Shown here piece after piece: positions 1 through 64,000 of a stretch of 64,000 nucleotides of DNA (within the stretch, counting starts at the first letter, position 1; each line of letters opens with the position of its first letter). The stretch is from Rhodanobacter sp. 7MK24 (GTDB lineage Bacteria > Pseudomonadota > Gammaproteobacteria > Xanthomonadales > Rhodanobacteraceae): assembly GCF_014842995.1 (NCBI RefSeq), contig NZ_JACYXL010000001.1, positions 311,183-375,182 on the forward strand. The letters run 5' to 3'. The position numbers and the translations under genes were made by a program. A model generated the notes under the pieces. The model worked only from the letters and a program-made list of their open reading frames with translations, was not told the DNA's origin and made no database searches.

Positions 1-2
1 TG

Positions 3-1220
3 TTCCAAGTCAATTTCAGCCATATCCGGCTGCTGCGCTTTGCCGGATTGTTCACCTATCTCTGCGTGGGTACGCCGTTGCTCACGCATTGGGCGACCGA
101 TCGCCTGAACCTGCTGCACCGTTCGGATTTCGCCTTGCTGTTATGGTCGATCTGCTACCTGGTGTTCGGCGTGCTGTATTGGGCGGTGACCTACGACCTC
201 GGCTCGCGGCGCCACCTCGGCCTGCGCCTGTTTGGTCTGATGCTGATGACGCTGGCGTCGCTGGCGATCGGCTGGTACAGCCACAGCGGCCTCACCGCGA
301 TGTTTCTGGCGTTGATGGCGATGGTGCTGCCATGGCTGCTGCCGTTCTGGCTGGGCGTGCTGTGCATGGTGCTGCAGAACGCCTGCCTGGTGGCGGTGTT
401 TTCGCGCTTTCCGGAATTCCCCTCGCTGGCGCTGGCCTTCCTGCAGACCATCATCTACCTGGGCATCTGCGCGCTGGCCTTCGTCGCATCGGTGGTGGCG
501 AGCCAGCAGACCGACGAACGCGAGGCCTTGCGCCGGCTCAATTCCGAGCTGCGCGCCACCCGCGCGCTGCTGGCCGAATCCAGCCGGCTGGCCGAGCGCA
601 TGCGCATCGCGCGCGAGCTGCACGACCTGATCGGCCACCATCTCACCGCGTTGAGCTTGAACCTCGAGGTGGCCAGCCACGTCTGCAACGAGGATGCCGT
701 CGGGCACGTGCGCAAGGCGCAGGCCACCGCCAAACACTTGCTGGCCGACGTGCGCGAGGCGGTGAGCGAACTGCGCCAGGACGACGCGATCGACCTCACC
801 CAGGCGTTGCGCAGTCTCACCGAAGGCGTGCCGGGGCTGAATGTGCAGGTGTCGATGCCGCCGCGCTTCAGCGTGGAGGATCCGCGTCGGGCGCAGGTGT
901 TGCTGCGTTGCGCGCAGGAAATCATCACCAACGCCGCCAAACACTCCAGCGCGCGCAACCTGTGGTTGACCTTCGCCTACGCCGGGCCCAGCCTGCTGGG
1001 CCTGCATGCGCGCGACGACGGCCGCGGCGCCACCCGCCCGGCGGCGGGCAATGGCCTCTCAGGCATGCGCGAGCGGCTGGCCGAATTCGGCGGCAGCCTG
1101 GCGCTGGAAACCGCGCCGGGCGAGGGTTTCGCGCTTACCGTGCGATTGCCGCTGGGCGAGCAGCCGGAGCTGGCCCATGCGCCGTCGCGCGGTGTGCCGC
1201 CAGCGTTGAGCATGCCGTAA
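3..1220 (+). CDS. Sensor histidine kinase, NarL/DesK type (5' truncated by window edge)
   Basis: The reading frame is open to the left edge, so the true start lies outside the window. The N-terminal part holds several hydrophobic segments (a membrane sensor of about five helices). Next comes a short coiled linker and a HisKA_3 phosphoacceptor motif, ARELHDLIGHHLTAL, with the His in ELHD. The C-terminal HATPase_c domain shows the DDGRG and NGLSGMRERL boxes. It autophosphorylates and passes phosphate to a response regulator, evidently the NarL/LuxR-type regulator that follows 121 bases downstream. The signal sensed cannot be told from the sequence. The HisKA_3 plus small HATPase layout with a hydrophobic N-terminus resembles DesK-like kinases that watch the membrane state. 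Confidence 0.9.
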   Translation, partial: FQVNFSHIRLLRFAGLFTYLCVGTPLLTHWATDRLNLLHRSDFALLLWSICYLVFGVLYWAVTYDLGSRRHLGLRLFGLMLMTLASLAIGWYSHSGLTAMFLALMAMVLPWLLPFWLGVLCMVLQNACLVAVFSRFPEFPSLALAFLQTIIYLGICALAFVASVVASQQTDEREALRRLNSELRATRALLAESSRLAERMRIARELHDLIGHHLTALSLNLEVASHVCNEDAVGHVRKAQATAKHLLADVREAVSELRQDDAIDLTQALRSLTEGVPGLNVQVSMPPRFSVEDPRRAQVLLRCAQEIITNAAKHSSARNLWLTFAYAGPSLLGLHARDDGRGATRPAAGNGLSGMRERLAEFGGSLALETAPGEGFALTVRLPLGEQPELAHAPSRGVPPALSMP

Positions 1221-1341
1221 TGTGCGTTTTGCCGATGTGCCGCCCGCCCGGGCCATGCCAGAATGGCTCGGTTCGGATTCCACCTTGTTTCCCCTGTCGT
1301 GTGCCGGTTCGCCGCAACGACGACCGCTTCGAGGGTACGCG

Positions 1342-1983
1342 ATGATTTCCGTCTGTCTCGTCGACGACCAGAACCTGGTACGCCAAGGCGTGCGCTCGCT
1401 GCTCGACCTGGCGCAGGACATCCGTGTGGTGGCCGAATGCGCCGACGGCGCGCAGGCGGTGGTGGACATCCCGCGGGTGAAGCCCGACGTGGTGTTGCTC
1501 GATCTGCGCATGCCCAACATGAGCGGGCTGGAGGTGCTGCAGGCGTTGTCCGCGCGCAACGAGTTGCCGCCCACCATCATCCTTACCACCTTCGACGACG
1601 ATCAGTTGGTGCTGCAGGGTCTGAAGGCCGGCGCGCGCGGCTATCTGCTGAAAGACGTCTCGCTGGAGCAACTAGTGGAGGCGGTGCGTACCGTGGCTGC
1701 CGGCGGTTCGCTGGTGGCGCCGATGGTTACCCAGCGCCTGCTGGCCGGCGTGGGTCGTATGCAGAACCAGTTCACCAGCCTGGAGCAGCCCGATCCGTTG
1801 ACCGAGCGCGAGACGGAGATCCTGCGCCTGCTCTCCGGCGGCTACTCCAACAAGGAGATCGCCAACTCGCTCAAGGTGGCCGAGGGCACGGTGAAGAACC
1901 ACGTCTCCAATATCCTTTCCAAGCTCGGCGTGCGCGACCGTACACGCGCCGTGCTCAAGGCGCTGGAGCTTGGCATCGTCTGA
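1342..1983 (+). CDS. LuxR/NarL-family response regulator
   Basis: This 213-residue protein has an N-terminal receiver domain with the acidic pair D8-D9, phosphoacceptor D54 (in LLDLRMPNMSG) and the switch residues T and K (ILTTFDD, LLKD). A C-terminal GerE helix-turn-helix follows (LTERETEILRLL, GTVKNHVSNIL). The frame is open further upstream, but the ATG at 1342 follows a GAGGG ribosome site and gives the canonical receiver start, so I chose it. It is the cognate partner of the kinase just upstream. Phosphorylation should promote dimerisation and DNA binding at unknown promoters. Confidence 0.95.
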   Translation: MISVCLVDDQNLVRQGVRSLLDLAQDIRVVAECADGAQAVVDIPRVKPDVVLLDLRMPNMSGLEVLQALSARNELPPTIILTTFDDDQLVLQGLKAGARGYLLKDVSLEQLVEAVRTVAAGGSLVAPMVTQRLLAGVGRMQNQFTSLEQPDPLTERETEILRLLSGGYSNKEIANSLKVAEGTVKNHVSNILSKLGVRDRTRAVLKALELGIV

Positions 1984-2038
1984 GCAAGGCGGATGCGCCT
2001 CCATGCGCCGGCGGATGCTGCGCCGCGCTTGCCAGGTG

Positions 2039-2055
2039 AGGGGCGCCGCGCCCCT
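2039..2055 (+). terminator. Weak hairpin after the response regulator
   Basis: AGGGGCG pairs with CGCCCCT over a 3-base loop, 56 bases after the regulator stop. A TTTT run follows only about 13 bases later, so rho-independent function is doubtful. The rest of 1984-2249 shows no gene. Confidence 0.3.
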
Positions 2056-2249
2056 TGCTGCAAGGCTTTTATGGCCGTCTAGGCGGCTTGCGGGAACCCG
2101 ATAGCGTTCCTGCGCCTGAACAAGTAACATCCAAGCCTTCGGCGCTTGCCGACCCCCGCCATCATCCCTGCGGACGAGCTGCCGTCTGGTTCACGCGATG
2201 GCTGGGGCCATACCTGAGTATCGCGTAACAAACGCTCGGAGACCCTGTA

Positions 2250-3605
2250 ATGATGCGTGTTCGTGTTCTTGAATTCCTGGCGGCGTGCGCCATCGTCGTC
2301 GGTATCGGCGTGGTTGCCGCGGTGGTGATGCCTGGCAGTGGCCATATCGAGCGTTCGTTGGTGGTTGGCAAGGACATGCGCCAGGTCTATGACGTGGTGG
2401 ACAACCTCCGCCGCCTGCCCGAGTTCTCGGTGCTGACCTCGCGCGATCCGCAGATCAAGTACACCTATTCCGGCAAGGCCTTCGGCCCCGGCGCCGAGGT
2501 GAGCTGGGCCAGCGGCGAACCCGCCATCGGCAACGGCTCGCTGACCATCGACAGTGCCACCCCGGACTTCAACAAGGTCGACGGCACCGCCAAGACCGCG
2601 CAGGTCGTGTGGGACATCGACAACGGCTGGAAGGGCTACGACAAGACCTTCACCTTCGCGCTGGAGCGCCAGGGCAACCGCAACCAGCTCACCAACATCA
2701 CCTGGTCGTACGACGTGAAGTACGGCTGGAACCTGGTGAACCGCTTCGCCAACCTGTACATCCACGGCGATCCCGATTCCTTCATCGAGTTCGGCCTGAA
2801 CAACCTGCAGAACGTGCTGGCCGCGGTGCCGAACGTCAGCTATGGCGACCTGGTCCCATACATCCGCCAGACCGAACAGGCACCGGTGCTGCTGGTGTCG
2901 ACTTCGATCCAGCGCAAGGACGGCATCGACGGCCTGAACGACACCATCAACAAGTCGGTGGCGCAGATCCTGGCTACGGCGAAGAAGCTGGGCGTGAACG
3001 TCACGGGCCCGCGCATTATCTTCACCACCAACTACGGCGACACCACGTACACCTTCGACGTGGCGATGCCGATCGATTCGAGCAGCGTCAACGTCAATGG
3101 CCAGGCCCAGCAGCTCACTGCGCCGACCACGCCGGCGCTGGACCCCAATGCACCGGCCGACGCCAGCACTGCCGCCGCCCCGGCTGCTCCCGCGCTGAAC
3201 CCCGGCGACCACGACAAGTACGGCCGCCTCGTGGTGGACGGCGACGTGCGCGCCACGCTGGCATTCGGCGGCGCCGCGCTGGAAGGCGTGTGGAACGGCA
3301 CCGCCGCCGGCGTGCCGCAGACGCGCGACGAGCTGAAGGCCTATGCGCTGACCCACGGCTACAAGTACGACGACGTGCTGAACCGCAGCTACGACATCCT
3401 CGCCAAGCCCGAGGTGAAGGACGCGCAGGGCAACATCACCAGCTACGCCGAGTTCGACGTGTACCTGCCGCTCAGCAATGCGCCGGACCAGACCCCGGAG
3501 CAGGCCGCCGGCATGAAGCAGCCGACGCTGGACGTGGCTCCGGCCAGCGCGGGTACCGCGCCGACGCCTGCGGGTACCGCCGCGGCCCCCGCTGCCAGCA
3601 ACTGA
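2250..3605 (+). CDS. SRPBCC-fold (polyketide cyclase-like) exported protein
   Basis: This 451-residue protein begins with an uncleaved or cleavable hydrophobic segment (residues 6-27). It continues with a START/SRPBCC-like region ('HIERSLVVGKDMRQVYDVVDNLRRLPEFS'-type opening, described here only in part), followed by a longer C-terminal half. An Ala/Pro-rich linker (about residues 290-315) and an Ala/Pro/Thr-rich tail suggest a flexible periplasmic protein. The start ATG at 2250 has GGAGA seven bases upstream. Family members usually bind hydrophobic ligands, but no ligand or reaction can be assigned. It stands alone and ends in a strong terminator. Confidence 0.7.
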   Translation: MMRVRVLEFLAACAIVVGIGVVAAVVMPGSGHIERSLVVGKDMRQVYDVVDNLRRLPEFSVLTSRDPQIKYTYSGKAFGPGAEVSWASGEPAIGNGSLTIDSATPDFNKVDGTAKTAQVVWDIDNGWKGYDKTFTFALERQGNRNQLTNITWSYDVKYGWNLVNRFANLYIHGDPDSFIEFGLNNLQNVLAAVPNVSYGDLVPYIRQTEQAPVLLVSTSIQRKDGIDGLNDTINKSVAQILATAKKLGVNVTGPRIIFTTNYGDTTYTFDVAMPIDSSSVNVNGQAQQLTAPTTPALDPNAPADASTAAAPAAPALNPGDHDKYGRLVVDGDVRATLAFGGAALEGVWNGTAAGVPQTRDELKAYALTHGYKYDDVLNRSYDILAKPEVKDAQGNITSYAEFDVYLPLSNAPDQTPEQAAGMKQPTLDVAPASAGTAPTPAGTAAAPAASN

Positions 3606-3626
3606 TCCACGGTTGCCGTTCCATCG

Positions 3627-3655
3627 AAAGGCCCTTCTCCGGAAGGGCCTTTTCT
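3627..3655 (+). terminator. Rho-independent terminator
   Basis: The stem AAAGGCCCTTC / GAAGGGCCTTT with a TCCG loop is followed by TTTTC. It lies 22 bases after the SRPBCC gene. Confidence 0.9.
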
Positions 3656-3799
3656 ATTGCGCGTCACCTGTATGCGATCCTTGGCATCAAGCAGCGGACA
3701 AAAGGACGGTCCTGCCGTTTTATGTCCGTACCCATGCCTGCGAAGGAACCTTCCGGCCTTCATGCGGTACATTGCGTTGATATCTCCGCGCGCCCATCC

Positions 3800-4735
3800 A
3801 TGATCGAAACCGAACGACTCACCCGACGCTATGGCAACCTCACCGCGGTCGACGCGTTGAGCATCCGCGCCGAGCCCGGGCAAGTGCTGGGTCTGCTCGG
3901 CCCCAACGGTGCGGGCAAGTCCACGGCGATGCGCATGATCGCGGGCTTCCTCGCACCCAGCGAGGGCACCGCGCGGGTATGCGGGTACGACGTGCAGCGC
4001 GAGCCGCTGGCTGCGCGACGCGCACTGGGCTACCTGCCCGAAGGAGCGCCCAGTTATGGCGAGATGACGGTGCGCGAGTTCCTGGTATTTATCGCGCGCA
4101 TGCGCAAGCTGGGCGCCGACATGGGGCGTCGCCGTTTCGACGAGGTAGTGGGCTGGCTGCAACTGGAGGACGTGCTGGAGACCAGCATCGACACGCTGTC
4201 CAAGGGGCTGCGCCGGCGCGTGGGCCTGGCGCAGGCGATCCTGCACGATCCGCCGGTGCTGATGCTGGACGAACCCACCGACGGCCTCGACCCCAACCAG
4301 AAGCACACGGTGCGCCAGCTGATCGACGCGATGGCGCGCGAACGCACCATCCTGATCTCCACGCATTTGCTGGAGGAAGTGCACGCACTGTGCAACCGCG
4401 TGGTGATCCTCGCGCATGGCCGTCTGCAGGCCGATGCCACACCGGCCGAACTGGAGGCGCGTTCGCGTTACCACGGCGCGGTGTCGTTCAGTGCGCCGGG
4501 CAGTGGTGTGTCGCAGGAAATGCTGGGGCGGCTGCCGCAAGTGGCGGCGATCGAGGTGGATCCGCTGGATGGGCGCATCACCGTGTTCCCGAAGCCCGGC
4601 GTACGCATCCTCGAACCGGTGGAGCAGCTGCTGCGCGAGCAGGGGCTGGAAGTCTCCGAGATCCAGCTTGAGCGCGGCCGGTTGGACGAGGTGTTCCGCC
4701 AGATAACCACGGCGCCGAACGGAGCAGGTGCATGA
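3800..4735 (+). CDS. ABC transporter ATP-binding protein, GldA/CcmA-like
   Basis: This 311-residue ATPase has Walker A GPNGAGKST (residues 34-42), a variant signature LSKGLRRR (from residue 133, in place of LSGGQ) and Walker B with D157-E158. The frame is open far upstream. The ATG at 3800 gives the usual compact N-terminus, although no clear ribosome site precedes it. Its stop overlaps the permease start (ATGA), and a GldG-like auxiliary protein follows, so the three genes form one operon. The set matches GldA-GldF-GldG exporters, whose substrates outside gliding Bacteroidetes are unknown. It acts on the cytoplasmic face of the inner membrane. Confidence 0.9.
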   Translation: MIETERLTRRYGNLTAVDALSIRAEPGQVLGLLGPNGAGKSTAMRMIAGFLAPSEGTARVCGYDVQREPLAARRALGYLPEGAPSYGEMTVREFLVFIARMRKLGADMGRRRFDEVVGWLQLEDVLETSIDTLSKGLRRRVGLAQAILHDPPVLMLDEPTDGLDPNQKHTVRQLIDAMARERTILISTHLLEEVHALCNRVVILAHGRLQADATPAELEARSRYHGAVSFSAPGSGVSQEMLGRLPQVAAIEVDPLDGRITVFPKPGVRILEPVEQLLREQGLEVSEIQLERGRLDEVFRQITTAPNGAGA

Positions 4736-5466
4736 GCCCGGTCAGCGCGGTGATGCGGCGCGAGCTGCGCAGCTTTTTCGTGACGCCGATGGCCTGGGTG
4801 TTCCTGGTGATCTTCCTGGTGCTGGCGGGCATCCTCACGTTCTACGCGGGCGACTTCTACGAGCGTGGCCAGGCCGACCTGCAGCCGTTTTTCACCATGC
4901 ACCCGTGGCTGTACCTGATCCTGGTACCGGCGGTCACCATGCGCATGTGGGCGGAGGAGGCCAAGGGCGGCACGCTGGAGCTGTTGCTCACGCTGCCGCT
5001 GACGCTGTGGCAGGCCATGCTGGGCAAGTTCCTCGCCGCATGGCTGTTCATCGGGCTGGCGCTGGCCCTGACCTTCCCGATCTGGCTTACGGTGAACTAC
5101 CTCGGCACGCCCGACAACGGTGTGATCTTCGCGGGCTACCTCGCCAGTTGGCTGATGGCGGGCAGCTTCGTGGCGATCGGCGCCTGCCTGTCCGCGCTCA
5201 CCCGCAGCCAGGTGGTGGCCTTCGTGCTCACCGCGGTGGTTTGCGTGTTGCTGATACTGGCCGGGCAACCGCAGGTGCTGGACTTCTTCTCCGGTGCTCT
5301 TCCGCGCCGGCTAATCAATGCGTTGGCCTACCTCAGCATGCTGCGGCATTTCGAGGCGATCGCACGTGGCGTGCTGGACCTGCGTGACCTGGCCTACTTC
5401 CTGCTGAGTACGCTGGGATGGCTGGCCGCCGGTGTGCTGCTGCTCGAACTGAAACGGGTGCGCTGA
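4732..5466 (+). CDS. ABC-2 permease, GldF-like
   Basis: This 244-residue membrane protein has about six hydrophobic segments (first near residues 20-40) and the ABC-2 family gene length. It opens with the usual short cytoplasmic stretch ending VMRRELRSFFVTPMAW. The start overlaps the ATPase stop by four bases and has GGAG at 4721. It is the membrane pore of the exporter energised by the upstream ATPase. Substrate unknown. Confidence 0.9.
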   Translation: MSPVSAVMRRELRSFFVTPMAWVFLVIFLVLAGILTFYAGDFYERGQADLQPFFTMHPWLYLILVPAVTMRMWAEEAKGGTLELLLTLPLTLWQAMLGKFLAAWLFIGLALALTFPIWLTVNYLGTPDNGVIFAGYLASWLMAGSFVAIGACLSALTRSQVVAFVLTAVVCVLLILAGQPQVLDFFSGALPRRLINALAYLSMLRHFEAIARGVLDLRDLAYFLLSTLGWLAAGVLLLELKRVR

Positions 5467-5467
5467 G

Positions 5468-7387
5468 ATGCCTCGCCCACGACTGTCCAGGGCATTCACC
5501 GCGCCATGGCGCGTGAGCCGGCGCGCGGTGATCTATGTCGCGCTGGCGCTGCTGACCGTGGCCGTCGTCTCGCTGGTCGTGTCCAGCGGGCACTGGCTGC
5601 GCGCGAGACGTGTCGACCTGACCGCCGACAAGCTGTACACGCTTTCGCCCGGCACCCTGCAGATCGTCGACGGCTTGCAGCGGCCACTGCGGCTCACGCT
5701 GTACTTTTCCGAGCACGCCACCCGCGATCTGCCCGTGCTGCGCAGCTACGAGCAGCGCGTGCGCGACATGTTGCAGGAAATCGCCGCCCGTTCGCACGGC
5801 CGCGTGCAGCTTTCGGTGATCGACCCTGTGCCGTATTCCGACGACGAGGCGAGCGCCGAGGGTGCCGGCCTCACCCCGGCCAGCGGCGGCAGCAACGGCG
5901 AGCGCGTGTTCTTCGGACTTGCCGGCAGCGCGTTCCCCCCTGGCATCGATGGCGATGTGGCCGAGAGCGTGGCGCCGGAGCGCTCGCTGGCGATCGCGTT
6001 CTTCGACCCCAAGCGCGAGTCGTTCCTCGAGTACGACGTCGCCAAGCTGCTGTATGAACTGAACCAGGGCAGCAAGCCGCGCATCGGCGTCATCAGCTCG
6101 CTGCCGGTGGAGGGCAACCCGGTGCTGGGCCAACAGCCGTGGTTGGCGCTGCAGCAACTGGGACAGTTGTTCGACGTGAAAACGATCGATCCCGGCAGCC
6201 TCAAGCAGATCGGGGCCGACATCCGCGTGCTGCTGCTGATTCACCCGAAGCACCTGTCGGACGATGCGCTGTACGCCATCGACCAGTACGTGCTGCGCGG
6301 CGGCCATCTGGTGGTGTTCGTCGATCCCTACGCGGAACTCGACGATACGCAGGGCGACCCGGCCACCGCCCTCCCGCCCGACCACAGTTCCGACCTGCCG
6401 CGGCTGTTCGCGGCCTGGGGCGTGCGCTACGACCCGCACGAGGTGGTGCTGGACCGTTCGCATGCGCTCAGCATCGAGCTGGGTGGCAACAGCGTCAGCC
6501 ATCCCGCCATGCTCTGGCTGGACGCGCAGCAGCTCAATCATGACGACGTGGTCACCGCCAGCCTGCAACGGCTCGACCTCTCCACCGCCGGACATTTCGA
6601 TCTTGCGCCGAACGCGAACACGCGGCTGATTCCTCTGCTGCAGAGCAGTAACGATGCGGAGGAAGTGCCGGTGCAGCGCGTGCTGCAGGCAGGCGACAAT
6701 CCCTCGTTGCTGTTGCAGGACTACAAGCCTGACAACATCAACTACGTGTTTGCCGCGCGTTTGCGCGGTAGCTTTGCCAGTGCCTTTCCGGAGCGCGCGA
6801 AGCAGCCGGGTCACCTGGCGCAATCCGCAGCGGGCGACGAAGTGATCCTGGTCGCCGACACCGACCTGCTCAGCGATCGCCTGTGGGTGGAACCGCAGGC
6901 CATCCTGGGCCAGACCATGATGCGGCCGTTCGCCAACAACGGCGATTTCCTCGGCAACCTGGTCGACAATCTCAGCGGCTCCTCGGCGCTGCTCTCCATC
7001 CGTGGGCGTTCCACCTCGCAGCGGGCTTTCACGCGCGTGGATGCGTTGCGCAACGTGGCCGACCAGAAGTTCCTGCAGAAGGAACAGGAGCTGGAGCGCG
7101 AGCTGGCCGAGACGCGGCAGCGGCTGGAGGAACTGCAACCCGGCAAGAGCGGCGCCCATGCCGGCAGCGTCGGCGCCGAGCAGCGGCAGGAGATCGAGCA
7201 GTTCCGCCAACGCCAGCTGGCGATCAACAAGGAACTGCGCGACGTGCAGCACCAGCTCAACGCCGAGATCGATGCGTTGGGCGTGCGCCTGAAGGTCATC
7301 AACATCGTGCTGGTGCCCGTACTGGTGGCCCTGCTGGGGCTGCTCTACGGCTGGCGCCGGACGCGCCGCAATCGACAGCGCAGGTGA
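5468..7387 (+). CDS. GldG-like ABC-type auxiliary protein
   Basis: This 639-residue protein has one N-terminal TM helix (about residues 20-42), a long periplasmic region starting with the family opening LTADKLYTLSPGT, a coiled coil (about residues 535-600) and a C-terminal TM helix (about 608-628) with a basic tail. This is the DUF4350/GldG-type layout found beside GldA/GldF transporters. It starts one base after the permease stop, so it belongs to the same operon. It probably assembles with the permease as the extracytoplasmic part of the exporter. The transported substrate is unknown. Confidence 0.85.
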   Translation: MPRPRLSRAFTAPWRVSRRAVIYVALALLTVAVVSLVVSSGHWLRARRVDLTADKLYTLSPGTLQIVDGLQRPLRLTLYFSEHATRDLPVLRSYEQRVRDMLQEIAARSHGRVQLSVIDPVPYSDDEASAEGAGLTPASGGSNGERVFFGLAGSAFPPGIDGDVAESVAPERSLAIAFFDPKRESFLEYDVAKLLYELNQGSKPRIGVISSLPVEGNPVLGQQPWLALQQLGQLFDVKTIDPGSLKQIGADIRVLLLIHPKHLSDDALYAIDQYVLRGGHLVVFVDPYAELDDTQGDPATALPPDHSSDLPRLFAAWGVRYDPHEVVLDRSHALSIELGGNSVSHPAMLWLDAQQLNHDDVVTASLQRLDLSTAGHFDLAPNANTRLIPLLQSSNDAEEVPVQRVLQAGDNPSLLLQDYKPDNINYVFAARLRGSFASAFPERAKQPGHLAQSAAGDEVILVADTDLLSDRLWVEPQAILGQTMMRPFANNGDFLGNLVDNLSGSSALLSIRGRSTSQRAFTRVDALRNVADQKFLQKEQELERELAETRQRLEELQPGKSGAHAGSVGAEQRQEIEQFRQRQLAINKELRDVQHQLNAEIDALGVRLKVINIVLVPVLVALLGLLYGWRRTRRNRQRR

Positions 7388-7454
7388 TGGTAACGGCGGC
7401 TCAGGCGGCGAACCGCCGCAAGGCGCGTGTCATGGCCAGGGCTAGACTAGGCTG

Positions 7455-8306
7455 ATGGCGACCTTGCTCAAATGGATCGTGCCGTGGGAATTCTCGTGGG
7501 TGTTCCTCGTGAGTTTCCTTGTGGTCGCGTGCCTGTACTGGCGAGGCACCCGGTGCATCCATGTGGGCATCGGCCGGCGCGTGGCGTTCTGGACCGGCAT
7601 GGCGATCATCTGGCTCACGCTGCAGACCTACCTCGATTTCTATGCCGAGCACGAATTTCTCGTGCACCGCCTGCAGCAGCTGCTGCTGCATCACCTGGCG
7701 CCACTGCTGATCTGTGCCTCGTACCCGGCCGGTGTGTTGCGTGCAGGCTTGCCATTGCGCTGGCGGCTGCGCTGGTTGAAGCCGTTGCGGCATTCGTGGC
7801 CGTGGCGTGCCGTCAGCGGCGTGCTGTTCCAGCCCGTGCTGGCGTCGCTGCTGTTCGTGTTCTTCGTGCTGGTCTGGCTGGTGCCGTCGATGCAGACGCT
7901 GGCCATGCTGGACTGGCGCGTCTATCGCTTCATGAACTGGACGATGCTGCTCAGCGGCTTCATCTACTGGTCGTTGATCCTCGACCATCGCCCGCATCCG
8001 CCGGGACGCATGGGCGCAGGCCTGCGCGTGCTGTCGCCGGGCATCACGATGGCGCCGCAGATCCTGGCTGGCGCCATCGTCACGTTCTCGCGCAGCGACC
8101 TTTATCCCATCTTCGAGATCTGCGGCCGCGCCTTCACCTTCAACGTGCTCACCGGACAGATGGTCGGTGGCGTGATCACCTGGGTGCCGGCGGCGCTGCT
8201 GGAGTCCATCGGCGCGCTGCTGGCGCTGCGGCAGTGGCTGCGCCTGTCGCGCAGCGGGCGCTTGCCGCGCAAAACCTGGCCGGCACGCACGGCAGCGGTG
8301 TCGTAG
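7455..8306 (+). CDS. ctaG: Cytochrome c oxidase assembly protein, CtaG (caa3 type)
   Basis: This 283-residue multi-helix membrane protein has about seven TM segments and conserved His/metal-like positions (YAEHEFLVHRLQQLLLHHLAP). It matches the CtaG_caa3 family, which is unrelated to Cox11, and is thought to help deliver copper to the Cu sites of heme-copper oxidases. The next two genes, convergent on the other strand, are a PCuAC chaperone and a Sco1-like protein, which supports a copper-delivery role. The stop codon TAG is the first part of an interspersed palindromic repeat. Confidence 0.88.
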   Translation: MATLLKWIVPWEFSWVFLVSFLVVACLYWRGTRCIHVGIGRRVAFWTGMAIIWLTLQTYLDFYAEHEFLVHRLQQLLLHHLAPLLICASYPAGVLRAGLPLRWRLRWLKPLRHSWPWRAVSGVLFQPVLASLLFVFFVLVWLVPSMQTLAMLDWRVYRFMNWTMLLSGFIYWSLILDHRPHPPGRMGAGLRVLSPGITMAPQILAGAIVTFSRSDLYPIFEICGRAFTFNVLTGQMVGGVITWVPAALLESIGALLALRQWLRLSRSGRLPRKTWPARTAAVS

Positions 8307-8378
8307 GAGCGCACCCTGTGCGCCGTTGCCTTACGCCTCGATCGAAGTGCAAGGCAATCGCGCACAGGGTGCGCTCCA
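8304..8378. repeat. Interspersed palindromic repeat (REP-like)
   Basis: GGAGCGCACCCTGTGCGC (8306-8323) is repeated in perfect inverse at 8360-8377. A second inner pair, TTGCCTT (8326-8332) and AAGGCAA (8351-8357), makes a long cruciform. It sits between convergent ctaG and the PCuAC gene, so it may also serve as a two-way terminator. The motif is of a type recalled as dispersed in pseudomonad and xanthomonad genomes. Confidence 0.85.
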
Positions 8379-8384
8379 ACCGGG

Positions 8385-8828
8385 TTAACCTTGATCGCCC
8401 AGCGCGCCTGCCGGCCGTGCGATGAAATCCACCGGCAGCGTGACGCCGTTGTCGAACTTCAGCGTGATGCGCACCGTGTCGCCGGGCTGCACCGGGTGCC
8501 TGGCGTCCATCAGCATCAGGTGATAGCCGCCGGGTGCGAGCGCCTGGGTGCCATGGGCGGGAATTGGCAGCGCGTCGACCATCGCCATGCGGCTGCTGCC
8601 GCCGGACTGCGTACTCCGGTGCAGCATCGCCATGCCGTAGTCGGGTGTGCTTGCCCCGGTCAGGGCGACGGGCTTGTCGCCGTCGTTGCGCAGCACGACA
8701 TAGGCGCCGGCCGGCAGTGCGCCGGGCAGCACGCGAATCCATGCGTGGCTGGCGCTGATGCGGGTGGTGTCTGCATGCACGAGACCCGCGCCGAGCAAGC
8801 CGACCAGCAGCAAAGCAATGCGCTTCAT
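8385..8828 (-). CDS. Periplasmic copper chaperone PCu(A)C
   Basis: This 147-residue protein has a signal peptide (about residues 1-19, ending VHA). It carries the complete PCuAC copper motif H-x10-M-x21-H-x-M, seen as LHRSTQ...RM...YHLM. Such proteins carry Cu(I) in the periplasm and donate it to the CuA site of cytochrome oxidase, with Sco. The start overlaps the Sco-like stop (ATGA), so the pair is translationally coupled, Sco first. Confidence 0.93.
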   Translation of the reverse strand: MKRIALLLVGLLGAGLVHADTTRISASHAWIRVLPGALPAGAYVVLRNDGDKPVALTGASTPDYGMAMLHRSTQSGGSSRMAMVDALPIPAHGTQALAPGGYHLMLMDARHPVQPGDTVRITLKFDNGVTLPVDFIARPAGALGDQG

Positions 8829-9439
8829 GGCGAAGTTCCGTTGCTCAGCAGCAGGCCGAGGTCGTGCACCAGGTCTTCCTGCGGCGCATTGGCGTCGAGT
8901 ACGCGCGCATGGCCATTGCGGTCGAACACGTAGATCGCCGAGCTGTGGGTGACTTCGTAGTTGCCGCCATCGCTTGCGGGCTCGCGGGTGAAGCCCGAGC
9001 GGTAACGCTTGCTCAATGCCTCGATCGCGCCCGCGCTGCCGGTGAGGCCTACTGCGCGCTTGTCGAAGGCGTTTACGTAGGCATGCATCACGGCCGGTGT
9101 ATCGCGGGCAGGGTCGACGCTGACGAACAGGATGCGCACGTCGTCCGCCGCCTTGCCCAGCTTCTGCAGTGCCGCGTGCAGTTGCGCCAGCGTCAGTGGG
9201 CAGACGTCGGGGCAGTGCGTGTAGCCGAAGTACAGCAGCACCACCTTGCCGCGGAAGTCGGCGGCGCTCGCCGGCTTGCCGTTGTCGTCGGTGAGCTGGA
9301 ACTGCAGGTCCGGCATGTGGCCGCCGATGTCGGTGAGCTTGAACGGCAGGTCGCTGCCGCGGTGGCAGGCGGACAGCAGCAGGATGCCGGCCAGCGACAG
9401 CAGGAACAGCGCAAGGCGCGGAGTACGCGGTAGCTTCAT
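8825..9439 (-). CDS. SCO1/SenC-family copper protein (lipoprotein)
   Basis: This 204-residue protein has a lipobox LLSAC (Cys25). The thioredoxin fold carries the Sco copper ligands C76 and C80 (HCPDVCP) and H165 (VTHSS), and all three are intact. It inserts or reduces copper/thiols at cytochrome oxidase CuA. The start ATG at 9439 was chosen because it begins the signal sequence. Longer upstream frames have no ribosome site. It is followed by the coupled PCuAC gene. Confidence 0.93.
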   Translation of the reverse strand: MKLPRTPRLALFLLSLAGILLLSACHRGSDLPFKLTDIGGHMPDLQFQLTDDNGKPASAADFRGKVVLLYFGYTHCPDVCPLTLAQLHAALQKLGKAADDVRILFVSVDPARDTPAVMHAYVNAFDKRAVGLTGSAGAIEALSKRYRSGFTREPASDGGNYEVTHSSAIYVFDRNGHARVLDANAPQEDLVHDLGLLLSNGTSP

Positions 9440-9590
9440 GTGAGAATCCGTGGACTGCAACCGCGCAAGCATACGCCAGCGATGGTGGGCACCGTCCATG
9501 GTGTTCGCCACTCGCACCGGCGCCGACATGCCGTCGGAAACCACGGCTGGCGGCCTTCGCGCAATGCGCCACACATTTTCGGAGCCTGCC

Positions 9591-9971
9591 ATGCTGCGAC
9601 AAACTGTCCGATCCCGTGCCGGCCTGCTTGCCGGTATCGCCGGCGCCAGCGCAGTGTTGTCCGGCGCATTCGGTGCGCATGCCTTGCGCGACGTGCTCGA
9701 TCCGGCGCATCGCGAGTTGTGGCACACGGCGGTGGAATACCACGCATGGCACGCGTTGGCCTTGGTGCTGGCAGTGGGTCTGGGCCGCGGGCGCGCAGGC
9801 CGCTGCGCGGCGTATGCGTTCGTGCTGGGCATCGTGCTGTTCAGCGGGAGCCTGTACGCGCTGGCGTTGGGCGCACCGCACTGGACGGGCATCGTCACAC
9901 CGTTCGGTGGCGTGGCCTTCGTGATCGGATGGATCGCACTCGGCCTGGCGCTGCGTCGGCGCGCGGACTGA
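9591..9971 (+). CDS. DUF423 (YgdD-like) membrane protein
   Basis: This 126-residue protein has four hydrophobic helices and the family opening GAFGAHALR, followed by a HTAVEYHAWHALAL segment typical of DUF423. GGAG lies six bases before the ATG at 9591, which fixes the start inside a longer frame. It is an inner-membrane protein of unknown function. Confidence 0.88.
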   Translation: MLRQTVRSRAGLLAGIAGASAVLSGAFGAHALRDVLDPAHRELWHTAVEYHAWHALALVLAVGLGRGRAGRCAAYAFVLGIVLFSGSLYALALGAPHWTGIVTPFGGVAFVIGWIALGLALRRRAD

Positions 9972-10011
9972 CCGTCGGCCCGTCACTCGTCTGTCATCCC
10001 GCCAGGGGAAC

Positions 10012-10347
10012 ATGGCGGCCATGAGGCTCGCCACGATCCCGCATTCCCATCCGCGGTGGCTGGTTGCCGTGATGCTGACGGCGCTGGTCGTGACCGTATT
10101 GAACGGCTTTGGCCTGATTCGACCGCAGCCGGGATCCGGCACGTTCTTGGGCGGAGGCGACGCCGGCTACGATCGCCTGTTTGTTGTCGACGATCAGGGC
10201 GAGCGATTGACTGTCTACGATGCGACTGATGGACGCCCGCTGCGCCACTTCGACGCCAACGCCGCGGCTGCCGTGCTGGTCCGGCACGACGGCCGCGTAT
10301 TCGTGATGGCCGGTGACGGCACGCGCAGCGGCCCTGCGTTGCGGTAA
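10012..10347 (+). CDS. Small membrane-anchored hypothetical protein
   Basis: This 111-residue product has one hydrophobic helix (about residues 17-36). Its soluble part contains two short strands of the kind DRLFVVDDQGERLTVYDATDGR, which looks like one or two propeller-type repeats. AGGGGA precedes the ATG, and the in-frame ATG at 10021 is an equally good start. I do not recognise a family. It stands between the DUF423 gene and purT. Confidence 0.5.
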   Translation: MAAMRLATIPHSHPRWLVAVMLTALVVTVLNGFGLIRPQPGSGTFLGGGDAGYDRLFVVDDQGERLTVYDATDGRPLRHFDANAAAAVLVRHDGRVFVMAGDGTRSGPALR

Positions 10348-10470
10348 TCGCGACCAGCAGCCGGCAGCGATCATTGAGTCGAATCCACGCCGCCGCCCGG
10401 CCTGCCGAGCGGCCCCGAACACCGTTTCCCGGCCCGCTACAATGCTGCTTTGCCCGCGCCGGAGAATCCG

Positions 10471-11652
10471 ATGAAGCCATTTGGCACGCCCCATTCCGAT
10501 CATGCCCTGCGCGTGCTGCTGCTGGGTTCCGGCGAGCTGGGCAAAGAGGTGGCGATCGAACTGCAGCGCTACGCGGTGGAGGTGATCGCGGTGGATCGCT
10601 ACGCCGCTGCGCCGGCGATGCAGGTGGCGCATCGCAGCCATGTGATCGACATGCTCGACGGCAACGCCTTGCGCGCGCTGATCGAGCAGGAGAAGCCGGA
10701 CCTCGTGGTGCCGGAGATCGAGGCGATTCATACGCCCACCCTGGTGGAGATGGAGCGCGAGGGCCTGCACGTGATCCCCACCGCGCGCGCCGCGTGGCTG
10801 ACGATGGATCGCGAAGGCATCCGCCGGCTCGCCGCGCAGGAGCTGGAGCTGCCCACGTCCCCGTATCGCTTCTGCGACAACGAAGCGGACTACCGCCGCG
10901 CGGTGGCCGACATCGGCTATCCGTTCGTCATCAAGCCGGTGATGAGCTCCTCCGGCAAGGGCCAGAGCGTGGTGCGCGACGAGTCCGAATTGCAGCATGC
11001 CTGGGAGTACGCGCAGTCCGGCGGTCGCGCCGGCAAGGGCAGGGTGATCGTCGAAGGCTTCGTCGATTTCGATTTCGAGATCACCCTGCTCACGGTGCGC
11101 CACAGGGACGGCACCAGCTTCTGCTTGCCGATCGGCCATCGGCAGGAAGATGGTGACTACCGCGAGTCGTGGCAGCCGCAGCCGATGAGCGACAAGGCAC
11201 TGGCCGAGGCGCAGCGCCAGGCCGCAGCAGTGTCGAACGCGCTGGGTGGCTGGGGCGTCTTCGGCATGGAGTTCTTCGTCAAGGGCGACGCGGTGATCTT
11301 CTCCGAGGTCAGTCCGCGCCCGCACGACACCGGTCTGGTCACGCTGATCTCGCAGGATTTGTCGGAGTTCGCGCTGCACGCGCGGGCGATTCTCGGCCTG
11401 CCGATTCCGGTGATCCGCCAGTTTGGGCCGTCCGCTTCGTGCGCGGTGCTGGTGGAGGGCGAGGGCTGCGCGCCGCGCTACCACGGCGTGGCGGCGGCGC
11501 TCGCCGAACCGGACACGCAGTTGCGCGTGTTCGGAAAGCCCGAGGTGAAGGGGCGGCGGCGCATGGCGGTGACGTTGGCGCGCGATGGCGACATCGAAGC
11601 GGCGCGCGCGAAGGCCGTGCGCGTGGCGGCGCAATTGCGCGTGGAGCTGTAG
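10471..11652 (+). CDS. purT: Formate-dependent phosphoribosylglycinamide formyltransferase (GAR transformylase 2)
   Basis: This 393-residue protein has the usual PurT length. An N-terminal nucleotide-binding fold ([18 protein letters not shown]) is followed by an ATP-grasp domain ([31 protein letters not shown]). It makes formyl-GAR from GAR, formate and ATP in purine synthesis, independently of folate. GGAGA lies five bases before the ATG at 10471. It is cytoplasmic and monocistronic here. Confidence 0.97.
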
Positions 11653-11711
11653 GCATGCGACATGCCTGATGCGCTAGGCTTCGACCGGTTCGCAACGCAC
11701 GGGAGGCGCTT

Positions 11712-13238
11712 ATGGAATCGACGGGTTTTTCACCCTGGCTGGTGATGCTGGTACAGACGTTCGCGGTGCTGTTCCTGCTGCTGGTGGCGGTGGTCGTGGT
11801 GGTGATCGCGGCGGTGTGGGTACTGGACCGCAACCAGACCGGCAACGCCGTGCTGCGCAATTTCCCGGTGATCGGCCACTTCCGTTACGGCTTCCTGCGC
11901 CTGGGCGAATTCTTCCGCCAATACCTGTTTTCCAGCGATCGCGAGGAAATGCCGTTCAACCGCGCCCAGCGCGTGTGGGTATACCGCGCCGCGAAGAACG
12001 CGGACAACACCAACGCCTTCGGCTCCACCCGCGACCTGCGCGGCGAGGGTGTGCCGTTTTTCGTCAACGCGGCGTTTCCCGCTCTGGGCGACCACCATGT
12101 GGAGCCGCAGCCGGTGCGCATCGGCCCGTATGCGCGCGAACCCTACGACCACGCCGCGTTCTTCAACATCTCCGCGATGAGCTTCGGCGCGCTAGGTGCG
12201 CCCGCGGTGCGCGCGCTGTCGCATGGTGCCGCCAAGGCCGGCATCTGGATGGATACCGGCGAAGGCGGCCTCGCGCCCTACCACCTCGAGGGCGGCTGCG
12301 ACATCGTGTTCGAGATCGGTACCGCCAAGTACGGCGTGCGCACGCCGGACGGCAAGCTGGACGACACCAAGCTCACTGCGATCTGCGCGCACAAGCAGGT
12401 GAAGATGGTCAGCATCAAGCTCGGCCAGGGCGCCAAGCCCGGCATGGGCGGCCTGTTGCCGGCGGCCAAGGTGACGCCGGAGATCGCCGAGATCCGCGGC
12501 ATCCCCGTGGGGGAGGATTCGCAGAGCCCGAACCGGCACCTGGATATCGGCAATGTGGCGGAACTGCTGGCTGCCATCCATCACATCCGCGAGCTCACCG
12601 GCAAGCCCACCGGCTTCAAGGCGGTGTTCGGCGACATGGCCATGATCGAGGAACTGTGCGACGAGGTGCGCAGGCGCGGCATCGAGAGCGCGCCGGACTT
12701 CATCATCGTGGACGGTTCCGAGGGCGGCACCGGCGCCGCACCGCAGACCTTGATGGAGGGCGTGGGCCTGCCCTTGCACGAGGCGTTGCCCGCGCTGGTC
12801 GACACCCTGGTCGTCAAGGGTCTGCGTGAGCGCGTCAAGGTGATCTGCTCCGGCAAGCGCATCACCGCCTACGACGTGGCGTGGGCCTTGTCGATGGGCG
12901 CGGACTTCGTCAACTCCGCCCGCGGCTTCATGCTGGCGCTGGGCTGCATCCAGTCACTGCAGTGCAACCGCAACACCTGCCCCACCGGCATCACTACGCA
13001 GAACCCGAAGTTGCAGCGCGGCCTGGTGGTCACCGACAAGAGCGAGAAGGTGGCGAACTACGCGAAGAACGTGATGTACGAAGTGGGCATCATCGCCCAC
13101 AGCTGCGGCGTGGACGACCCGCGCCAGCTCGACCGCACGCATTGCCGCGTTGTGGGAGACGACGGCATCTCCGTGCCGCTGGTGGAGTTGTTTCCGTATC
13201 CGGTAGCGCCGGGCGCCGCCGAAAGGCTCAGTTCGTGA
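11712..13238 (+). CDS. FMN-binding glutamate synthase family protein (membrane-anchored GltB-like)
   Basis: This 508-residue protein has an N-terminal TM segment (about residues 10-36). The rest matches the central FMN domain of glutamate synthase (MSFGALGAPAVRALSHGA; IIVDGSEGGTGAAP; a Cys cluster LQCNRNTCPTG that may hold a Fe-S cluster). The glutaminase domain is absent, and no small-subunit gene is adjacent, so true glutamate synthase activity is unlikely. The reaction and electron donor are unknown. The 3' end overlaps the convergent FHA-GGDEF gene by 11 bases. Confidence 0.88.
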   Translation: MESTGFSPWLVMLVQTFAVLFLLLVAVVVVVIAAVWVLDRNQTGNAVLRNFPVIGHFRYGFLRLGEFFRQYLFSSDREEMPFNRAQRVWVYRAAKNADNTNAFGSTRDLRGEGVPFFVNAAFPALGDHHVEPQPVRIGPYAREPYDHAAFFNISAMSFGALGAPAVRALSHGAAKAGIWMDTGEGGLAPYHLEGGCDIVFEIGTAKYGVRTPDGKLDDTKLTAICAHKQVKMVSIKLGQGAKPGMGGLLPAAKVTPEIAEIRGIPVGEDSQSPNRHLDIGNVAELLAAIHHIRELTGKPTGFKAVFGDMAMIEELCDEVRRRGIESAPDFIIVDGSEGGTGAAPQTLMEGVGLPLHEALPALVDTLVVKGLRERVKVICSGKRITAYDVAWALSMGADFVNSARGFMLALGCIQSLQCNRNTCPTGITTQNPKLQRGLVVTDKSEKVANYAKNVMYEVGIIAHSCGVDDPRQLDRTHCRVVGDDGISVPLVELFPYPVAPGAAERLSS

Positions 13239-14109
13239 CCCGGTTGCGGCCGCCACTCTTCGACTGGTAGAGCTTCTTGTCGGCGTCTTCGAGCAGGGAC
13301 TCCGGCGTCGGCATTTCCGGGCCCAGTTGCGACACGCCCAGTGACGCGGTTTGCCGGATGAGGTTGCCCTGGATGTCGAAGGTGTGGCTTTCGAAATTGC
13401 CGCGGATGCGCTCGGCGATCTCGCCGGCGGTCTTGTCGTCGGTGCCGGGAAGCAGGATGACGAACTCCTCGCCGCCGAAGCGGCAGAAGATGTCCGTAGC
13501 GCGGATGGTCGATTTCACTATGGCCGCGGTTTCGCGCAGGATGCCGTCGCCGACGCCATGGCCGTAGGTATCGTTGACCTTCTTGAAGAAGTCGAGGTCG
13601 AAGTAGATGACTGAAAGCGGTCGCGCGCTGGCGCGCGCCAGCTTGAACTCGTTGTCCAGCGATTCCAGCAGGTACTTCTTGTTGAAGGTGCCGGTGCCTT
13701 CGTCGATGGTCGCCATGCGGTAGATCTTGTCGAGGAACACATTCTCGACATTGCCGTGCGCGAAATACTTGAACACGATGTTGCCGAGGCGAACGATGTC
13801 GCCGTCGTGCAGGCTTTGGCGGTCCCTGACTTCCTGGTCGTTGATGTAGATGCCGTTGGACGAGCCGAGGTCGACCATGATCACTTCGTCGCCCTGCTGG
13901 ACGCACTGGGCATGAGAGCGCGACACGCTCTGGTCGTTGACGAAAATGTCGACGGTCGGCGCGCGGCCAATGATCGTTTCCGGGTGCTCGAGCACGTAGC
14001 GCTTGCCGAGATTCGTGCCGCTGTATTGCACGAGGCAGGCGGTCGATTGCCATTGAGGATGGGCGACGGTGCCGTTCGGGCGTGCAATGGTGGTCTTGTC
14101 GTCAACCAT
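13228..14109 (-). CDS. FHA-GGDEF diguanylate cyclase
   Basis: This 293-residue soluble protein has an N-terminal FHA domain (about residues 45-105, with IIGR, SRSHA and LGSSNGIYIN, the phosphothreonine-binding pattern) and a C-terminal GGDEF domain. GGEEF sits at residues 212-216 and is preceded by RATD in the I-site position (RxxD, five residues upstream). It should make c-di-GMP, with product inhibition, and the FHA domain would dock phosphoproteins. It is one of four GGDEF genes in this window. Confidence 0.93.
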   Translation of the reverse strand: MVDDKTTIARPNGTVAHPQWQSTACLVQYSGTNLGKRYVLEHPETIIGRAPTVDIFVNDQSVSRSHAQCVQQGDEVIMVDLGSSNGIYINDQEVRDRQSLHDGDIVRLGNIVFKYFAHGNVENVFLDKIYRMATIDEGTGTFNKKYLLESLDNEFKLARASARPLSVIYFDLDFFKKVNDTYGHGVGDGILRETAAIVKSTIRATDIFCRFGGEEFVILLPGTDDKTAGEIAERIRGNFESHTFDIQGNLIRQTASLGVSQLGPEMPTPESLLEDADKKLYQSKSGGRNRVTN

Positions 14110-14160
14110 GGTTGTCCACGTGAGCGGCGCGGTTAATGGGCAAGAGTTGCGCTGTCGCCT

Positions 14161-14865
14161 TCAAGGCATCACCGTCCAACCTTCAGCCGTGCGCAACTGC
14201 AGGGGTCTGAAGCGCCGCTTGTAATCCATCTTTGGGTGGCCTTCGATCCAGAAGCCGAGGTAAACCCAGGGCAGGCGGCGTTGCCGTGCCAGTTCCACCT
14301 GCTGGAGGATGGCCAAGGTGCCGAGGCCGCGGGCTTCGTCGTCGGGGTCGTAGAAGGTATAGACGGCGGAGAGGGCGCTGCGGCAGACGTCGGTGACTGC
14401 CACGCCGACCAGGCGTCCGTGCAGGCGGAACTCCAGGAACACGGTGGGGCTCCACGGAGCGGTGAGGAAGCGGCGGAAGTCGCTGGCGTCAGCCTCGTCC
14501 ATGCCGCCGCCGGGATGGCGATGGCGCAGGTATTTTTCGTACAGCGCATGGCGCTCGGCGTTGTAGCCGGCCTGGCATTCGGTGACCGTGATGTCGGCAT
14601 TGCGCTTCAGGCAGCGCCGCTGCGAACGATCCGGCGCGAAGTGCAGCGCGTCGATGCGGCATGGGGTGCAGGCGCGGCATTCCGGGCAGTGCGGGAAGTA
14701 CAGGTGCCCACCGGCACGGCGGAAACCGCGTTCCAGCGCAGGGCCGTACAGCCGATCCAATTGAGGCGCCGCCGGGTCGAGCACCAGGTTCTGCGCCGTG
14801 CGTTCGGCGTAGTAGCCGCAGGCGTGCGGCAGGGTCTGGAACAGCCGGACTTGTTCGGAGCGCAT
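14161..14865 (-). CDS. bpt: Aspartate/glutamate leucyl-tRNA-protein transferase
   Basis: This 234-residue protein has the family Cys-rich opening (HACGYYAERTAQN; CPECRACTPCRID) and C-terminal signatures (YTFYDPDD; WVYLGFWIEGHPKMDYK). Bpt attaches leucine to proteins with N-terminal Asp or Glu, marking them for ClpAP via the N-end rule. No aat gene is adjacent. Length and start are typical. Confidence 0.95.
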   Translation of the reverse strand: MRSEQVRLFQTLPHACGYYAERTAQNLVLDPAAPQLDRLYGPALERGFRRAGGHLYFPHCPECRACTPCRIDALHFAPDRSQRRCLKRNADITVTECQAGYNAERHALYEKYLRHRHPGGGMDEADASDFRRFLTAPWSPTVFLEFRLHGRLVGVAVTDVCRSALSAVYTFYDPDDEARGLGTLAILQQVELARQRRLPWVYLGFWIEGHPKMDYKRRFRPLQLRTAEGWTVMP

Positions 14866-14924
14866 GGCCCGATTCTAGGCCGGAAAATCGCGCGGTGCGC
14901 ATGCCGCGTCACGGAACGGAGTGC

Positions 14925-15317
14925 TCAGAGCACTCCCGTATAACGCAACACCAGCAGCGCAAAGGCGCCCAATATGGCCAGCATCACGATACGGCGCACG
15001 CGTGCCACGGTGTACTTGCGCCGTGCCTGCGGGGATTGGTTGCGTGCCGCAGCCAGTTCCTGGCCGAAGCGCACCACCGGTTCGATGCCCAGCCCGCGCA
15101 TCAGCTCGCGGGCGCGGGTGTAGTCGTCGGCATGGGTGATCCACACCTGTTCCCAATGGTCGCGTGCGCTGTCCGGCTCCTGGTAACTGAAGCGCCGATG
15201 ACCTTGCGTGCGCCAGCTGGAGCGGTTCTCCACCTGGGTGGCGATGCCGTGCTCGGCCATCAGGGCGACTACTCGGTCGATGTTGCCGGGGCGGGGCGAG
15301 GTGTAGATCTGGCGCAT
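14925..15317 (-). CDS. DUF2007-like small protein with C-terminal TM helix
   Basis: This 130-residue protein has an N-terminal DUF2007/signal-transducing-like fold (MRQIYTSPRPGNIDRVVALMAEHGI) and a single hydrophobic helix near the C-terminus (about residues 108-127). Function is unknown. It lies downstream of a large palindromic intergenic element and upstream of bpt on the same strand. Confidence 0.75.
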   Translation of the reverse strand: MRQIYTSPRPGNIDRVVALMAEHGIATQVENRSSWRTQGHRRFSYQEPDSARDHWEQVWITHADDYTRARELMRGLGIEPVVRFGQELAAARNQSPQARRKYTVARVRRIVMLAILGAFALLVLRYTGVL

Positions 15318-15320
15318 GTC

Positions 15321-15586
15321 AGAGCCTGTTTATGGCGCCCAAGTACCCACGCCGGAAGCTGTTTGCGCGCAGGCCAAGGAAGAACGAAGGAGTGGACGTC
15401 GGTCCACGAGTGAGTGATGACGCCGGGCCGGGGGCGAACAGTCCCGGCCCTTCGGGTTGTCATCGAGCGGCCGCCATGCGGCGGCGCGCGGCTTGGGCTG
15501 ACGGCCGGTCACGCTGGCACCACGGGCTGCCGCATGGCGGCCGCTCGATGACAGCGCGGGGTACTTGGGGGCCATAAGCAGGTTCT
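15321..15586. repeat. Large near-palindromic intergenic element (MITE-like candidate)
   Basis: The outer 28-base arms (15321-15348 and 15559-15586) are inverted copies matching at 25 of 28 positions. The inner 25-base arms (15458-15482 and 15529-15553, containing GAGCGGCCGCCATGCGGC) are perfect inverted copies. Further hairpins lie in between (GTGGAC/GTCCAC, GGGCCGG/CCGGCCC). No ORF is supported. It fills the whole gap between tesB and the DUF2007 gene, ending five bases before the tesB stop. It resembles a non-autonomous mobile or dispersed repeat. Confidence 0.7.
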
Positions 15587-15591
15587 TGTTC

Positions 15592-16458
15592 TCACTCACT
15601 GCGCAGTCGGATCAAGCCTTCCTGCGCAGTGGAGGCCACCAGTCGGCCGGTGCGGTCGAAGATCTGACCCCGCGCCAGCCCGCGGCCGCCCTGGGCGGTG
15701 GGGCTGTCGAAGGAGTACAGCAGCCACTCGTCCACCCGGAACGGGCGGTGGAACCACAATGCGTGGTCGAGACTGGCCATCTGCACGTTGTGCGTGAGAT
15801 AGGAAATGCCGTGCGGCAGGGTGGCAGTGCCGATCAGGTGGAAGTCCGAAGCATAGGCGAGCAGGGCGCGATGCAGGATCGCCGAGTCGCTGATCGGCGC
15901 GGCCAGGCGGAACCAGATGTGCTGGATCGGCGGCCGTTTCACCGGGTGCATCTCGTCGCGCGGCCATACCAGGCGGAACTCGAACGGGCCGTCGATGCCC
16001 AGCCAGCGCTGCAGCTTCACCGGCAGCTTGGCCAGTTCGTCGGGCGGCAGCGGGCGCATTGTCTCCACGTCTTCCGGCGCGGGCACTTCCGGCATGGCAG
16101 TCTGGTGCTCGAAGCCCTTTTCGGGAACCTGGAACGAGATCGAGCCGTTGAGGATGGGCTGGCCGTGCTGGATCGCCAGCACCCGCCGCGAGGAGAACGT
16201 GCCGCCGTCGCGGGCACGCTCCACGCTGTAGACGATCGGTGCGTCGATGTCGCCGGCGCGCAGGAAATAGGCGTGCAGCGAATGCGCCTCGCGCGAGGGA
16301 TCGACGGTCTGCTGTGCCGCCGACAACGCCTGCCCAAGCACCTGGCCGCCGAACACGAAACGCGTGCCGATGTCGCGGCTCTGGCCGCGGAACAGGTTGT
16401 CCTCCAACCGTTCGAGCTGCAGCAGCTCGACCAGTTCGTTGACGTGCTCTTCGCGCAT
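15592..16458 (-). CDS. tesB: Acyl-CoA thioesterase II
   Basis: This 288-residue double-hotdog protein shows the TesB landmarks FVFGGQVLGQAL, HSLHAYFLRAGD and near the end SLDHALWFHRPFRVDEWLLY. It hydrolyses medium- and long-chain acyl-CoAs to free fatty acids and CoA in the cytoplasm. AAGGA lies seven bases before the ATG at 16458. The gene is followed directly by the palindromic element. Confidence 0.95.
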   Translation of the reverse strand: MREEHVNELVELLQLERLEDNLFRGQSRDIGTRFVFGGQVLGQALSAAQQTVDPSREAHSLHAYFLRAGDIDAPIVYSVERARDGGTFSSRRVLAIQHGQPILNGSISFQVPEKGFEHQTAMPEVPAPEDVETMRPLPPDELAKLPVKLQRWLGIDGPFEFRLVWPRDEMHPVKRPPIQHIWFRLAAPISDSAILHRALLAYASDFHLIGTATLPHGISYLTHNVQMASLDHALWFHRPFRVDEWLLYSFDSPTAQGGRGLARGQIFDRTGRLVASTAQEGLIRLRSE

Positions 16459-16523
16459 GGTGGGTCCTTGGCGGGGGTTCGCCAGTATACCGGGGTGCCC
16501 TCGGAGACTGCGTCAGGGAGTGC

Positions 16524-17564
16524 CTAGGCCATTTCCTTCTCCTCGTCGGCCTCGAATGCCACCACGACGCCGGCCGCCGCAAGCGCAGCCAGAAAGTCGC
16601 GCGCGTCGAATGCCTGCCCAGGAGCCAGCACCCCGCAGCCAAGGACCCGGCCGTCGAGGATGCGCTGCAGCGCCTCGACCAGCAGTGGCGCGGTGACGGC
16701 GTAGATATCGTGTCCGCTGGCGGTGGCGCGTCCGGTATGGCGGCCGCGCCGCACGCGCACGTCGATCACGAAGCGCTGCGCCGAACGGCCGCTGTCGTCG
16801 ACCCCGACCGGCGGCGGCGTGGCCGGGTCGCGCAGGTCGCGCAGCGGAGCCAGGTTCATCCATGCATGCAGGTTGCGGCAGGCGAGGTGATGGGGAATCA
16901 CGACAGCCTCGGTCAAGGTCAGCAGTACCGTTTCCTGTCGCCCAAACGGGGCCGGGAAATCGGTTTCGCGCACCGGTGCGGGATCGGGCAGGGTGCGGGT
17001 TTCGCCGTGTTCGATATAGGTACGCGGATAGTGGTTGCGGTCGCCGGTGAGGCGGGTGCCGCGCGTGGGGTGCCAGCCGTCGAGCGCCACGGCGACGTCG
17101 ATCGCATCCGCGTCGGTGGCGCCGTCGAGCGCAGCGGTGGCCAGCAGATCGGCAAGGCCGCCGTAGAAGGCCATCGCCGGCACCACGGTCACGCCCGCGG
17201 CCCTGGCTTCGGCATCGCGTGCCAGCGTGTCGGCCACGGAGCGCTGTTCCGCCGCCACGTCGAGGTAGTGGATGCGCGCGCGCAGTGCCGCGTCCAGCAC
17301 GGGCTTGGCGGTGTCGAGGAAGGGGCCGGCGCAATGCAGCACCGCGGCGGTGCCGGCGAAGGCGGCATCCAGTGCGGCCGCATCGTCGGCGGAAGCTGTG
17401 TGCACTTCGGCGCCGGTGGCCGTGGCGAGCGCCTCGAGAGCTGCCGCATCGCGGCCGCAGGCGACCGGTACGAAGCCGCGGCGAAGCAACTCGGTCACCA
17501 CGAAGCGGCCGGTATGGCCATAGGCGCCATATACCGCGATGCGGCGGGAAGTTTGCGTCGTCAT
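16524..17564 (-). CDS. Saccharopine dehydrogenase-like NAD(P)-binding protein
   Basis: This 346-residue protein opens with a Rossmann motif (IAVYGAYGHTGRFVVTELLRR) typical of the saccharopine dehydrogenase/trans-acting enoyl reductase family. AAGGAGA before the ATG at 17564 sets the start, inside a longer frame. The start overlaps the stop of the hydrolase gene upstream (ATGA). Substrate unknown: many relatives are annotated as saccharopine dehydrogenase without acting on saccharopine. It is the last gene of a coupled three-gene operon. Confidence 0.85.
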   Translation of the reverse strand: MTTQTSRRIAVYGAYGHTGRFVVTELLRRGFVPVACGRDAAALEALATATGAEVHTASADDAAALDAAFAGTAAVLHCAGPFLDTAKPVLDAALRARIHYLDVAAEQRSVADTLARDAEARAAGVTVVPAMAFYGGLADLLATAALDGATDADAIDVAVALDGWHPTRGTRLTGDRNHYPRTYIEHGETRTLPDPAPVRETDFPAPFGRQETVLLTLTEAVVIPHHLACRNLHAWMNLAPLRDLRDPATPPPVGVDDSGRSAQRFVIDVRVRRGRHTGRATASGHDIYAVTAPLLVEALQRILDGRVLGCGVLAPGQAFDARDFLAALAAAGVVVAFEADEEKEMA

Positions 17565-18598
17565 GCTTTGTCTCCTTGCGTGGTCCACAGTCGATGGGCT
17601 TCCTCGGCGATCACGTCCGGGCGTTCCTCGGGCCAGAACAGCTTGCTGTCCTTCAGCCGGCGCACACCCAGCGAATGGCCGAAGGCGCGGGCGAGATAGT
17701 CCGCATTGTTGGCGGAAAAGATCGTGTCGGCATCGCCCCAGACAATGCGCACGGGCACGCGGGACCGGGCAAGCGCGGGGCCGATGCCGGACAGTGAGTT
17801 GTGTTCCAAGGCAGTGGCATAGGCATGCGCGCAGTCGCGGCTGCGCTGCGAGGCCAGCAACGGCGCGAAGTACGTCTCGATGGCTTCATCGGTAGGGTCA
17901 GCGGGGTCGGCATAGCACATGCCACCGATGCCGGCTGCCGATCGCGCGAGCACGTGGTCGTGGCGCCACTTGCCCAGCCAGTCGTCGACGAAACGCCCTT
18001 GCTTCGCCAACGCGATCACCGGAAGAAGCGCCGGCGGCGGACAGTCCAGCTCGGTGTCGCAATTGGTCAGCAGCAGGCTGCGCACGCGTTCGGGATGATG
18101 CGCGAGCAGCAGTTGCGCAATGGCACCGCCGCTGTCGTTGGCGACCACATCGGCGTGTTCGACGCCGAGCGCGTCGAGCAGGGCGACAAGCATGTCGACT
18201 TGCGCTTGCGGTGCACAGGACTGCCCGTCGGCAACCTCGGTATAGCCCAGTCCGAGGTAATCGGGCGCGATGCAGCGCCGGTACGCGGCGAGCCGGTCGA
18301 GCGCACCACGCCACTGGAAGCCATTGAGCGGAAAGCCGTGCAGGAACAACGCCGCCGGTCCGCTGCCCTGTTCGACATGGGCGATGCGGCCGAACGCCGT
18401 TTGCGTGTAGCGACGCAGGGCATGGAAGCGCGCTGCATCCATCGCCGTCTTGTCGGCGCGCGGGGATGGCAATCGGATGCCGCTGGCGTAGCTGCCGGCA
18501 CATACGCCGGCCAGCGCGCCGGCAGACAGGGAAAGGAAACGGCGCCGGGAGATGCCCGGCGCCTGCCGATTGGCGAATATCGACGTTTCGCCGCTCAC
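17561..18598 (-). CDS. Tat-exported alpha/beta hydrolase with Asp nucleophile
   Basis: This 345-residue protein starts at GTG 18598, preceded by GGAGG and overlapping the stop of the small upstream gene (GTGA). A Tat-type signal RRRFLSL is followed by a hydrophobic stretch. The hydrolase core has the oxyanion motif HGFPLNGFQW and a nucleophile elbow ANDSGG. The elbow places Asp as nucleophile, as in haloalkane dehalogenases and epoxide hydrolases. At the usual catalytic-His site (GH before PEERP) the sequence reads KLFWPEERP, so that His is missing. Either another residue acts or the enzyme is altered. Substrate unknown. Confidence 0.8.
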   Translation of the reverse strand: MSGETSIFANRQAPGISRRRFLSLSAGALAGVCAGSYASGIRLPSPRADKTAMDAARFHALRRYTQTAFGRIAHVEQGSGPAALFLHGFPLNGFQWRGALDRLAAYRRCIAPDYLGLGYTEVADGQSCAPQAQVDMLVALLDALGVEHADVVANDSGGAIAQLLLAHHPERVRSLLLTNCDTELDCPPPALLPVIALAKQGRFVDDWLGKWRHDHVLARSAAGIGGMCYADPADPTDEAIETYFAPLLASQRSRDCAHAYATALEHNSLSGIGPALARSRVPVRIVWGDADTIFSANNADYLARAFGHSLGVRRLKDSKLFWPEERPDVIAEEAHRLWTTQGDKA

Positions 18599-18732
18599 GA
18601 GCGGGCCTCCGCTTCGCGCAGCTTCTGCGCGCATTCCTCGCAGCAGACTTCGACGGTGCGGCCCCCGACGGTGACTGCGATGGTGTTGCCGTCGAGCGGG
18701 TAGTCGCAGGCGGCACAGGTGGTTTCTTTCAT
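18595..18732 (-). CDS. Small Cys-rich zinc-ribbon-like protein
   Basis: This 45-residue protein starts at ATG 18732. It carries CAAC near the N-terminus and CCEEC near the C-terminus, a metal-binding pattern of the YHS/TRASH-like kind. It ends in the GTGA overlap with the hydrolase gene. It is probably a metal-binding accessory protein of the operon. The exact role is unknown. Confidence 0.7.
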   Translation of the reverse strand: MKETTCAACDYPLDGNTIAVTVGGRTVEVCCEECAQKLREAEARS

Positions 18733-18816
18733 GGCGGGTTTCCGGCAGATGCCCACGATCGGGCAGGGATAGGAGACCACCAGCCGCCGGCAGCGGCTGT
18801 CAGAATCTTTAGCGAT

Positions 18817-19653
18817 TCACAGCATGCCTGCGACCACGGCCTGGCGGAATTCCGAGGGCGTGCGCCCGTAGGCCTGGCGGAACGCCGAGCTGAAATGGCT
18901 GTGGCTGGAGAAGCCCAGGTCCTGTGCCAGTGCAGCGACATCCTCGCAGTCGGCGATCAGATCCAGCGCGCGCGCCAGGCGCAGGCGCAGGTGGTAGCGG
19001 TACAACGGCATGCCTTCGACCTGCTGGAAGGCCTGGGTGAGGTAGACCGGTGAGCCGCCGATTTCCGCCGCGATCTCCGCCAGCGTCCAGCGTCGGGTGA
19101 GGTCGCTGGCGAGCAGCAGCTTCACCCGATCCACCAGCCGCCGTCGCGCAGGAGTCGCGCCGGGCGCGTGGGTGGTGCGCGGGCCGAGGCTGCGGCCGAC
19201 CAGGGTCAGGGCGAGGCTCTCGGCTTCCAGCGGCTCGATGCCGCCGTGACGCAGACTGTGGCGCAGCAGCGCCACCAGCACCTGGGCGCGTTCGTCGATG
19301 CGCAGTGCCTGGTGATGAAACACGGGTTGGTCGCGCCGCTGCAACATCGCGGCGGGCGCGAGCTCGCGCAGCAGCGATTGCGACACCGTCAGCGACAGGC
19401 AGGCATCGCCACCGGTCGCCGGATGGCTGACCTGGTAACCCTCGCCGGCATTGAAGAACAGCACATGATTGGCGTCGGCCACCGACTGGACGCTGCCGAC
19501 ATGGCGCAGATACAGCCCGCGATAAGGGAACACCAGTTGGGTGGAGGATGCGCATTCCTCGGCGCTGCGATGACGGCACTCGCCGCGGCAGCACACGTCG
19601 TGCACCGCAACGGTGGTCGACTTCAGCAAGGACTGGACCCTGAACTCCGACAT
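18817..19653 (-). CDS. AraC-family transcriptional regulator
   Basis: This 278-residue protein has a cupin-like N-terminal half carrying several cysteines (VCCRGECRHRSAEEC). The C-terminal AraC DNA-binding domain has two HTHs (WTLAEIAAEIGGSPVYLTQ; ALAQDLGFSSHSHFSSAFR). The ATG at 19653 gives the canonical start. It lies 84 bases upstream of, and on the same strand as, the zinc-protein/hydrolase/dehydrogenase operon, so it is the likely regulator of that operon. The N-terminal Cys cluster might sense metal or redox state. Confidence 0.88.
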   Translation of the reverse strand: MSEFRVQSLLKSTTVAVHDVCCRGECRHRSAEECASSTQLVFPYRGLYLRHVGSVQSVADANHVLFFNAGEGYQVSHPATGGDACLSLTVSQSLLRELAPAAMLQRRDQPVFHHQALRIDERAQVLVALLRHSLRHGGIEPLEAESLALTLVGRSLGPRTTHAPGATPARRRLVDRVKLLLASDLTRRWTLAEIAAEIGGSPVYLTQAFQQVEGMPLYRYHLRLRLARALDLIADCEDVAALAQDLGFSSHSHFSSAFRQAYGRTPSEFRQAVVAGML

Positions 19654-19655
19654 GG

Positions 19656-20240
19656 TTACGGGTCGATGGATATCGCCGCAGTCTGGCGCAGCCGCTGCAG
19701 TCCACTGTCGGGTACGACGGCATCCCACGGGAACAGCGGCCCGGGATCGCGCTTGCGCCATACCTGTTTGGCCGGATCGTCGCTGGCCGGCACCATCGCG
19801 GTGTCGAGATCCTCGTGGCCGGCGATCCGGTGCAGGTTCGGAAATTCCCGTTGCAGCGCCGCCAGCAGTTCGCGCAACGTGGTGATCTGGGCGGCAGTGT
19901 ATGGCTCGTCCATGGCCTGCCGGCGCGAGTCGAACCAGTGCGGGAAGCGGCCGGAGTTCACCAGTTCGATGCCGATGGACTCGGCATTGTGCCCGCGCAC
20001 GTGGTGGGCCACGCGGGTGCCGGGCACGTAGCGGTAGGCGGCACCGTCGCGGTCGATGTAGTAGTGGCCGCTGTTGCCGGCGCCGCTGTCGTACAGCACT
20101 TTTTCGCCGTACTCGCGCGCGGTCGCGAGGTCGGGCAGCTCGGTGCAGTGGATCACCACCAGGGTCACCGCGCTGGCGGGACGCTCGGGCAGTTTCGCCG
20201 CATAGGGCAGGGGTTGGTCATGGATGGAAAGCGCAGGCAT
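19656..20240 (-). CDS. N-acetylmuramoyl-L-alanine amidase, AmpD-like
   Basis: This 194-residue Amidase_2 domain has zinc ligands at H31 (VVIHCTE) and in the C-terminal part (AGHEDLDT; KRDPGPLFPW). No signal peptide is seen, so it is probably cytoplasmic and AmpD-like, cleaving anhydro-muropeptides in cell-wall recycling. The ATG at 20240 was chosen as the first codon of the conserved region. Its stop lies two bases before the AraC start, so the two may be cotranscribed. Confidence 0.88.
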   Translation of the reverse strand: MPALSIHDQPLPYAAKLPERPASAVTLVVIHCTELPDLATAREYGEKVLYDSGAGNSGHYYIDRDGAAYRYVPGTRVAHHVRGHNAESIGIELVNSGRFPHWFDSRRQAMDEPYTAAQITTLRELLAALQREFPNLHRIAGHEDLDTAMVPASDDPAKQVWRKRDPGPLFPWDAVVPDSGLQRLRQTAAISIDP

Positions 20241-20303
20241 GCGGCTAGTCTCGCATGGCGGCCAGTTATCATGGGCGTCCTGCAGCCTGTACCGGAGACC
20301 GCC

Positions 20304-20822
20304 ATGCGCGGCCAGATCATCCTTTCGCACGGTTCGGATTCCGGTCCGGGCGCCACCAAGATCAGCGCGCTGGCCGCCCGGGCCGAGGCGCGGGGCTGGC
20401 GCACCGAACGCCCCGATTTCGGCGCGGATGACGCCTCGGGTTACGCCAGCGCGGTGACGCCGCGTGTGGCCCGCCTGCGCGCCGCCATCGCGGCCTGCGA
20501 TGCACCGCCCGTGCTGGTGGGTTCCAGCATGGGGGCGTTCGCTTCGGCGCTGGTTTCGCTGGAGGCACCAGTGGCTGCCTTGTTCCTGCTCGCCACGCCG
20601 CCCGCGATTCCTGACTGTCCGCAGGCGCTGGACCTTCGCGCCGGTGTGCCCACGCTGATGGTCCATGGCTGGCGCGACGAGCTTTGCCCTGTGGCGGGCG
20701 TGCAGGCTTTTGCCGAGCGTCGCCGGCTGCCCTTGTTGTTGCTGGACGATGACCACCGGCTGCTGGCGAGCATGGACGCGATCGCCGCGCAGTTCGACAC
20801 CCTGCTGGGAGCACTGGCATGA
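20304..20822 (+). CDS. Alpha/beta hydrolase-fold protein
   Basis: This 172-residue protein has the oxyanion/His-Gly turn LSHGSDSGPGATK, nucleophile elbow GSSMGAF (Ser), a later Asp (HGWRDELCP) and His (DDDHRLL). It is a small serine hydrolase of the dienelactone-hydrolase/YdeN-like kind. GGAG lies before ATG 20304. Its stop overlaps the rlmKL start (ATGA), so the genes are coupled. Substrate unknown. Confidence 0.8.
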   Translation: MRGQIILSHGSDSGPGATKISALAARAEARGWRTERPDFGADDASGYASAVTPRVARLRAAIAACDAPPVLVGSSMGAFASALVSLEAPVAALFLLATPPAIPDCPQALDLRAGVPTLMVHGWRDELCPVAGVQAFAERRRLPLLLLDDDHRLLASMDAIAAQFDTLLGALA

Positions 20823-23005
20823 GCCGCTGGTTCGCCACCTGTCCCAAGGGCCTGGAATACCTGCTGCGCGACGAACTGGCGGCGCTGGGCGCAGAGGAAG
20901 TTCGCGAGGCGCTGGCTGGCGTGCATTTCGCCGGCCCGCTGGAAACCGCCTATCGCGCCTGTCTATGGTCGCGCCTCGCCAGTCGCATCCTGTTGCCGCT
21001 GACCGAGTTCGACGCGGCCACGGACGATGCGCTGTATGCCGGCGTGCAGGCCATCGATTGGTCGAAGCACCTCGCCGCGCACGCCACGCTGGCGGTGGAT
21101 GCGCACACCGCGCTGAGCAAGCTCACGCACAGCCAGTTCCTCGCCCAGCGGGTGAAGGACGCGGTAGTCGACCAGTTTCGCCAGCAGGGCGGCACCCGTC
21201 CCGGCGTGGACACCGAAGAACCGGACGTGCGCCTCAACCTGCGACTGAAGCGCGACCGCGCCACGCTGTCGTTGGACCTGGCCGGTTCCCCGCTGCATCG
21301 CCGCGGCTGGCGCGAATTGCAGGGCGAAGCGCCGCTGAAGGAAAACCTTGCTGCCGCCATGCTGCTGCGCGCGCGCTGGCCGGAAATCTACGCCGATGGC
21401 GGCGCACTGCTCGACCCCATGTGCGGCTCGGGCACCTTGCTGGTCGAGGCTGCGCTGATGGCAGCCGACGTGGCGCCGGGCTGGCGTCGCGACTACTACG
21501 GGTTCCTCGGCTGGCAGCAGCACGACATCGCGCTGTGGCGCGGGCTGTTGGACGAGGCGCGCCAGCGCGCCGAAACGGGGCTGAAGCAGTTGCGTCCCTG
21601 CTTCTTCGGCAGCGACGCCGACCCGCGCATGGTGCAGACCGCCAAGCGCAACGCGCAGGAGGCGGCTGTGGCCGGTTTCTTCACGCTGGAAAAGCGCGAC
21701 ATGGCGCATGCCGAACCGCCGGCAGGCGTGGCGCGCGGCCTCGTGATCACCAATCCGCCGTATGGCGAGCGGCTGGGCGAACGCGCGCAGATGCCTGCGC
21801 TTTACCATGCGCTGGGCGAACGCCTGCGCACGCAATTCGCAGGCTGGCGCGCCGCCGTGCTGGCAGGCGATGCGGAGCTGGGGCGTGCACTGGGCCTGCA
21901 TGCCGAAAAGAAATACGCGCTCTACAACGGCGCGCTGGAAACCCAACTGCTCACGTTCGAAATCCGTGCGCGTGACGAGGCGCCGCGCGAACCGAAGCCG
22001 CTCTCTGCCGGCGCGCAGATGCTGAAGAACCGGCTCGAGAAGAACCTCAAGCATCTGCGCAAGCGGCTAGCGCGCGAGGGCATTCATTGCTGGCGCGCCT
22101 ATGACCAGGACTTGCCCGAATACGCCGCCGCCGTCGACGTCTACGCCCGCGAAGGCGGCGACACCTGGCTGCACGTGCAGGAATACCGCGCCCCCGCCGA
22201 CGTGCCGGCCGAGGTGGCGCGCCAGCGTTTGCGCGAGATCGCGCGCGTGTCCGGCGAAGTGTTCGCGGTGCCGCGCGAGCGCATCGCACTCAAGACGCGC
22301 GAGCGCGGCAAGGGGGGCTCCAAGTACGGGCAGTTCGACCAGCGTGGCGAGTTCCTGGAAGTGGAGGAGGGCGGCCTGCAATTCCGCGTCAACCTCACCG
22401 ACTACCTGGACACCGGCTTGTTTCTCGACCACCGGCTGGTGCGGGCCAGTTTGCGCGAGCTGGCAGCGAACAAGCGCTTCCTCAACCTGTTCGCTTATAC
22501 CGCCACCGCCAGCGTATACGCGGCGGCGGGTGGCGCACGCGATACCACCAGCGTGGACCTGTCGGCCACCTATCTCGAATGGGCTTCGCGCAACCTGGCG
22601 CTCAACGGCTTCACCGGCGCCAGGCATCGGCTGATGCAGGCCGATGCGGTGAGTTTCCTGCGCCAGGATCGTGCGCACTACGGCCTGATCTATGTCGATC
22701 CGCCGACCTTCTCCAACTCCAAGCGCGCCGACGATTTCGACGTACAGCGCGATCACGTCGCCCTGCTCGAGGCCTGCGCCGAACGGCTGACCAACGATGG
22801 CGTGATCGTTTTCTCCAACAACTTCCGTCGCTTCAAGCTGGACGAAGCCACGCTGGCGGAACGCTTCGACATCGAAGACTGGAGTGCCGCCAGCATTCCG
22901 TTCGACTTCGCCCGCCGCGCCGACATCCACGGCTGCTGGCTGCTGCGCCATCGCAAGCCTGAAGGCGAGTTCAATCCGTGGAGCGAGGCCCGGCCGAAAT
23001 CTTGA
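20819..23005 (+). CDS. rlmL: 23S rRNA (guanine-2445-N2 / guanine-2069-N7) methyltransferase
   Basis: This 728-residue fused enzyme has an N-terminal THUMP region and a first methyltransferase (DPMCGSGTLLVEAAL; catalytic NPPYGERLG). The C-terminal methyltransferase (NLFAYTATASVYAAAGGA; DPPTFSNSKR) is the RlmK half. It modifies G2445 and G2069 of 23S rRNA during 50S assembly. Length matches E. coli RlmKL (about 700). It is coupled to the upstream hydrolase gene. Confidence 0.96.
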   Translation: MSRWFATCPKGLEYLLRDELAALGAEEVREALAGVHFAGPLETAYRACLWSRLASRILLPLTEFDAATDDALYAGVQAIDWSKHLAAHATLAVDAHTALSKLTHSQFLAQRVKDAVVDQFRQQGGTRPGVDTEEPDVRLNLRLKRDRATLSLDLAGSPLHRRGWRELQGEAPLKENLAAAMLLRARWPEIYADGGALLDPMCGSGTLLVEAALMAADVAPGWRRDYYGFLGWQQHDIALWRGLLDEARQRAETGLKQLRPCFFGSDADPRMVQTAKRNAQEAAVAGFFTLEKRDMAHAEPPAGVARGLVITNPPYGERLGERAQMPALYHALGERLRTQFAGWRAAVLAGDAELGRALGLHAEKKYALYNGALETQLLTFEIRARDEAPREPKPLSAGAQMLKNRLEKNLKHLRKRLAREGIHCWRAYDQDLPEYAAAVDVYAREGGDTWLHVQEYRAPADVPAEVARQRLREIARVSGEVFAVPRERIALKTRERGKGGSKYGQFDQRGEFLEVEEGGLQFRVNLTDYLDTGLFLDHRLVRASLRELAANKRFLNLFAYTATASVYAAAGGARDTTSVDLSATYLEWASRNLALNGFTGARHRLMQADAVSFLRQDRAHYGLIYVDPPTFSNSKRADDFDVQRDHVALLEACAERLTNDGVIVFSNNFRRFKLDEATLAERFDIEDWSAASIPFDFARRADIHGCWLLRHRKPEGEFNPWSEARPKS

Positions 23006-23074
23006 ACCCTTCAGTTCGGATTAAGTGCGGAAGTCCGAGCATCTGTTCCGCAGATCAACAGGAGGGTTTTCCCC

Positions 23075-23455
23075 ATGTCCAAGCGTAATGTCGGCAAGGT
23101 TTTGGCTATCGGTATGGCTGTTGCCGCGGCGGTGGCGTTGCCGCTGAGCGCGTCCGCGCATGACTGGGGCCATGGCGGTTACTACGGCGGTTACCATGGC
23201 GGCTACTACCACGGTGGTGGTCACTGGGTGGGTGGCCGTTGGATCGCCGGTGCAATCGTCGCAGGTGCAGTGGCCGGCGTCGTAGGAAGTGTCCTGGCGC
23301 CGCCGCCCCCGGTGTATTACGCGCCGGCGCCGGTGGTGTACGGGCCGCCCGCCACGGTGGTGTATCAGGCTGCTCCGCCGCCGCAGACCACGGTGATTTA
23401 CAGCAACGGCTATCCCACGCAGTATGTGGGCAGCGCGCCCTACTACGGCAACTGA
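23075..23455 (+). CDS. Secreted Gly/His/Tyr-rich protein
   Basis: This 126-residue protein has a signal peptide (about residues 1-28, ending ASA), then repeats of the GGYYGGYHGGYYHGGGHW kind. A glycine-zipper-like hydrophobic stretch (AGAIVAGAVAGVVGSVLA) and a Pro/Tyr-rich tail follow. AGGAGG before the start is strong. Such proteins are frequent and uncharacterised in this order. The His-rich part could bind metal. It ends in a good terminator. Confidence 0.75.
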   Translation: MSKRNVGKVLAIGMAVAAAVALPLSASAHDWGHGGYYGGYHGGYYHGGGHWVGGRWIAGAIVAGAVAGVVGSVLAPPPPVYYAPAPVVYGPPATVVYQAAPPPQTTVIYSNGYPTQYVGSAPYYGN

Positions 23456-23476
23456 CCGTTCGTAGCAAGGTAAACG

Positions 23477-23505
23477 AAGAGCCCGGCATCTGCCGGGCTC
23501 TTTGC
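23477..23505 (+). terminator. Rho-independent terminator
   Basis: AAGAGCCCGGCA / TGCCGGGCTCTT is followed by TTTGCTTT, 22 bases after the Gly/His-rich gene. It stands between convergent genes and may work both ways. Confidence 0.85.
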
Positions 23506-23515
23506 TTTCAGGTAC

Positions 23516-23965
23516 TCAGGGCTGCGTGGGTTGATCCGCACCGCTGCCGTTGCGCTTGGCATGTGCGCTGAGCTTGTCGAACGTGGTCTTGTCGAGCTGG
23601 CGCACTGACTGGATCGGGCAGGGCGGTGGCTGCGTCGAACGCACCGATTCGCCCGCCTCGCCGCAGATGCTGAAGGGAGCGGTCCCCTGGTTTGCCTTGC
23701 TGGTCCCGAACCGCAGGGTGGGCGGCCCGTAGCTCAGCTGAGGGCAAGAGGCTTGCAGCTTCACAAGGAAGCGGTTGGGGCCGTTGCGCACGGTGATCGT
23801 GCGCGAGTCCACCAGGTGCCACTCGGTGATGCGGTCGGTGCGCAGGCAGTCGGAAACCGGACGCATGGGCGTATAGGCGGGCACATGCGGCGGCGTCTGT
23901 GCGGATGCAGCAGTCGAGATTGCCGCGAGAGACAATGCAAGCAGACTGGCTGTGACGGTCTTCAT
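23516..23965 (-). CDS. Secreted DUF6491-like protein
   Basis: This 149-residue protein has a signal peptide ending ASAQ. A conserved-looking segment DCLRTDRITEWHLVDSRTI is followed by several cysteines (CLR, ASCPQL, SICGE, PPCP), likely disulfide-bonded in the periplasm. The ATG at 23965 begins the signal sequence. I recall this family pattern from xanthomonads, where it has no assigned function. Confidence 0.65.
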   Translation of the reverse strand: MKTVTASLLALSLAAISTAASAQTPPHVPAYTPMRPVSDCLRTDRITEWHLVDSRTITVRNGPNRFLVKLQASCPQLSYGPPTLRFGTSKANQGTAPFSICGEAGESVRSTQPPPCPIQSVRQLDKTTFDKLSAHAKRNGSGADQPTQP

Positions 23966-24037
23966 GGTGCACCTCATCGCCGACGTGGATGTGGATGGCG
24001 ATTATGGTGCGAAAGCGTGGTGGGCGGCGTGAAAGGC

Positions 24038-24063
24038 GCCCGCTCCCGCTTGCGGGAACGGGC
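24038..24063 (-). terminator. GC-rich hairpin after the carboxypeptidase gene
   Basis: GCCCGCTCCCGC pairs with GCGGGAACGGGC at 11 of 12 positions, just downstream of the S10 gene stop. No T-run follows, so its termination activity is uncertain. Confidence 0.4.
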
Positions 24064-24072
24064 AACGCGTTC

Positions 24073-25575
24073 TCAATTCACCCCGTACAAGGTCTTCACG
24101 TCCCGCAGCAGGTCTGCTTGGCTCGACGGCCGCGCATAGAACATATGGCCACCCGGGTATTCCTTCACCTGTACGCGGGTCGGGTCGCCCATCGCAGGCA
24201 TCTGGTCCACGATCAGCACCGAAGCCATGAACGGGCAGGAGAGGTCATCCCAACCGTGGGCGATCAGCACGCGCAGGCCGGGGTCGTTCGCCACCGCTTC
24301 GCGCAGTTGCGCCACCGAGCCGTTGTTGGCGTCTTCGTCGTCGTGCCACATGCGACCCACGTCGTAGCTCAGCGCGCTGTAGCGTCCGTCGTATTTCCAG
24401 CCTACGGTCTGGGTGACGAAGTTCACCATCGCGGTGGTGGTGGGGGCGATGATGCCATTGAGGATGGGGTCGCCCGAGGTCTGATGCGGCGCGTAGGGGA
24501 AGGGATCCCAGGCAGTGACGTTGGAGTCGTAGCGGCTACCCAGCTTGCCTTCGGCGCGGTACACCTCGCGCAGGTAGGCCTGGGTTTCCAGCCGGCCGCC
24601 CGAGCGCTGTACGAACAACGGGTCGAGGCCGGTGAGTGCGGTCACCTTGCGAATCATCGCGTCGGTAGCAGCCGGGTTGCTGCGACCCTGCATCAGCGTG
24701 TCGGCATAGGTGGTGCGCGTGTAGTCGATGATGGATTGCATCGATTGCGCGTCGAGCTTGCCCTCGCGCTCCAGGTGCGCGGCGGCGATGGACGGCAGGG
24801 TGAGCATCCACGGCAGCGGCGAGACATTCTCGTCGTCCGACGCTGCTGGATCGAGGTAGGGCGACAGCAGCACCACGCCGTTCATCGCCACGCCCAACTG
24901 GGTCTGCAGATAGTCGGTGATGCGCGGGCCGCGGAAGCCGCCGTAGCTCTCGCCCACCAGGTACTTGCGCGACTCCATGCGGCCGTTCTTGAGCAGCCAG
25001 TCGTAGATGATGCGCGAGAGGTAATGGATGTCGCTGTTGGTGCTGTAGAAATCCTTGGTGGCTTCCTTGTCGTCCACCAGCGCGCGACTGAAGCCGGTGC
25101 CTACCGGGTCGATGAACACCAGATCGGTGAAGCCCAGCCAGGTGCCGGGGTTGTCGTGCAGCATGGCGGGGTCGGACGGGTTGTCGCCTTCCACGCCGAA
25201 GTTCACCTTCTTCGGGCCGATGGCGCCGAGGTTGAGGTACACCGAGGAGGCGCCCGGGCCGCCATTCAGCGCAAAGGTCACCGGGCGATTTTTGCCGGGC
25301 ATGGTGTAGGCGGTGAACATCACTTGAGCGATCACCTTGCCCGTGTCGTCGCGCACAGGCAGCGAGCCCACGGTGGCGGTGTACGACAACGTATGGCCGC
25401 CGGCCGTGGCGGATTGCGCAACATGCGCGTCGGCTGGGAAAGGTGGCAACTGGAAGCCATTGCCGGTACCTGGTGCTTCCGCCGCTGGCGGCTTCTTGTC
25501 GGCAGCCAGTGCCGAGTGGTGGAAACCGGCCAACAGCAGGGCTGCCAGCAGGCTCGTTTGCAGCGGCTTGCGCAC
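24073..25575 (-). CDS. Serine carboxypeptidase, S10 family
   Basis: This 500-residue protein has a signal peptide (about residues 1-24). It shows the S10 motifs NGGPGASS (oxyanion), GESYGG (nucleophile Ser), and late Asp and His positions (GWDDLSCP; PGGHMFY). It removes C-terminal residues from peptides, here in the periplasm or outside the cell. Bacterial S10 enzymes of this order are common and work at acidic pH. It is divergent from the cyclase/peptide cluster that begins 221 bases away; 25576-25796 shows no gene. Confidence 0.92.
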   Translation of the reverse strand: MRKPLQTSLLAALLLAGFHHSALAADKKPPAAEAPGTGNGFQLPPFPADAHVAQSATAGGHTLSYTATVGSLPVRDDTGKVIAQVMFTAYTMPGKNRPVTFALNGGPGASSVYLNLGAIGPKKVNFGVEGDNPSDPAMLHDNPGTWLGFTDLVFIDPVGTGFSRALVDDKEATKDFYSTNSDIHYLSRIIYDWLLKNGRMESRKYLVGESYGGFRGPRITDYLQTQLGVAMNGVVLLSPYLDPAASDDENVSPLPWMLTLPSIAAAHLEREGKLDAQSMQSIIDYTRTTYADTLMQGRSNPAATDAMIRKVTALTGLDPLFVQRSGGRLETQAYLREVYRAEGKLGSRYDSNVTAWDPFPYAPHQTSGDPILNGIIAPTTTAMVNFVTQTVGWKYDGRYSALSYDVGRMWHDDEDANNGSVAQLREAVANDPGLRVLIAHGWDDLSCPFMASVLIVDQMPAMGDPTRVQVKEYPGGHMFYARPSSQADLLRDVKTLYGVN

Positions 25576-25796
25576 GGGTGTGTCCTCGCGTGGAAAAGCC
25601 CTAGCCTAGCGAGCCGCGCTGCGGCGCAACCGTGCCTGATGGCATGGATGGCGAGGCGCTACGAGCGCCTCGGTGACCTCGCAGGCGAACCATGCCATGC
25701 TTGTACGGCTGTGGAGGATGGAGCGGGCAACGGACAGGTGCCGCGGGCGGAGGCCGGATGTGACCTGTTGTTGCGCGAGTTCATGGGGGTGGGGGC

Positions 25797-27566
25797 ATGG
25801 CTTGGCTATTCGGCAGCACCAGAACGCGGCTCGCGTGGGCGGCCCTCGCAGGCTGCCTGTGCTGGCAGACCGGCCTGGCCGTTGCGGCCTTGGCCAATCC
25901 GGATGCCCTGATCAAGCAGATCTATGCACTGCAGGTCACGGATCACGCGCGATCCTTGCAAGTGCTGGCCCAGCTCAACCAGCAGGCCGCCAACCTGACG
26001 CCCGCCCAGCAATGGCAGATGCGCTATCTCAACGCCTGGGAGGTCATGTACCAGGGGGACTACGCCAAGTCGGAGGCCATGCTCAGTGATGTCATCGAGC
26101 GTTCCGGCAATCAGCAGTTGGCGAACCATGCCTCTGCCGCGCTGCTGAGCCAGCTCGGGGCTGCCCGGCATTACACCGAGGCGTTCGAGCTGGCCAATCG
26201 TGTCGCGGCGCGCCTGCCCCAGGTCACGGATGCCAAGGATCGCCGCCTGCTGCTGTCCAACCTGTCCCAGGTGATGGGATCCGCCGGTCAGACCGATCTG
26301 GCCGTGCGCTACGCGCGCATGGCGATGGCGACCGTTCCTGCCGGCGAAAGCCAGTGCTACCCCACTTCGATACTGGTCGAGGTGCTGTACTACGGCAAGC
26401 GGCTCAAATCCGACAGCCCGGAGCTGCAACAGGCTTTCGAGGCCTGCCCGGTGACCACGGTGTCGCTGTACAACACCAACTTGCAACTCATACTCGCCGA
26501 CCTGCTCCTGCAGGAAGGGCAGCCGCGCAAGGTGCTTGCGCTGATCGACCGGATCCAGCCCAGAATCGACACCAATGGCTATGTTCCAGCCAGATTGTCG
26601 GCGTTGGTTGACAGAGCATCCGCACTGGCTGCCTTGGGCGAGGACGATGCCGCCAGGCGGTTGGCATCGGCAGTCGTCGCCGAGGGGAAATCGGGCGACA
26701 TCGACGCCTGGCTGAAGGAAGCCTACGAGGTGCTCTACCGCGTCGAGAAAAAGCAGGGGAATGCCGCTGCCGCGCTCGGCAACTACGAGAAGTTCGCTGC
26801 GCTAGACAAGGCCTACCTCGACGACATCCATGCACGCGCCTTGGCGTACGAAGCGGTGGAGCAGCACGTGCTGGCGCAGAAGCTGGAGACGGAAAAGCTG
26901 AGCCAGCAGAACGCCGACCTGCGCACGCAGCAGCAACTGGACGCCAAGACGGCCGAGGCCAACCGGCTTTACCTCGCGCTGCTGCTCATGGCGCTGGGCT
27001 TCGGCGCGCTATGGATGTTCCGGCTCAAACGCTCGCAGCTGCGCTTCAAGCGACTGTCACACCTCGATGGACTGACCGCCATCTACAACCGCCAGCACTT
27101 CATGGGTGAGGCCGATCGCGCGCTGCGCCAGTCGGAGAAGCGCAAGGGCGCGGCGTGCCTGGCCTTCATCGACCTGGACCACTTCAAACGCATCAACGAC
27201 AGCCACGGCCATGCCACAGGCGACCAGGTGCTGCGCCGCGTGGTGGATGCCTGTCGCCAACACCTGCGCACCGCCGACCTGTTCGGTCGTCTCGGCGGCG
27301 AGGAGTTCGGCATCCTGCTGGTGGACTGTTCTAGCGAGCAGGGCGTGGCGATTGCCGAACGCATCCGCGCCACCATCGAGGCCACTGTGGTGGAACTCGA
27401 TGGCGTGATCGTGACGGTTTCCACCAGCATCGGCCTGGCCTTTACCGATGGCATCGGCCATGACTTGCATCGCCTCTGTACGGAGGCCGACGCCGCCTTG
27501 TACCGGGCCAAGCATGACGGGCGCAACTGCGTGATGACGGGTGTAGAAAGCCTGGCGATGGCCTGA
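25797..27566 (+). CDS. Membrane diguanylate cyclase 1 with helical-repeat periplasmic sensor
   Basis: This 589-residue protein starts with a signal sequence containing LAGC (a possible lipobox) and ending near residue 30. A TPR-like helical region follows (about 35-345), then a short coiled coil and one TM helix (391-408). The cytoplasmic GGDEF domain has GGEEF at 500-504. RTAD five residues before GGEEF is an inhibitory I-site. Cys187 and Cys217 in the sensor are kept in both paralogues and may form a disulfide. The methyltransferase gene follows after 77 bases. It should make c-di-GMP in response to an extracytoplasmic signal. Confidence 0.92.
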   Translation: MAWLFGSTRTRLAWAALAGCLCWQTGLAVAALANPDALIKQIYALQVTDHARSLQVLAQLNQQAANLTPAQQWQMRYLNAWEVMYQGDYAKSEAMLSDVIERSGNQQLANHASAALLSQLGAARHYTEAFELANRVAARLPQVTDAKDRRLLLSNLSQVMGSAGQTDLAVRYARMAMATVPAGESQCYPTSILVEVLYYGKRLKSDSPELQQAFEACPVTTVSLYNTNLQLILADLLLQEGQPRKVLALIDRIQPRIDTNGYVPARLSALVDRASALAALGEDDAARRLASAVVAEGKSGDIDAWLKEAYEVLYRVEKKQGNAAAALGNYEKFAALDKAYLDDIHARALAYEAVEQHVLAQKLETEKLSQQNADLRTQQQLDAKTAEANRLYLALLLMALGFGALWMFRLKRSQLRFKRLSHLDGLTAIYNRQHFMGEADRALRQSEKRKGAACLAFIDLDHFKRINDSHGHATGDQVLRRVVDACRQHLRTADLFGRLGGEEFGILLVDCSSEQGVAIAERIRATIEATVVELDGVIVTVSTSIGLAFTDGIGHDLHRLCTEADAALYRAKHDGRNCVMTGVESLAMA

Positions 27567-27643
27567 GCTAAGCAATGCACTGAAATGCTGCGTCCCTCCA
27601 TGCCACCGCAGGCGCAGGGAGGAAAGTTCGCTAAGATCGCCTG

Positions 27644-28480
27644 ATGACCAACACCATTCTTCCTTCCCTGAACGTTCCCGGCCGTGGCCGCCTGGCCTGC
27701 GTGGGCCTGGGCATGACGCTGGGCTCCCACCTCACCCCGCTGGCGCGTAGCCATATCGTGCAGGCGGACGTGGTGTTCGCCGCGCTCTCCGACGCCATCG
27801 CGGAGGAGTGGTTGAAACGTATGCACCCGGACGTGCGCAGCCTGCAGCCCTACTATGCCGAGGGCAAGCCGCGCATAAAGACCTACCGTGAGTGGGTGGC
27901 GTTGATGATGGCCGAATTGCGCACTGGCAAGCGGGTCTGCGGCGTGTTCTATGGTCACCCGGGCATCTTTGCATGGTCGCCGCACAAGGTGATCGAGCAG
28001 GCCCACGCGGAAGGTTACGAGGCGCACATGGAGCCGGGCATCTCTGCCGAGGACTCCCTTTACGCCGATCTCGGCTTCGACCCCGGCCGCTACGGCTGCC
28101 AGCACTTCGAGGCCAGCCAGCTGCTGTACTGCGAGCGGCGCATCGACCCGGCCGGTTATCTAGTGCTGTGGCAGGTGGGGGTGATCGGCAACCGTTCGGT
28201 GGGGCGTTTCGACGCTGGCCTGGCCTACCGGGCACTTTTGGTGGAGCGGCTGGGGCAGGACTACCCGCTGGAACATGAAGTCATCATTTATCGCGGTGCC
28301 ACCTTGCCCATTGAGCGGCCGCGCATCCAGCGCATTACCTTGCGCGAACTGGCCGAGGTGCCGTTGACCGCCGAGGAAACCGTGGTGCTTCCCCCAGCCG
28401 TGACCTTGCAGCCGAACCGTGCGATGCTGGAGCGGCTGCAAACGCTGGATGCAAGGGAGAAGGAAGGCGCAGCGGCCTGA
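27644..28480 (+). CDS. Tetrapyrrole-methylase-fold peptide N-methyltransferase, borosin (SonM-like) candidate
   Basis: This 278-residue SAM enzyme has the TP-methylase opening LACVGLGMTLGSHLT and a GHPGIF loop. The stretch MEPGISAEDSLYADLG is very close to what I recall of Shewanella SonM. Y71, R77, Y81 and Y103 have exactly the spacing of the OphMA active-site residues Y66, R72, Y76 and Y98 (from memory). Borosin enzymes N-methylate the backbone of their own C-terminus or of a separate peptide; with no core fused here, this is the split type. A candidate precursor follows 56 bases later. Uroporphyrinogen methylation is unlikely: no cobalamin or siroheme gene is near. A GGGAGG sequence lies upstream, but at long spacing. 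Confidence 0.85.
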   Translation: MTNTILPSLNVPGRGRLACVGLGMTLGSHLTPLARSHIVQADVVFAALSDAIAEEWLKRMHPDVRSLQPYYAEGKPRIKTYREWVALMMAELRTGKRVCGVFYGHPGIFAWSPHKVIEQAHAEGYEAHMEPGISAEDSLYADLGFDPGRYGCQHFEASQLLYCERRIDPAGYLVLWQVGVIGNRSVGRFDAGLAYRALLVERLGQDYPLEHEVIIYRGATLPIERPRIQRITLRELAEVPLTAEETVVLPPAVTLQPNRAMLERLQTLDAREKEGAAA

Positions 28481-28536
28481 GGCGAGATGGTGCGGCGCGG
28501 TAGTGCTGCCCGAATATAAGGAAACAGGGGAACAAG

Positions 28537-28836
28537 ATGACCGATACGATTGAATTGCTTGAAGCCATCGGCAGCGATGCGTCGCTGCGCTACGCCTCGG
28601 CTGACATATTGAATGGAGTGTTGGAGCAGACGCATGCCAGCGCCGAACTGATGACGGCCGTGGCAGCGGGTAACGGCGCGTCGCTGCGGGTGGAACTGGG
28701 CATCCAGCAAGTGCCCCAAACTCCCCAGTCACCGACTCAGCTTCCCGGGCAGGAGCCCGACGAAGAGGAGGAAGAGGAAGCTCCGCAGTCGGAGCGCTGC
28801 CACTCCGACCATCCGTCGTCCTTGTCCTTCCAGTGA
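28537..28836 (+). CDS. Candidate borosin precursor peptide 1
   Basis: This 99-residue peptide has a helical leader (residues 1-55, starting MTDTIELLEAIGSDASLRYA) and a divergent tail with Gln/Pro, a run of six Glu and a Cys/His/Ser end. The leader resembles the SonA binding domain/LigA-like pattern: leucine and DA anchors, then AV..G..SL..EL. It is about 74% identical to precursor 2 over 54 residues by hand count, while the tails do not align. AGGGGAA precedes the ATG. It sits between the methyltransferase (56 bases) and cyclase 2 (33 bases), so one transcript is likely. The modified positions are unknown. Confidence 0.75.
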   Translation: MTDTIELLEAIGSDASLRYASADILNGVLEQTHASAELMTAVAAGNGASLRVELGIQQVPQTPQSPTQLPGQEPDEEEEEEAPQSERCHSDHPSSLSFQ

Positions 28837-28869
28837 GACGTGTCACCCTGACGCCCGCTGGTGTGCAGC

Positions 28870-30642
28870 ATGTTCCGGTGGCCAATTAGCCTGCGGAGAT
28901 GCGCTGCACGCATAGGCTTTGCCAGCTGTTTGTGCTGGCAAGTGGGCTTTGCTGCCACGCCCATCGCAGATCCGGATGCCTTTCTCAAGCAGACCCAGGA
29001 TCTGCAACTCAAGAATCACCTCAGATATCTTGAGCAACTGGCCCAACTCAATCAACAAGCATCCAGCCTGACACCGGACCAGCAGTGGCGCCTGCGATTC
29101 CTGAATGCCTGGGAGGCCATGTACGAGAGTGACTACGTCAAGTCAGAGGCTTTGCTTCAGGACATCATCCGGCGATCCGGTGATCCGGCGTGGGTGGATC
29201 GTGCATCTGCTTTGCTGCTGGGCCAACTTGGACTCACCCGGCGTTACACGGAAGCATTTGAGCTAGCCAACCGCGTCGCGGAGCGCTTGCCACAGGTGAC
29301 GGATACGAAGATTCGTTCGACCCTGTTGGTGAACCTGTCGAGTACCTTGGGCTTGGCCGGACAGGCCGACTTGGCTGTGCGCTATGCGCACATGGCTTTG
29401 GCTGCCATTCCTGCGGGGGAGGGTTCGTGCCGGACCTTTGCCTTTCTAGTCTCGGCGCTCTACAACGGCCAGAGGCTCAAGCCTGATAGCCCGGAGTTGC
29501 AACAGGCTCTAGATACTTGTCCAGCGGCTAGTGAGCCGGTGTACCACACGCAACTGGTGCTAACACTCGCCGATCTGTATGCGAACGGAGGGCAACCGCG
29601 CAAGGCGTTGGCGTTGCTCGACAGCATCGAGTCCAGCCTGGAGGCCAACGGCTATGTTCCAGCCAAATTGTCGGCTCTGGTAAACAGGGCGCAGGCGTTG
29701 GCCGCCCTGGGCGACGATGATGCTGCCAAGCAGGCGGCGTTGGCCGTGGTTGCCGAGAAGAAATCGAGTGATATCGATGCGTGGCTGAAAGACACTTACG
29801 AGGTGCTTTACCGCATCGAGAAAAGGCAGGGCCATACCGCCGCTGCCCTCGACTATTACGAGAAGTTCGCTGCACTGGACAAGGCCTACCTCGACGATAC
29901 TCATGCGCGAGCCCTGGCCTATGAAGCAGTGCAGCAGCATGTGTTGTTGCAGAAGCTGGAGACCGAAAAGCTGAGCAGGCAGAACGCCGGGTTGCGCGCG
30001 CTGCAGATGCTAGATGCCAAGACGGCAGAGGCCCACCGGCTTTACCTCGTGCTGCTGCTTATGGCGCTGGGCTTCGGTGCGTTGGCGATGTTCCGGCTCA
30101 AGCGCTCGCAACTGCGCTTCAAGCGGTTGTCGCACCTCGATGGCCTCACCGCCATCTACAATCGCCAGCACTTCATAGTCGAAGCCGAGCGCCTGCTGCA
30201 CCAGCTTGAGAAGCGGAAAGGCGCAGCCTGCGTGGCCATCATCGACCTCGACCATTTCAAGAGCATCAACGATACCTATGGCCATGCCATGGGAGACGAG
30301 GTGCTGCGTCGCGTGGTTATTGCCTGCAATCAACACCTACGCACCGTCGACCTGTTCGGCCGCCTCGGCGGCGAGGAGTTCGGCATCCTGCTGACGGATT
30401 GTTCGCACGAGCATGGTATGGCGATTGCCGAACGCATCCGAGCGGCCATCGAGGCCACCGTAGTGGAACTCGATGGTGTGATCGTAGCCGTTTCAACCAG
30501 CATCGGCGTTGCTTTCACCGATACCGCCGGACACGACTTGCACCACCTTTGTTCCGCTGCCGACGCGGCGCTGTACGGTGCCAAGCGGGGTGGGCGCAAC
30601 CGTGTGGCGGCCAGCGGCGTCGAGGATCTCGTGGCAGCCTGA
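28870..30642 (+). CDS. Membrane diguanylate cyclase 2 (paralogue)
   Basis: This 590-residue paralogue of the first cyclase has the same layout: signal sequence with CLCW, helical-repeat sensor with Cys187 and Cys217, one TM helix near 391-408, and GGEEF at 500-504 preceded by the I-site RTVD. I chose ATG 28870 because it matches the N-terminus of the other copies. A GTG at 28861 is also in frame, and neither start has a clear ribosome site. It lies 33 bases after precursor 1. The 3' third is nearly identical to cyclase 3, showing recent duplication or gene conversion. Confidence 0.9.
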   Translation: MFRWPISLRRCAARIGFASCLCWQVGFAATPIADPDAFLKQTQDLQLKNHLRYLEQLAQLNQQASSLTPDQQWRLRFLNAWEAMYESDYVKSEALLQDIIRRSGDPAWVDRASALLLGQLGLTRRYTEAFELANRVAERLPQVTDTKIRSTLLVNLSSTLGLAGQADLAVRYAHMALAAIPAGEGSCRTFAFLVSALYNGQRLKPDSPELQQALDTCPAASEPVYHTQLVLTLADLYANGGQPRKALALLDSIESSLEANGYVPAKLSALVNRAQALAALGDDDAAKQAALAVVAEKKSSDIDAWLKDTYEVLYRIEKRQGHTAAALDYYEKFAALDKAYLDDTHARALAYEAVQQHVLLQKLETEKLSRQNAGLRALQMLDAKTAEAHRLYLVLLLMALGFGALAMFRLKRSQLRFKRLSHLDGLTAIYNRQHFIVEAERLLHQLEKRKGAACVAIIDLDHFKSINDTYGHAMGDEVLRRVVIACNQHLRTVDLFGRLGGEEFGILLTDCSHEHGMAIAERIRAAIEATVVELDGVIVAVSTSIGVAFTDTAGHDLHHLCSAADAALYGAKRGGRNRVAASGVEDLVAA

Positions 30643-30773
30643 CGAAGGGCGTGCCCATTTCTGGTCTTTTGCGGACAGGGAAAGAAAGCTAGGCCAGCAT
30701 GGGAATCCGCCGGCTCGCCGGGGAGGCCATAGAAATCTGATGACTCCGGGAGTCCACCGGCCACCTGGCGCAG

Positions 30774-30937
30774 GTGTATGGGGAACACAAGCGGAACTTC
30801 GTGAGGCAAAGTTTTTGGGCGCGGGGCTATTTTGTCTCGACGGTGGAGCGCGACGAAGAGAAGAAGTGATCCGAGCGTACATCCGCAGCCAAGAGGCCGA
30901 GGATCACCGGTTGGAGCAATTGAAGCGACTGCGATGA
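30774..30937 (+). pseudogene. IS200/IS605-type transposase (tnpA) fragment, frameshifted
   Basis: One frame encodes WARGYFVSTVERDEE and then stops. The neighbouring frame continues with EVIRAYIRSQEAEDHRLEQL. Together these form the C-terminal segment of IS200-group Y1 transposases (usual pattern W-x-R-G-Y-x-V-x-T-V...YI..Q..ED). The catalytic HUH and Tyr parts upstream are gone. It is a dead remnant. Confidence 0.8.
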
Positions 30938-31050
30938 CGCCCGTCACCGAAAGGTGGGGCCTATGGCTGGGGTTGAGTTAGCGATCCCGATTCAGCCTCT
31001 TTGAGCGGCTTACACAGCTAAAACCCCAGCTTTGCCGGGGGATACTTGCC
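30938..31050 (+). mobile_element. Right-end remnant of the IS200/IS605-like element
   Basis: A CTTTGAGCGGCTTACACAGC segment is followed by a hairpin CCCCAGC (31024-31030) / GCCGGGG (31034-31040) and GATACTTG. This is the kind of imperfect subterminal hairpin that marks the right end of these elements. No intact left end was found. In the 747 bases between cyclase 2 and precursor 2, stretches 30643-30773 and 31051-31227 show nothing I recognise. Confidence 0.6.
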
Positions 31051-31227
31051 TTGAGATCGCCTCCGCCAGCTATTCGTGGAGTGTTTCGATACTGCTCCGA
31101 CCTGCCGTGCTCTGCTGGAGCGGCTGTGAAAGATGGCCAGCCAGAGCAGGGGATTGCTGTCCATCGGGGTCACGCTGTGTGCCGAGCAACCATGCGTTGC
31201 CTTGTATGGACTAATTGAAGCGCTCAT

Positions 31228-31322
31228 CGCCGCCGAGGAAATCGGGGGGCATCGTGACCTTGCAACCGAACCGTGCCATGCTGGAGTGGCAACAGGCATC
31301 CGGATGCGGCGGCTTAGGTTGA
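31228..31322 (+). pseudogene. 3'-end remnant of a second borosin-type methyltransferase gene
   Basis: Bases 31254-31290 match the methyltransferase gene's 3' end at 34 of 37 positions by hand count, encoding VTLQPNRAMLE in the same frame and running to a TGA at 31320. The flank CGCCGAGGAAA (about 31230-31240) also matches, with a deletion of about nine bases between. The rest of the gene is missing. It lies just upstream of precursor 2, in the same relative place as the intact gene before precursor 1. Confidence 0.85.
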
Positions 31323-31389
31323 CATCGCGGTCCAGATTCTGGGACTGGGCCGTGAAGGCGCCTTGCGATCAAGGGAACGGGGGGAGAAC

Positions 31390-31695
31390 ATGGCTGATAC
31401 GATCGAATTGCTGGAAGCCATCGGTAGCGATGCATCGCTGCGTTATGCGCAGGTCGATGAATTGAAAGCCGTGCTGGAACAGACTCAGGCGAGCGTCGAA
31501 CTTACGGAGGCGGTGGTTCAGGGCGATGGCGCGTCGCTGCGCAAAGAATTGAAGCTCCAAGAGACAACCCAGGTGCAGCAGACGCACGCACCGGGTCACG
31601 AGGGAGACGACGACGGTGAATGCGATCCTCCCAAGCCGGAGCGTCACCCGCCCGAAAGATCGCCATCGCAACCGCCCGCAAATACGTCTCATTGA
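31390..31695 (+). CDS. Candidate borosin precursor peptide 2
   Basis: This 101-residue paralogue of precursor 1 starts MADTIELLEAIGSDASLRYA. The leader (residues 1-54) is conserved; the tail is different, with QTHAPGHEGDDDGECDPP and then a Pro/Ser/His-rich end. GGGGAGA precedes the ATG at 31390; in-frame codons further upstream lie outside the conserved leader. Cyclase 3 follows after 25 bases. Its own methyltransferase is only a remnant, so it would have to use the intact enzyme encoded about 3 kb upstream. Confidence 0.72.
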   Translation: MADTIELLEAIGSDASLRYAQVDELKAVLEQTQASVELTEAVVQGDGASLRKELKLQETTQVQQTHAPGHEGDDDGECDPPKPERHPPERSPSQPPANTSH

Positions 31696-31720
31696 GCCGA
31701 AGCCTGGCAAGTGAAGCCAT

Positions 31721-33490
31721 ATGCTTCGGCGACCAAGCAATTGGGGGCAATGGGTAGCAGGCGCGACCTTCGCAGGTTGCCTGTGCTTGCAGGCTGCTTT
31801 TGCGTCGACTTCCGCCACCGATCCGGACGCGTTGCTCAAACAGACCTGGGATCTGCAGGTCACGGATCATTCGCGTTCCTTGCAATTGCTGGCTCAGCTC
31901 AATCAGCAAGCCTCTAGCCTGACGCCGGATCAACAATGGCACCTGCGTTTTCTCAACGCATGGGAGGCCAAGTACGAAAGCGATTATGAAAAGTCGGAGG
32001 CGCTGCTCAAGGATATCGCGCTGCACTCCGGCAATCCGCAGTTGGCAGATCGCGCTTCAGCCATGCTGTTGAGCCAGTATGGAATTACCCATCGTTACAC
32101 CGAGGCGTTTGATCTGGCGGACCGGCTTGCTGTGCGGTTGCCGCAAATTACCGATGCCAAGGTTCGCTATTCACTACTTCTGAATCTGTCGCAAGCGATG
32201 GGTTTGGCTGGCCAGACGGACTTGGCCGTGCGTTATGCGCACATGGCGATGGCGACCGACCCCGCGGTAGACAGTCGATGTTATGCAACCGCGATTCTGG
32301 TTGAAGTGCTCTTCAATGGTCACAGACTCAAGCCCGACAGCCCGGAGCTTCAGCAGGCGTTTGAGGCTTGCCCGGTGGCTACGGAGCCGCTTTATAACAC
32401 GGGTATTGCTGTTGACTTGGCTGACCTGTACGCCCATGGGAAGGAGCCGCGTAAGGCGTTGGCTCTGCTCGACCAGATCCAGTCACGTGTGGATGTTTCT
32501 GGCTACGTTTCCAACAAGCTGACCATGCTGGAGATAAGAGCAAGGGCGCTGGATGCTTTGGGCGAGGATGATGCTGCCCGGAAGGCGGCGCTTTCCATCA
32601 TCGCGGCGGGACGGTCGAGTGACTTCGATTTGTGGCTGAAGGATGCATACGAGGTGCTTTATCTCATCGAGAAAAAGCAGGGAAATACTGCTGCTGCACT
32701 CGATTATCACGAGAACTTTACGGCGCTGGACAAGGTCTACCTCGACGATATCCACGCGCGTGCGCTGGCTTACGAAACGGTCCAGCAGCGTGTACTTTTG
32801 CAGAGACTGGAGACGGAAAAGCTGAGCGAGCAAAACGCCGGCTTGCGCGCGCGGCAGAAGCTGGACGCGAAGACCGCCGAGGCTAACCGGCTTTACCTTG
32901 TGTTGCTGCTCATGGTGCTGGGTTTCGGTGCGGTGTGGATGTTCCGGCTCAAGCGTTCGCAACTGCGCTTCAAGCGGTTGTCGCACCTCGACGGTCTGAC
33001 CGCCATCTCTAACCGCCAGCACTTCATGAGTGAAGCCGGGCGCGTGTTGCACCAGCTGGAGAGACGGAAGGGCGCTGCCTGCGTGGCCATCATCGACCTC
33101 GACCACTTCAAGAGCATCAACGATACCCATGGCCATGCCATGGGCGACGAAGTGTTGTGCCGCGTGGTTGAAGCCTGCAAGCAGCACCTACGTACCGTCG
33201 ACCTGTTCGGCCGCCTCGGCGGTGAGGAGTTCGGCATCCTGCTGGTGGATTGCTCGCGTGAGCAGGGCGCCGCCATCGCGGAGCGCATGCGCGCCGCCAT
33301 CGAAGCCACCGTGGTGAAGCTGGATGGTGTGATCGTGACGGTGTCCACTAGTGTCGGGCTGGCTTTCACCGACACCACCGGCCACGACTTGCATCGCCTT
33401 TGCACCGAGGCTGATGCCGCGCTGTACGGCGCCAAGCGCGGCGGCCGCAACCGCGTGATGGCTGGAGCAGAGGATCTCGCCGCGGTCTGA
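31721..33490 (+). CDS. Membrane diguanylate cyclase 3 (paralogue)
   Basis: This 589-residue protein has the same architecture as cyclases 1 and 2. It has a signal sequence with FAGCLC, a helical sensor with Cys187 and Cys217, a TM helix around 391-408, I-site RTVD and GGEEF at 500-504. All three copies keep register to the residue, so they stem from tandem duplication and all look catalytically intact. The sensor halves have diverged more than the GGDEF halves. It is the last gene of the cluster. Confidence 0.92.
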   Translation: MLRRPSNWGQWVAGATFAGCLCLQAAFASTSATDPDALLKQTWDLQVTDHSRSLQLLAQLNQQASSLTPDQQWHLRFLNAWEAKYESDYEKSEALLKDIALHSGNPQLADRASAMLLSQYGITHRYTEAFDLADRLAVRLPQITDAKVRYSLLLNLSQAMGLAGQTDLAVRYAHMAMATDPAVDSRCYATAILVEVLFNGHRLKPDSPELQQAFEACPVATEPLYNTGIAVDLADLYAHGKEPRKALALLDQIQSRVDVSGYVSNKLTMLEIRARALDALGEDDAARKAALSIIAAGRSSDFDLWLKDAYEVLYLIEKKQGNTAAALDYHENFTALDKVYLDDIHARALAYETVQQRVLLQRLETEKLSEQNAGLRARQKLDAKTAEANRLYLVLLLMVLGFGAVWMFRLKRSQLRFKRLSHLDGLTAISNRQHFMSEAGRVLHQLERRKGAACVAIIDLDHFKSINDTHGHAMGDEVLCRVVEACKQHLRTVDLFGRLGGEEFGILLVDCSREQGAAIAERMRAAIEATVVKLDGVIVTVSTSVGLAFTDTTGHDLHRLCTEADAALYGAKRGGRNRVMAGAEDLAAV

Positions 33491-33533
33491 TCCGTCGTGA
33501 CGGTTCGGCCCGTGTACGCCGGCTGGTGCGTTT

Positions 33534-34067
33534 TTACGTTTCGTCGCCCTGCATCGACTTGAGCAGTTGGAACAGCTCGCGGTATGCACGTGGCGGTTTG
33601 TTCGGCGTGGTTTTTTCGACGCGTGCCTGGCGGATCAAGGCACGCAGGTGCTGACGGTCCACGCCGGGGTGCTGCTCGATCAGTTCCGAAGCCGCCGCAT
33701 CGCCATCGTCGCCCAACAGGCGTTCGCGCAGCGCTTCCATGCGATGCATCGCGGCCGTCTCCTGCCGCTGGCGGTCGCGGTTCTCGCCCAGTGCGGCGCG
33801 CACCGAGTCGAAGGCCTCGGTGTCGTGGCGGCGCATCAGCTTGGCGAGAAAGGCCAGCTCGCGCTTGCGCGCGATGTGCGAGGTGATGCGGCGCAAATGG
33901 GCGATCTCGTCGCGCACGTCGTCGGGCAAGTCCAGCTTCGCCAGTCGTGTCGGCGGCAGCTCGACCAGTTGGTTGGCCAGCTCCAGCACGGCCAGCGCGT
34001 CGCGGCGCTGTTGCGTGCGGGTGGGGCCGTAGTCGTGATCGGGGTCGTCGGTGTAATTGCGGTTCAT
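33534..34067 (-). CDS. darP: Ribosome-associated protein YjgA/DarP
   Basis: This 177-residue, highly charged helical protein shows the family stretches RRDALAVLELANQLVELP and HLRRITSHIARKRELAFLAKLMR. DarP (YjgA, DUF615) joins late 50S assembly intermediates and helps the peptidyl-transferase centre mature. The start overlaps the stop of the DUF1653 gene (ATGA). Confidence 0.92.
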   Translation of the reverse strand: MNRNYTDDPDHDYGPTRTQQRRDALAVLELANQLVELPPTRLAKLDLPDDVRDEIAHLRRITSHIARKRELAFLAKLMRRHDTEAFDSVRAALGENRDRQRQETAAMHRMEALRERLLGDDGDAAASELIEQHPGVDRQHLRALIRQARVEKTTPNKPPRAYRELFQLLKSMQGDET

Positions 34068-34354
34068 TGGTTTTCCAGCAGGCGCGGGCTTTCGAGCAAG
34101 CCAGGTTCGGCCTGTTCCAGCGCGAAACGGGGCAGGCGCGCGCCGTCCACGGTGACGCTTTCGGCAAACATCGCCGCGGGGCGCACCCACAGGCCGTGCT
34201 CGCCGTACAGCGCCTGGTACACCACCAACGATTCTTCCGTCTCGCTGTGGCGTGCGGTGCCCAGCACGCGGTAGCGCTGGCCCTTGTAGTGGCGGTAGAG
34301 GCCGGGGACGACCGACATGCGCTGTGGCTCCGCGGTACGTTGCGGGTGGGCCAT
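34064..34354 (-). CDS. DUF1653-family protein
   Basis: This 96-residue protein has the DUF1653 core (GLYRHYKGQRYRVLGTARHSET; LVVYQALYG; WVRP). The start may be ATG 34354 or an internal ATG 12 codons later; the family core begins after both. It is coupled to darP. Function unknown. It diverges from pmbA. Confidence 0.82.
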   Translation of the reverse strand: MAHPQRTAEPQRMSVVPGLYRHYKGQRYRVLGTARHSETEESLVVYQALYGEHGLWVRPAAMFAESVTVDGARLPRFALEQAEPGLLESPRLLENQ

Positions 34355-34439
34355 GGCGCCCCCATGTGGAGACGGCACGGCGCGGATCGTGCATTCTACC
34401 CGTTTGTATCCAACCCGTTGACTTGCCTGAGAGCTTCCC

Positions 34440-35807
34440 GTGAGCGAGATTGCCACCAGCACCGACCGCAGCCTTGAGGAACTGGACCGCCTCGCCAACC
34501 TCGCCGAGGACGTGATCCGTCGCGCCCGCGCGGCCGGCGCCAGCGCCGCCGAGGTGGCCGCAAGCATCGATACCGGCCTCAACGTGAACGTGCGCCTGGG
34601 CGAGGTGGAGACGGTGGAGCACACCCGCGACCGTGGCTTCGGTCTCACCGTCTACTTCGGCCAGCGCAAGGGCTCGGCCAGTACGGCCGACCTCAACCCC
34701 GATTCGATCCAGGCCACGCTGGACCAGGCCTGCGCCATCGCCAGGTTCACCGAGGAGGATCCGGCCGCGGGTCTGGCCGATGCCGCGCGCATGGCCAGGG
34801 ATTTCCCCGACCTCGACCTGTGGCACCCCTGGGCCATCGATACCGCAGAGGCCATCGAGCTGGGCCGGCGCATCGAGGATGCCGGCCGCGCGCATGCGGG
34901 CATCGCGAACTCCGACGGTGCCGGCGTGCAGGCAGGCGAGAGTCTGTCGGTATACGCGAACTCGCATGGCTTCCTGGGCCGCGAGCGCGGCACGCGGCAT
35001 TCGCTGTCGCTGTCGTTGATCGCAGGTGAAGGCGAGCGCATGCAGCGCGACTATTGGTACGACAGCGCGCGCGACGCCGGTGATTTCATGAGCGCCAAGG
35101 CGCTGGGCGACAAGGCCGCCGAGCGCACGCTGGCGCGCCTGGACGCACGCAGCTTGACCACCCGCGAATGCCCGGTGCTGTTCGCGCCGGAGATCGCGCG
35201 CGGGCTGGTCGGCCATCTGGTCGGCGCGGTGAGCGGCGGCGCGCTGTATCGCCGCGCCAGCTTCCTGCTCGACCATGCCGGCAAGGCGATCATGCCGGCA
35301 TGGCTGCATATCGACGAAAAGCCGCATTTGCAGCGAGGTCATGCCTCGGGCAACTTCGATGCAGAAGGCGTGGCCACGCGCGACAGCGCACTGGTTGAGG
35401 GTGGCGTGCTGGCGCGCTACGTGCTGGGCAGCTATTCGGCACGCAAGCTCGGCCTGCAATCCACCGGCAATGCCGGCGGCATCCATAACCTGCGGGTGGC
35501 GCCCGGCGCGGCCGACGGCGAGGCCAGCGACTTCGCGGGCATGCTGCGCCGGCTGGGTACCGGTCTGCTGGTCACCGAGGTGATGGGGCAGGGCGTGAAC
35601 ACCATCACCGGTGATTACTCGCGCGGTGCGGCGGGCTTCTGGGTGGAGAACGGCGCAATCGCCTACCCGGTCGAGGAAATCACCATCGCCGCGAACCTGC
35701 GCGACATGTACGCCGGCATCCGCGCTGTCGGTGCGGATGTCGATCCGCGTTCGCACATCCTGTGCGGTTCGATCCTGGTGGACCGGATGACAGTGGCGGG
35801 CGGCTGA
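34440..35807 (+). CDS. pmbA: Metalloprotease TldE/PmbA
   Basis: This 455-residue protein starts with GTG. It shows the TldD/TldE family pattern (VNVRLGEVETVEHTRDRGFGLTVYFG; STGNAGGIHNLRV; late VEEITIAANLRDMY). PmbA/TldE pairs with TldD to form a peptidase that trims leader or core peptides such as microcin B17, and takes part in CcdA turnover. TldD is not in the window. Its closeness to the putative RiPP cluster (about 1 kb) is noteworthy but may be chance. Confidence 0.95.
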   Translation: MSEIATSTDRSLEELDRLANLAEDVIRRARAAGASAAEVAASIDTGLNVNVRLGEVETVEHTRDRGFGLTVYFGQRKGSASTADLNPDSIQATLDQACAIARFTEEDPAAGLADAARMARDFPDLDLWHPWAIDTAEAIELGRRIEDAGRAHAGIANSDGAGVQAGESLSVYANSHGFLGRERGTRHSLSLSLIAGEGERMQRDYWYDSARDAGDFMSAKALGDKAAERTLARLDARSLTTRECPVLFAPEIARGLVGHLVGAVSGGALYRRASFLLDHAGKAIMPAWLHIDEKPHLQRGHASGNFDAEGVATRDSALVEGGVLARYVLGSYSARKLGLQSTGNAGGIHNLRVAPGAADGEASDFAGMLRRLGTGLLVTEVMGQGVNTITGDYSRGAAGFWVENGAIAYPVEEITIAANLRDMYAGIRAVGADVDPRSHILCGSILVDRMTVAGG

Positions 35808-35878
35808 TTCCTGCGGCATGCTCTCAGGCGCTTGGTCCATGCGCGATGCGCGCATTCCATTAACCGGGAGGATTGCTC

Positions 35879-36256
35879 ATGAGTACACCGTCGGATCAGA
35901 TGCCGCCATCGCCGCCCGCAACCACCGAGGCCAGCAGCGACGACCGCAACCTGGCAATGATCACCCACCTGTCGGGCTTCCTGCTCAGCGTGATCGTGCC
36001 GTTGATCGTGTGGCTGGTGCACAAGGATCGCGCCGACAAGGCTTACCTGGTGCGCGAGGCCAAGGAGGCGCTGAACTTCCAGATCACCATGCTGCTTGCC
36101 CACCTGGTCTGCTGGATCCTCGTCTTCATCGTGATTGGCGCGTTTCTTGGCGTGCTGGTGTGGATTGCGAACCTGGTGTTCTGCATCGTGGCCGCGGTCA
36201 AGGTCAGCTCGGACGGCAGTTATCGCTATCCGTTCGCGTTGCGCCTGGTGAACTGA
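35879..36256 (+). CDS. DUF4870 (Tic20-like) membrane protein
   Basis: This 125-residue protein has a hydrophilic N-terminus and about three hydrophobic helices. The family motif LAMITHLSGFLLSVIVPLIVWL is followed by an AKEALNFQIT segment. GGGAGG seven bases before ATG 35879 sets the start. Function unknown. A strong two-way terminator follows. Confidence 0.88.
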   Translation: MSTPSDQMPPSPPATTEASSDDRNLAMITHLSGFLLSVIVPLIVWLVHKDRADKAYLVREAKEALNFQITMLLAHLVCWILVFIVIGAFLGVLVWIANLVFCIVAAVKVSSDGSYRYPFALRLVN

Positions 36257-36272
36257 GCCACCGGTTCCGCTG

Positions 36273-36309
36273 AAACGAAAAGGCCCGCCATTGGCGGGCC
36301 TTTTCGTTT
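36273..36309. terminator. Bidirectional rho-independent terminator
   Basis: A perfect 17-base stem, AAACGAAAAGGCCCGCC with its complement across an ATT loop, has A-runs on the left and T-runs on the right. It serves both the DUF4870 gene (+) and ispA (-). Confidence 0.92.
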
Positions 36310-36313
36310 GGGC

Positions 36314-37210
36314 TCAACGTTGCCGTTGCGCAGCGTAGTGCGCCAGCTCGACCAGCAGTCCGCCGCGTGCGCCGAATGGCGCGACGGCATCGAGCGCCAT
36401 GGCGGTGAGTTCGGCCACGCGCGCGCGCGAGGCGTCGAGTCCGATGATCGAGGGGAAGGTGGGCTTGTCGGCGGCGGCGTCCTTGCCGGCGGTCTTGCCG
36501 ATCACCGCGGATTCGCCTTCCACGTCGAGGATGTCGTCGCGCACCTGGAATGCCAGGCCCACGGCGGCGGCGTAGCGGTCCAACGAGGCGAGCGTGGCTT
36601 CATCCGCGCCGGCGGCCAGTGCGCCGAGCTGCACCGAGGCGCGGATCAGCGCGCCGGTCTTGCAGGCGTGCATGTGTTCCAGCTCGGCCAGCGTGAGTTT
36701 CCTGCCTACCGCGGCGAGGTCCAGCGCCTGGCCGCCGGCCATGCCTTCGGCGCCGCAGGCACGGCCCAGTGCGTGCAGCATGCGCATGCCGATGGCTGCG
36801 CCGGGCGACGCACCGGGTGCGGCCAGCAGCTCGAAGGCCAGCGCCTGCAGAGCATCGCCGGCGAGTATCGCCATCGCCTCGCCGAACGCGATGTGGCAGG
36901 TGGGACGGCCGCGACGCAGGTCGTCGTCGTCCATCGCGGGCAGATCGTCGTGCACCAGCGAGTAGGCGTGGATCAGTTCCACCGCGCAGGCGGATGCGTC
37001 GAGCGCGGTGTCTTCGCGGCCCAGTGCATGGGCAGCGGCATAGACCAGCAACGGGCGCAGGCGCTTGCCGCCGCCCAGTACGGCGTAGCGCATGGCGCGA
37101 TGCAGTTCGACGGGTGCTTGTTCGGCGTTGGGCAGCCGCGCGTCCAGCGCCTGTTCGGCGCGACGGATCAGCGCTTGCAGTGCCGGCCCCAGTTCAGTGT
37201 TCGGGTTCAA
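36314..37210 (-). CDS. ispA: Farnesyl diphosphate synthase
   Basis: This protein has the first Asp-rich motif [17 protein letters not shown] and the second DDILDVEG. It condenses DMAPP/GPP with IPP to FPP for undecaprenol and quinone synthesis. The TTG at 37210 gives 298 residues, the E. coli length, and overlaps the xseB 3' end. The reading frame runs further up inside xseB, and no clear ribosome site is seen, so the start is uncertain. It shares the isoprenoid theme with dxr and uppS in this window. Confidence 0.93.
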
Positions 37211-37451
37211 ACGGTTCGGCGCGGTCAGGGGCTTCGGGGTCGAGCAGCAGGCGCACACGCAGTTCGGCTTGCTCCAGCGCCTGCTGGCAGTGGCGGTACA
37301 GGCCGATGCCGCGCTCGAAGGAGGCCAGCGATTCGTCCAGGCTTTGCTGGCCGCCTTCCATCTTCGCCACCAACTGTTCCAGTTCGTCCAGCGACTGCTC
37401 GAAATCGGCTGCTGGCGGCGTCTTGGCGGCGGGGGAAGCGGTCTTGACCAT
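37194..37451 (-). CDS. xseB: Exodeoxyribonuclease VII small subunit
   Basis: This 85-residue protein matches XseB ([27 protein letters not shown], described in part; then [15 protein letters not shown]). It joins XseA in the single-strand exonuclease VII. It has the usual position just upstream of ispA, with a 17-base overlap. An alternative ATG nine bases further up exists. Confidence 0.93.
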
Positions 37452-37564
37452 GGGCCGCAAAGCTAGCGCAGCGCAGGTCTCGAATCAATCGCCGGCACGA
37501 TGCCTCGTGATGCTGCCTCCGGCCCGCAAGAGCCTTCGATATGGCGCCACGCGTTTGGGTAGAC

Positions 37565-37593
37565 TTGATTTCGATATATCTAAATACTATCTT
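37565..37593 (+). promoter_or_regulatory. Sigma-70-like promoter with palindrome in the spacer
   Basis: TTGATT (37565-37570) and TATCTT (37588-37593) are exactly 17 bases apart, in an AT-rich patch unlike its surroundings. The perfect palindrome GATATATC (37573-37580) lies between them, a natural operator position. The MFS gene starts about 57 bases downstream. Confidence 0.65.
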
Positions 37594-37649
37594 ATGAATC
37601 ATCCCACGAACCGCTTGGACCACGGATAAGGTCCGGCAACGGAGTTCCT

Positions 37650-38942
37650 GTGCCCCAATCCTCCACATCGCATGCCGGCGACACGACCGGCATGGGCTTT
37701 TCCGGCTACCAGAAATTCGTGGTGGCCGTGCTGGCTTTCCTGCAATTCACCATCGTGCTGGACTTCATGCTGCTGGCGCCGCTGGGAGCCATCGTCATTC
37801 CGGCGCTCAAGATCACCCCGGGCCAATTCGGCGACGTCGTCTCGGCCTATGCGTTTGCCGCGGGCGTCTCGGGCATCGCCGCCGCGGGGTTCGCCGATCG
37901 TTTCGACCGGAAGAAGCTGCTGCTGGTTTTCTATGCGGGATTCATGGTCGGCACGTTGTGCTGCGCGCTGGCGCACAGCTATGTCGCGTTGCTGCTGGCA
38001 CGCATGGTGACCGGCTTGTTCGCCGGCGTCGTCGGTGCCGCGTCGATGGCGATCGTCACCGACCTGTTTCCCCTGTCGATGCGTGGCCGCGTGATGGGCT
38101 TCATACAATCGGCCTTCGCAGCCAGCACCGTGCTCGGCCTGCCGATGGGGCTGGAGCTCTCCAGCCGCTGGGGTTGGAACGCGCCTTTCTTCATGGTCGT
38201 GGTGGTGTGTTCGGTGGTCGGCGTGGCGATCCTCGGGCGCTTGCGTCCGGTCAACGCGCATCTGGCGTTGCTGCCGGATCGCCATCCGTTGCATCACCTG
38301 CTGCACACCTTGCGGGAACGTTCCTATCTGATCGGCTTCGTCACCACCGCCATGCTGACAGTCGGCGGTTTCCTGCTGATGCCGTATTCCACGTTGTTCA
38401 TCGTGCACAACATCGGCATTCCGGTGGAACAGTTGTCGCTGGTGTACCTGATCACGGGGCTGGTGTCGGCGGTCATGGGGCCGCTGATCGGCCGGGCCAG
38501 CGATGCGTTCGGCAAGTTGCGCGTATTCGTCTTCGGTTGCGCGATGACCATCGTGATGGTGCTGATCTACACGCGCCTCTCCAACGCGGGCCTCTGGATG
38601 CTGATCGTGGTGAGCGCGCTGCTGCAGATCGGCATCTTCTCGCGCATGATTTCCTCCTCCGCGCTGATGTCCGCGTTGCCCAAGCCGGCCGACCGTGGCG
38701 CCTACATGTCGATCAGCTCGTCGTTGCAGCAGATGTCAGGCGGCTTTGCGGCCATGCTTGGCGGCATGGTGGTGAAGGAAGCCAGCGACGGCCGCCTGCT
38801 GCGTTTCGAGGTGCTCGGCGACGTGCTGGTATGCACCACGCTGCTGTCGCTCGTGCTGATGTATTTCGTCAACCGTCGGGTGGGTGGCGCCACGATGTCG
38901 CCCGCTCCGGGCCTGGTGCAGAAAGCTGGTCAGGAGTCGTGA
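37650..38942 (+). CDS. MFS transporter, drug:H+ antiporter type
   Basis: This 430-residue protein has 12 hydrophobic segments. The motif AAGFADRFDRKKLLL between TM2 and TM3 is the MFS motif A. The GTG start at 37650 has GGAG six bases before it. The substrate is unknown; the family mostly exports small hydrophobic compounds or sugars. It is monocistronic behind a distinct AT-rich promoter, and no regulator gene is adjacent. Confidence 0.88.
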   Translation: MPQSSTSHAGDTTGMGFSGYQKFVVAVLAFLQFTIVLDFMLLAPLGAIVIPALKITPGQFGDVVSAYAFAAGVSGIAAAGFADRFDRKKLLLVFYAGFMVGTLCCALAHSYVALLLARMVTGLFAGVVGAASMAIVTDLFPLSMRGRVMGFIQSAFAASTVLGLPMGLELSSRWGWNAPFFMVVVVCSVVGVAILGRLRPVNAHLALLPDRHPLHHLLHTLRERSYLIGFVTTAMLTVGGFLLMPYSTLFIVHNIGIPVEQLSLVYLITGLVSAVMGPLIGRASDAFGKLRVFVFGCAMTIVMVLIYTRLSNAGLWMLIVVSALLQIGIFSRMISSSALMSALPKPADRGAYMSISSSLQQMSGGFAAMLGGMVVKEASDGRLLRFEVLGDVLVCTTLLSLVLMYFVNRRVGGATMSPAPGLVQKAGQES

Positions 38943-38988
38943 CGGCCTGAGATCGTGAACAGGCTCCGGGGCCGCTGGATTGCCAGGC

Positions 38989-40290
38989 CTATCCGGCCGG
39001 TTGCCAGCGCAGGCGCGCGCCGACTTGGCCGAAGAGCGTTTCCGCGCGTTCGCCCAGCCAGCGATCGGCTACGGCAATCAGTTTCTCGCCTTCGTAGAGC
39101 AGGGGACAGGCGTCGCGCTGCCATGGCGGGACCGCGCCGGACTGGAAAAGTGCTCGCAGTTCGCGGGTATGGCGATCGCCGGCAGGTTTGATGCGTTCGC
39201 CGCCGCTGCGCATGCGCACGCTCAGCGCGAAGGGAAGCCGGGAAGGCGGTTCGAGGCTCAATTTCCCGCCGTCGGGCAAGACGAGCGGGTCGCCGTGCCA
39301 GGTAGCCTGCCAGCCCGCAGCGACGGCGGGGCGCGGAATGCGTGCCCACAGTCGTCCTTTCCAGACATGCAGTTCCACGCCAGGCCAGCGGATGCAGGGC
39401 AACTGGCCGGCGCGCGCACCGCATTGCCGCTCGATCTGCGCGCGCTGCGCAGTAGTGGGGGCGGTCAGTCCGCGACCGTGCAGCCAGTAGGTCAGCAGCG
39501 GTTCGCGCAACGCGGGCGCGAGCGCCAGCCAGCCGACTGCGTCAAGGCTGCCGTTGGCCTCGTCATGCAACGCTGCGTAGGCCGTCAGCCATTCCGCGCG
39601 CAGCGTGTCCGCGGCGGCGCGGCTGAGCGCAGCGCTGTGCAGGATGGAGTCCACCGCCTGGGGCCAGTGCGCTGCGAGACGCGGCAGGATGTCGTGGCGC
39701 AGGTGGTTGCGGGCAAGCCGGGTGTCGGAATTCGTAGGGTCATCGATGTAGGCGAGGCCATGCGAGGCAATGTAGTCGCGCAGTTGCGCGCGCGTGACGG
39801 TGCCCAGCAGTGGCCGCCACAATTCGCCACGACCCAGTGTGCGCCGCTCGCGCATGCCTCCCATGCCCTCCGGGCCGGCACCGCGCAGCAATTTCAGCAA
39901 AACAGTTTCGGCCTGGTCGTCGCGGTGGTGCGCCATCAACAGGAGCTCGCCGTCGCGGACCTGTGCCACGAAGGCGGCGTAACGCGCATGGCGCGCGGCA
40001 GCTTCCACGCCCTCGCCGCGCTGCGTTTCAACCTGCACGCGCACCACGTCGCAATCCACGCCGAGGTCACTGCAGAAGCGCCGGCACTGTTCGGCCCACG
40101 CTGCGCTCTCCGCGTGCAGGCCGTGGTCGACATGCAGCGCGCGCAAGCCGCGCGCGCGTGCTGCCGGCAACTGTGCCAACGCATGCAGCAGGGCGGTGGA
40201 GTCGGGGCCGCCGCTGAAGGCCACGCAGAGCGCAGCTCCGGGCAGGTCCGTCAGTGCAGTGCGGAGGTGGCCGGACAGCGAAGGCTTCAC
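38989..40290 (-). CDS. tilS: tRNA(Ile)-lysidine synthase
   Basis: This 433-residue protein has the PP-loop SGGPDSTALLHAL, the HHRDDQAETVLL motif and the C-terminal TilS substrate-binding domain. It converts C34 of the CAU-anticodon tRNA-Ile to lysidine, so it is essential. The start overlaps the NYN gene stop by four bases. Confidence 0.97.
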   Translation of the reverse strand: MKPSLSGHLRTALTDLPGAALCVAFSGGPDSTALLHALAQLPAARARGLRALHVDHGLHAESAAWAEQCRRFCSDLGVDCDVVRVQVETQRGEGVEAAARHARYAAFVAQVRDGELLLMAHHRDDQAETVLLKLLRGAGPEGMGGMRERRTLGRGELWRPLLGTVTRAQLRDYIASHGLAYIDDPTNSDTRLARNHLRHDILPRLAAHWPQAVDSILHSAALSRAAADTLRAEWLTAYAALHDEANGSLDAVGWLALAPALREPLLTYWLHGRGLTAPTTAQRAQIERQCGARAGQLPCIRWPGVELHVWKGRLWARIPRPAVAAGWQATWHGDPLVLPDGGKLSLEPPSRLPFALSVRMRSGGERIKPAGDRHTRELRALFQSGAVPPWQRDACPLLYEGEKLIAVADRWLGERAETLFGQVGARLRWQPAG

Positions 40291-41021
40291 TTCTTGCCGC
40301 TTTGGGGGCGCACGTAGATGTGCTTGCCATTGCCGATATGCCGCTCTTCGGTCTCGAACAGGCCAATGCCCTTGATGAGCCCGCTGAGCTTGGCGTAGCC
40401 GTAGTTGCGCGAGTCGAAGTCGGGCGACTGCTTGTTGAGGATGCTGCCGACCGGACCGAGGCCGGCCCAGCCGGACTCGTCGGAGGCCGCCTCGATGGCC
40501 CCGCGCAGCAGGTTCATCAGGCGCGTATCCCCACGCAGTTCCTTGGCCGAACGAGGCTTGGGCGCTGCCTCCGCTTCACCTTCGTCGGCGCGAACCAGCA
40601 CATCGGTGTAGATGAACTTGTCGCAGGCGGTGCGGAACGGCTCGGGCGTCTTGCGCTCGCCGAAGCCGTACACGGTGAGCCCGGACTCGCGGATGCGCGA
40701 AGCGAGCCGGGTGAAGTCGCTGTCGCTGGAGACGATGCAGAAGCCGTCGAAACGGCCGGCATAGAGCAGGTCCATCGCGTCGATGATCATCGCCGAGTCG
40801 GTGGCGTTCTTGCCAACCGTGTAGCGGAACTGCTGGATGGGCTGGATCGAGTGGCGCAGCAGCACATCCTTCCAGCCGTTGAGGTCGGGCTTGGTCCAGT
40901 CGCCGTAGATGCGCTTGACGTGTGCGGTGCCGTACTTGGCGATTTCGGCGAGCAACCCCTCGACGATGGCCGGACGGGCGTTGTCGGCGTCGATCAGTAC
41001 GGCGAGCTTGTCGTGGGCCAT
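40287..41021 (-). CDS. NYN-domain protein with C-terminal OST-HTH/LOTUS domain
   Basis: This 244-residue protein has an N-terminal NYN (PIN-like) nuclease fold with acidic residues in VLIDADN and VSSDSDF. After a linker (about 155-170) comes an OST-HTH/LOTUS domain (RLMNLLRGAI ... GPVGSIL ... YGYAKLSGLI). NYN proteins are RNA-processing nucleases and LOTUS domains bind RNA. Translational coupling to tilS suggests a tRNA or RNA quality-control link, which is inference. Confidence 0.88.
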   Translation of the reverse strand: MAHDKLAVLIDADNARPAIVEGLLAEIAKYGTAHVKRIYGDWTKPDLNGWKDVLLRHSIQPIQQFRYTVGKNATDSAMIIDAMDLLYAGRFDGFCIVSSDSDFTRLASRIRESGLTVYGFGERKTPEPFRTACDKFIYTDVLVRADEGEAEAAPKPRSAKELRGDTRLMNLLRGAIEAASDESGWAGLGPVGSILNKQSPDFDSRNYGYAKLSGLIKGIGLFETEERHIGNGKHIYVRPQSGKK

Positions 41022-41082
41022 GGCAGATCCCCAGGGCGGCTGGCTATGACAGCGATGGTAGCGCGTTACCGCTCCGGGCCGC

Positions 41083-42186
41083 TCACTGCAGCAAACCGTC
41101 CTTGCGCAGGTGAGTACGCAGCAGCTCCATGTCGTGGCCGCTCCACTTGTCCGCCAGTCGTCCTTGCCGGAACACGTAGAAGGTAGGCATGCTCCAGTCG
41201 TCCAACATCGACCACTCGTTGTCCTGCCATGCAATATGGATGGGTTGGTCGGGAAAGAGACGGTTCCACTCGGCGGCGTCCGCGAAGGGCGTGCTTTGGC
41301 TTGCCAGCCAGATCGCATGCTTGGCGAACAGCGGACGCAATCGGGCATCCACCAGCAACGCGGTGGGTTGTCCGGGTGGAAGCAAAGTCGTCGATGACAC
41401 GGCCGGAATGGCATCGACACTGATGCCGGGATGACCTTGGGCAAGCATCGAAGCCTTGCCCAACTGGCGCGTGGTGACGAATGCCGCGTAGAGGCCGGTG
41501 TAATCCCGATCGTCCACCATGCCGCGGTGCTGCAGTTCTGCCAGGTCAGCCTGCAAGTCGGAGATGTTTCCGGCGCTCGGCTGCGTGGATAACGCGTATT
41601 CGGCGGCTCGCTTTAGCAGGCGCAGGTCGGGCTTGCTTGCGCCACGCAAACTGTCGGGGCGTTGCAGGTGAGAGAACAGATCCGTGTAATGCCGACCGAT
41701 TCCGGCACGACGTTCGACGTCGGGCAGGACGGGATCGGGCTCGCGCAGCATCAAGGCATCGAAGCGTTGCTCAATCGCGCTCTCCGGACAGTTGTCGACG
41801 GCGCAACCGCGCGCCTTGGCGTCCTCGGTTCGTTCAGCCTGGCGGCGTGCGCGTTCGACGAGCGTGAGTCCATGGCCCCGGGCATAGGCCTGGACATCGA
41901 ACAATGACAGCAAGCGGACTGCCTGCTCGTGGGTCAGTTCATTGTCGATATCGTCGAGGGGGACTCCGCCCAAGCCTCGCCTCCCCCAAATCAGTTCGCC
42001 AAGGAACCGTTTGCGACCGCCGGACGACAAAGGCGCCAGCGGAGTGTTCGCGATGGGTATGTCACGAAGATAGCGATTCAGCTCTGCCTGCGAGCGGACC
42101 GTCAATGGCGTTGCCTGAGTGGAAGCGGCAGCGGCCAGAACAGGCACAAACAGCGCCACCGCAAAGAGGCGAATGAGGTGGCTCAA
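41083..42186 (-). CDS. Secreted hypothetical protein with thioredoxin-like C-terminus
   Basis: This 367-residue protein starts at TTG 42186, fixed by GAGGAG six bases upstream and by the signal peptide that follows (cleavage near ASTQA). The C-terminal region (about 255-367) has the thioredoxin-like pattern with the cis-Pro loop MPTFYVFRQGRLADKWSG but no CxxC, so it is not an ordinary oxidoreductase. The central part has a Cys pair (GCAVDNCPES). Function unknown. It lies between accA and the NYN-tilS pair. Confidence 0.65.
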   Translation of the reverse strand: MSHLIRLFAVALFVPVLAAAASTQATPLTVRSQAELNRYLRDIPIANTPLAPLSSGGRKRFLGELIWGRRGLGGVPLDDIDNELTHEQAVRLLSLFDVQAYARGHGLTLVERARRQAERTEDAKARGCAVDNCPESAIEQRFDALMLREPDPVLPDVERRAGIGRHYTDLFSHLQRPDSLRGASKPDLRLLKRAAEYALSTQPSAGNISDLQADLAELQHRGMVDDRDYTGLYAAFVTTRQLGKASMLAQGHPGISVDAIPAVSSTTLLPPGQPTALLVDARLRPLFAKHAIWLASQSTPFADAAEWNRLFPDQPIHIAWQDNEWSMLDDWSMPTFYVFRQGRLADKWSGHDMELLRTHLRKDGLLQ

Positions 42187-42233
42187 GAGAACTCCTCGCG
42201 TTGAAGCTTCGAGCGTGGGGTGTAGCGCCGGTC

Positions 42234-43190
42234 TTACTCCTGGAACGCGCCGTAGCTCCGCAGGCGCTTGTAGCGCTGCTCAAGCAGGGCATCGACCGGC
42301 AATGGCGCGAGCTCGTCGAGCTGGTTCATCAGCACGGCCTTCAGGCGGATCGCCATCGAGCGCGGATTGCGATGGGCGCCGCCCAGCGGTTCGCGGATCA
42401 TCTTGTCGATCAGGCCCAGCTCAAGCAGGCGCGGCGCGGTGAGGCCCAGCGCCTCGGCGGCGTCCTTGGCGCGCTCGGCGCTGCGCCAGAGGATGGTGGC
42501 GCAACCTTCCGGGGTGATCACGGAGTAGGTGGAGTACTGCAGCATGTTGACGCGGTCGCCCACGCCGATCGCTAGCGCGCCGCCGGAGCCGCCTTCGCCG
42601 ATCACGGTGCAGATGATAGGCGTCTTGAGATCGGCCATTTCCAGCAGGTTGCGGGCGATGGCCTCGCTCTGGCCGCGCTCCTCGGCGCCGATGCCGGGGT
42701 AGGCGCCCATGGTGTCGATCAGGGTGAGCACGGGCAGGCCGAAGCGCTCGGCCATTTTCATCAGGCGCAGCGCCTTGCGGTAACCCTCGGGGCGCGGCAT
42801 GCCGAAGTTGCGCCTGAGCTTGCCCTTGGTATCGCGCGCCTTCTGGTGGCCGACGATCATCGCCGGGCGGCCGTTGATGCGGCCGAGGCCGCCCACGATG
42901 GCGCCGTCGTCGGCGTACATGCGGTCGCCGGCCAGCTCGTGGAACTCCTCGCACATCACGCCGATGTAATCGAGCGTGTAAGGCCGCGCGGGATGGCGCG
43001 ACATCTGCGCGATCTGCCACGGGCTGAGGTTCTTGAAGATGTCGTTGGTCTTGAGCTTGAGCTTTTCGCGCAGCCGACCGACTTCCTCGTCGATGTTGAG
43101 CGCCTGACCGTGGCTGGTATGGCGCAACTCTTCGATCTTCGCTTCGAGTTCGGCGATGGGTTGTTCGAATTCGAGGAAGTTGGGATTCAT
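42234..43190 (-). CDS. accA: Acetyl-CoA carboxylase carboxyltransferase subunit alpha
   Basis: This 318-residue protein shows the AccA features: opening [36 protein letters not shown], and [15 protein letters not shown]. With AccD it transfers CO2 from biotin to acetyl-CoA, the first step of fatty-acid synthesis. It lies downstream of dnaE as in E. coli, but with a 301-base gap. Confidence 0.97.
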
Positions 43191-43491
43191 TCGCCGAGGT
43201 TCATGGCATGGAAGCGCGGAAGTATAGCTGGCGCGGGGAAAACGGGAGAACGGCGGCGTATGGCGGGCGCATCGTGTGCGGTGCGGCGGTCATACGCAGC
43301 ACAGGGATGTGCCACCTGTGCGCAGGCGCTTTGCGCCTGCGCAGCGGAGGGTTGGCCGGTCTGTGACCGGTCAAGCCGACTCCAGGACCGCCACGAAGGC
43401 GGTTTTGGAGATCAGTAAAGGCTTCGATTCCGGCGTGCCTCAGCGAAGTCGGTGGGCTCCTGCCTGCGCAGGAACCACGGGCTGAGCATCT
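43191..43491. other. Gene-free stretch with several inverted repeats
   Basis: No ORF is supported. Perfect hairpins include TGCGCAGGCGC (43319-43329)/GCGCCTGCGCA (43333-43343) and ACCGCC (43387-43392)/GGCGGT (43398-43403) with flanking CTCCA/TGGAG. A CCTGC..GCAGG pair lies near 43455. None has a T-run on the minus strand. They look like dispersed palindromic repeats between dnaE and accA, or dnaE mRNA 3'-end structures. Confidence 0.55.
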
Positions 43492-46400
43492 TCAGCCCTC
43501 GCTGCGCACCAGCCGCACTCTGGCGGCCTGCACCCCCGGCAACGCGCGCACCGCACGCAGCAGGTCGGGAATGGCCTCCACACGCCATTCCTCGCCCAGT
43601 TCCAGGTCGGCCTGGGCATTGGCATTGTGGTAGCCGTGCAAGGTGACGCTGGCCCTGCCGCCACGGAAGCCGGCCAGCGTCTGGCGCAGTTGCGCGGCGA
43701 AACCGGCGTCGATGCCGTTCAATTTCAACTGCAGCAGCCGCGCGTGGCGACGGCAGGCATCGGCCAGGGTCATGGCGCTACGGGCACGGATCTGGAAACC
43801 GCCGCCGGAGAACTCGTCGATGCGCAGACCGCCCTCGACGATGAGCATTTCATCGCGTACCAGCAGCGGCGCGACCTGCTGGTACAGCTCGCCGAAGAAG
43901 CTCACCTCGATCGCGCCGGTGCCGTCTTCCAGCCGTACGAAGGCATCGCTGTCGCCGCGCTTGCGCACGGCCACCACCATGCCCGCGGCCGTCCACGGCG
44001 TGTCGGGGCCGCGACGGAAGCGGTTGCCGTCGTCGCCGTCGCTCTTGCGCGGCTTGGGCGGCTGGTAGCGGTCGACGATCTCGCCCAGGGGGCAGGTGGC
44101 GAGCTGGGCCAGTTCCTCGCGCCAGGGATCGACGGGGTGGCCGGAGAGGTAGTGGCCCAGCGTGTCGCGCTCGCCCTGCAGCGTCTGCTCCAGCGGCCAG
44201 TCGGGCGCAGTGGGCAGGTCGATCTGCACCACCGGCGCGGCCGTGCCCATGGCGGCGCCGAACATGTCGTTCTGGCCGGACTGGCGATCGCGCAGGTGCT
44301 GTTCGGCGGCCTTGATCGCGTCGGGAAGCTGCAGCATCAGGCTGGCGCGGTTCGGCGCCAGCGCGTCGAGCGATCCGGAGAGGATCAGTGCCTCGAGCAC
44401 GCGCCGGTTGAGCTTGGTAGGGTCGACGCGGCGGCAGAAGTCGGCGAGATCCTTGTAAACGCCGCCGTGCTGGCGTTCCGCGACGATGGACTCGCAGGCG
44501 CCCTGGCCTACGCCCTTGATCGCGCCGAGACCGTAGCGGATCACCTTGGGTTCGACGGCGACGAACATGAAGTCCGAGGCGTTCACGTCCGGCGCCAGCA
44601 CGTCGAGGCCGATCGCCTTGGACTCGTCGATGAAGGTCACCGCCTTGTCGGTGTTGTCCATGTCCGACGAGATCGTCGCAGCCATGAACTCGGCAGGGTA
44701 GTGCGCCTTCAGCCACGCGGTCTGATAGGAGACCAGCGCGTAGGCGGCGGCGTGCGACTTGTTGAAGCCGTAGCCGGCGAACTTCTCCATCACGTCGAAG
44801 ATTTCGTCGGCCTTGTCGCCGCCCACGCCGTCCTTGGCCGCGCCCTCGCGGAACTTGGCGCGCTCCTTCGCCATCTCCTCCACTTTCTTCTTGCCCATCG
44901 CGCGGCGCAGCAGGTCGGCGCCGCCGAGCGTGTAGCCGCCCACGATCTGCGCCATCTGCATCACCTGCTCCTGATAGACCATGATGCCGTAGGTCTCTTT
45001 CAGGACAGGCTCGACGCGCGGGTCTGGGTAGATCACCTCCTCGCGGCCGTGCTTGCGCGCCACGAAGTTGGGGATCAGGTCCATCGGGCCGGGTCGGTAC
45101 AGCGCGCCCAGCGCGATAAGGTCGTCGAAGCGGTCGGGCTTCGCGTCCTTGAGCATGCGCTGCATGCCTGACGATTCGAACTGGAAGATGGCGACCGTCT
45201 TCGCCTTGGCGAAGACCTCGGCGTAGGTGGCGGCGTCGTCCAGCGGCAGCTTGGCGATGTCCAGCGGCTCCTCGCCGCTCTGCGCGCGGCGCACGTTGAT
45301 CGCCTTCACCGCCCAGTCGATGATGGTGAGCGTGCGCAGGCCGAGGAAGTCGAATTTCACCAGGCCGACGGCTTCCACGTCGTCCTTGTCGTACTGGGTG
45401 ACCACGCCCCCGCCGCCCGCTTCGCAGTACAGCGGCGCGTATTCGGTGAGCGTCTTTTGGCCGATCACCACGCCGCCCGCGTGCTTGCCGACGTTGCGGG
45501 TGAGGCTTTCCAGTTTCAGCGCGAGGTCGATCAGCGGACGCGCTTCGTCCTCGTCCTGCTCGTACAGCTCGCAGAATTCCTTGACGACGCGCTCGGGCTC
45601 CTTCTTCGACTTCTCCGTGCGGCCCAGTGCATCGGACAGCGTGAGGTCGAGCGGGCGCGGCGGGATCAGCTTGGCGATCTTGTCGACCGCGCCGTAGCCC
45701 ATGCCCAGTACGCGGCCGGAATCGCGCAGCACCGCCTTCGCCGCCATCGAGCCGTAGGTGATGATCTGGCTGACGTGGTCGCGGCCGTACTTGCGCGCCA
45801 CGTAGTCGATCACCTCGTCGCGGCGATCCATGCAGAAGTCGATGTCGAAGTCGGGCATCGACACGCGTTCGGGGTTGAGGAAGCGCTCGAACAGCAGGTT
45901 GAACTGCAGCGGATCGAGATCGGTGATCTTCAGCACCCACGCCACCAGCGAGCCCGCGCCCGAGCCGCGGCCCGGGCCCACCGGGATGCCGTTCTGTTTG
46001 CCCCAGTTGATGAAGTCCGCCACGATCAGGAAGTAGCCGGGGAACCCCATCTTGATGATGACGTCCAGCTCGCGTTCCAGCCGTGTCTCGTAGTCGGCGC
46101 GGCTGTAGCCCTCGGCCAGCGGCGCGGCGGCGAGGCGCTCTTCCAGGCCGTGCCGCGACAGTTCGCGGATGTGGCTGTTGAGGTCGTAGCCGTCCGGCAC
46201 CGGGAAGTCGGGCAGGAAATACTCGCCGAACTTCAGTTCGAGGTTGCAGCGCTTCGCCAGCTCGACGGTGTTTTCCAGTACTTCTGGAATATCTGCAAAA
46301 AGCTCGAGCATTTCCTCGGGGGATTTCAGGTACTGCTGGTCGCTGTAGTCGCGCGGGCGCTTGGGATCGGCCAGTACGCGGCCCTGGTGGATGCACACGC

Positions 46401-47040
46401 GCGCCTCGTGCGCCTCGAAGTCGTCGCGCTTGAGAAAACGCACGTCGTTGCTGGCGACCACCGGCAGTTCGAGTTCGGCGGCAAGTGCCAGTGCGGCTGA
46501 GTTCCAGGTTTCCTCGCCTTCGCGGCCGCAGCGGGTGAGTTCGAGATACAGCCGATCCGGGAACAATCGCATCAGCGGGCGCAGCTTCGCCAGTGCGGCG
46601 TCGTGGCCCTGCGTCAATGCGGTGCGCGCCGTTTCGCTCTCGCGGCCGAGCAGGGCGATCAGGCCATCCGTCGCGACGGCGGTGAGCCAGGCCGCCTCGA
46701 CCAGGGCGCGACCGCCGTGCTGGCCTTCCTGCCATGCGCGCGAGACGAGACGCGACAGGTTGAGGTAACCCTCTCGGTGCTGGCATAGCAAGGTGAGCCG
46801 CCATGGGCGCGGGTCGTCAGGTGCGCCGATCCACACGTCGCCGCCGCAGATCGGCTTGATGCCTGCTGCGCTGCACGCCTTGTAGAACTTCACCAGCGCG
46901 AACATGTTGCTTTCGTCGGTGAGCGCCACGGCAGGCATGCCGGCTTGCGCGCACGCGGCGACCATCGCCTTGATGCGGATGGTCGAATCGACCAGCGAAT
47001 ACTCGCTGTGCAGGTGGGTGTGGACGAAGCGTGCGGGCAT
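43492..47040 (-). CDS. dnaE: DNA polymerase III subunit alpha
   Basis: This 1182-residue protein has an N-terminal PHP domain (FVHTHLHSEYSLVDS), catalytic palm acidic residues in PDFDIDFCMDRRDEV and KFDFLGLRTL, an HhH region and a C-terminal OB fold (AGMVVAVRKRG...). It is the replicative polymerase core. The frame opens 18 codons earlier, but the ATG at 47040 matches the family N-terminus. It is separated from rnhB by a TlpA-like gene and a small ORF. Confidence 0.97.
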   Translation of the reverse strand: MPARFVHTHLHSEYSLVDSTIRIKAMVAACAQAGMPAVALTDESNMFALVKFYKACSAAGIKPICGGDVWIGAPDDPRPWRLTLLCQHREGYLNLSRLVSRAWQEGQHGGRALVEAAWLTAVATDGLIALLGRESETARTALTQGHDAALAKLRPLMRLFPDRLYLELTRCGREGEETWNSAALALAAELELPVVASNDVRFLKRDDFEAHEARVCIHQGRVLADPKRPRDYSDQQYLKSPEEMLELFADIPEVLENTVELAKRCNLELKFGEYFLPDFPVPDGYDLNSHIRELSRHGLEERLAAAPLAEGYSRADYETRLERELDVIIKMGFPGYFLIVADFINWGKQNGIPVGPGRGSGAGSLVAWVLKITDLDPLQFNLLFERFLNPERVSMPDFDIDFCMDRRDEVIDYVARKYGRDHVSQIITYGSMAAKAVLRDSGRVLGMGYGAVDKIAKLIPPRPLDLTLSDALGRTEKSKKEPERVVKEFCELYEQDEDEARPLIDLALKLESLTRNVGKHAGGVVIGQKTLTEYAPLYCEAGGGGVVTQYDKDDVEAVGLVKFDFLGLRTLTIIDWAVKAINVRRAQSGEEPLDIAKLPLDDAATYAEVFAKAKTVAIFQFESSGMQRMLKDAKPDRFDDLIALGALYRPGPMDLIPNFVARKHGREEVIYPDPRVEPVLKETYGIMVYQEQVMQMAQIVGGYTLGGADLLRRAMGKKKVEEMAKERAKFREGAAKDGVGGDKADEIFDVMEKFAGYGFNKSHAAAYALVSYQTAWLKAHYPAEFMAATISSDMDNTDKAVTFIDESKAIGLDVLAPDVNASDFMFVAVEPKVIRYGLGAIKGVGQGACESIVAERQHGGVYKDLADFCRRVDPTKLNRRVLEALILSGSLDALAPNRASLMLQLPDAIKAAEQHLRDRQSGQNDMFGAAMGTAAPVVQIDLPTAPDWPLEQTLQGERDTLGHYLSGHPVDPWREELAQLATCPLGEIVDRYQPPKPRKSDGDDGNRFRRGPDTPWTAAGMVVAVRKRGDSDAFVRLEDGTGAIEVSFFGELYQQVAPLLVRDEMLIVEGGLRIDEFSGGGFQIRARSAMTLADACRRHARLLQLKLNGIDAGFAAQLRQTLAGFRGGRASVTLHGYHNANAQADLELGEEWRVEAIPDLLRAVRALPGVQAARVRLVRSEG

Positions 47041-47169
47041 GCGGATGGATGCGGTGAATCCATGCAGGCTAACCGGCACCCGATTCAGCGGCAAGATTGA
47101 CTTCCGCGTGCTCCGCCCGGAACGGGCGCGCAGCTGGATTCTGGTCGTCGAACGCCGTCGGAGGAGTTC

Positions 47170-47715
47170 TTACAGGCCGCTTGCGTTATCGGTGACGGAA
47201 GGGGACTGCTTCTCGGCCAGCAGCTCGTTGATCTCCCCCACCAGGGTGTCGAGCATGTCTTCGCCGTAGCGGACGTGTATGTGCGCTATCGTGCCGTCGC
47301 GATGCAGCATCACCATCACCGGGATGCCTCGGGCGGTGCCATAGGGCTTGCCGAGTGTGCCGTCGCGGTCCCAGGTCATCAGCAAGCCGGGCAGCAGCGG
47401 GCGTAAGACGCGCACGGTGTTCACGAAGACGTGCCGATCTTCGCGATAGTTGATGGAGACTACCTGCAATGGCAGGCCGCGCTGCGTGGCCAATGACTGG
47501 AACTTTGCCAGCACCGGCATCTCCTTCATGCAGTAGCCGCACCTGGTGGCCCAGAAACTGACCACCACGACCTTGCCGCGCAACGACGAAACCGTGACCT
47601 CTTTGCCTTCCTGGGTCGTGTCCAGCGCATCCGGCGGCGTGTCGCCCGGTTGCACGTGAGCGTGGACGACCAGGCAGAACAGCAGCCCGGGCAATACGGC
47701 GGCGATGCGGCGCAT
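47170..47715 (-). CDS. TlpA/ResA-like periplasmic thiol-disulfide protein
   Basis: This 181-residue protein has a signal peptide (residues 1-19) and a thioredoxin fold with RCGYC as active site and the cis-Pro GIPVMVML. GGGAGGG precedes ATG 47715. It would reduce or oxidise periplasmic thiols. Its place between rnhB and dnaE is not standard. A small proline-rich ORF lies 68 bases upstream on the same strand. Confidence 0.88.
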   Translation of the reverse strand: MRRIAAVLPGLLFCLVVHAHVQPGDTPPDALDTTQEGKEVTVSSLRGKVVVVSFWATRCGYCMKEMPVLAKFQSLATQRGLPLQVVSINYREDRHVFVNTVRVLRPLLPGLLMTWDRDGTLGKPYGTARGIPVMVMLHRDGTIAHIHVRYGEDMLDTLVGEINELLAEKQSPSVTDNASGL

Positions 47716-47783
47716 GCTGTCCCTCCCCCCATGAAGTGCCGCCAGCGTATCGAGCGGAGCAGAGCGAGGGAAACATCGCCATT

Positions 47784-47990
47784 TCAACGCACGTGGAAGC
47801 GTCCTTCCTCCTGTTCCTCGCTGGGCGACAGGTAATGGCCGAGGCTGTCCACTTTCAGCGGGAGGAGGTTGTAGTCGGCATGCGGCAGGGCGCTTTTTTC
47901 GACGCTGCCGGCGGCAGGTTCGATTCGCATCGGCGGAGACATGTCGGCCGGTACGGGGGGAATGCTTGGAGGGTTGGACGTGGGCATCAT
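47784..47990 (-). CDS. Small proline-rich hypothetical protein
   Basis: This 68-residue product starts at the double ATG at 47990, with GCAGGAG about eight bases upstream. The N-terminal half is rich in Pro/Ser/Met (SNPPSIPPVPADMSPPM). The C-terminal half is acidic and ends EEQEEGRFHVR. There is no signal peptide or Cys. I recognise no family. It may be cotranscribed with the TlpA-like gene. The good ribosome site supports it; its small size and low complexity do not. Confidence 0.45.
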   Translation of the reverse strand: MMPTSNPPSIPPVPADMSPPMRIEPAAGSVEKSALPHADYNLLPLKVDSLGHYLSPSEEQEEGRFHVR

Positions 47991-48183
47991 GGCACGGCTC
48001 CTGCGATCGGCGATGCGCGCTATGCGCAACGGTGGCAGCGGCCGGCTGGGCCGGTCTGGCGGGACGTCGCCGCTGCTGCGGACGCGTCCATGCGGACATG
48101 GTTTCCTGTAGTGAATGATGCTCCCGCGCGGGAAAAAGTTGCATAGACCGATGGCCCATGCCGGCAGCCTTGCCGGGGGGCAA

Positions 48184-48810
48184 TCAGCAATCGTGACCTT
48201 CCCGGAGCGGCGCCACCTGATCCAGCGCAAGGCGCACTGGGGCGAAGCTGCGCCGATGCTGCGCACAGGGTCCCAGCTGCTGCAGCGCGGCCAGGTGAGC
48301 GGGCGTGGGGTAACCCTTGTGCACGGCGAAGCCGTAGCCGGGATGGCTGGCATCCAGCGCCACCATCAGGCGGTCGCGGGTCACCTTGGCGAGGATAGAG
48401 GCGGCGCTGATCGCCGGTTCCAGCGCGTCGCCGCCCACGATGGCGCGTCCGGGACAGGGCAAGTCCTTCGGCAGCTTGTTGCCGTCCACCAGGGCCTCGT
48501 GCGCGGCAGGTGCGAGGCCGGCCACTGCGCGGCTCATGCCGGCCATGGTGGCCTGGAAAATGTTGAGGCGGTCGATTTCTTCCGCTTCCACCACCACGAT
48601 GCAATGCGACAGTGCGCGCTCGACGATCTGCGGGTACAGCGCTTCGCGCTTCTTCTCGCTGAGTTTCTTGGAGTCGTCGAGGCCGGGGATGGGGCGTGCC
48701 GGGTCGAGGATCACGGCGGCCACCACCACAGGGCCGGCGAGCGGGCCGCGACCGGCTTCGTCAACGCCCGCTTTTAAATAAACTGCGCTGGCCGAAGTTG
48801 AATTATTCAT
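48184..48810 (-). CDS. rnhB: Ribonuclease HII
   Basis: This 208-residue protein has the RNase HII motif [20 protein letters not shown] with catalytic Asp-Glu, and the later VTRDRLM and [14 protein letters not shown]. It removes ribonucleotides from DNA. The ATG at 48810 was chosen over an upstream one lacking a ribosome site. It sits downstream of lpxB, as in E. coli. Confidence 0.96.
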
Positions 48811-48856
48811 GTGCGCCAGAAAATCTCTATGAGTGCTGATCCGCACGGCACGTTCG

Positions 48857-49000
48857 CCTCCTCACCCTCCGAGGAGAGGATTGAGGTGAGGACCAAGACT
48901 TGCGGTCAGGTTGTTCAGAGGGTGCTTCGATTCAGCCTCAGCGCGAGCACTTGTCCCTCACCCGCGGCCCTTTCCGCGGACGGGGAGGGAGAAAGGCGGT
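48857..49000. repeat. Charged/low-complexity palindromic repeat at the lpxB 3' end
   Basis: CCTCACC (48860-48866) and GGTGAGG (48885-48891) form one inverted pair. A second, CCCTCACCCGCGG...CCGCGG..GGGGAGGG, runs through 48955-48995 and supplies the last codons of lpxB. This resembles the dispersed CTCTCCC/GGGAGAGG-type intergenic repeats of xanthomonads, and a similar stretch lies at about 59330. Confidence 0.6.
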
Positions 49001-50187
49001 TCCAGCAACTCCGCGATCGCTCCTGCCGCCGCATCCGCCGCGCTGCCATCCAGGTCGGCGCGCAAGGCCCGGTGCAATTGCTCGAACGCCGCCACGATGG
49101 CGCCGCGGCGTTCGCTGTCGTTGAACAGGGCGAGTACGGCGTCGGCGAGCTTCGCGGCGGTGCAGTCATCCTGCATCAGCTCGGGCGCCAGCACGACGTG
49201 CTCGCCCAAGCCGCAGGCACGGGCGAGGATGTTGGGCAGGGCATAGACGTCGGTCTTGAGCATGCGCAGCAGCTTCGCGATACGGTAGCTCACGGGCGAA
49301 ACGCGGTAGCCCACCACCATCGGGCGCTTGGCCAGCATCGCTTCCAGCGTGGCGGTGCCGGACGCAAGCAGCACCACGTCGGCGGCCTGCATGGCTTCAT
49401 GCGCGTGACCATCCAGCAACTGCAGCGTGGCGACGCCTTGCTGCGCCTTGGCGAGCAAGCTGCGCAACTGTTCCAGCATGCGCGGATTGGCAGCCGGTAT
49501 CACCACGCGCAGGCCGGGCAAGGCGGCGGCGACACGCCGCGCGGCATCGAGGAAAGGTTCGCCCAGGCGCGCCAGTTCGCTGCCGCGGCTGCCGGGCAGC
49601 ACGGCCAGCACCGGTGCATCCTGCGGCAGTTGCAGGGCCTCGCGCGCCGCGGCGCGGTCGGACACCAGCGGGAAGCGGTCGGCCAGCGGGTGGCCGGTGA
49701 AACGCGCGTCGACACCGTGCTTCGAGTAGATCGCCGGTTCCATCGGGAACAGGCACAGCACCCGGTCGGCCGAGCGGCCGATTTTTCCGGCGCGCTTTTC
49801 GCGCCACGCCCACACCGAAGGACTGACGTAGTGGACGGTGCGCAAGCCGGCCTGTCGCAGTCGCTCCTCCACGCCGAGGTTGAAATCCGGTGCGTCGATG
49901 CCGACCACCAGCGCCGGCTGTGCGGCGATCAGGCGCGCGACCAGTTCCTTGCGCAGTTTGAGCAGGCGAGGCAGATGCGTCACCACTTCGGCGAAGCCGA
50001 ACAGCGACAGTTCGTGGATGTCGTACCAGGACTCGAAGCCCTGTGTCTGCATGCGTTTGCCGCCGATGCCGACGAAGCGCGCCTGCGGGTAGCGGGCACG
50101 CAGCGCGTCGATCAGGTCGGCGCCGAGCTGGTCGCCGGAGTCCTCGCCGGCAAGGAGGGCAATGGTTGGGTACTGTGCTTCGTTCAT
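48958..50187 (-). CDS. lpxB: Lipid-A-disaccharide synthase
   Basis: This 409-residue GT19 protein shows AGEDSGDQLGADLI, the SPSVWAWRE motif, LLPGSRGSE-like LAVLPGSRGSELAR and LLASGTATLEAML. It joins UDP-diacylglucosamine to lipid X. The extreme C-terminus (SLPVRGKGRG) is encoded by a dispersed repeat, so the native end was probably replaced. ATG 50187 matches the family start. Confidence 0.96.
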   Translation of the reverse strand: MNEAQYPTIALLAGEDSGDQLGADLIDALRARYPQARFVGIGGKRMQTQGFESWYDIHELSLFGFAEVVTHLPRLLKLRKELVARLIAAQPALVVGIDAPDFNLGVEERLRQAGLRTVHYVSPSVWAWREKRAGKIGRSADRVLCLFPMEPAIYSKHGVDARFTGHPLADRFPLVSDRAAAREALQLPQDAPVLAVLPGSRGSELARLGEPFLDAARRVAAALPGLRVVIPAANPRMLEQLRSLLAKAQQGVATLQLLDGHAHEAMQAADVVLLASGTATLEAMLAKRPMVVGYRVSPVSYRIAKLLRMLKTDVYALPNILARACGLGEHVVLAPELMQDDCTAAKLADAVLALFNDSERRGAIVAAFEQLHRALRADLDGSAADAAAGAIAELLEPPFSLPVRGKGRG

Positions 50188-50238
50188 GTGGAGAGCGGGA
50201 GCAAGAGCTCGTGCCTGATTGCCAGACAAGCGGGGCGC

Positions 50239-51012
50239 TTATCTGGCGAGCGACCTCTCGCTGCGTTCGATGAACTCCAGCATCGCGCGTACGTCGGCGC
50301 TGTCCTGTGCCTGCGTGGCGAGTTGCTCGCGCGCCTCGGCCTGCGACAGGCCTGCCATGTACAACGTGCGGTAAGCGCGCTTGATCGCGGCGACCCGCGC
50401 GCCGTCGAAGCCGCGGCGTTTCAGGCCTTCGCTGTTGATGCCGCGCGGCCGGCCGGTCTGCTCGTTCGCCATCATCAGGAACGGCGGCACGTCGGCACCT
50501 ACCAGGCAGCCCATCGCGATGAAGGCGTGCGCTCCCACCTTGCCGAACTGGTGCACGCCGGCGTAGCCGGAGATGATCACCCAGTCGCCGATTTCCACAT
50601 GCCCGGCCAGCGCGGAATAGTTGGAGAACACCACGTGGTTGCCGACCTGACAGTCGTGCGCGATGTGCACGTAGGCGAGCAACCAGTTGTCATCGCCGAT
50701 GCGAGTGATGCCGCCGCCGTCGCCGGTGCCGCGGTTGATGGTGACGAATTCGCGGATCAGGTTGCGGTCGCCGATCACCAGTTCGGTGCGCTCGCCTTGC
50801 CACTTCTTGTCCTGCGGATCGCCGCCGATCGAGGCGAATTGGGAGATGCGGTTGTCGCGGCCGATCCTGGTGGGTCCCTCGATCACTACATGGGGACCGA
50901 TCACGGTGCCGTCGCCGATTTCCACGTCGGCACCGACCACGCTGTAGGCGCCGATGCTGACATTGGCGCCGATCCTTGCCGACGGGTCGATCTGCGCGGT
51001 GGCGTGGATCAT
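50239..51012 (-). CDS. lpxA: UDP-N-acetylglucosamine acyltransferase
   Basis: This 257-residue left-handed beta-helix protein (hexapeptide repeats) has [14 protein letters not shown], the catalytic-His region [12 protein letters not shown], and a C-terminal helical part. It starts lipid A synthesis by 3-O-acylating UDP-GlcNAc. The start overlaps the fabZ stop (ATGA). Confidence 0.96.
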
Positions 51013-51482
51013 TTCTCCGACCTCGCCGCGCACATCAACTCGCAACTGGCCACTTCCTTGCCGTCCACCAGGGTGCGCGCGGCGAACAAGCCCATGCCGC
51101 GCATCACGCGCTTCACCGAAACTTCCAGTCGCAGCTGGTCGCCCGGCACCACCGGTGCGCTGAAGCGCGCATTGTCCACTTTGACCAGATAGAACAGCGG
51201 ACTGCCGGTGTTGCCCTTGATGCGATTGCTGAGCTGGGTAAGCAAGCCGGCGGCCTGCGCCATGGCTTCCACGATCAGCACGCCCGGCATCACCGGATGG
51301 CCGGGGAAGTGGCCGTTGAAGAACGGCTCATTGATGGTGACGTTCTTGATCGCTACGGCGCTCTGGTCGGGCACCAGTTCGATCACGCGGTCGACCAGCA
51401 GGAACGGATAGCGGTGCGGCAGCAGCTGCTGGATCTGCTCCACGGTCACCGGGAAGGTCACAGGGGCGGGGGCGTCACTCAT
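51009..51482 (-). CDS. fabZ: 3-hydroxyacyl-ACP dehydratase FabZ
   Basis: This 157-residue hotdog protein has [11 protein letters not shown] and catalytic [20 protein letters not shown] (His and Glu). It dehydrates 3-hydroxyacyl-ACP in fatty acid synthesis and competes with LpxA/LpxD for substrate, hence the shared operon. The start overlaps the lpxD 3' end by eight bases. Confidence 0.97.
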
Positions 51483-52506
51483 CGTTCTTGTCCTTCTCCA
51501 GCGCCGCGAGGCGGCGCACGAAATCATCCAGGTGCTTGAAGCGGGCGGCGCTCTTGCGCCAGCTGCGGTTCTCCTGCAGCGGCGTGCCGGAGGAATACTC
51601 GCCCGGCTCGCGTATCGAATGCGTTACCAGGCTCTTGGCGGTAATGGTAACCCGGTCCGCCAGTTCCAGATGGCCCAGCACGCCGGCGTTGCCGCCGATC
51701 ATGCAGTAACGGCCGATCCTGGCGCTGCCTGCCACGGCGGAGCAGCCGGCAAGCGCAGAGTGGGCGCCGATGCGTACGTTGTGGGCGATCTGGATCTGGT
51801 TGTCCAGCCGCACGTCTTCTTCCAGCACGGTGTCGTCCAGCGCGCCGCGGTCGATGGTGGTGTTGGCGCCGATCTCGCAGTCGTCGCCGATGCGTACGCC
51901 GCCGAGCTGGGGGATCTTCACCCAGTGATCGCGCTCGAAGGCGAGGCCGAAGCCGTCCGAGCCGATCACCGCGCCGGGATGCACCAGCACGCGCTTGCCC
52001 AGCATCACGCGCGTGACCAGGGTCACCCGTGCCACCAGACGCGATTGCGCGCCCACCGTGCAGCCTTCGCCCACGATGCAGTGCGGACCGAGCACGACGC
52101 CATCCTCGACCACGGCATCGTTGCCGATCACGCAGCACGGCCCGATGCTTGCGCTGGCGCTGACCTTCGCACCGCTGTCCACCACGGCGGTGGGATGGAT
52201 GCCGGGTGCGGCGGCCGGCAGGCGTTCGAACAGGGCGGCGACCTTCGCGTAAGCCACGTAGGGATCGGCGGCGACGAGGGCATCGACCTTGCAGTCGGCG
52301 AGGTTTTCCTCGCGCAGGATCACCGCGCCGGCGGCGGTTGCGGCCAGTTGCGCGCCGTACTTGCTGTTGGAAAGGAAGGCCAGCTGGCTGCTGCCGGCGT
52401 TCGCCAGCGTGGCGATGCCTTCGATGCGGCGATTGCCGTCGCCGCGCAGGCGCAGGCCGAAGCGTTCGGCCAGTTCGGCAAGCGTATGGCTGGGTGGCTG
52501 GCTCAA
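51475..52506 (-). CDS. lpxD: UDP-3-O-(3-hydroxyacyl)glucosamine N-acyltransferase
   Basis: This 343-residue beta-helix protein has an N-terminal uridine-binding domain, then hexapeptide repeats with the catalytic-His segment DNQIQIAHNVRIG. The TTG at 52506 is the start: GAGGAG lies eight bases upstream and the length fits E. coli (341). It N-acylates the glucosamine in lipid A synthesis. Unlike in E. coli, no skp lies between bamA and lpxD. Confidence 0.95.
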   Translation of the reverse strand: MSQPPSHTLAELAERFGLRLRGDGNRRIEGIATLANAGSSQLAFLSNSKYGAQLAATAAGAVILREENLADCKVDALVAADPYVAYAKVAALFERLPAAAPGIHPTAVVDSGAKVSASASIGPCCVIGNDAVVEDGVVLGPHCIVGEGCTVGAQSRLVARVTLVTRVMLGKRVLVHPGAVIGSDGFGLAFERDHWVKIPQLGGVRIGDDCEIGANTTIDRGALDDTVLEEDVRLDNQIQIAHNVRIGAHSALAGCSAVAGSARIGRYCMIGGNAGVLGHLELADRVTITAKSLVTHSIREPGEYSSGTPLQENRSWRKSAARFKHLDDFVRRLAALEKDKNDE

Positions 52507-52555
52507 GCAGTGCTCCTCGGCAGGTCGGCCATTGTATCGGCCAGGCGCCAAAACG

Positions 52556-52583
52556 CGAAAAGCGCGGCAAGCCGCGCTTTTCG
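52556..52583 (-). terminator. Rho-independent terminator after bamA
   Basis: CGAAAAGCGCGGC / GCCGCGCTTTTCG forms a perfect 13-base stem. On the minus strand it runs into TTTTCGCGTTTT. It lies between bamA and lpxD, so it may split the cluster or act as a partial terminator. Confidence 0.8.
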
Positions 52584-52606
52584 TCATGCCGCAGATTCGC
52601 TTCCGG

Positions 52607-55045
52607 TCAGAAGGTAGAGCCGAAGGTGAACTGGATGCGCTCCTCGTAATAGCCGTCGCCCGGCTGGGTGCGGAACGGCAGCGCGAAGTTGATGATCATC
52701 GGCCCCATCGGCGACTGCCAGTGCAGCGACAGGCCGGTGGAAGCACGCAGCGTGCTGGCGGAGAAGCTGTTCCAGTTCGCGTAGGCGTTGCCGGTGTCCA
52801 CGAACCAGGAGACGCGCGCGGTGTTGATGTCCTTGAGGAAAGGCAGCGGCAGGTACAGCTCGGCCGTGCCCAGCACCTTCATCGCGCCGCCGACGGGCTG
52901 CGCATAGTTGTAGTAACTGTTGTTGCAGTAGCTGCCGGTGTTCGCAGCGACCGTGCCGGTGCCGCCGCAGAGGCGCGGACCCAGGGTGTTGTCCTGGAAG
53001 CCGCGCACGTCGCTCACGCCGCCGGAGTAGAAGTTGTCCCAGAACGGGAAGTCGTTGCGCATGTCGGTGACGATATGGGTGGGGTCGGCCGCAAGGCTGG
53101 CCTTCTGCAGCGCGTCGAGGGCGGTGTCGCTGATACCGTTCTGGCCGTAGGTCTTGCCATAGCCGAGGACGCCCTTGAGGTAGAGCACGAAGCCGCCGCC
53201 GATCGGCCAGTAATGGTCGGCCTGACCGGTCGCCTTCCAGTATTTCACGGTGGAGCCGGGCAGGCCCACTTCGGTGTTCAACGACAGCTGGCCGCCGCGG
53301 GTGGGGGCCCAGTAGCCGTTCTGGGTGTTCATGTTCCAGCCGAAGGTGCCGATCGTCGAATGGATCGTGTAGTGGCCGATCTCGTCCTGGTAGTCGATCA
53401 GCTGCTGCGGCGTATAGCCGGGGATGGAGTTGACCTTGTTGCTGCTGAGGCCGATGCCGGCGCGCAAGCTCTGGAAGTCGGTGATCGGGAACCCGAGGTA
53501 GGTGGAGAATGCGCGCTGGCTGGTGGAGTAGTCGGCGAACTCGCCGTTGTCGACGTTGTTGTAGTCGGTCTTGGAGTAGGTCAGGTTGTAGCCGATGCCC
53601 ACGCCGTTGTTGGTGAGGTAAGGGTTGTAGTAGTTGGCGTTGTAGGTGGTCTGGTAAGCACTGCGCTGGCCGCTCACCGACACCGTGTCGCCGCTGCCGA
53701 ACAGGTTACGCTCCGACACCGAAGCGGACAGGATGATGCCCGAATACTGCGAGTAGCCGATGCCGAACTGCAGGCTGCCGGCGGACTGTTCCTCGACCTT
53801 GACGGTGACGTCCACCTGGTCGTCGGAACCCGGCACCTTCTTCTTGTCGATGTCGACCTTCTTGAAGTAGCCCAACTGCTGCAGGCGGTTCTTGGAGCGG
53901 TCGATGATGCCCTGCGAGTACCAGGCGCCTTCGAGCTGGCGCATTTCGCGGCGCAGCACGTTGTCCTCGGTGAGCGTGTTGCCCTCGAAGATCACGCGGC
54001 GCACGTACACGCGCTGGCCCGGTTCGATGTAGAGCGTGAGGTCGACGGTGCGCTTTTCCTTGTCCAGCTTGGGGTACGGCGTGACCTTGGCAAAGGCGTA
54101 GCCGATGTTGGCCAGCAGCGCCTTGATCGCCTTGGTGCTGGTTTCGATGGCGCCGCGATTGAACACGTCGCCCGGCTTGACGAACACCAGCTGACGCAGC
54201 GTGGTTTCCGGCAGCACCAGGGTGCCAAGCAGCTTCACGTCGGAAATCTTGTAGATCTCGCCTTCCTTCACGTCGGCGGCGATGTACATCGACTGCTTGT
54301 CGGGAGCGATCGTCACCTGGGTGGAATCGACGCCGAAGTCGGCGTAACCGCGGTTCATGTAGTAGGACTGCAGTTTCTCCAGGTCGCCGGAGAGCTTTTC
54401 CTGCGAGTACTGGTCGTTCTTGGAGTACCAGGACATCCAGTTCGGCGTGCCCAGTTCGAAGTCGTCGCGGATCGCCTTGTCGGTGAACGCGTGGTTGCCG
54501 ACGATGTTGATCTCCTTGATCTTCGCCACCTGGCCTTCGCGGATCTCGATGTCGATGGCCACGCGGTTGCGGTCCAGCTTCACCACGTGAGGGAGCACCG
54601 TGACGCTGTACTTGCCGCGGTTGTAGTACTGGTGGATCAGCTCCTGCTGCACGTTGTCCAGCGCCAGCCGGTCGAAGGTCTCGCCTTCCGCCAGTCCGAT
54701 GGACTTCAGGCCCTTCTGCAGGTCTTCGGTCTTGATGTCCTTGTTGCCGCGGATGGTGAGCTTGGCGATCGAGGGACGCTCCACCACCTTGATGACGAGG
54801 ATGTTGCCGTCGCGTTCCAGCTCCACGTCGCTGAAGAACTTGGTCTGGTACAGCGCGCGAACCGCCCGCTGCGCCATGGCATCGGTCATCTGGTCGCCGC
54901 GGCTGACCGGCAGGTAGTTGAACACGGTGCCCGCGGAGATGCGGGTGAGGCCGTCGATGCGGATGTCCGAGATGACGAACGGGTCGAAGGCGAGCGCCTT
55001 GGCAGAGAGGGAGGCAAGCAGCAGCAGGGCGGCGATACGCTTCAT
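52607..55045 (-). CDS. bamA: Outer-membrane assembly factor BamA
   Basis: This 812-residue Omp85 protein has a signal peptide ending AKALAF, five POTRA domains (about 22-420) and a C-terminal 16-strand barrel. It carries the VRGF motif of strand L6 (SDVRGFQDN) and ends in Phe, the classic outer-membrane sorting end. It folds and inserts outer-membrane proteins. It sits after rseP as in most gammaproteobacteria. Confidence 0.97.
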   Translation of the reverse strand: MKRIAALLLLASLSAKALAFDPFVISDIRIDGLTRISAGTVFNYLPVSRGDQMTDAMAQRAVRALYQTKFFSDVELERDGNILVIKVVERPSIAKLTIRGNKDIKTEDLQKGLKSIGLAEGETFDRLALDNVQQELIHQYYNRGKYSVTVLPHVVKLDRNRVAIDIEIREGQVAKIKEINIVGNHAFTDKAIRDDFELGTPNWMSWYSKNDQYSQEKLSGDLEKLQSYYMNRGYADFGVDSTQVTIAPDKQSMYIAADVKEGEIYKISDVKLLGTLVLPETTLRQLVFVKPGDVFNRGAIETSTKAIKALLANIGYAFAKVTPYPKLDKEKRTVDLTLYIEPGQRVYVRRVIFEGNTLTEDNVLRREMRQLEGAWYSQGIIDRSKNRLQQLGYFKKVDIDKKKVPGSDDQVDVTVKVEEQSAGSLQFGIGYSQYSGIILSASVSERNLFGSGDTVSVSGQRSAYQTTYNANYYNPYLTNNGVGIGYNLTYSKTDYNNVDNGEFADYSTSQRAFSTYLGFPITDFQSLRAGIGLSSNKVNSIPGYTPQQLIDYQDEIGHYTIHSTIGTFGWNMNTQNGYWAPTRGGQLSLNTEVGLPGSTVKYWKATGQADHYWPIGGGFVLYLKGVLGYGKTYGQNGISDTALDALQKASLAADPTHIVTDMRNDFPFWDNFYSGGVSDVRGFQDNTLGPRLCGGTGTVAANTGSYCNNSYYNYAQPVGGAMKVLGTAELYLPLPFLKDINTARVSWFVDTGNAYANWNSFSASTLRASTGLSLHWQSPMGPMIINFALPFRTQPGDGYYEERIQFTFGSTF

Positions 55046-55095
55046 CGTCGGTTCCGGTGGGTGGTTTCGATCAGGCCGTCGGCCCGATCAAGGCA

Positions 55096-55120
55096 CGCGG
55101 CGGGGTTGGGCCCCGCCGCG
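55096..55120. other. Stable hairpin in the rseP-bamA gap
   Basis: CGCGGCGGGG / CCCCGCCGCG with a TTGGG loop, next to an A-run on the + strand. On the transcribed (minus) strand the U-run precedes the hairpin, so it is not a terminator for this operon. It could affect mRNA processing. Confidence 0.5.
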
Positions 55121-55190
55121 AGAAAAAACAGGCGCCCGCGAGGGCACCGAATGTGGCATCGACGAACCGTGTGGAGGTGGATCGTCGGCG

Positions 55191-56540
55191 TCACGACAGC
55201 AACAGGCGATGGATGTCGTTGTAGAACACCAAACCCATCAGACTGAACAACAGCACCAACCCTATGTACTGGCCGATGGCTGTGGCCTGTTCACTGAGTG
55301 GGCTGCCCTTGAGCAACTCAATAAGGTAATACAGCAGGTGCCCACCATCCAAGACGGGGATGGGCAGCAGGTTCAGCACCGCGAGATTCAGCGACACCAT
55401 GGCGAGGAACCACAGGAACCACGCAGGGCCCGCCTGGGCGGTGGCGTTCGCGATCTGGGCAATGCCGATCACGCTGGACAGGTTCTTGGGCGAGGCCTCG
55501 CCGCCCAGCATCTTGCCGACCATGCCGAAGGTCTGCATGAGGTTGTGTCCGGTGCCGACCAGCGCTTCGTGCAGGGCGCGCACGGGACCATAGCGCAGCG
55601 TAGCGGCTTCCAGAGGCTGTGCGCCGATACCAATCACCCAGTTCGGCGACTGGCCCTGCAGCGATTCGTACTTGGCCACGACCTGCAACGGCACCGTCTT
55701 GCCGTTGCGCTCGACCACGATGGCCAGCTTAGGCGACGCAACCGCGCCTTGCCGCACCAGATTGCCGACCGCGCTGTAATCCGGCACCGGTTTGCCGTCG
55801 ATGCTGAGGATGCGGTCGCCCGCCTGCATGCCGCCCAGCGCTGCGGGGTGGTCGGGCAGCACCGTCGCGGCCACCGCGGGGGAGGGCGCCAATTCCAGGC
55901 CCAGGATCGTGCTGTACTGGTCGATGGTCTGGCCGGGCGGCAGCTTGTCCAGAGGCAGCACCAACTGCCGCAGCGTGCCAGTGGCATCGCGCACCGTCAG
56001 CGGCAACGGGCTGCGATCCAGCATGGCGTTGTTCACCGCATCCACCGAATCGCTCCACGTAGCCACGTCACGGCCACCGATGCTGAGGATGCGGTCACCT
56101 GGCTTGATGCCCGCTACCGCGGCCATGCTATGCGGTTGCGAGGTGACGACAGGTGCGGTGTCGGGCCGGCCCAGCATGAACATCAGCCACAGCGCGGCCA
56201 CGGTGAAGATCAGGTTGAAGCCCGGCCCGGCCAGCACGATCAGGATGCGCTTCCACACCGGCTGGGTGGTGAATTCCTGGTCGCGGAACTGCGGTGGCAC
56301 GGCGCCTTCGCGCGCGTCCAGCATCTTTACGTAGCCGCCCAGCGGGATCGCGGCGATCTGGTACTCGCAGCCATCGCGGCCGGTGCGTTTCCACAACGCC
56401 TTGCCGAAGCCCACAGAGAAGCGCAGTACCCGCACACCACAGCGGCGCGCGACCCAGTAGTGGCCGAACTCATGGAAAGTCACCAGCACGCCCAGCGTGA
56501 CCAGCAACCAGAACACCGAGCCGAAGAAGGAAGTCATCAA
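55191..56540 (-). CDS. rseP: Site-2 protease RseP
   Basis: This 449-residue membrane metalloprotease has zinc motif HEFGH in the first TM segment, two PDZ domains (about 115-200 and 205-290) and the second metal motif NLLPIPVLDGGH. It cleaves anti-sigma factors such as RseA and remnant signal peptides. Either ATG 56540 or 56537 could be used. The order dxr-rseP-bamA is conserved. Confidence 0.96.
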   Translation of the reverse strand: MMTSFFGSVFWLLVTLGVLVTFHEFGHYWVARRCGVRVLRFSVGFGKALWKRTGRDGCEYQIAAIPLGGYVKMLDAREGAVPPQFRDQEFTTQPVWKRILIVLAGPGFNLIFTVAALWLMFMLGRPDTAPVVTSQPHSMAAVAGIKPGDRILSIGGRDVATWSDSVDAVNNAMLDRSPLPLTVRDATGTLRQLVLPLDKLPPGQTIDQYSTILGLELAPSPAVAATVLPDHPAALGGMQAGDRILSIDGKPVPDYSAVGNLVRQGAVASPKLAIVVERNGKTVPLQVVAKYESLQGQSPNWVIGIGAQPLEAATLRYGPVRALHEALVGTGHNLMQTFGMVGKMLGGEASPKNLSSVIGIAQIANATAQAGPAWFLWFLAMVSLNLAVLNLLPIPVLDGGHLLYYLIELLKGSPLSEQATAIGQYIGLVLLFSLMGLVFYNDIHRLLLS

Positions 56541-56573
56541 ACGCCGAGGACAGGAATCTATCTGGGAAGGATA

Positions 56574-57749
56574 TCAGCAAGCCCGCCGCAGCAGGCGCCG
56601 GGCCGCAGCCCGCGCCTCGCCGTCGCGCGCGACAAGGGACTCCACATCGACCACGGCTTGCGCCGGCAGTTCCGTGAGCACGGCCTCCACCACCTCGGCG
56701 ATGGCGAGGAAGGGCAGGGTGCCGGCCAGGAAGGCCTTCACCGCCACCTCGTTTGCCGCATTCAGGATCGCGGGGGCATCGCCACCGGCGCGCAGCGCCT
56801 GGAAGGCGAGGGCGAGGCAGCGGAAGGTGTCCAGGTCTGGTGCCTCGAACTGCAGGGCACCGCCATCGGCGAGGTCCAGTCGGGACACGCCTGCCTCGAT
56901 GCGTTCCGGCCATGCCAAGGCATGGGCGATGGCGGTACGCATGTCGGGGTTGCCGAGCTGGGCCAGCACCGAGCCGTCCACGTACTCCACCAGCGAGTGC
57001 ACCAGGCTCTGCGGGTGCACCAGTACGTCGATCGCGTCCGGCGGCGCGCCGAACAGGTGATGCGCCTCGATCACTTCGAGGCCTTTGTTCATCAACGTGG
57101 CCGAGTCCACCGAAATCTTGCGGCCCATCGACCATTTCGGATGCTTGCAGGCCTGGTCGGGCGTCACTGCGGCCAGCTCGGCCCGCGAACGACCGCGGAA
57201 CGGGCCGCCGGAGGCGGTGAGGACCAGTCGGCGCACGCCGCTTTTCGCCAGGTCGGGGCGACCGCCGGGCAGGCATTGGAAGATCGCGTTGTGTTCGGAA
57301 TCGACCGGGATCAGTTCACCGCCGCCCGCGCGCAATGCTTCCAGCAGCAGTGGACCGCCAAGCACGATGGATTCCTTGTTCGCCAGCAGCAGGCGCTTGC
57401 CGGCGCGCGCCGCGGCGAGGGTGGAATCCAATCCTGCGGCGCCGACGATGGCGGCCACGACGATGTCACACGACGTGCCTGCGGTGGCGGCTGTGAGCGC
57501 ATGGTGGCCGCTGGCCACCGTGCAGCGCACGCCGGCAGCAGCGAGTCTGCGCGCCAGTTCGCCCTCCAGCGTGGAGTCGGCGATCACGGCCAGATCGGGG
57601 CGGAAGCGTTCGCACAGCTCGGCCAGTGCGGCCACGTTGCTGTGAGCGCTCAGGATGCTGGCGCGGAAACGGTCCGGGTGTCGCGCGATCACGTCCAGCG
57701 TGCTGGCGCCGATCGAACCGGTTGCGCCGAGGACGGCGACTTTCTTCAT
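56574..57749 (-). CDS. dxr: 1-deoxy-D-xylulose 5-phosphate reductoisomerase
   Basis: This 391-residue protein has an NADPH-binding start [28 protein letters not shown], and the catalytic region [11 protein letters not shown] and [23 protein letters not shown] (in part). It makes MEP, the committed step of the isoprenoid route that feeds ispA and uppS. ATG 57749 is the canonical start, one base after the cdsA stop region. Confidence 0.97.
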
Positions 57750-57750
57750 C

Positions 57751-58569
57751 TCACAGACCCAGCAACTGCAAGCCCAGTGCGAACACCGGGAGAGCCGCGA
57801 ACACGCTGTCCAGCCGATCCAGCAAGCCACCGTGGCCGGGGAAGACGCTGCCCGAATCCTTCATGCCGGCATGGCGCTTCATCAGGCTCTCCAGCAGGTC
57901 GCCCACGATGGAGACGGCTACCGTAATGGCGGCCAGTACGCCGAGGCCGAGCAGCGCCGTGTCGCGCACGTCCAGCAGCCAGCCGCCAGCCAGCGCCACC
58001 AGCACGCCGGCGACCATCGCGCCGTACGCGCCGGCCCAGGTCTTGCCGGGACTGATCTGCGGCGCCAGCTTACGCTTGCCGAAGGTGCGTCCGCTGAAGT
58101 ACGCGCCGATGTCGGCTGCCCACACGATCACCAACGCCAGCAGCAGCCACCAGTGGCCATGCACCTCGCGGCCGTGCAGCGCGATCAGCGCGACCCACGC
58201 GGGGAAAATCACGAAGGCGCCGGCTGCGAGCTTCAGCGTGCGGTTTTCCGGTGTGGGCGCGGCACCGAGGGCGAAGTGCCGCAGCCAGAGGCAGGCCAGC
58301 AGCCACCAAGCCACGCCCAGCACCAGCAGCAGAGGCATCAGCGCGCCGGCGTGCCCCAGCCACAGCAGTGCGAACAGCACCGCGGCAGACACGAGCAGGG
58401 CCATGCGTGAGGCGGGCTTCTGCACGTTGGCGAGGCGAGTCCACTCCTCCATTGCGCCGAGGAATACCGCTGCGCCCACCAGGGCGATCCATGGGGTGGA
58501 AAGCAGCAGGATGATGGCGATCGCCAGCGGCGCGAGCAGCAAGGCGGTGAGGACGCGCTGTTGCAACAT
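57751..58569 (-). CDS. cdsA: Phosphatidate cytidylyltransferase
   Basis: This 272-residue membrane protein has about eight TM helices and the CdsA signature ([26 protein letters not shown]). It makes CDP-diacylglycerol for all phospholipids. It is tightly packed between uppS (two bases) and dxr. Confidence 0.96.
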
Positions 58570-58571
58570 GC

Positions 58572-59309
58572 TTACCCCTTGTCCATGGCGACCTGGTCGC
58601 CGGTGCGGCCGTAGCGGCGTTCGCGCCGGCCGTAGTCCTCGATCGCCCGGTGCAGGCTGGCCTGGTCGAAGTCTGGCCACAGGGTATCGGTGAAATGCAG
58701 TTCGGCATAGGCCGCCTGCCACAGCAGGAAGTTGCTGAGCCGGCAGTCGCCCCCGGTACGGATGAACAGGTCCAGCGGCGGCAGTTCGGCCAGGCACATG
58801 CGACGGCCCAGTTCGGCCTCGTCGACGGCCTCGGCGCGCAGCTCGCCGCGCGCCACCGCGCAAGCGGCATCGCGCGCGGCCTGCGCGATGTCCCAGCGGC
58901 CGCCGTAGTTCACTGCGATGTTGAGGTGCAGCTTGTGGTTGCCGGCGGTGCGTGCCATCGAGGCCTGCATGCGCTCGCGCAGTGGCTCGTCGAAGGCAGT
59001 CAGGTCGCCGGTGAAGCGCAGCCGCACGCCTTGGGCATGCAGTTCGTCGGTTTCCTTGTCCAGCGCCCGCACGAACAAGCCCATGAGCGCGCCGACCTCT
59101 TCTTCGGGGCGCTGCCAGTTCTCGCTGGAGAAGGCGAACAGGGTAAGCGCCTCCACGCCTTCGCGCAGGCAGCCCTCCACCACTTCGCGCACGGCCTTGC
59201 GGCCGGCATTGTGGCCGAAGCTGCGCGGGCGATGGCGCAGCTTCGCCCAGCGGCCGTTGCCATCCATCACGATGGCGATATGGCGCGGGATGGCGGGAGT
59301 CTTGGTCAT
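58572..59309 (-). CDS. uppS: Undecaprenyl diphosphate synthase
   Basis: This 245-residue cis-prenyltransferase has the catalytic MDGNGRWAK and later FIRTGGDCRLSNFLLWQ and FTDTLWPDF. It elongates FPP with IPP to C55-PP, the lipid carrier for peptidoglycan and LPS. It is cytoplasmic and membrane-associated. Confidence 0.96.
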   Translation of the reverse strand: MTKTPAIPRHIAIVMDGNGRWAKLRHRPRSFGHNAGRKAVREVVEGCLREGVEALTLFAFSSENWQRPEEEVGALMGLFVRALDKETDELHAQGVRLRFTGDLTAFDEPLRERMQASMARTAGNHKLHLNIAVNYGGRWDIAQAARDAACAVARGELRAEAVDEAELGRRMCLAELPPLDLFIRTGGDCRLSNFLLWQAAYAELHFTDTLWPDFDQASLHRAIEDYGRRERRYGRTGDQVAMDKG

Positions 59310-59327
59310 CGGCGGGGCTTTTGTGTC

Positions 59328-59378
59328 CTTCTCCCCTTCTGGGGAGAGGGTGCCCCGGAGGGGCGGATGAGGGGCGGG
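59328..59378. repeat. Dispersed CTCCCC/GGGGAG-type intergenic repeat
   Basis: CTCCCC (59331-59336)/GGGGAG (59341-59346), followed by GTGCCCC/GGGGC pairs and GATGAGGGGC. It has the layout of a family often seen in xanthomonad genomes. It lies in the 239-base uppS-frr gap, which holds no gene. Confidence 0.6.
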
Positions 59379-59548
59379 TGTCTGCCGCGCCGCGGCTCAA
59401 GGCGAATCGAGCCGAAAGGGTGCCGCAAGACTGTCTCCTCTGCCTTTGCCTTCTTCTCGGGGAAGAGAGGGGAACGCGTGGTGCCGTGCGGGTTCGTTGT
59501 TCCGGGCGCGGCCGTTGCCCGGAATCGCGGGTTCCGCTGTGGCGTCCG

Positions 59549-60106
59549 TTACATGGACATCAACTCGTCTTCCTTCGTCTTCACCACGCCATCCACGTCC
59601 TTCACGAAGCGGTCGGTGAGCTTCTGGATCTCGTCGTCGGCGCGGCGCTCCTCGTCTTCGCTGATCTGCTTGTCCTTGAGCAGGTCCTTCACTTTCTGCA
59701 TGGCATCGCGGCGCACGTTGCGGATCGCGATCTTCGCGTTCTCGCCCTCGTGCGACACATGCTTGGCCAGTTCGCGGCGGCGCTCCTCGGTGAGCGGCGG
59801 CAGGTTGAGGCGGATCACGGTACCGGCGGTGGTCGGCGTGATGCCGATGTCCGAGCCCAGGATGGCCTTCTCGACCGGGCCGACCAGGCTCTTGTCGAAC
59901 GGCGTGATGACGATGGAGCGCGCATCAGCGAGTGCCACCGTGGCCACCTGGTTCAGGGGCATCTCGGAACCGTAGGCAGGCACCCGGATACCGTCCACCA
60001 GCGCGGTGCTGGCGCGGCCGGTGCGCAGGCGGGTGAGCTCGTGCCTGAGCGCGTCGATGCTCTTGCCCATGCGGGTCTGGGCATCGGTCTTGATGTCGTT
60101 GATCAT
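59549..60106 (-). CDS. frr: Ribosome recycling factor
   Basis: This 185-residue protein (the typical length) has [21 protein letters not shown] and the late region [24 protein letters not shown] (in part). With EF-G it splits post-termination ribosomes. It lies 56 bases after pyrH. Confidence 0.97.
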
Positions 60107-60162
60107 GGGCGTTCCCCGGAAAATCTGGCTAGCCGCCGAGTATAGCAGCGCGGGTCGAAGGC

Positions 60163-60882
60163 TCAGTTGTGCACCAGGGTGCCCACCGCTTCTCCGTGCA
60201 TGATTCGCATGAGGTTGCCAGGCACGGTCATGTCATAGATGCGCAGGGGCATGCGATGGTCGCGGCATAGCGCGATGGCGGCGGTGTCCATCACCTGCAG
60301 ATTGCGCTGGATCACCTCGTCGTAGGAGAGCTGGTCGTAACGGGTGGCGTCGGCGTGCTTGGCCGGGTCGGCGGTGTACACGCCGTCCACCTTGGTGGCC
60401 TTGAGCAGCAGGTCGGCGCCGATTTCCACCGCGCGCAGCGCGGCGGCCGAGTCGGTGGTGAAGAACGGGTTGCCGGTGCCGGCAGCGAACAGCGCGATGC
60501 GTCCCTTCTCGATGTGGCGGATCGCGCGGCGGCGGATGAAATCCTCGGCCACGTCGTGGATCTGGATCGCGCTCATCACGCGGGCGTAGCCGCCGCGCTT
60601 CTCGATGGCATCGGCCATCGCCAGCGCGTTCATCACCGTGGCCAGCATGCCCATATGGTCGCCGGTGACGCGATCCATGCCGGCGGCAGCGAGGCCTGCG
60701 CCGCGGAAGATGTTGCCGCCGCCGATGACCACGCCAATGTTTACGCCAGCCCTGACCACCTCGATGATTTCATCGGCCAGCCGCCCGATCACCTTGGGGT
60801 CGATGCCGTAATCGGCCTCGCCCATCAGGGCTTCACCGGAGAGCTTGAGCAGAATGCGGCGGTACTTGGGCTGGTCGCTCAT
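60163..60882 (-). CDS. pyrH: UMP kinase
   Basis: This 239-residue amino-acid-kinase-fold protein has [28 protein letters not shown] and the loop [13 protein letters not shown]. It phosphorylates UMP to UDP. ATG 60882 is the canonical start. tsf, its usual upstream neighbour, is absent; sodB takes that place. Confidence 0.97.
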
Positions 60883-61033
60883 GGGGTCTCCGGATTGTAA
60901 TGGCGCAAACCGACGCATTGTAACGATTGCGGCCGGATGCGGCGAGTTCATGCGCGCGGCGAGGGCGGCTCAAGATGGCGGGACTCGCCATTCTGCGTGC
61001 CCCCCAAGGCGTTCCGGCACAGGTATGCGCCAT

Positions 61034-61062
61034 AAAAAAAGCGGAGCCGCGAGGGCCCCGCC
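61034..61062 (-). terminator. Rho-independent terminator of sodB
   Basis: On the minus strand GCGGGGCC / GGCTCCGC (one G-U pair) is followed by seven T. It separates sodB from pyrH. Confidence 0.88.
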
Positions 61063-61084
61063 TTTGGGGTTGGCGCAAGACGAA

Positions 61085-61666
61085 TCAGGCGAGGTTCTTC
61101 GCCGCGAATTCCCAGTTCACCAGGTTCCAGAACGACTCCACGTATTTCGGGCGGGCGTTGCGGTAGTCGATGTAGTAGGCGTGCTCCCACACGTCGATGG
61201 TGAACAGCGGCTTGTCGCTGCCGGTGATCGGCGTGGCGGCGTTGGAGGTGTTGACGATGCCCAGCGTGCCGTCCGGACGCTGCACCAGCCAGGTCCAGCC
61301 CGAGCCGAAGTTGCCGACGGCCGACTTGGTGAACTCCTCCTTGAACTTGTCCAGCGAGCCGAACGCCTTGTTGATCTCATCGGCCAGCTTGCCGCTGGGT
61401 GCATTGTTCTCCTGCGGCTTGCGCATGGAGTGCCAGTAGAAGGTGTGGTTCCAGATCTGCGCGGCGTTGTTGAACACGCCGCCGGAGGACTTCCGGATGA
61501 TGTCTTCCAGTGCGGCGCCTTCGAACTCGGTGCCCTTGATCAGGTTGTTGAGGTTGGTCACGTAGGCCTGATGATGCTTACCGTAGTGGAATTCCAGCGT
61601 TTCGGCCGAGATGTTCGGCTCCAGGGCGTTCTTTTCGTAGGGCAAAGGGGGAAGTTCGATCGCCAT
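61085..61666 (-). CDS. sodB: Superoxide dismutase [Fe]
   Basis: This 193-residue cytoplasmic SOD has metal ligands in [13 protein letters not shown] (His), IWNHTFYW (His) and [12 protein letters not shown] (Asp/His). The Fe-type pattern and length fit SodB. AAGGAG lies six bases before the ATG. It diverges from grxD, so both may respond to oxidative or iron stress. Confidence 0.96.
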
Positions 61667-61758
61667 GAGTGGCTCCTTGACGGTGGCTGGGAAGGGATCG
61701 CGGCGGCCGGTGGCCGCCTGGCCGACTGATACAATACCGGTCTGTCCGCATTGTAAAG

Positions 61759-62100
61759 ATGAATACCCGACCTATGGACGTAAACGAGCGAATCAAGTCG
61801 CTGCTCGCTGCGCACCCCATCGTGCTCTTCATGAAGGGCACGCCGGAATTTCCGATGTGCGGCTTCTCCAGCCGTGCCGCGCAGGCGTTGCAGCGGGCAG
61901 GTGCACCGTTCCATGCGGTGAACGTGCTGGCCGATGCGGAGATCCGCTCGGCGCTGCCGCATTACGCGAACTGGCCGACCTTCCCGCAGCTGTTCATCGA
62001 GGGTGAACTCATCGGCGGCTGCGACATCGTCGTCGACCTCGAGGCTTCCGGCGAGCTGGCGCGCATGGCCGGAGACGTGAGCGGGACTGTGCACGAATGA
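61759..62100 (+). CDS. grxD: Monothiol glutaredoxin, Grx4 type
   Basis: This 113-residue protein has the CGFS active site ([13 protein letters not shown]) and [21 protein letters not shown] glutaredoxins carry [2Fe-2S] clusters in Fe-S trafficking. The ATG at 61774 is another possible start. Its stop overlaps the next gene (ATGA). Confidence 0.95.
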
Positions 62101-62867
62101 CGTTGCCGACAGCGCGACTCCCCGGGGGCTGGATGCCCGCCAGCGACACGCTGGACGGCCGCGTGGTGCTGGTCACGGGTGCTTATGGCGGCCTCGGTGG
62201 CGCGGTGGCGCGCGCAGCCGCGCGTGCGGGCGCCACCGTCATCATCAGCGGCAAGCGCAAGCGCCAACTGGAACAACTTTACGACGCCATGCTGGCCGAC
62301 GGCCTGTCCGAGCCGGTGATCCATCCGCTGGACATGGAGACGGCCACGCCGCGCGAATACGCCGCGCTGGCCGACGGTCTGCGCCACGACTTCGGTCGCC
62401 TGGACGGCATCGCGCACTGTGCAGCCAGCTTCGCCGGCCTCACGCCGATCTCCATGCACAAGCCCGACGGCTGGTTGCGTGCCATGCATGTCAACGTCAA
62501 TGCGCCGTTCGCGCTCACCCAGGCCTGCCTGCCGTTGTTGCAGGAGGCTGCAGACAGCGCGGTGGTGTTCGTCCTGGACGATCCGCAACGGTTGGCACGG
62601 GCGCACTGGGGCGCCTATGGCGCATCGAAGGCGGCGCTGGAACGCTTCGCGGAAATCCTGCACGAGGAAACCGACGAAAGCCCGTTGCGCGTGCATGCGT
62701 TGCTGCCTGCGCCGATGCGCACCATGCTGCGCAGGCAGGCGTATTTCGGTGAGGATGCCATGCAACGCCCCCTGCCGGATGCCGCGGCTGCGGCGATGGT
62801 CTGGTTGCTCGGGGCGCATGGTCTGCCTGCACGTGGCCATGTGCTCGATCTGCGAGGAGAGGGTTGA
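62097..62867 (+). CDS. Short-chain dehydrogenase, YciK-like
   Basis: This 256-residue SDR has the nucleotide motif VTGAYGGLGGAVARAAARAG and the active-site YGASK. The NNAG motif is changed to HCAASF. Length and the fused order with grxD and marC suggest the YciK family, whose substrate is unknown. The start overlaps the grxD stop. Confidence 0.88.
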   Translation: MTLPTARLPGGWMPASDTLDGRVVLVTGAYGGLGGAVARAAARAGATVIISGKRKRQLEQLYDAMLADGLSEPVIHPLDMETATPREYAALADGLRHDFGRLDGIAHCAASFAGLTPISMHKPDGWLRAMHVNVNAPFALTQACLPLLQEAADSAVVFVLDDPQRLARAHWGAYGASKAALERFAEILHEETDESPLRVHALLPAPMRTMLRRQAYFGEDAMQRPLPDAAAAAMVWLLGAHGLPARGHVLDLRGEG

Positions 62868-63478
62868 TGGAAACGCAGATGACCACCTTGTCGGCGGGAA
62901 TCATGCTGTTCCTCATCATGGATCCGCTGGGTAACATCCCGATCTTCCTCAGCCTGCTCAAGGATGTACCGCCGAAGCGGCGGCGCCGCGTGCTGGTACG
63001 CGAGCTGCTGATCGCGCTGGGTGTGCTGCTGGGTTTCCTGATCGGTGGCCAGCACCTGCTCAGCCTGCTTCAGCTCAAGCCCGATTCGATCAGCATCGCG
63101 GGCGGCATCGTGCTGTTCCTCATCGGCATCCGCATGGTGTTCCCGCCGGCGGATGGCGGCGGCATCTTCGGCAAGAGCGGCGGCGGCGAACCTTTCATCG
63201 TGCCTATGGCGATTCCCGGCGTTGCCGGCCCCTCCGCGATGGCGGCGTTGCTGCTGCTCACCAATACCCAGCCGGGACGTACCGCCGACTGGGCCATCGC
63301 GTTGATCGGCGCATGGCTGGCCACGGCCATGATCCTGTTCTTCTCCACCTACCTGTTCCGCTGGCTCGGCGAGAGCGTGCTGACTGCGTTGGAACGCGTG
63401 ATGGGCATGCTGCTGATTGCCCTGTCGGTGCAGATGTTCATGGGCGGCGTGGCCGCGTTTCTGCATCTGGCGCTTTGA
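62867..63478 (+). CDS. MarC-family membrane protein
   Basis: This 203-residue protein has six TM helices with the family pattern FLIMDPLGNIPIFLSLLK and the repeat half VPMAIPGVAGPSAMA. The start overlaps the SDR stop (TGATG). The function of MarC proteins is unknown despite the name. It is the third gene of a coupled grxD-SDR-marC operon. Confidence 0.9.
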   Translation: METQMTTLSAGIMLFLIMDPLGNIPIFLSLLKDVPPKRRRRVLVRELLIALGVLLGFLIGGQHLLSLLQLKPDSISIAGGIVLFLIGIRMVFPPADGGGIFGKSGGGEPFIVPMAIPGVAGPSAMAALLLLTNTQPGRTADWAIALIGAWLATAMILFFSTYLFRWLGESVLTALERVMGMLLIALSVQMFMGGVAAFLHLAL

Positions 63479-63524
63479 CGAGCCGATACGCGACATACCG
63501 TGGCGAATGTCATGATGGAACTAA

Positions 63525-63543
63525 TGTAAAATTGCTGTAAAAT
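63525..63543 (+). promoter_or_regulatory. Direct repeat upstream of the receptor gene
   Basis: TGTAAAAT occurs at 63525-63532 and again at 63536-63543, one helical turn apart (11 bases), in AT-rich DNA. It could be an operator or promoter core. Confidence 0.45.
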
Positions 63544-63635
63544 AAGCCGGAGACAATATCAAAGGCTTTGGACGGCGGGCGACGCAATTCAATAGAAGGG
63601 TGTCGCAAGAAAATTCGCATTACGAGCTGCTAGTG

Positions 63636-63662
63636 CTCGATCCGGAAGGGTCGAGTTTTTTT
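63636..63662 (+). terminator. Strong terminator between marC and the receptor gene
   Basis: CTCGATCC / GGGTCGAG (one G-U pair) with a GGAA tetraloop, followed by seven T. It lies 158 bases after marC and 94 bases before the next start, so it either ends the marC operon or acts in the receptor leader. Confidence 0.85.
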
Positions 63663-63756
63663 GTGCCCGAAATATTCGTTTTTTCTTTCGAAACGCGTTT
63701 GTTTACCGCCGCGACCCAGTCATTACTGGCTTGAACTTGCATTACGGGGATTACAT

Positions 63757-64000
63757 ATGAAGCGAGCTTATCTCTCTGCAGCGATTGCACTCTCTCTTGG
63801 CCTGGCGTCGTCGATGGCGCTGGCGCAGACCACGACCGGCAACAGCCAGCCTGCGCAAGCCACGGCCCAGCAGGGCGGCGGTGGCCAGTCCAGCGTGTCG
63901 AGCACCTCCAAGGTGTCGGCGGTGGCCACCAAGCATGCGCGCGAGCTGCAGTCCGTCGAAGTGACGGCAACGGCCGTGAGCCTCGGCGGCGGCCTGATGT
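63757..64000 (+). CDS. Probable TonB-dependent receptor (3' truncated by window edge)
   Basis: Only 81 residues are visible. A signal peptide ends MALAQ. A Gln/Gly/Ser/Thr-rich stretch follows, then ELQSVEVTATAVSLGGG, the plug-domain/TonB-box-like opening typical of xanthomonad TonB receptors. GGGGA lies six bases before the ATG. Substrate cannot be inferred. Confidence 0.7.
   Translation, partial: MKRAYLSAAIALSLGLASSMALAQTTTGNSQPAQATAQQGGGGQSSVSSTSKVSAVATKHARELQSVEVTATAVSLGGGLM

Follow-up and report, generated by a model that had tools for sequence, protein, structure and literature searches.

We analysed a 64,000-nucleotide stretch of the Rhodanobacter sp. 7MK24 genome, referred to here as the window, in which a methyltransferase gene lies among genes for short peptides and for TPR-GGDEF proteins. 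A preliminary description of this DNA had proposed a split-borosin RiPP pair, made up of a SonM-like methyltransferase and a leader-bearing peptide encoded 56 nt downstream. Both ORFs were recovered at that distance, 278 aa (27644-28480) and 99 aa (28537-28836), and the enzyme and peptide assignments are supported; the pair itself proved incomplete, as a second precursor at 31390-31695 and three TPR-GGDEF proteins had been missed. The features of the locus are as follows.

25670..25723, + strand: weak, possible methyltransferase C-terminal remnant upstream of G1 (tblastn E 1.6; an argument from position only)
25797..27566, + strand: TPR-GGDEF protein G1, 589 aa (GGDEF E 1.1e-41; hydropathy peaks at 15 and 390)
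27644..28480, + strand: SonM-like borosin alpha-N-methyltransferase, 278 aa (assigned from structure search, active-site map and pN/pS)
28537..28836, + strand: borosin precursor A1, 99 aa (binding domain 1-55, core-like PQTPQSPTQLPG, acidic tail)
28861..30642, + strand: TPR-GGDEF protein G2, 593 aa (GGDEF E 2.1e-41; transmembrane peak at 393)
31085..31286, + strand: decayed remnant of a second methyltransferase copy (VTLQPNRAMLE, 11/11, at 31254-31286; tblastn E 0.013)
31390..31695, + strand: second borosin precursor A2, 101 aa, with an acidic tail
31721..33490, + strand: TPR-GGDEF protein G3, 589 aa (GGDEF E 3.6e-40; transmembrane peak at 390)

Split borosins are an established kind of system (PMC8429565; PMC11285071, in the portions available to us), and the type IV example SonM/SonA of Shewanella oneidensis (PDB 7LTC, 8T1T; PMC8429565) keeps its methyltransferase and precursor separate, as does the window. 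The locus has these features of a split (type IV-like) borosin: separate genes, an enzyme related to SonM and OphMA that carries the Y, R, Y, Y set, and an N-terminal binding domain on the peptide. Its likeness to SonM/SonA extends to identity at 111/251 aligned enzyme residues, the active-site residues and a SonA-type binding domain. It differs in its tandem array, which holds TPR-GGDEF genes and a pair of precursors, and in the length of the precursors, which are 99 and 101 aa and acidic-tailed compared with about 71 aa for SonA.

The methyltransferase and its active site

The 278-aa product matches Pfam TP_methylase (E 9.8e-20), in line with the fold originally named for it. In a phmmer search of the PDB, the top solved-structure match is SonM (7ltc_A, E 1.4e-66), followed by chains of MroMA, dbOphM and OphMA (E 1.8e-44 to 3.2e-42, about 1e-43), while the best tetrapyrrole enzyme, precorrin-2 C20-methyltransferase, reaches E 0.009 only. 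None of the NCBIfam tetrapyrrole models attains its own cut-off on the enzyme: the precorrin-3B models score 17.3 bits (cut-off 391) and 13.8 bits (cut-off 246), precorrin-2 14.8 bits (cut-off 163) and CysG 12.2 bits (cut-off 400), and the highest NCBIfam match, YabN, scores 34.6 bits against a cut-off of 525. Together with the gap between SonM and precorrin methylase in the structure search, these scores lead us, by sequence search, to reject a porphyrin methylase and support placing the product of 27644-28480 with the SonM/OphMA-type borosin enzymes, as had been proposed. The segment MEPGISAEDSLYADLG, already noted as close to SonM, is identical to it at 13/16 positions in the structure-search alignment. 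The genome (4.15 Mb in 37 contigs) holds one methyltransferase gene of the SonM-like kind and three TP_methylase genes in all, and the closest of these to the locus after the enzyme itself lies ~600 kb off, which agrees with the earlier remark that no siroheme or cobalamin genes are near. Compared with five relatives, the enzyme has a pN/pS of 0.11-0.17, a rough figure given that synonymous sites are near saturation.

Alignment places Y71, R77, Y81 and Y103 of the enzyme on SonM Y58, R67, Y71 and Y93, and F109, E156 and W176 on SonM F99, E146 and W166, so that 7/8 compared active-site residues are retained, the exception being SonM Q178, which is R188 here (SonM numbers and roles as given in the portion of PMC8429565 available to us). 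Across 74 distinct enzyme sequences, with the window enzyme counted, Y71, Y81 and Y103 are each conserved in 73, R77 in 72 and W176 in all 74. The preliminary description had matched the first four residues in spacing to those of OphMA, which it numbers Y66/R72/Y76/Y98. The spacing of 6/4/22 in the window enzyme does equal that of the OphMA-type KchMA (Y73/R79/Y83/Y105; PMC11395268, in the portion available); SonM differs, at 9/4/22, because it has three extra residues between Y58 and R67. The enzyme domain is thus related to that of the fused borosins OphMA/dbOphMA and KchMA, with the catalytic residues and the KchMA spacing, but in the window the enzyme and the core lie on separate proteins.

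The SonA binding domain wraps round SonM loop 208-216 (PMC8429565, same portion). This loop, AANLPIQAP, aligns with residues 218-226 of the enzyme, GATLPIERP (5/9 identical), in which L221 is conserved in 65/74 and P222 in 68/74 enzyme sequences. A YPL(D/E)HEV stretch considered as a candidate docking loop was discarded in favour of this alignment.

Precursor peptides and the cyclase genes that follow them

A genome search with A1 returns A2 (59% identical, E 1.1e-22) and a third match that is noise (E 0.4), leaving two precursors in the genome. The A2 frame in the ORF list opens at TTG 31363; the start conserved among relatives, MADTIELLEAIG, lies at ATG 31390. When 61 relatives are compared by column, the conserved portion of the precursors is the first 55 positions; beyond these the sequence varies, then shows a P-Q pair (of the 36 sequences occupied at these columns, 32 have P and 27 have Q) and columns rich in D/E. 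With a profile built from 27 relatives, its positions 1-56 match SonA 1-56 at E 3e-8, and a profile of 17 relatives that leaves out LigA-like Burkholderiales members matches SonA at E 2.3e-6. A1 as a single sequence has no match among solved structures at E 10, and a profile of 11 close relatives searched against the same structures does not match SonA; as the wider profiles match and A1 alone does not, the binding domain is established by the family and not by the window peptide alone. With that reading, the leader ascribed to the peptide in the preliminary description is borne out as an N-terminal stretch of ~55 residues. Rough pN/pS values (synonymous sites near saturation) are 0.27-0.49 for the binding domain and 0.28-0.72 for the remainder, with the binding domain the more constrained in 7/9 comparisons and the reverse in 2/9.

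SonA is annotated as LigA domain-containing, and in some members the binding domain belongs to the same sequence family as the LigA subunit of extradiol dioxygenases (PF07746): with an E limit of 0.1, 3/27 precursor members hit PF07746, the strongest at 1.1e-5. Neither A1 nor A2 matches it, and we noted no dioxygenase gene at the locus.

In the cores encoded in the window P, Q and T are frequent and aliphatic residues scarce, and NVCCMI-like stretches appear in other members. Such cores are a weak point of our reading; the borosin enzymes tested in print favour hydrophobic residues (PMC11395268; PMC11285071, in the portions available). By analogy with SonA, A1 and A2 are putative substrates of the methyltransferase and would be N-methylated on the backbone. 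In two further loci (L102 and L104), the precursors have repeated core-like units (e.g. ALMxxF or DFQAxQ repeats) and possibly carry several cores each.

Each precursor gene in the window is followed closely by a TPR-GGDEF gene, with G2 starting 24 nt past the A1 stop codon (a later start near 28870 is possible) and G3 starting 25 nt past that of A2. G1 lies just before the enzyme gene and has no precursor directly upstream; its layout is a signal-like N-terminus, a TPR domain, a transmembrane segment near 390 and a GGEEF cyclase domain. From their translations, G1-G3 all have GGEEF with an I-site (RTAD or RTVD) five residues ahead of it, and on this pairing of motifs they are predicted to be diguanylate cyclases. 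GGEEF is found in 57/57 full-length TPR-GGDEF relatives and an RxxD I-site in 54/57, a set that is not fully independent and from which 3 of 60 rows (other or broken proteins) were excluded. Although the genome has 39 GGDEF domains, three are joined to this TPR domain, all of them in the locus. The TPR domain is probably periplasmic, as judged from hydropathy and from N-termini assessed by eye; the N-terminal hydropathy peak passes the threshold in one of the three window proteins (G1), and a further peak lies at 531-534 within the GGDEF domain. C190 and C220 (G2 numbering) are invariant in an alignment of 21 TPR domains and may form a disulfide, and two such cysteines would fit an oxidising compartment.

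The coupling of peptide to cyclase extends beyond the window. We tallied precursors from 139 rows, reduced to 115 distinct ones by dropping repeats and frames that leave the locus; matches entering the model after position 12 had been dropped beforehand, and a few truncated precursors were kept (30 aa, in L089). The next gene is a TPR-GGDEF gene for 69 of the 115, another precursor for 36, the enzyme for 5 and none of these for 5. The adjacency rule permitted up to 1000 nt, yet the gap from stop codon to cyclase start is at most 59 nt in 69/69 cyclase-adjacent peptides, with a median of 11 (starts estimated from the match). Counting a tail as acidic when 12 residues hold 5 or more D/E, we find one in 63/69 cyclase-adjacent precursors and 14/46 others (p 8e-12). 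This threshold was chosen after the data had been seen; thresholds of 4, 6 and 7 give p-values of 5e-12, 2e-19 and 4e-19, all of which ignore relatedness. Within loci that have both kinds of precursor, the cyclase-adjacent one is the more acidic in 13/16, equal in 1 and less acidic in 2 (16 loci from 17 rows, as L086 and L090 are one place), and the three exceptions are all from Burkholderiales, an order in which precursors beside GGDEF genes in L072, L073 and L076 have no acidic tail. Two long arrays follow the rule: 12 tandem precursors, one of them truncated, come after one methyltransferase in L087 (G112, 6851-13026) and 7 in L088 (G120, 3978-8857), with PQxxQ-like but differing cores, and in both arrays the last, cyclase-adjacent precursor is the only one with an acidic tail.

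The window locus is itself a tandem array. Over 2295 columns, DNA at 28368-30642 and DNA at 31230-33490 align at 72%, covering the enzyme 3' end, precursor and cyclase, so the duplicated unit included the methyltransferase 3' end. G1 and G3 share 75% DNA identity, and among the window copies the GGDEF domains are 79-84% alike compared with 64-66% for the TPR domains. In Rhodanobacter sp. DHB23 (L040) the array of such units is longer than in the window, and the identities between its precursors and those of the window give no one-to-one orthology. Promoter-like sites at the locus number 1 (shuffle mean 1.4) and terminator-like sites 10 (shuffle mean 4.4, sd 2.2), and an Rfam scan of window positions 24000-35000 gave nothing at gathering scores.

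Distribution of the locus and matched divergence

Within the window's family, the enzyme is found in 162/233 genomes (search at 1e-25), the precursor profile matches 164/233 (threshold 0.001) and the TPR profile 163/233 (threshold 1e-30). All three occur together in 161 genomes and none in 69, and the peptide is present in each of the 162 enzyme-bearing genomes, the enzyme set lying inside the precursor set. One genome (G036) is without a TPR match and two (G038 and G081) are without the enzyme; G038 was examined for a fusion in one frame, which gave nothing clear. The three components each span 18/26 genera, so the family genomes are not independent; in genus g5 the TPR matches are weak (1e-31 to 1e-36), and the figures there describe co-occurrence in genomes. 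As judged from these matches, the trio of enzyme, peptide and TPR-cyclase is a conserved unit. The rarity that the preliminary description had attributed to such systems does not hold in the family; in an even sample of the class, the enzyme occurs in 9/369 genomes, including the window's own and one other family member.

The named relatives that carry the locus are mostly Rhodanobacter, Dyella and kin, which makes Rhodanobacteraceae the probable family. Sequence downstream of the enzyme extends for 2.5 kb or more in 38 of 43 named loci, and in 35 of these 38 a TPR-GGDEF gene starts within 1.5 kb downstream; the other three are L073 and L076, with the gene upstream, and L053, without any. In the five shorter loci it is downstream in three and upstream in one, and the fifth (L039) ends 339 nt after the enzyme. 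The distant SonM relatives L094-L099 have no TPR-GGDEF gene within the stretch examined, and L093 has a weakly similar one. The precursor HMM misses 12 loci (L013, L039, L069, L074, L075 and L078-L084), of which L013 and L039 do have a tblastn precursor match in a frame cut by the contig edge. L069, L074 and L075, from Neptunicella, Alteromonas and a gammaproteobacterial MAG, have ORFs of 60-70 aa between the enzyme and the TPR-GGDEF gene that escape the precursor model, yet their ends look acidic by eye, e.g. IVCMIAPAEDDDETEE. In L060, which is labelled Candidatus Eremiobacteraeota, the enzyme is as query-like as that of L059 (Rhodanobacter sp. ANJX3) and the precursor is the same so far as compared; the bin may be contaminated.

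Peptide and TPR domain diverge together. Over 50 adjacent pairs, which are not independent, the similarity of the peptide C-terminal part (core and tail) correlates with that of the TPR domain at r 0.80, and at a partial r of 0.575 once the binding domain and GGDEF domain are accounted for (p 0.002, the floor of 499 permutations). The corresponding partial r of the peptide C-terminus with GGDEF, given the rest, is -0.11, and that of the binding domain is 0.458 with TPR and 0.207 with GGDEF. Nine loci have two units each, and swapping partners within them yields 512 assignments; these average r 0.552 for C-terminus and TPR, the true pairing reaches 0.837, and 2/512 assignments, the true one included, equal or exceed it. 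Other combinations also favour the true pairing, with 47/512 for binding domain and TPR, 37/512 for C-terminus and GGDEF, and 24/512 for binding domain and GGDEF. Linked inheritance of whole units accounts for part or all of this matched divergence; the data show that peptide and TPR domain travel as a pair, which falls short of showing that they touch, and since the TPR domain and the peptide tail both evolve fast, their correlation is no proof of contact.

A possible peptide input to cyclic-di-GMP signalling

We propose that the locus encodes a RiPP pathway of the split-borosin kind with a cyclic-di-GMP output of its own, in which the product feeds the neighbouring cyclase, and we give this reading a probability of about 0.6. 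Its core is supported at the level of sequence by the enzyme family, the binding domain, gene coupling, co-occurrence, the acidic-tail rule and matched divergence; methylation, cleavage, export, binding and the direction of the switch are steps that we infer. As SonM does with SonA, the methyltransferase would dock onto A1 and A2 through their N-terminal binding domains and N-methylate amides of the backbone past residue 55. A protease would free the core. Either this modified core or the complete precursor with its acidic tail would then be bound by the cyclase whose gene comes next, through its TPR domain. With that domain probably in the periplasm, the peptide input must cross the inner membrane, a step that N-methylation could ease; once bound, it would switch the GGEEF domain and so alter cyclic di-GMP. 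Weak points of this reading are the cores rich in P, Q and T, the lack of a conserved protease or exporter in the locus stretches compared, and the precursors that no cyclase directly follows. More tentatively, and at somewhat less than even odds, each acidic-tailed N-methylated peptide may be the cognate ligand of the TPR-GGDEF protein encoded next, with tandem units serving as parallel ligand-receptor channels into cyclic di-GMP. If true, this would be a RiPP-based peptide-signalling system of Gram-negative bacteria.

The position of the peptide genes directly before genes for predicted membrane sensors that would make cyclic di-GMP suggests a possible purpose for the modified peptides. Bacterial split borosins are described in print through their enzymology, with no stated biological role in the passages covered (PMC8429565; PMC11285071; PMC11395268), and a sensor-cyclase that is conserved, closely coupled to the peptide genes and diverging in step with them points to a direct, testable one, with N-methylated peptides as cyclic-di-GMP inputs. 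Such a role would add a class of peptide ligand to cyclic-di-GMP signalling and offer, for the engineering of N-methylated peptides, a wide choice of natural sets of enzyme, core and receptor. A link between GGDEF and borosins is at least partly in print, since the abbreviation GGDEF is expanded in the legend of Figure 1 of PMC11395268, a scheme of borosin types, where it stands either for a neighbouring gene or for a fused domain. Among the papers searched none combined borosin with diguanylate, and we met no account of precursor arrays, the acidic-tail rule or matched divergence in the portions of the literature covered by a search that was not aimed at them.

The product of the split borosin could instead act elsewhere, as a metallophore, an antimicrobial or a signal to others, with the cyclase tuning the system or merely co-transcribed rather than sensing. 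This is unlikely in our view. In its favour, 46/115 precursors have no cyclase directly after them, the SonM-type loci L094-L099 are without TPR-GGDEF genes in the stretch examined, and L087 and L088, with 12 precursors (one truncated) and 7, each have a single enzyme and a single cyclase. What speaks for sensing is that the acidic tail marks out the precursor next to the cyclase, at a gap that never exceeds 59 nt in the 69 cases, and that the C-terminal half of the precursor tracks the TPR rather than the GGDEF domain.

We regard as improbable a cytoplasmic arrangement in which the precursor stays intact, its binding domain being common to enzyme and cyclase, its tail tethering the GGDEF side and methylation acting as the switch. 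The lack of residual correlation between peptide C-terminus and GGDEF (partial r -0.11) and the predicted placement of the TPR domain outside the cytoplasm both argue against it, even though the gene pairing is very tight, the acidic tail is too long for a typical core and no conserved protease or exporter was found in the locus stretches compared. For this arrangement and for our own reading alike, a parallel exists in RcbAB of Vibrio vulnificus, in which a TPR-GGDEF cyclase is under a co-encoded partner, as may be the case in the window; there the partner is a TPR protein and not a RiPP precursor, and RcbB is predicted to be cytoplasmic (PMC12282931, in the portion available).

A decaying locus, with one live enzyme, a relict precursor pair and cyclases retained for other reasons, is very improbable: the methyltransferase remnant at 31085-31286 and the missing precursor of G1 would fit it, but pN/pS is low for the enzyme (0.11-0.17) and for the binding domain (0.27-0.49, both rough) and the catalytic residues are intact. 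That an ordinary tetrapyrrole methylase lies beside an unrelated small ORF has next to no probability, as the TP_methylase fold match that might suggest it is already contradicted by the sub-cut-off NCBIfam scores, by the preference for SonM (1.4e-66) over precorrin methylase (0.009) and by the peptide present in all 162 enzyme-bearing family genomes.

Genes flanking the array were also considered as sources of a processing enzyme. A serine carboxypeptidase of family S10 (24073-25575, - strand) was set aside, being beside the locus only in close relatives among the stretches compared. TldD/TldE proteins process some RiPPs, and a PmbA/TldE gene at 34440-35807 adjoins the array, beside a gene that we take to be YjgA-like. 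This candidate too was set aside, as PmbA and YjgA are found only in the window among the locus stretches compared, and its placement with the YjgA-like gene makes it probably a housekeeping gene.
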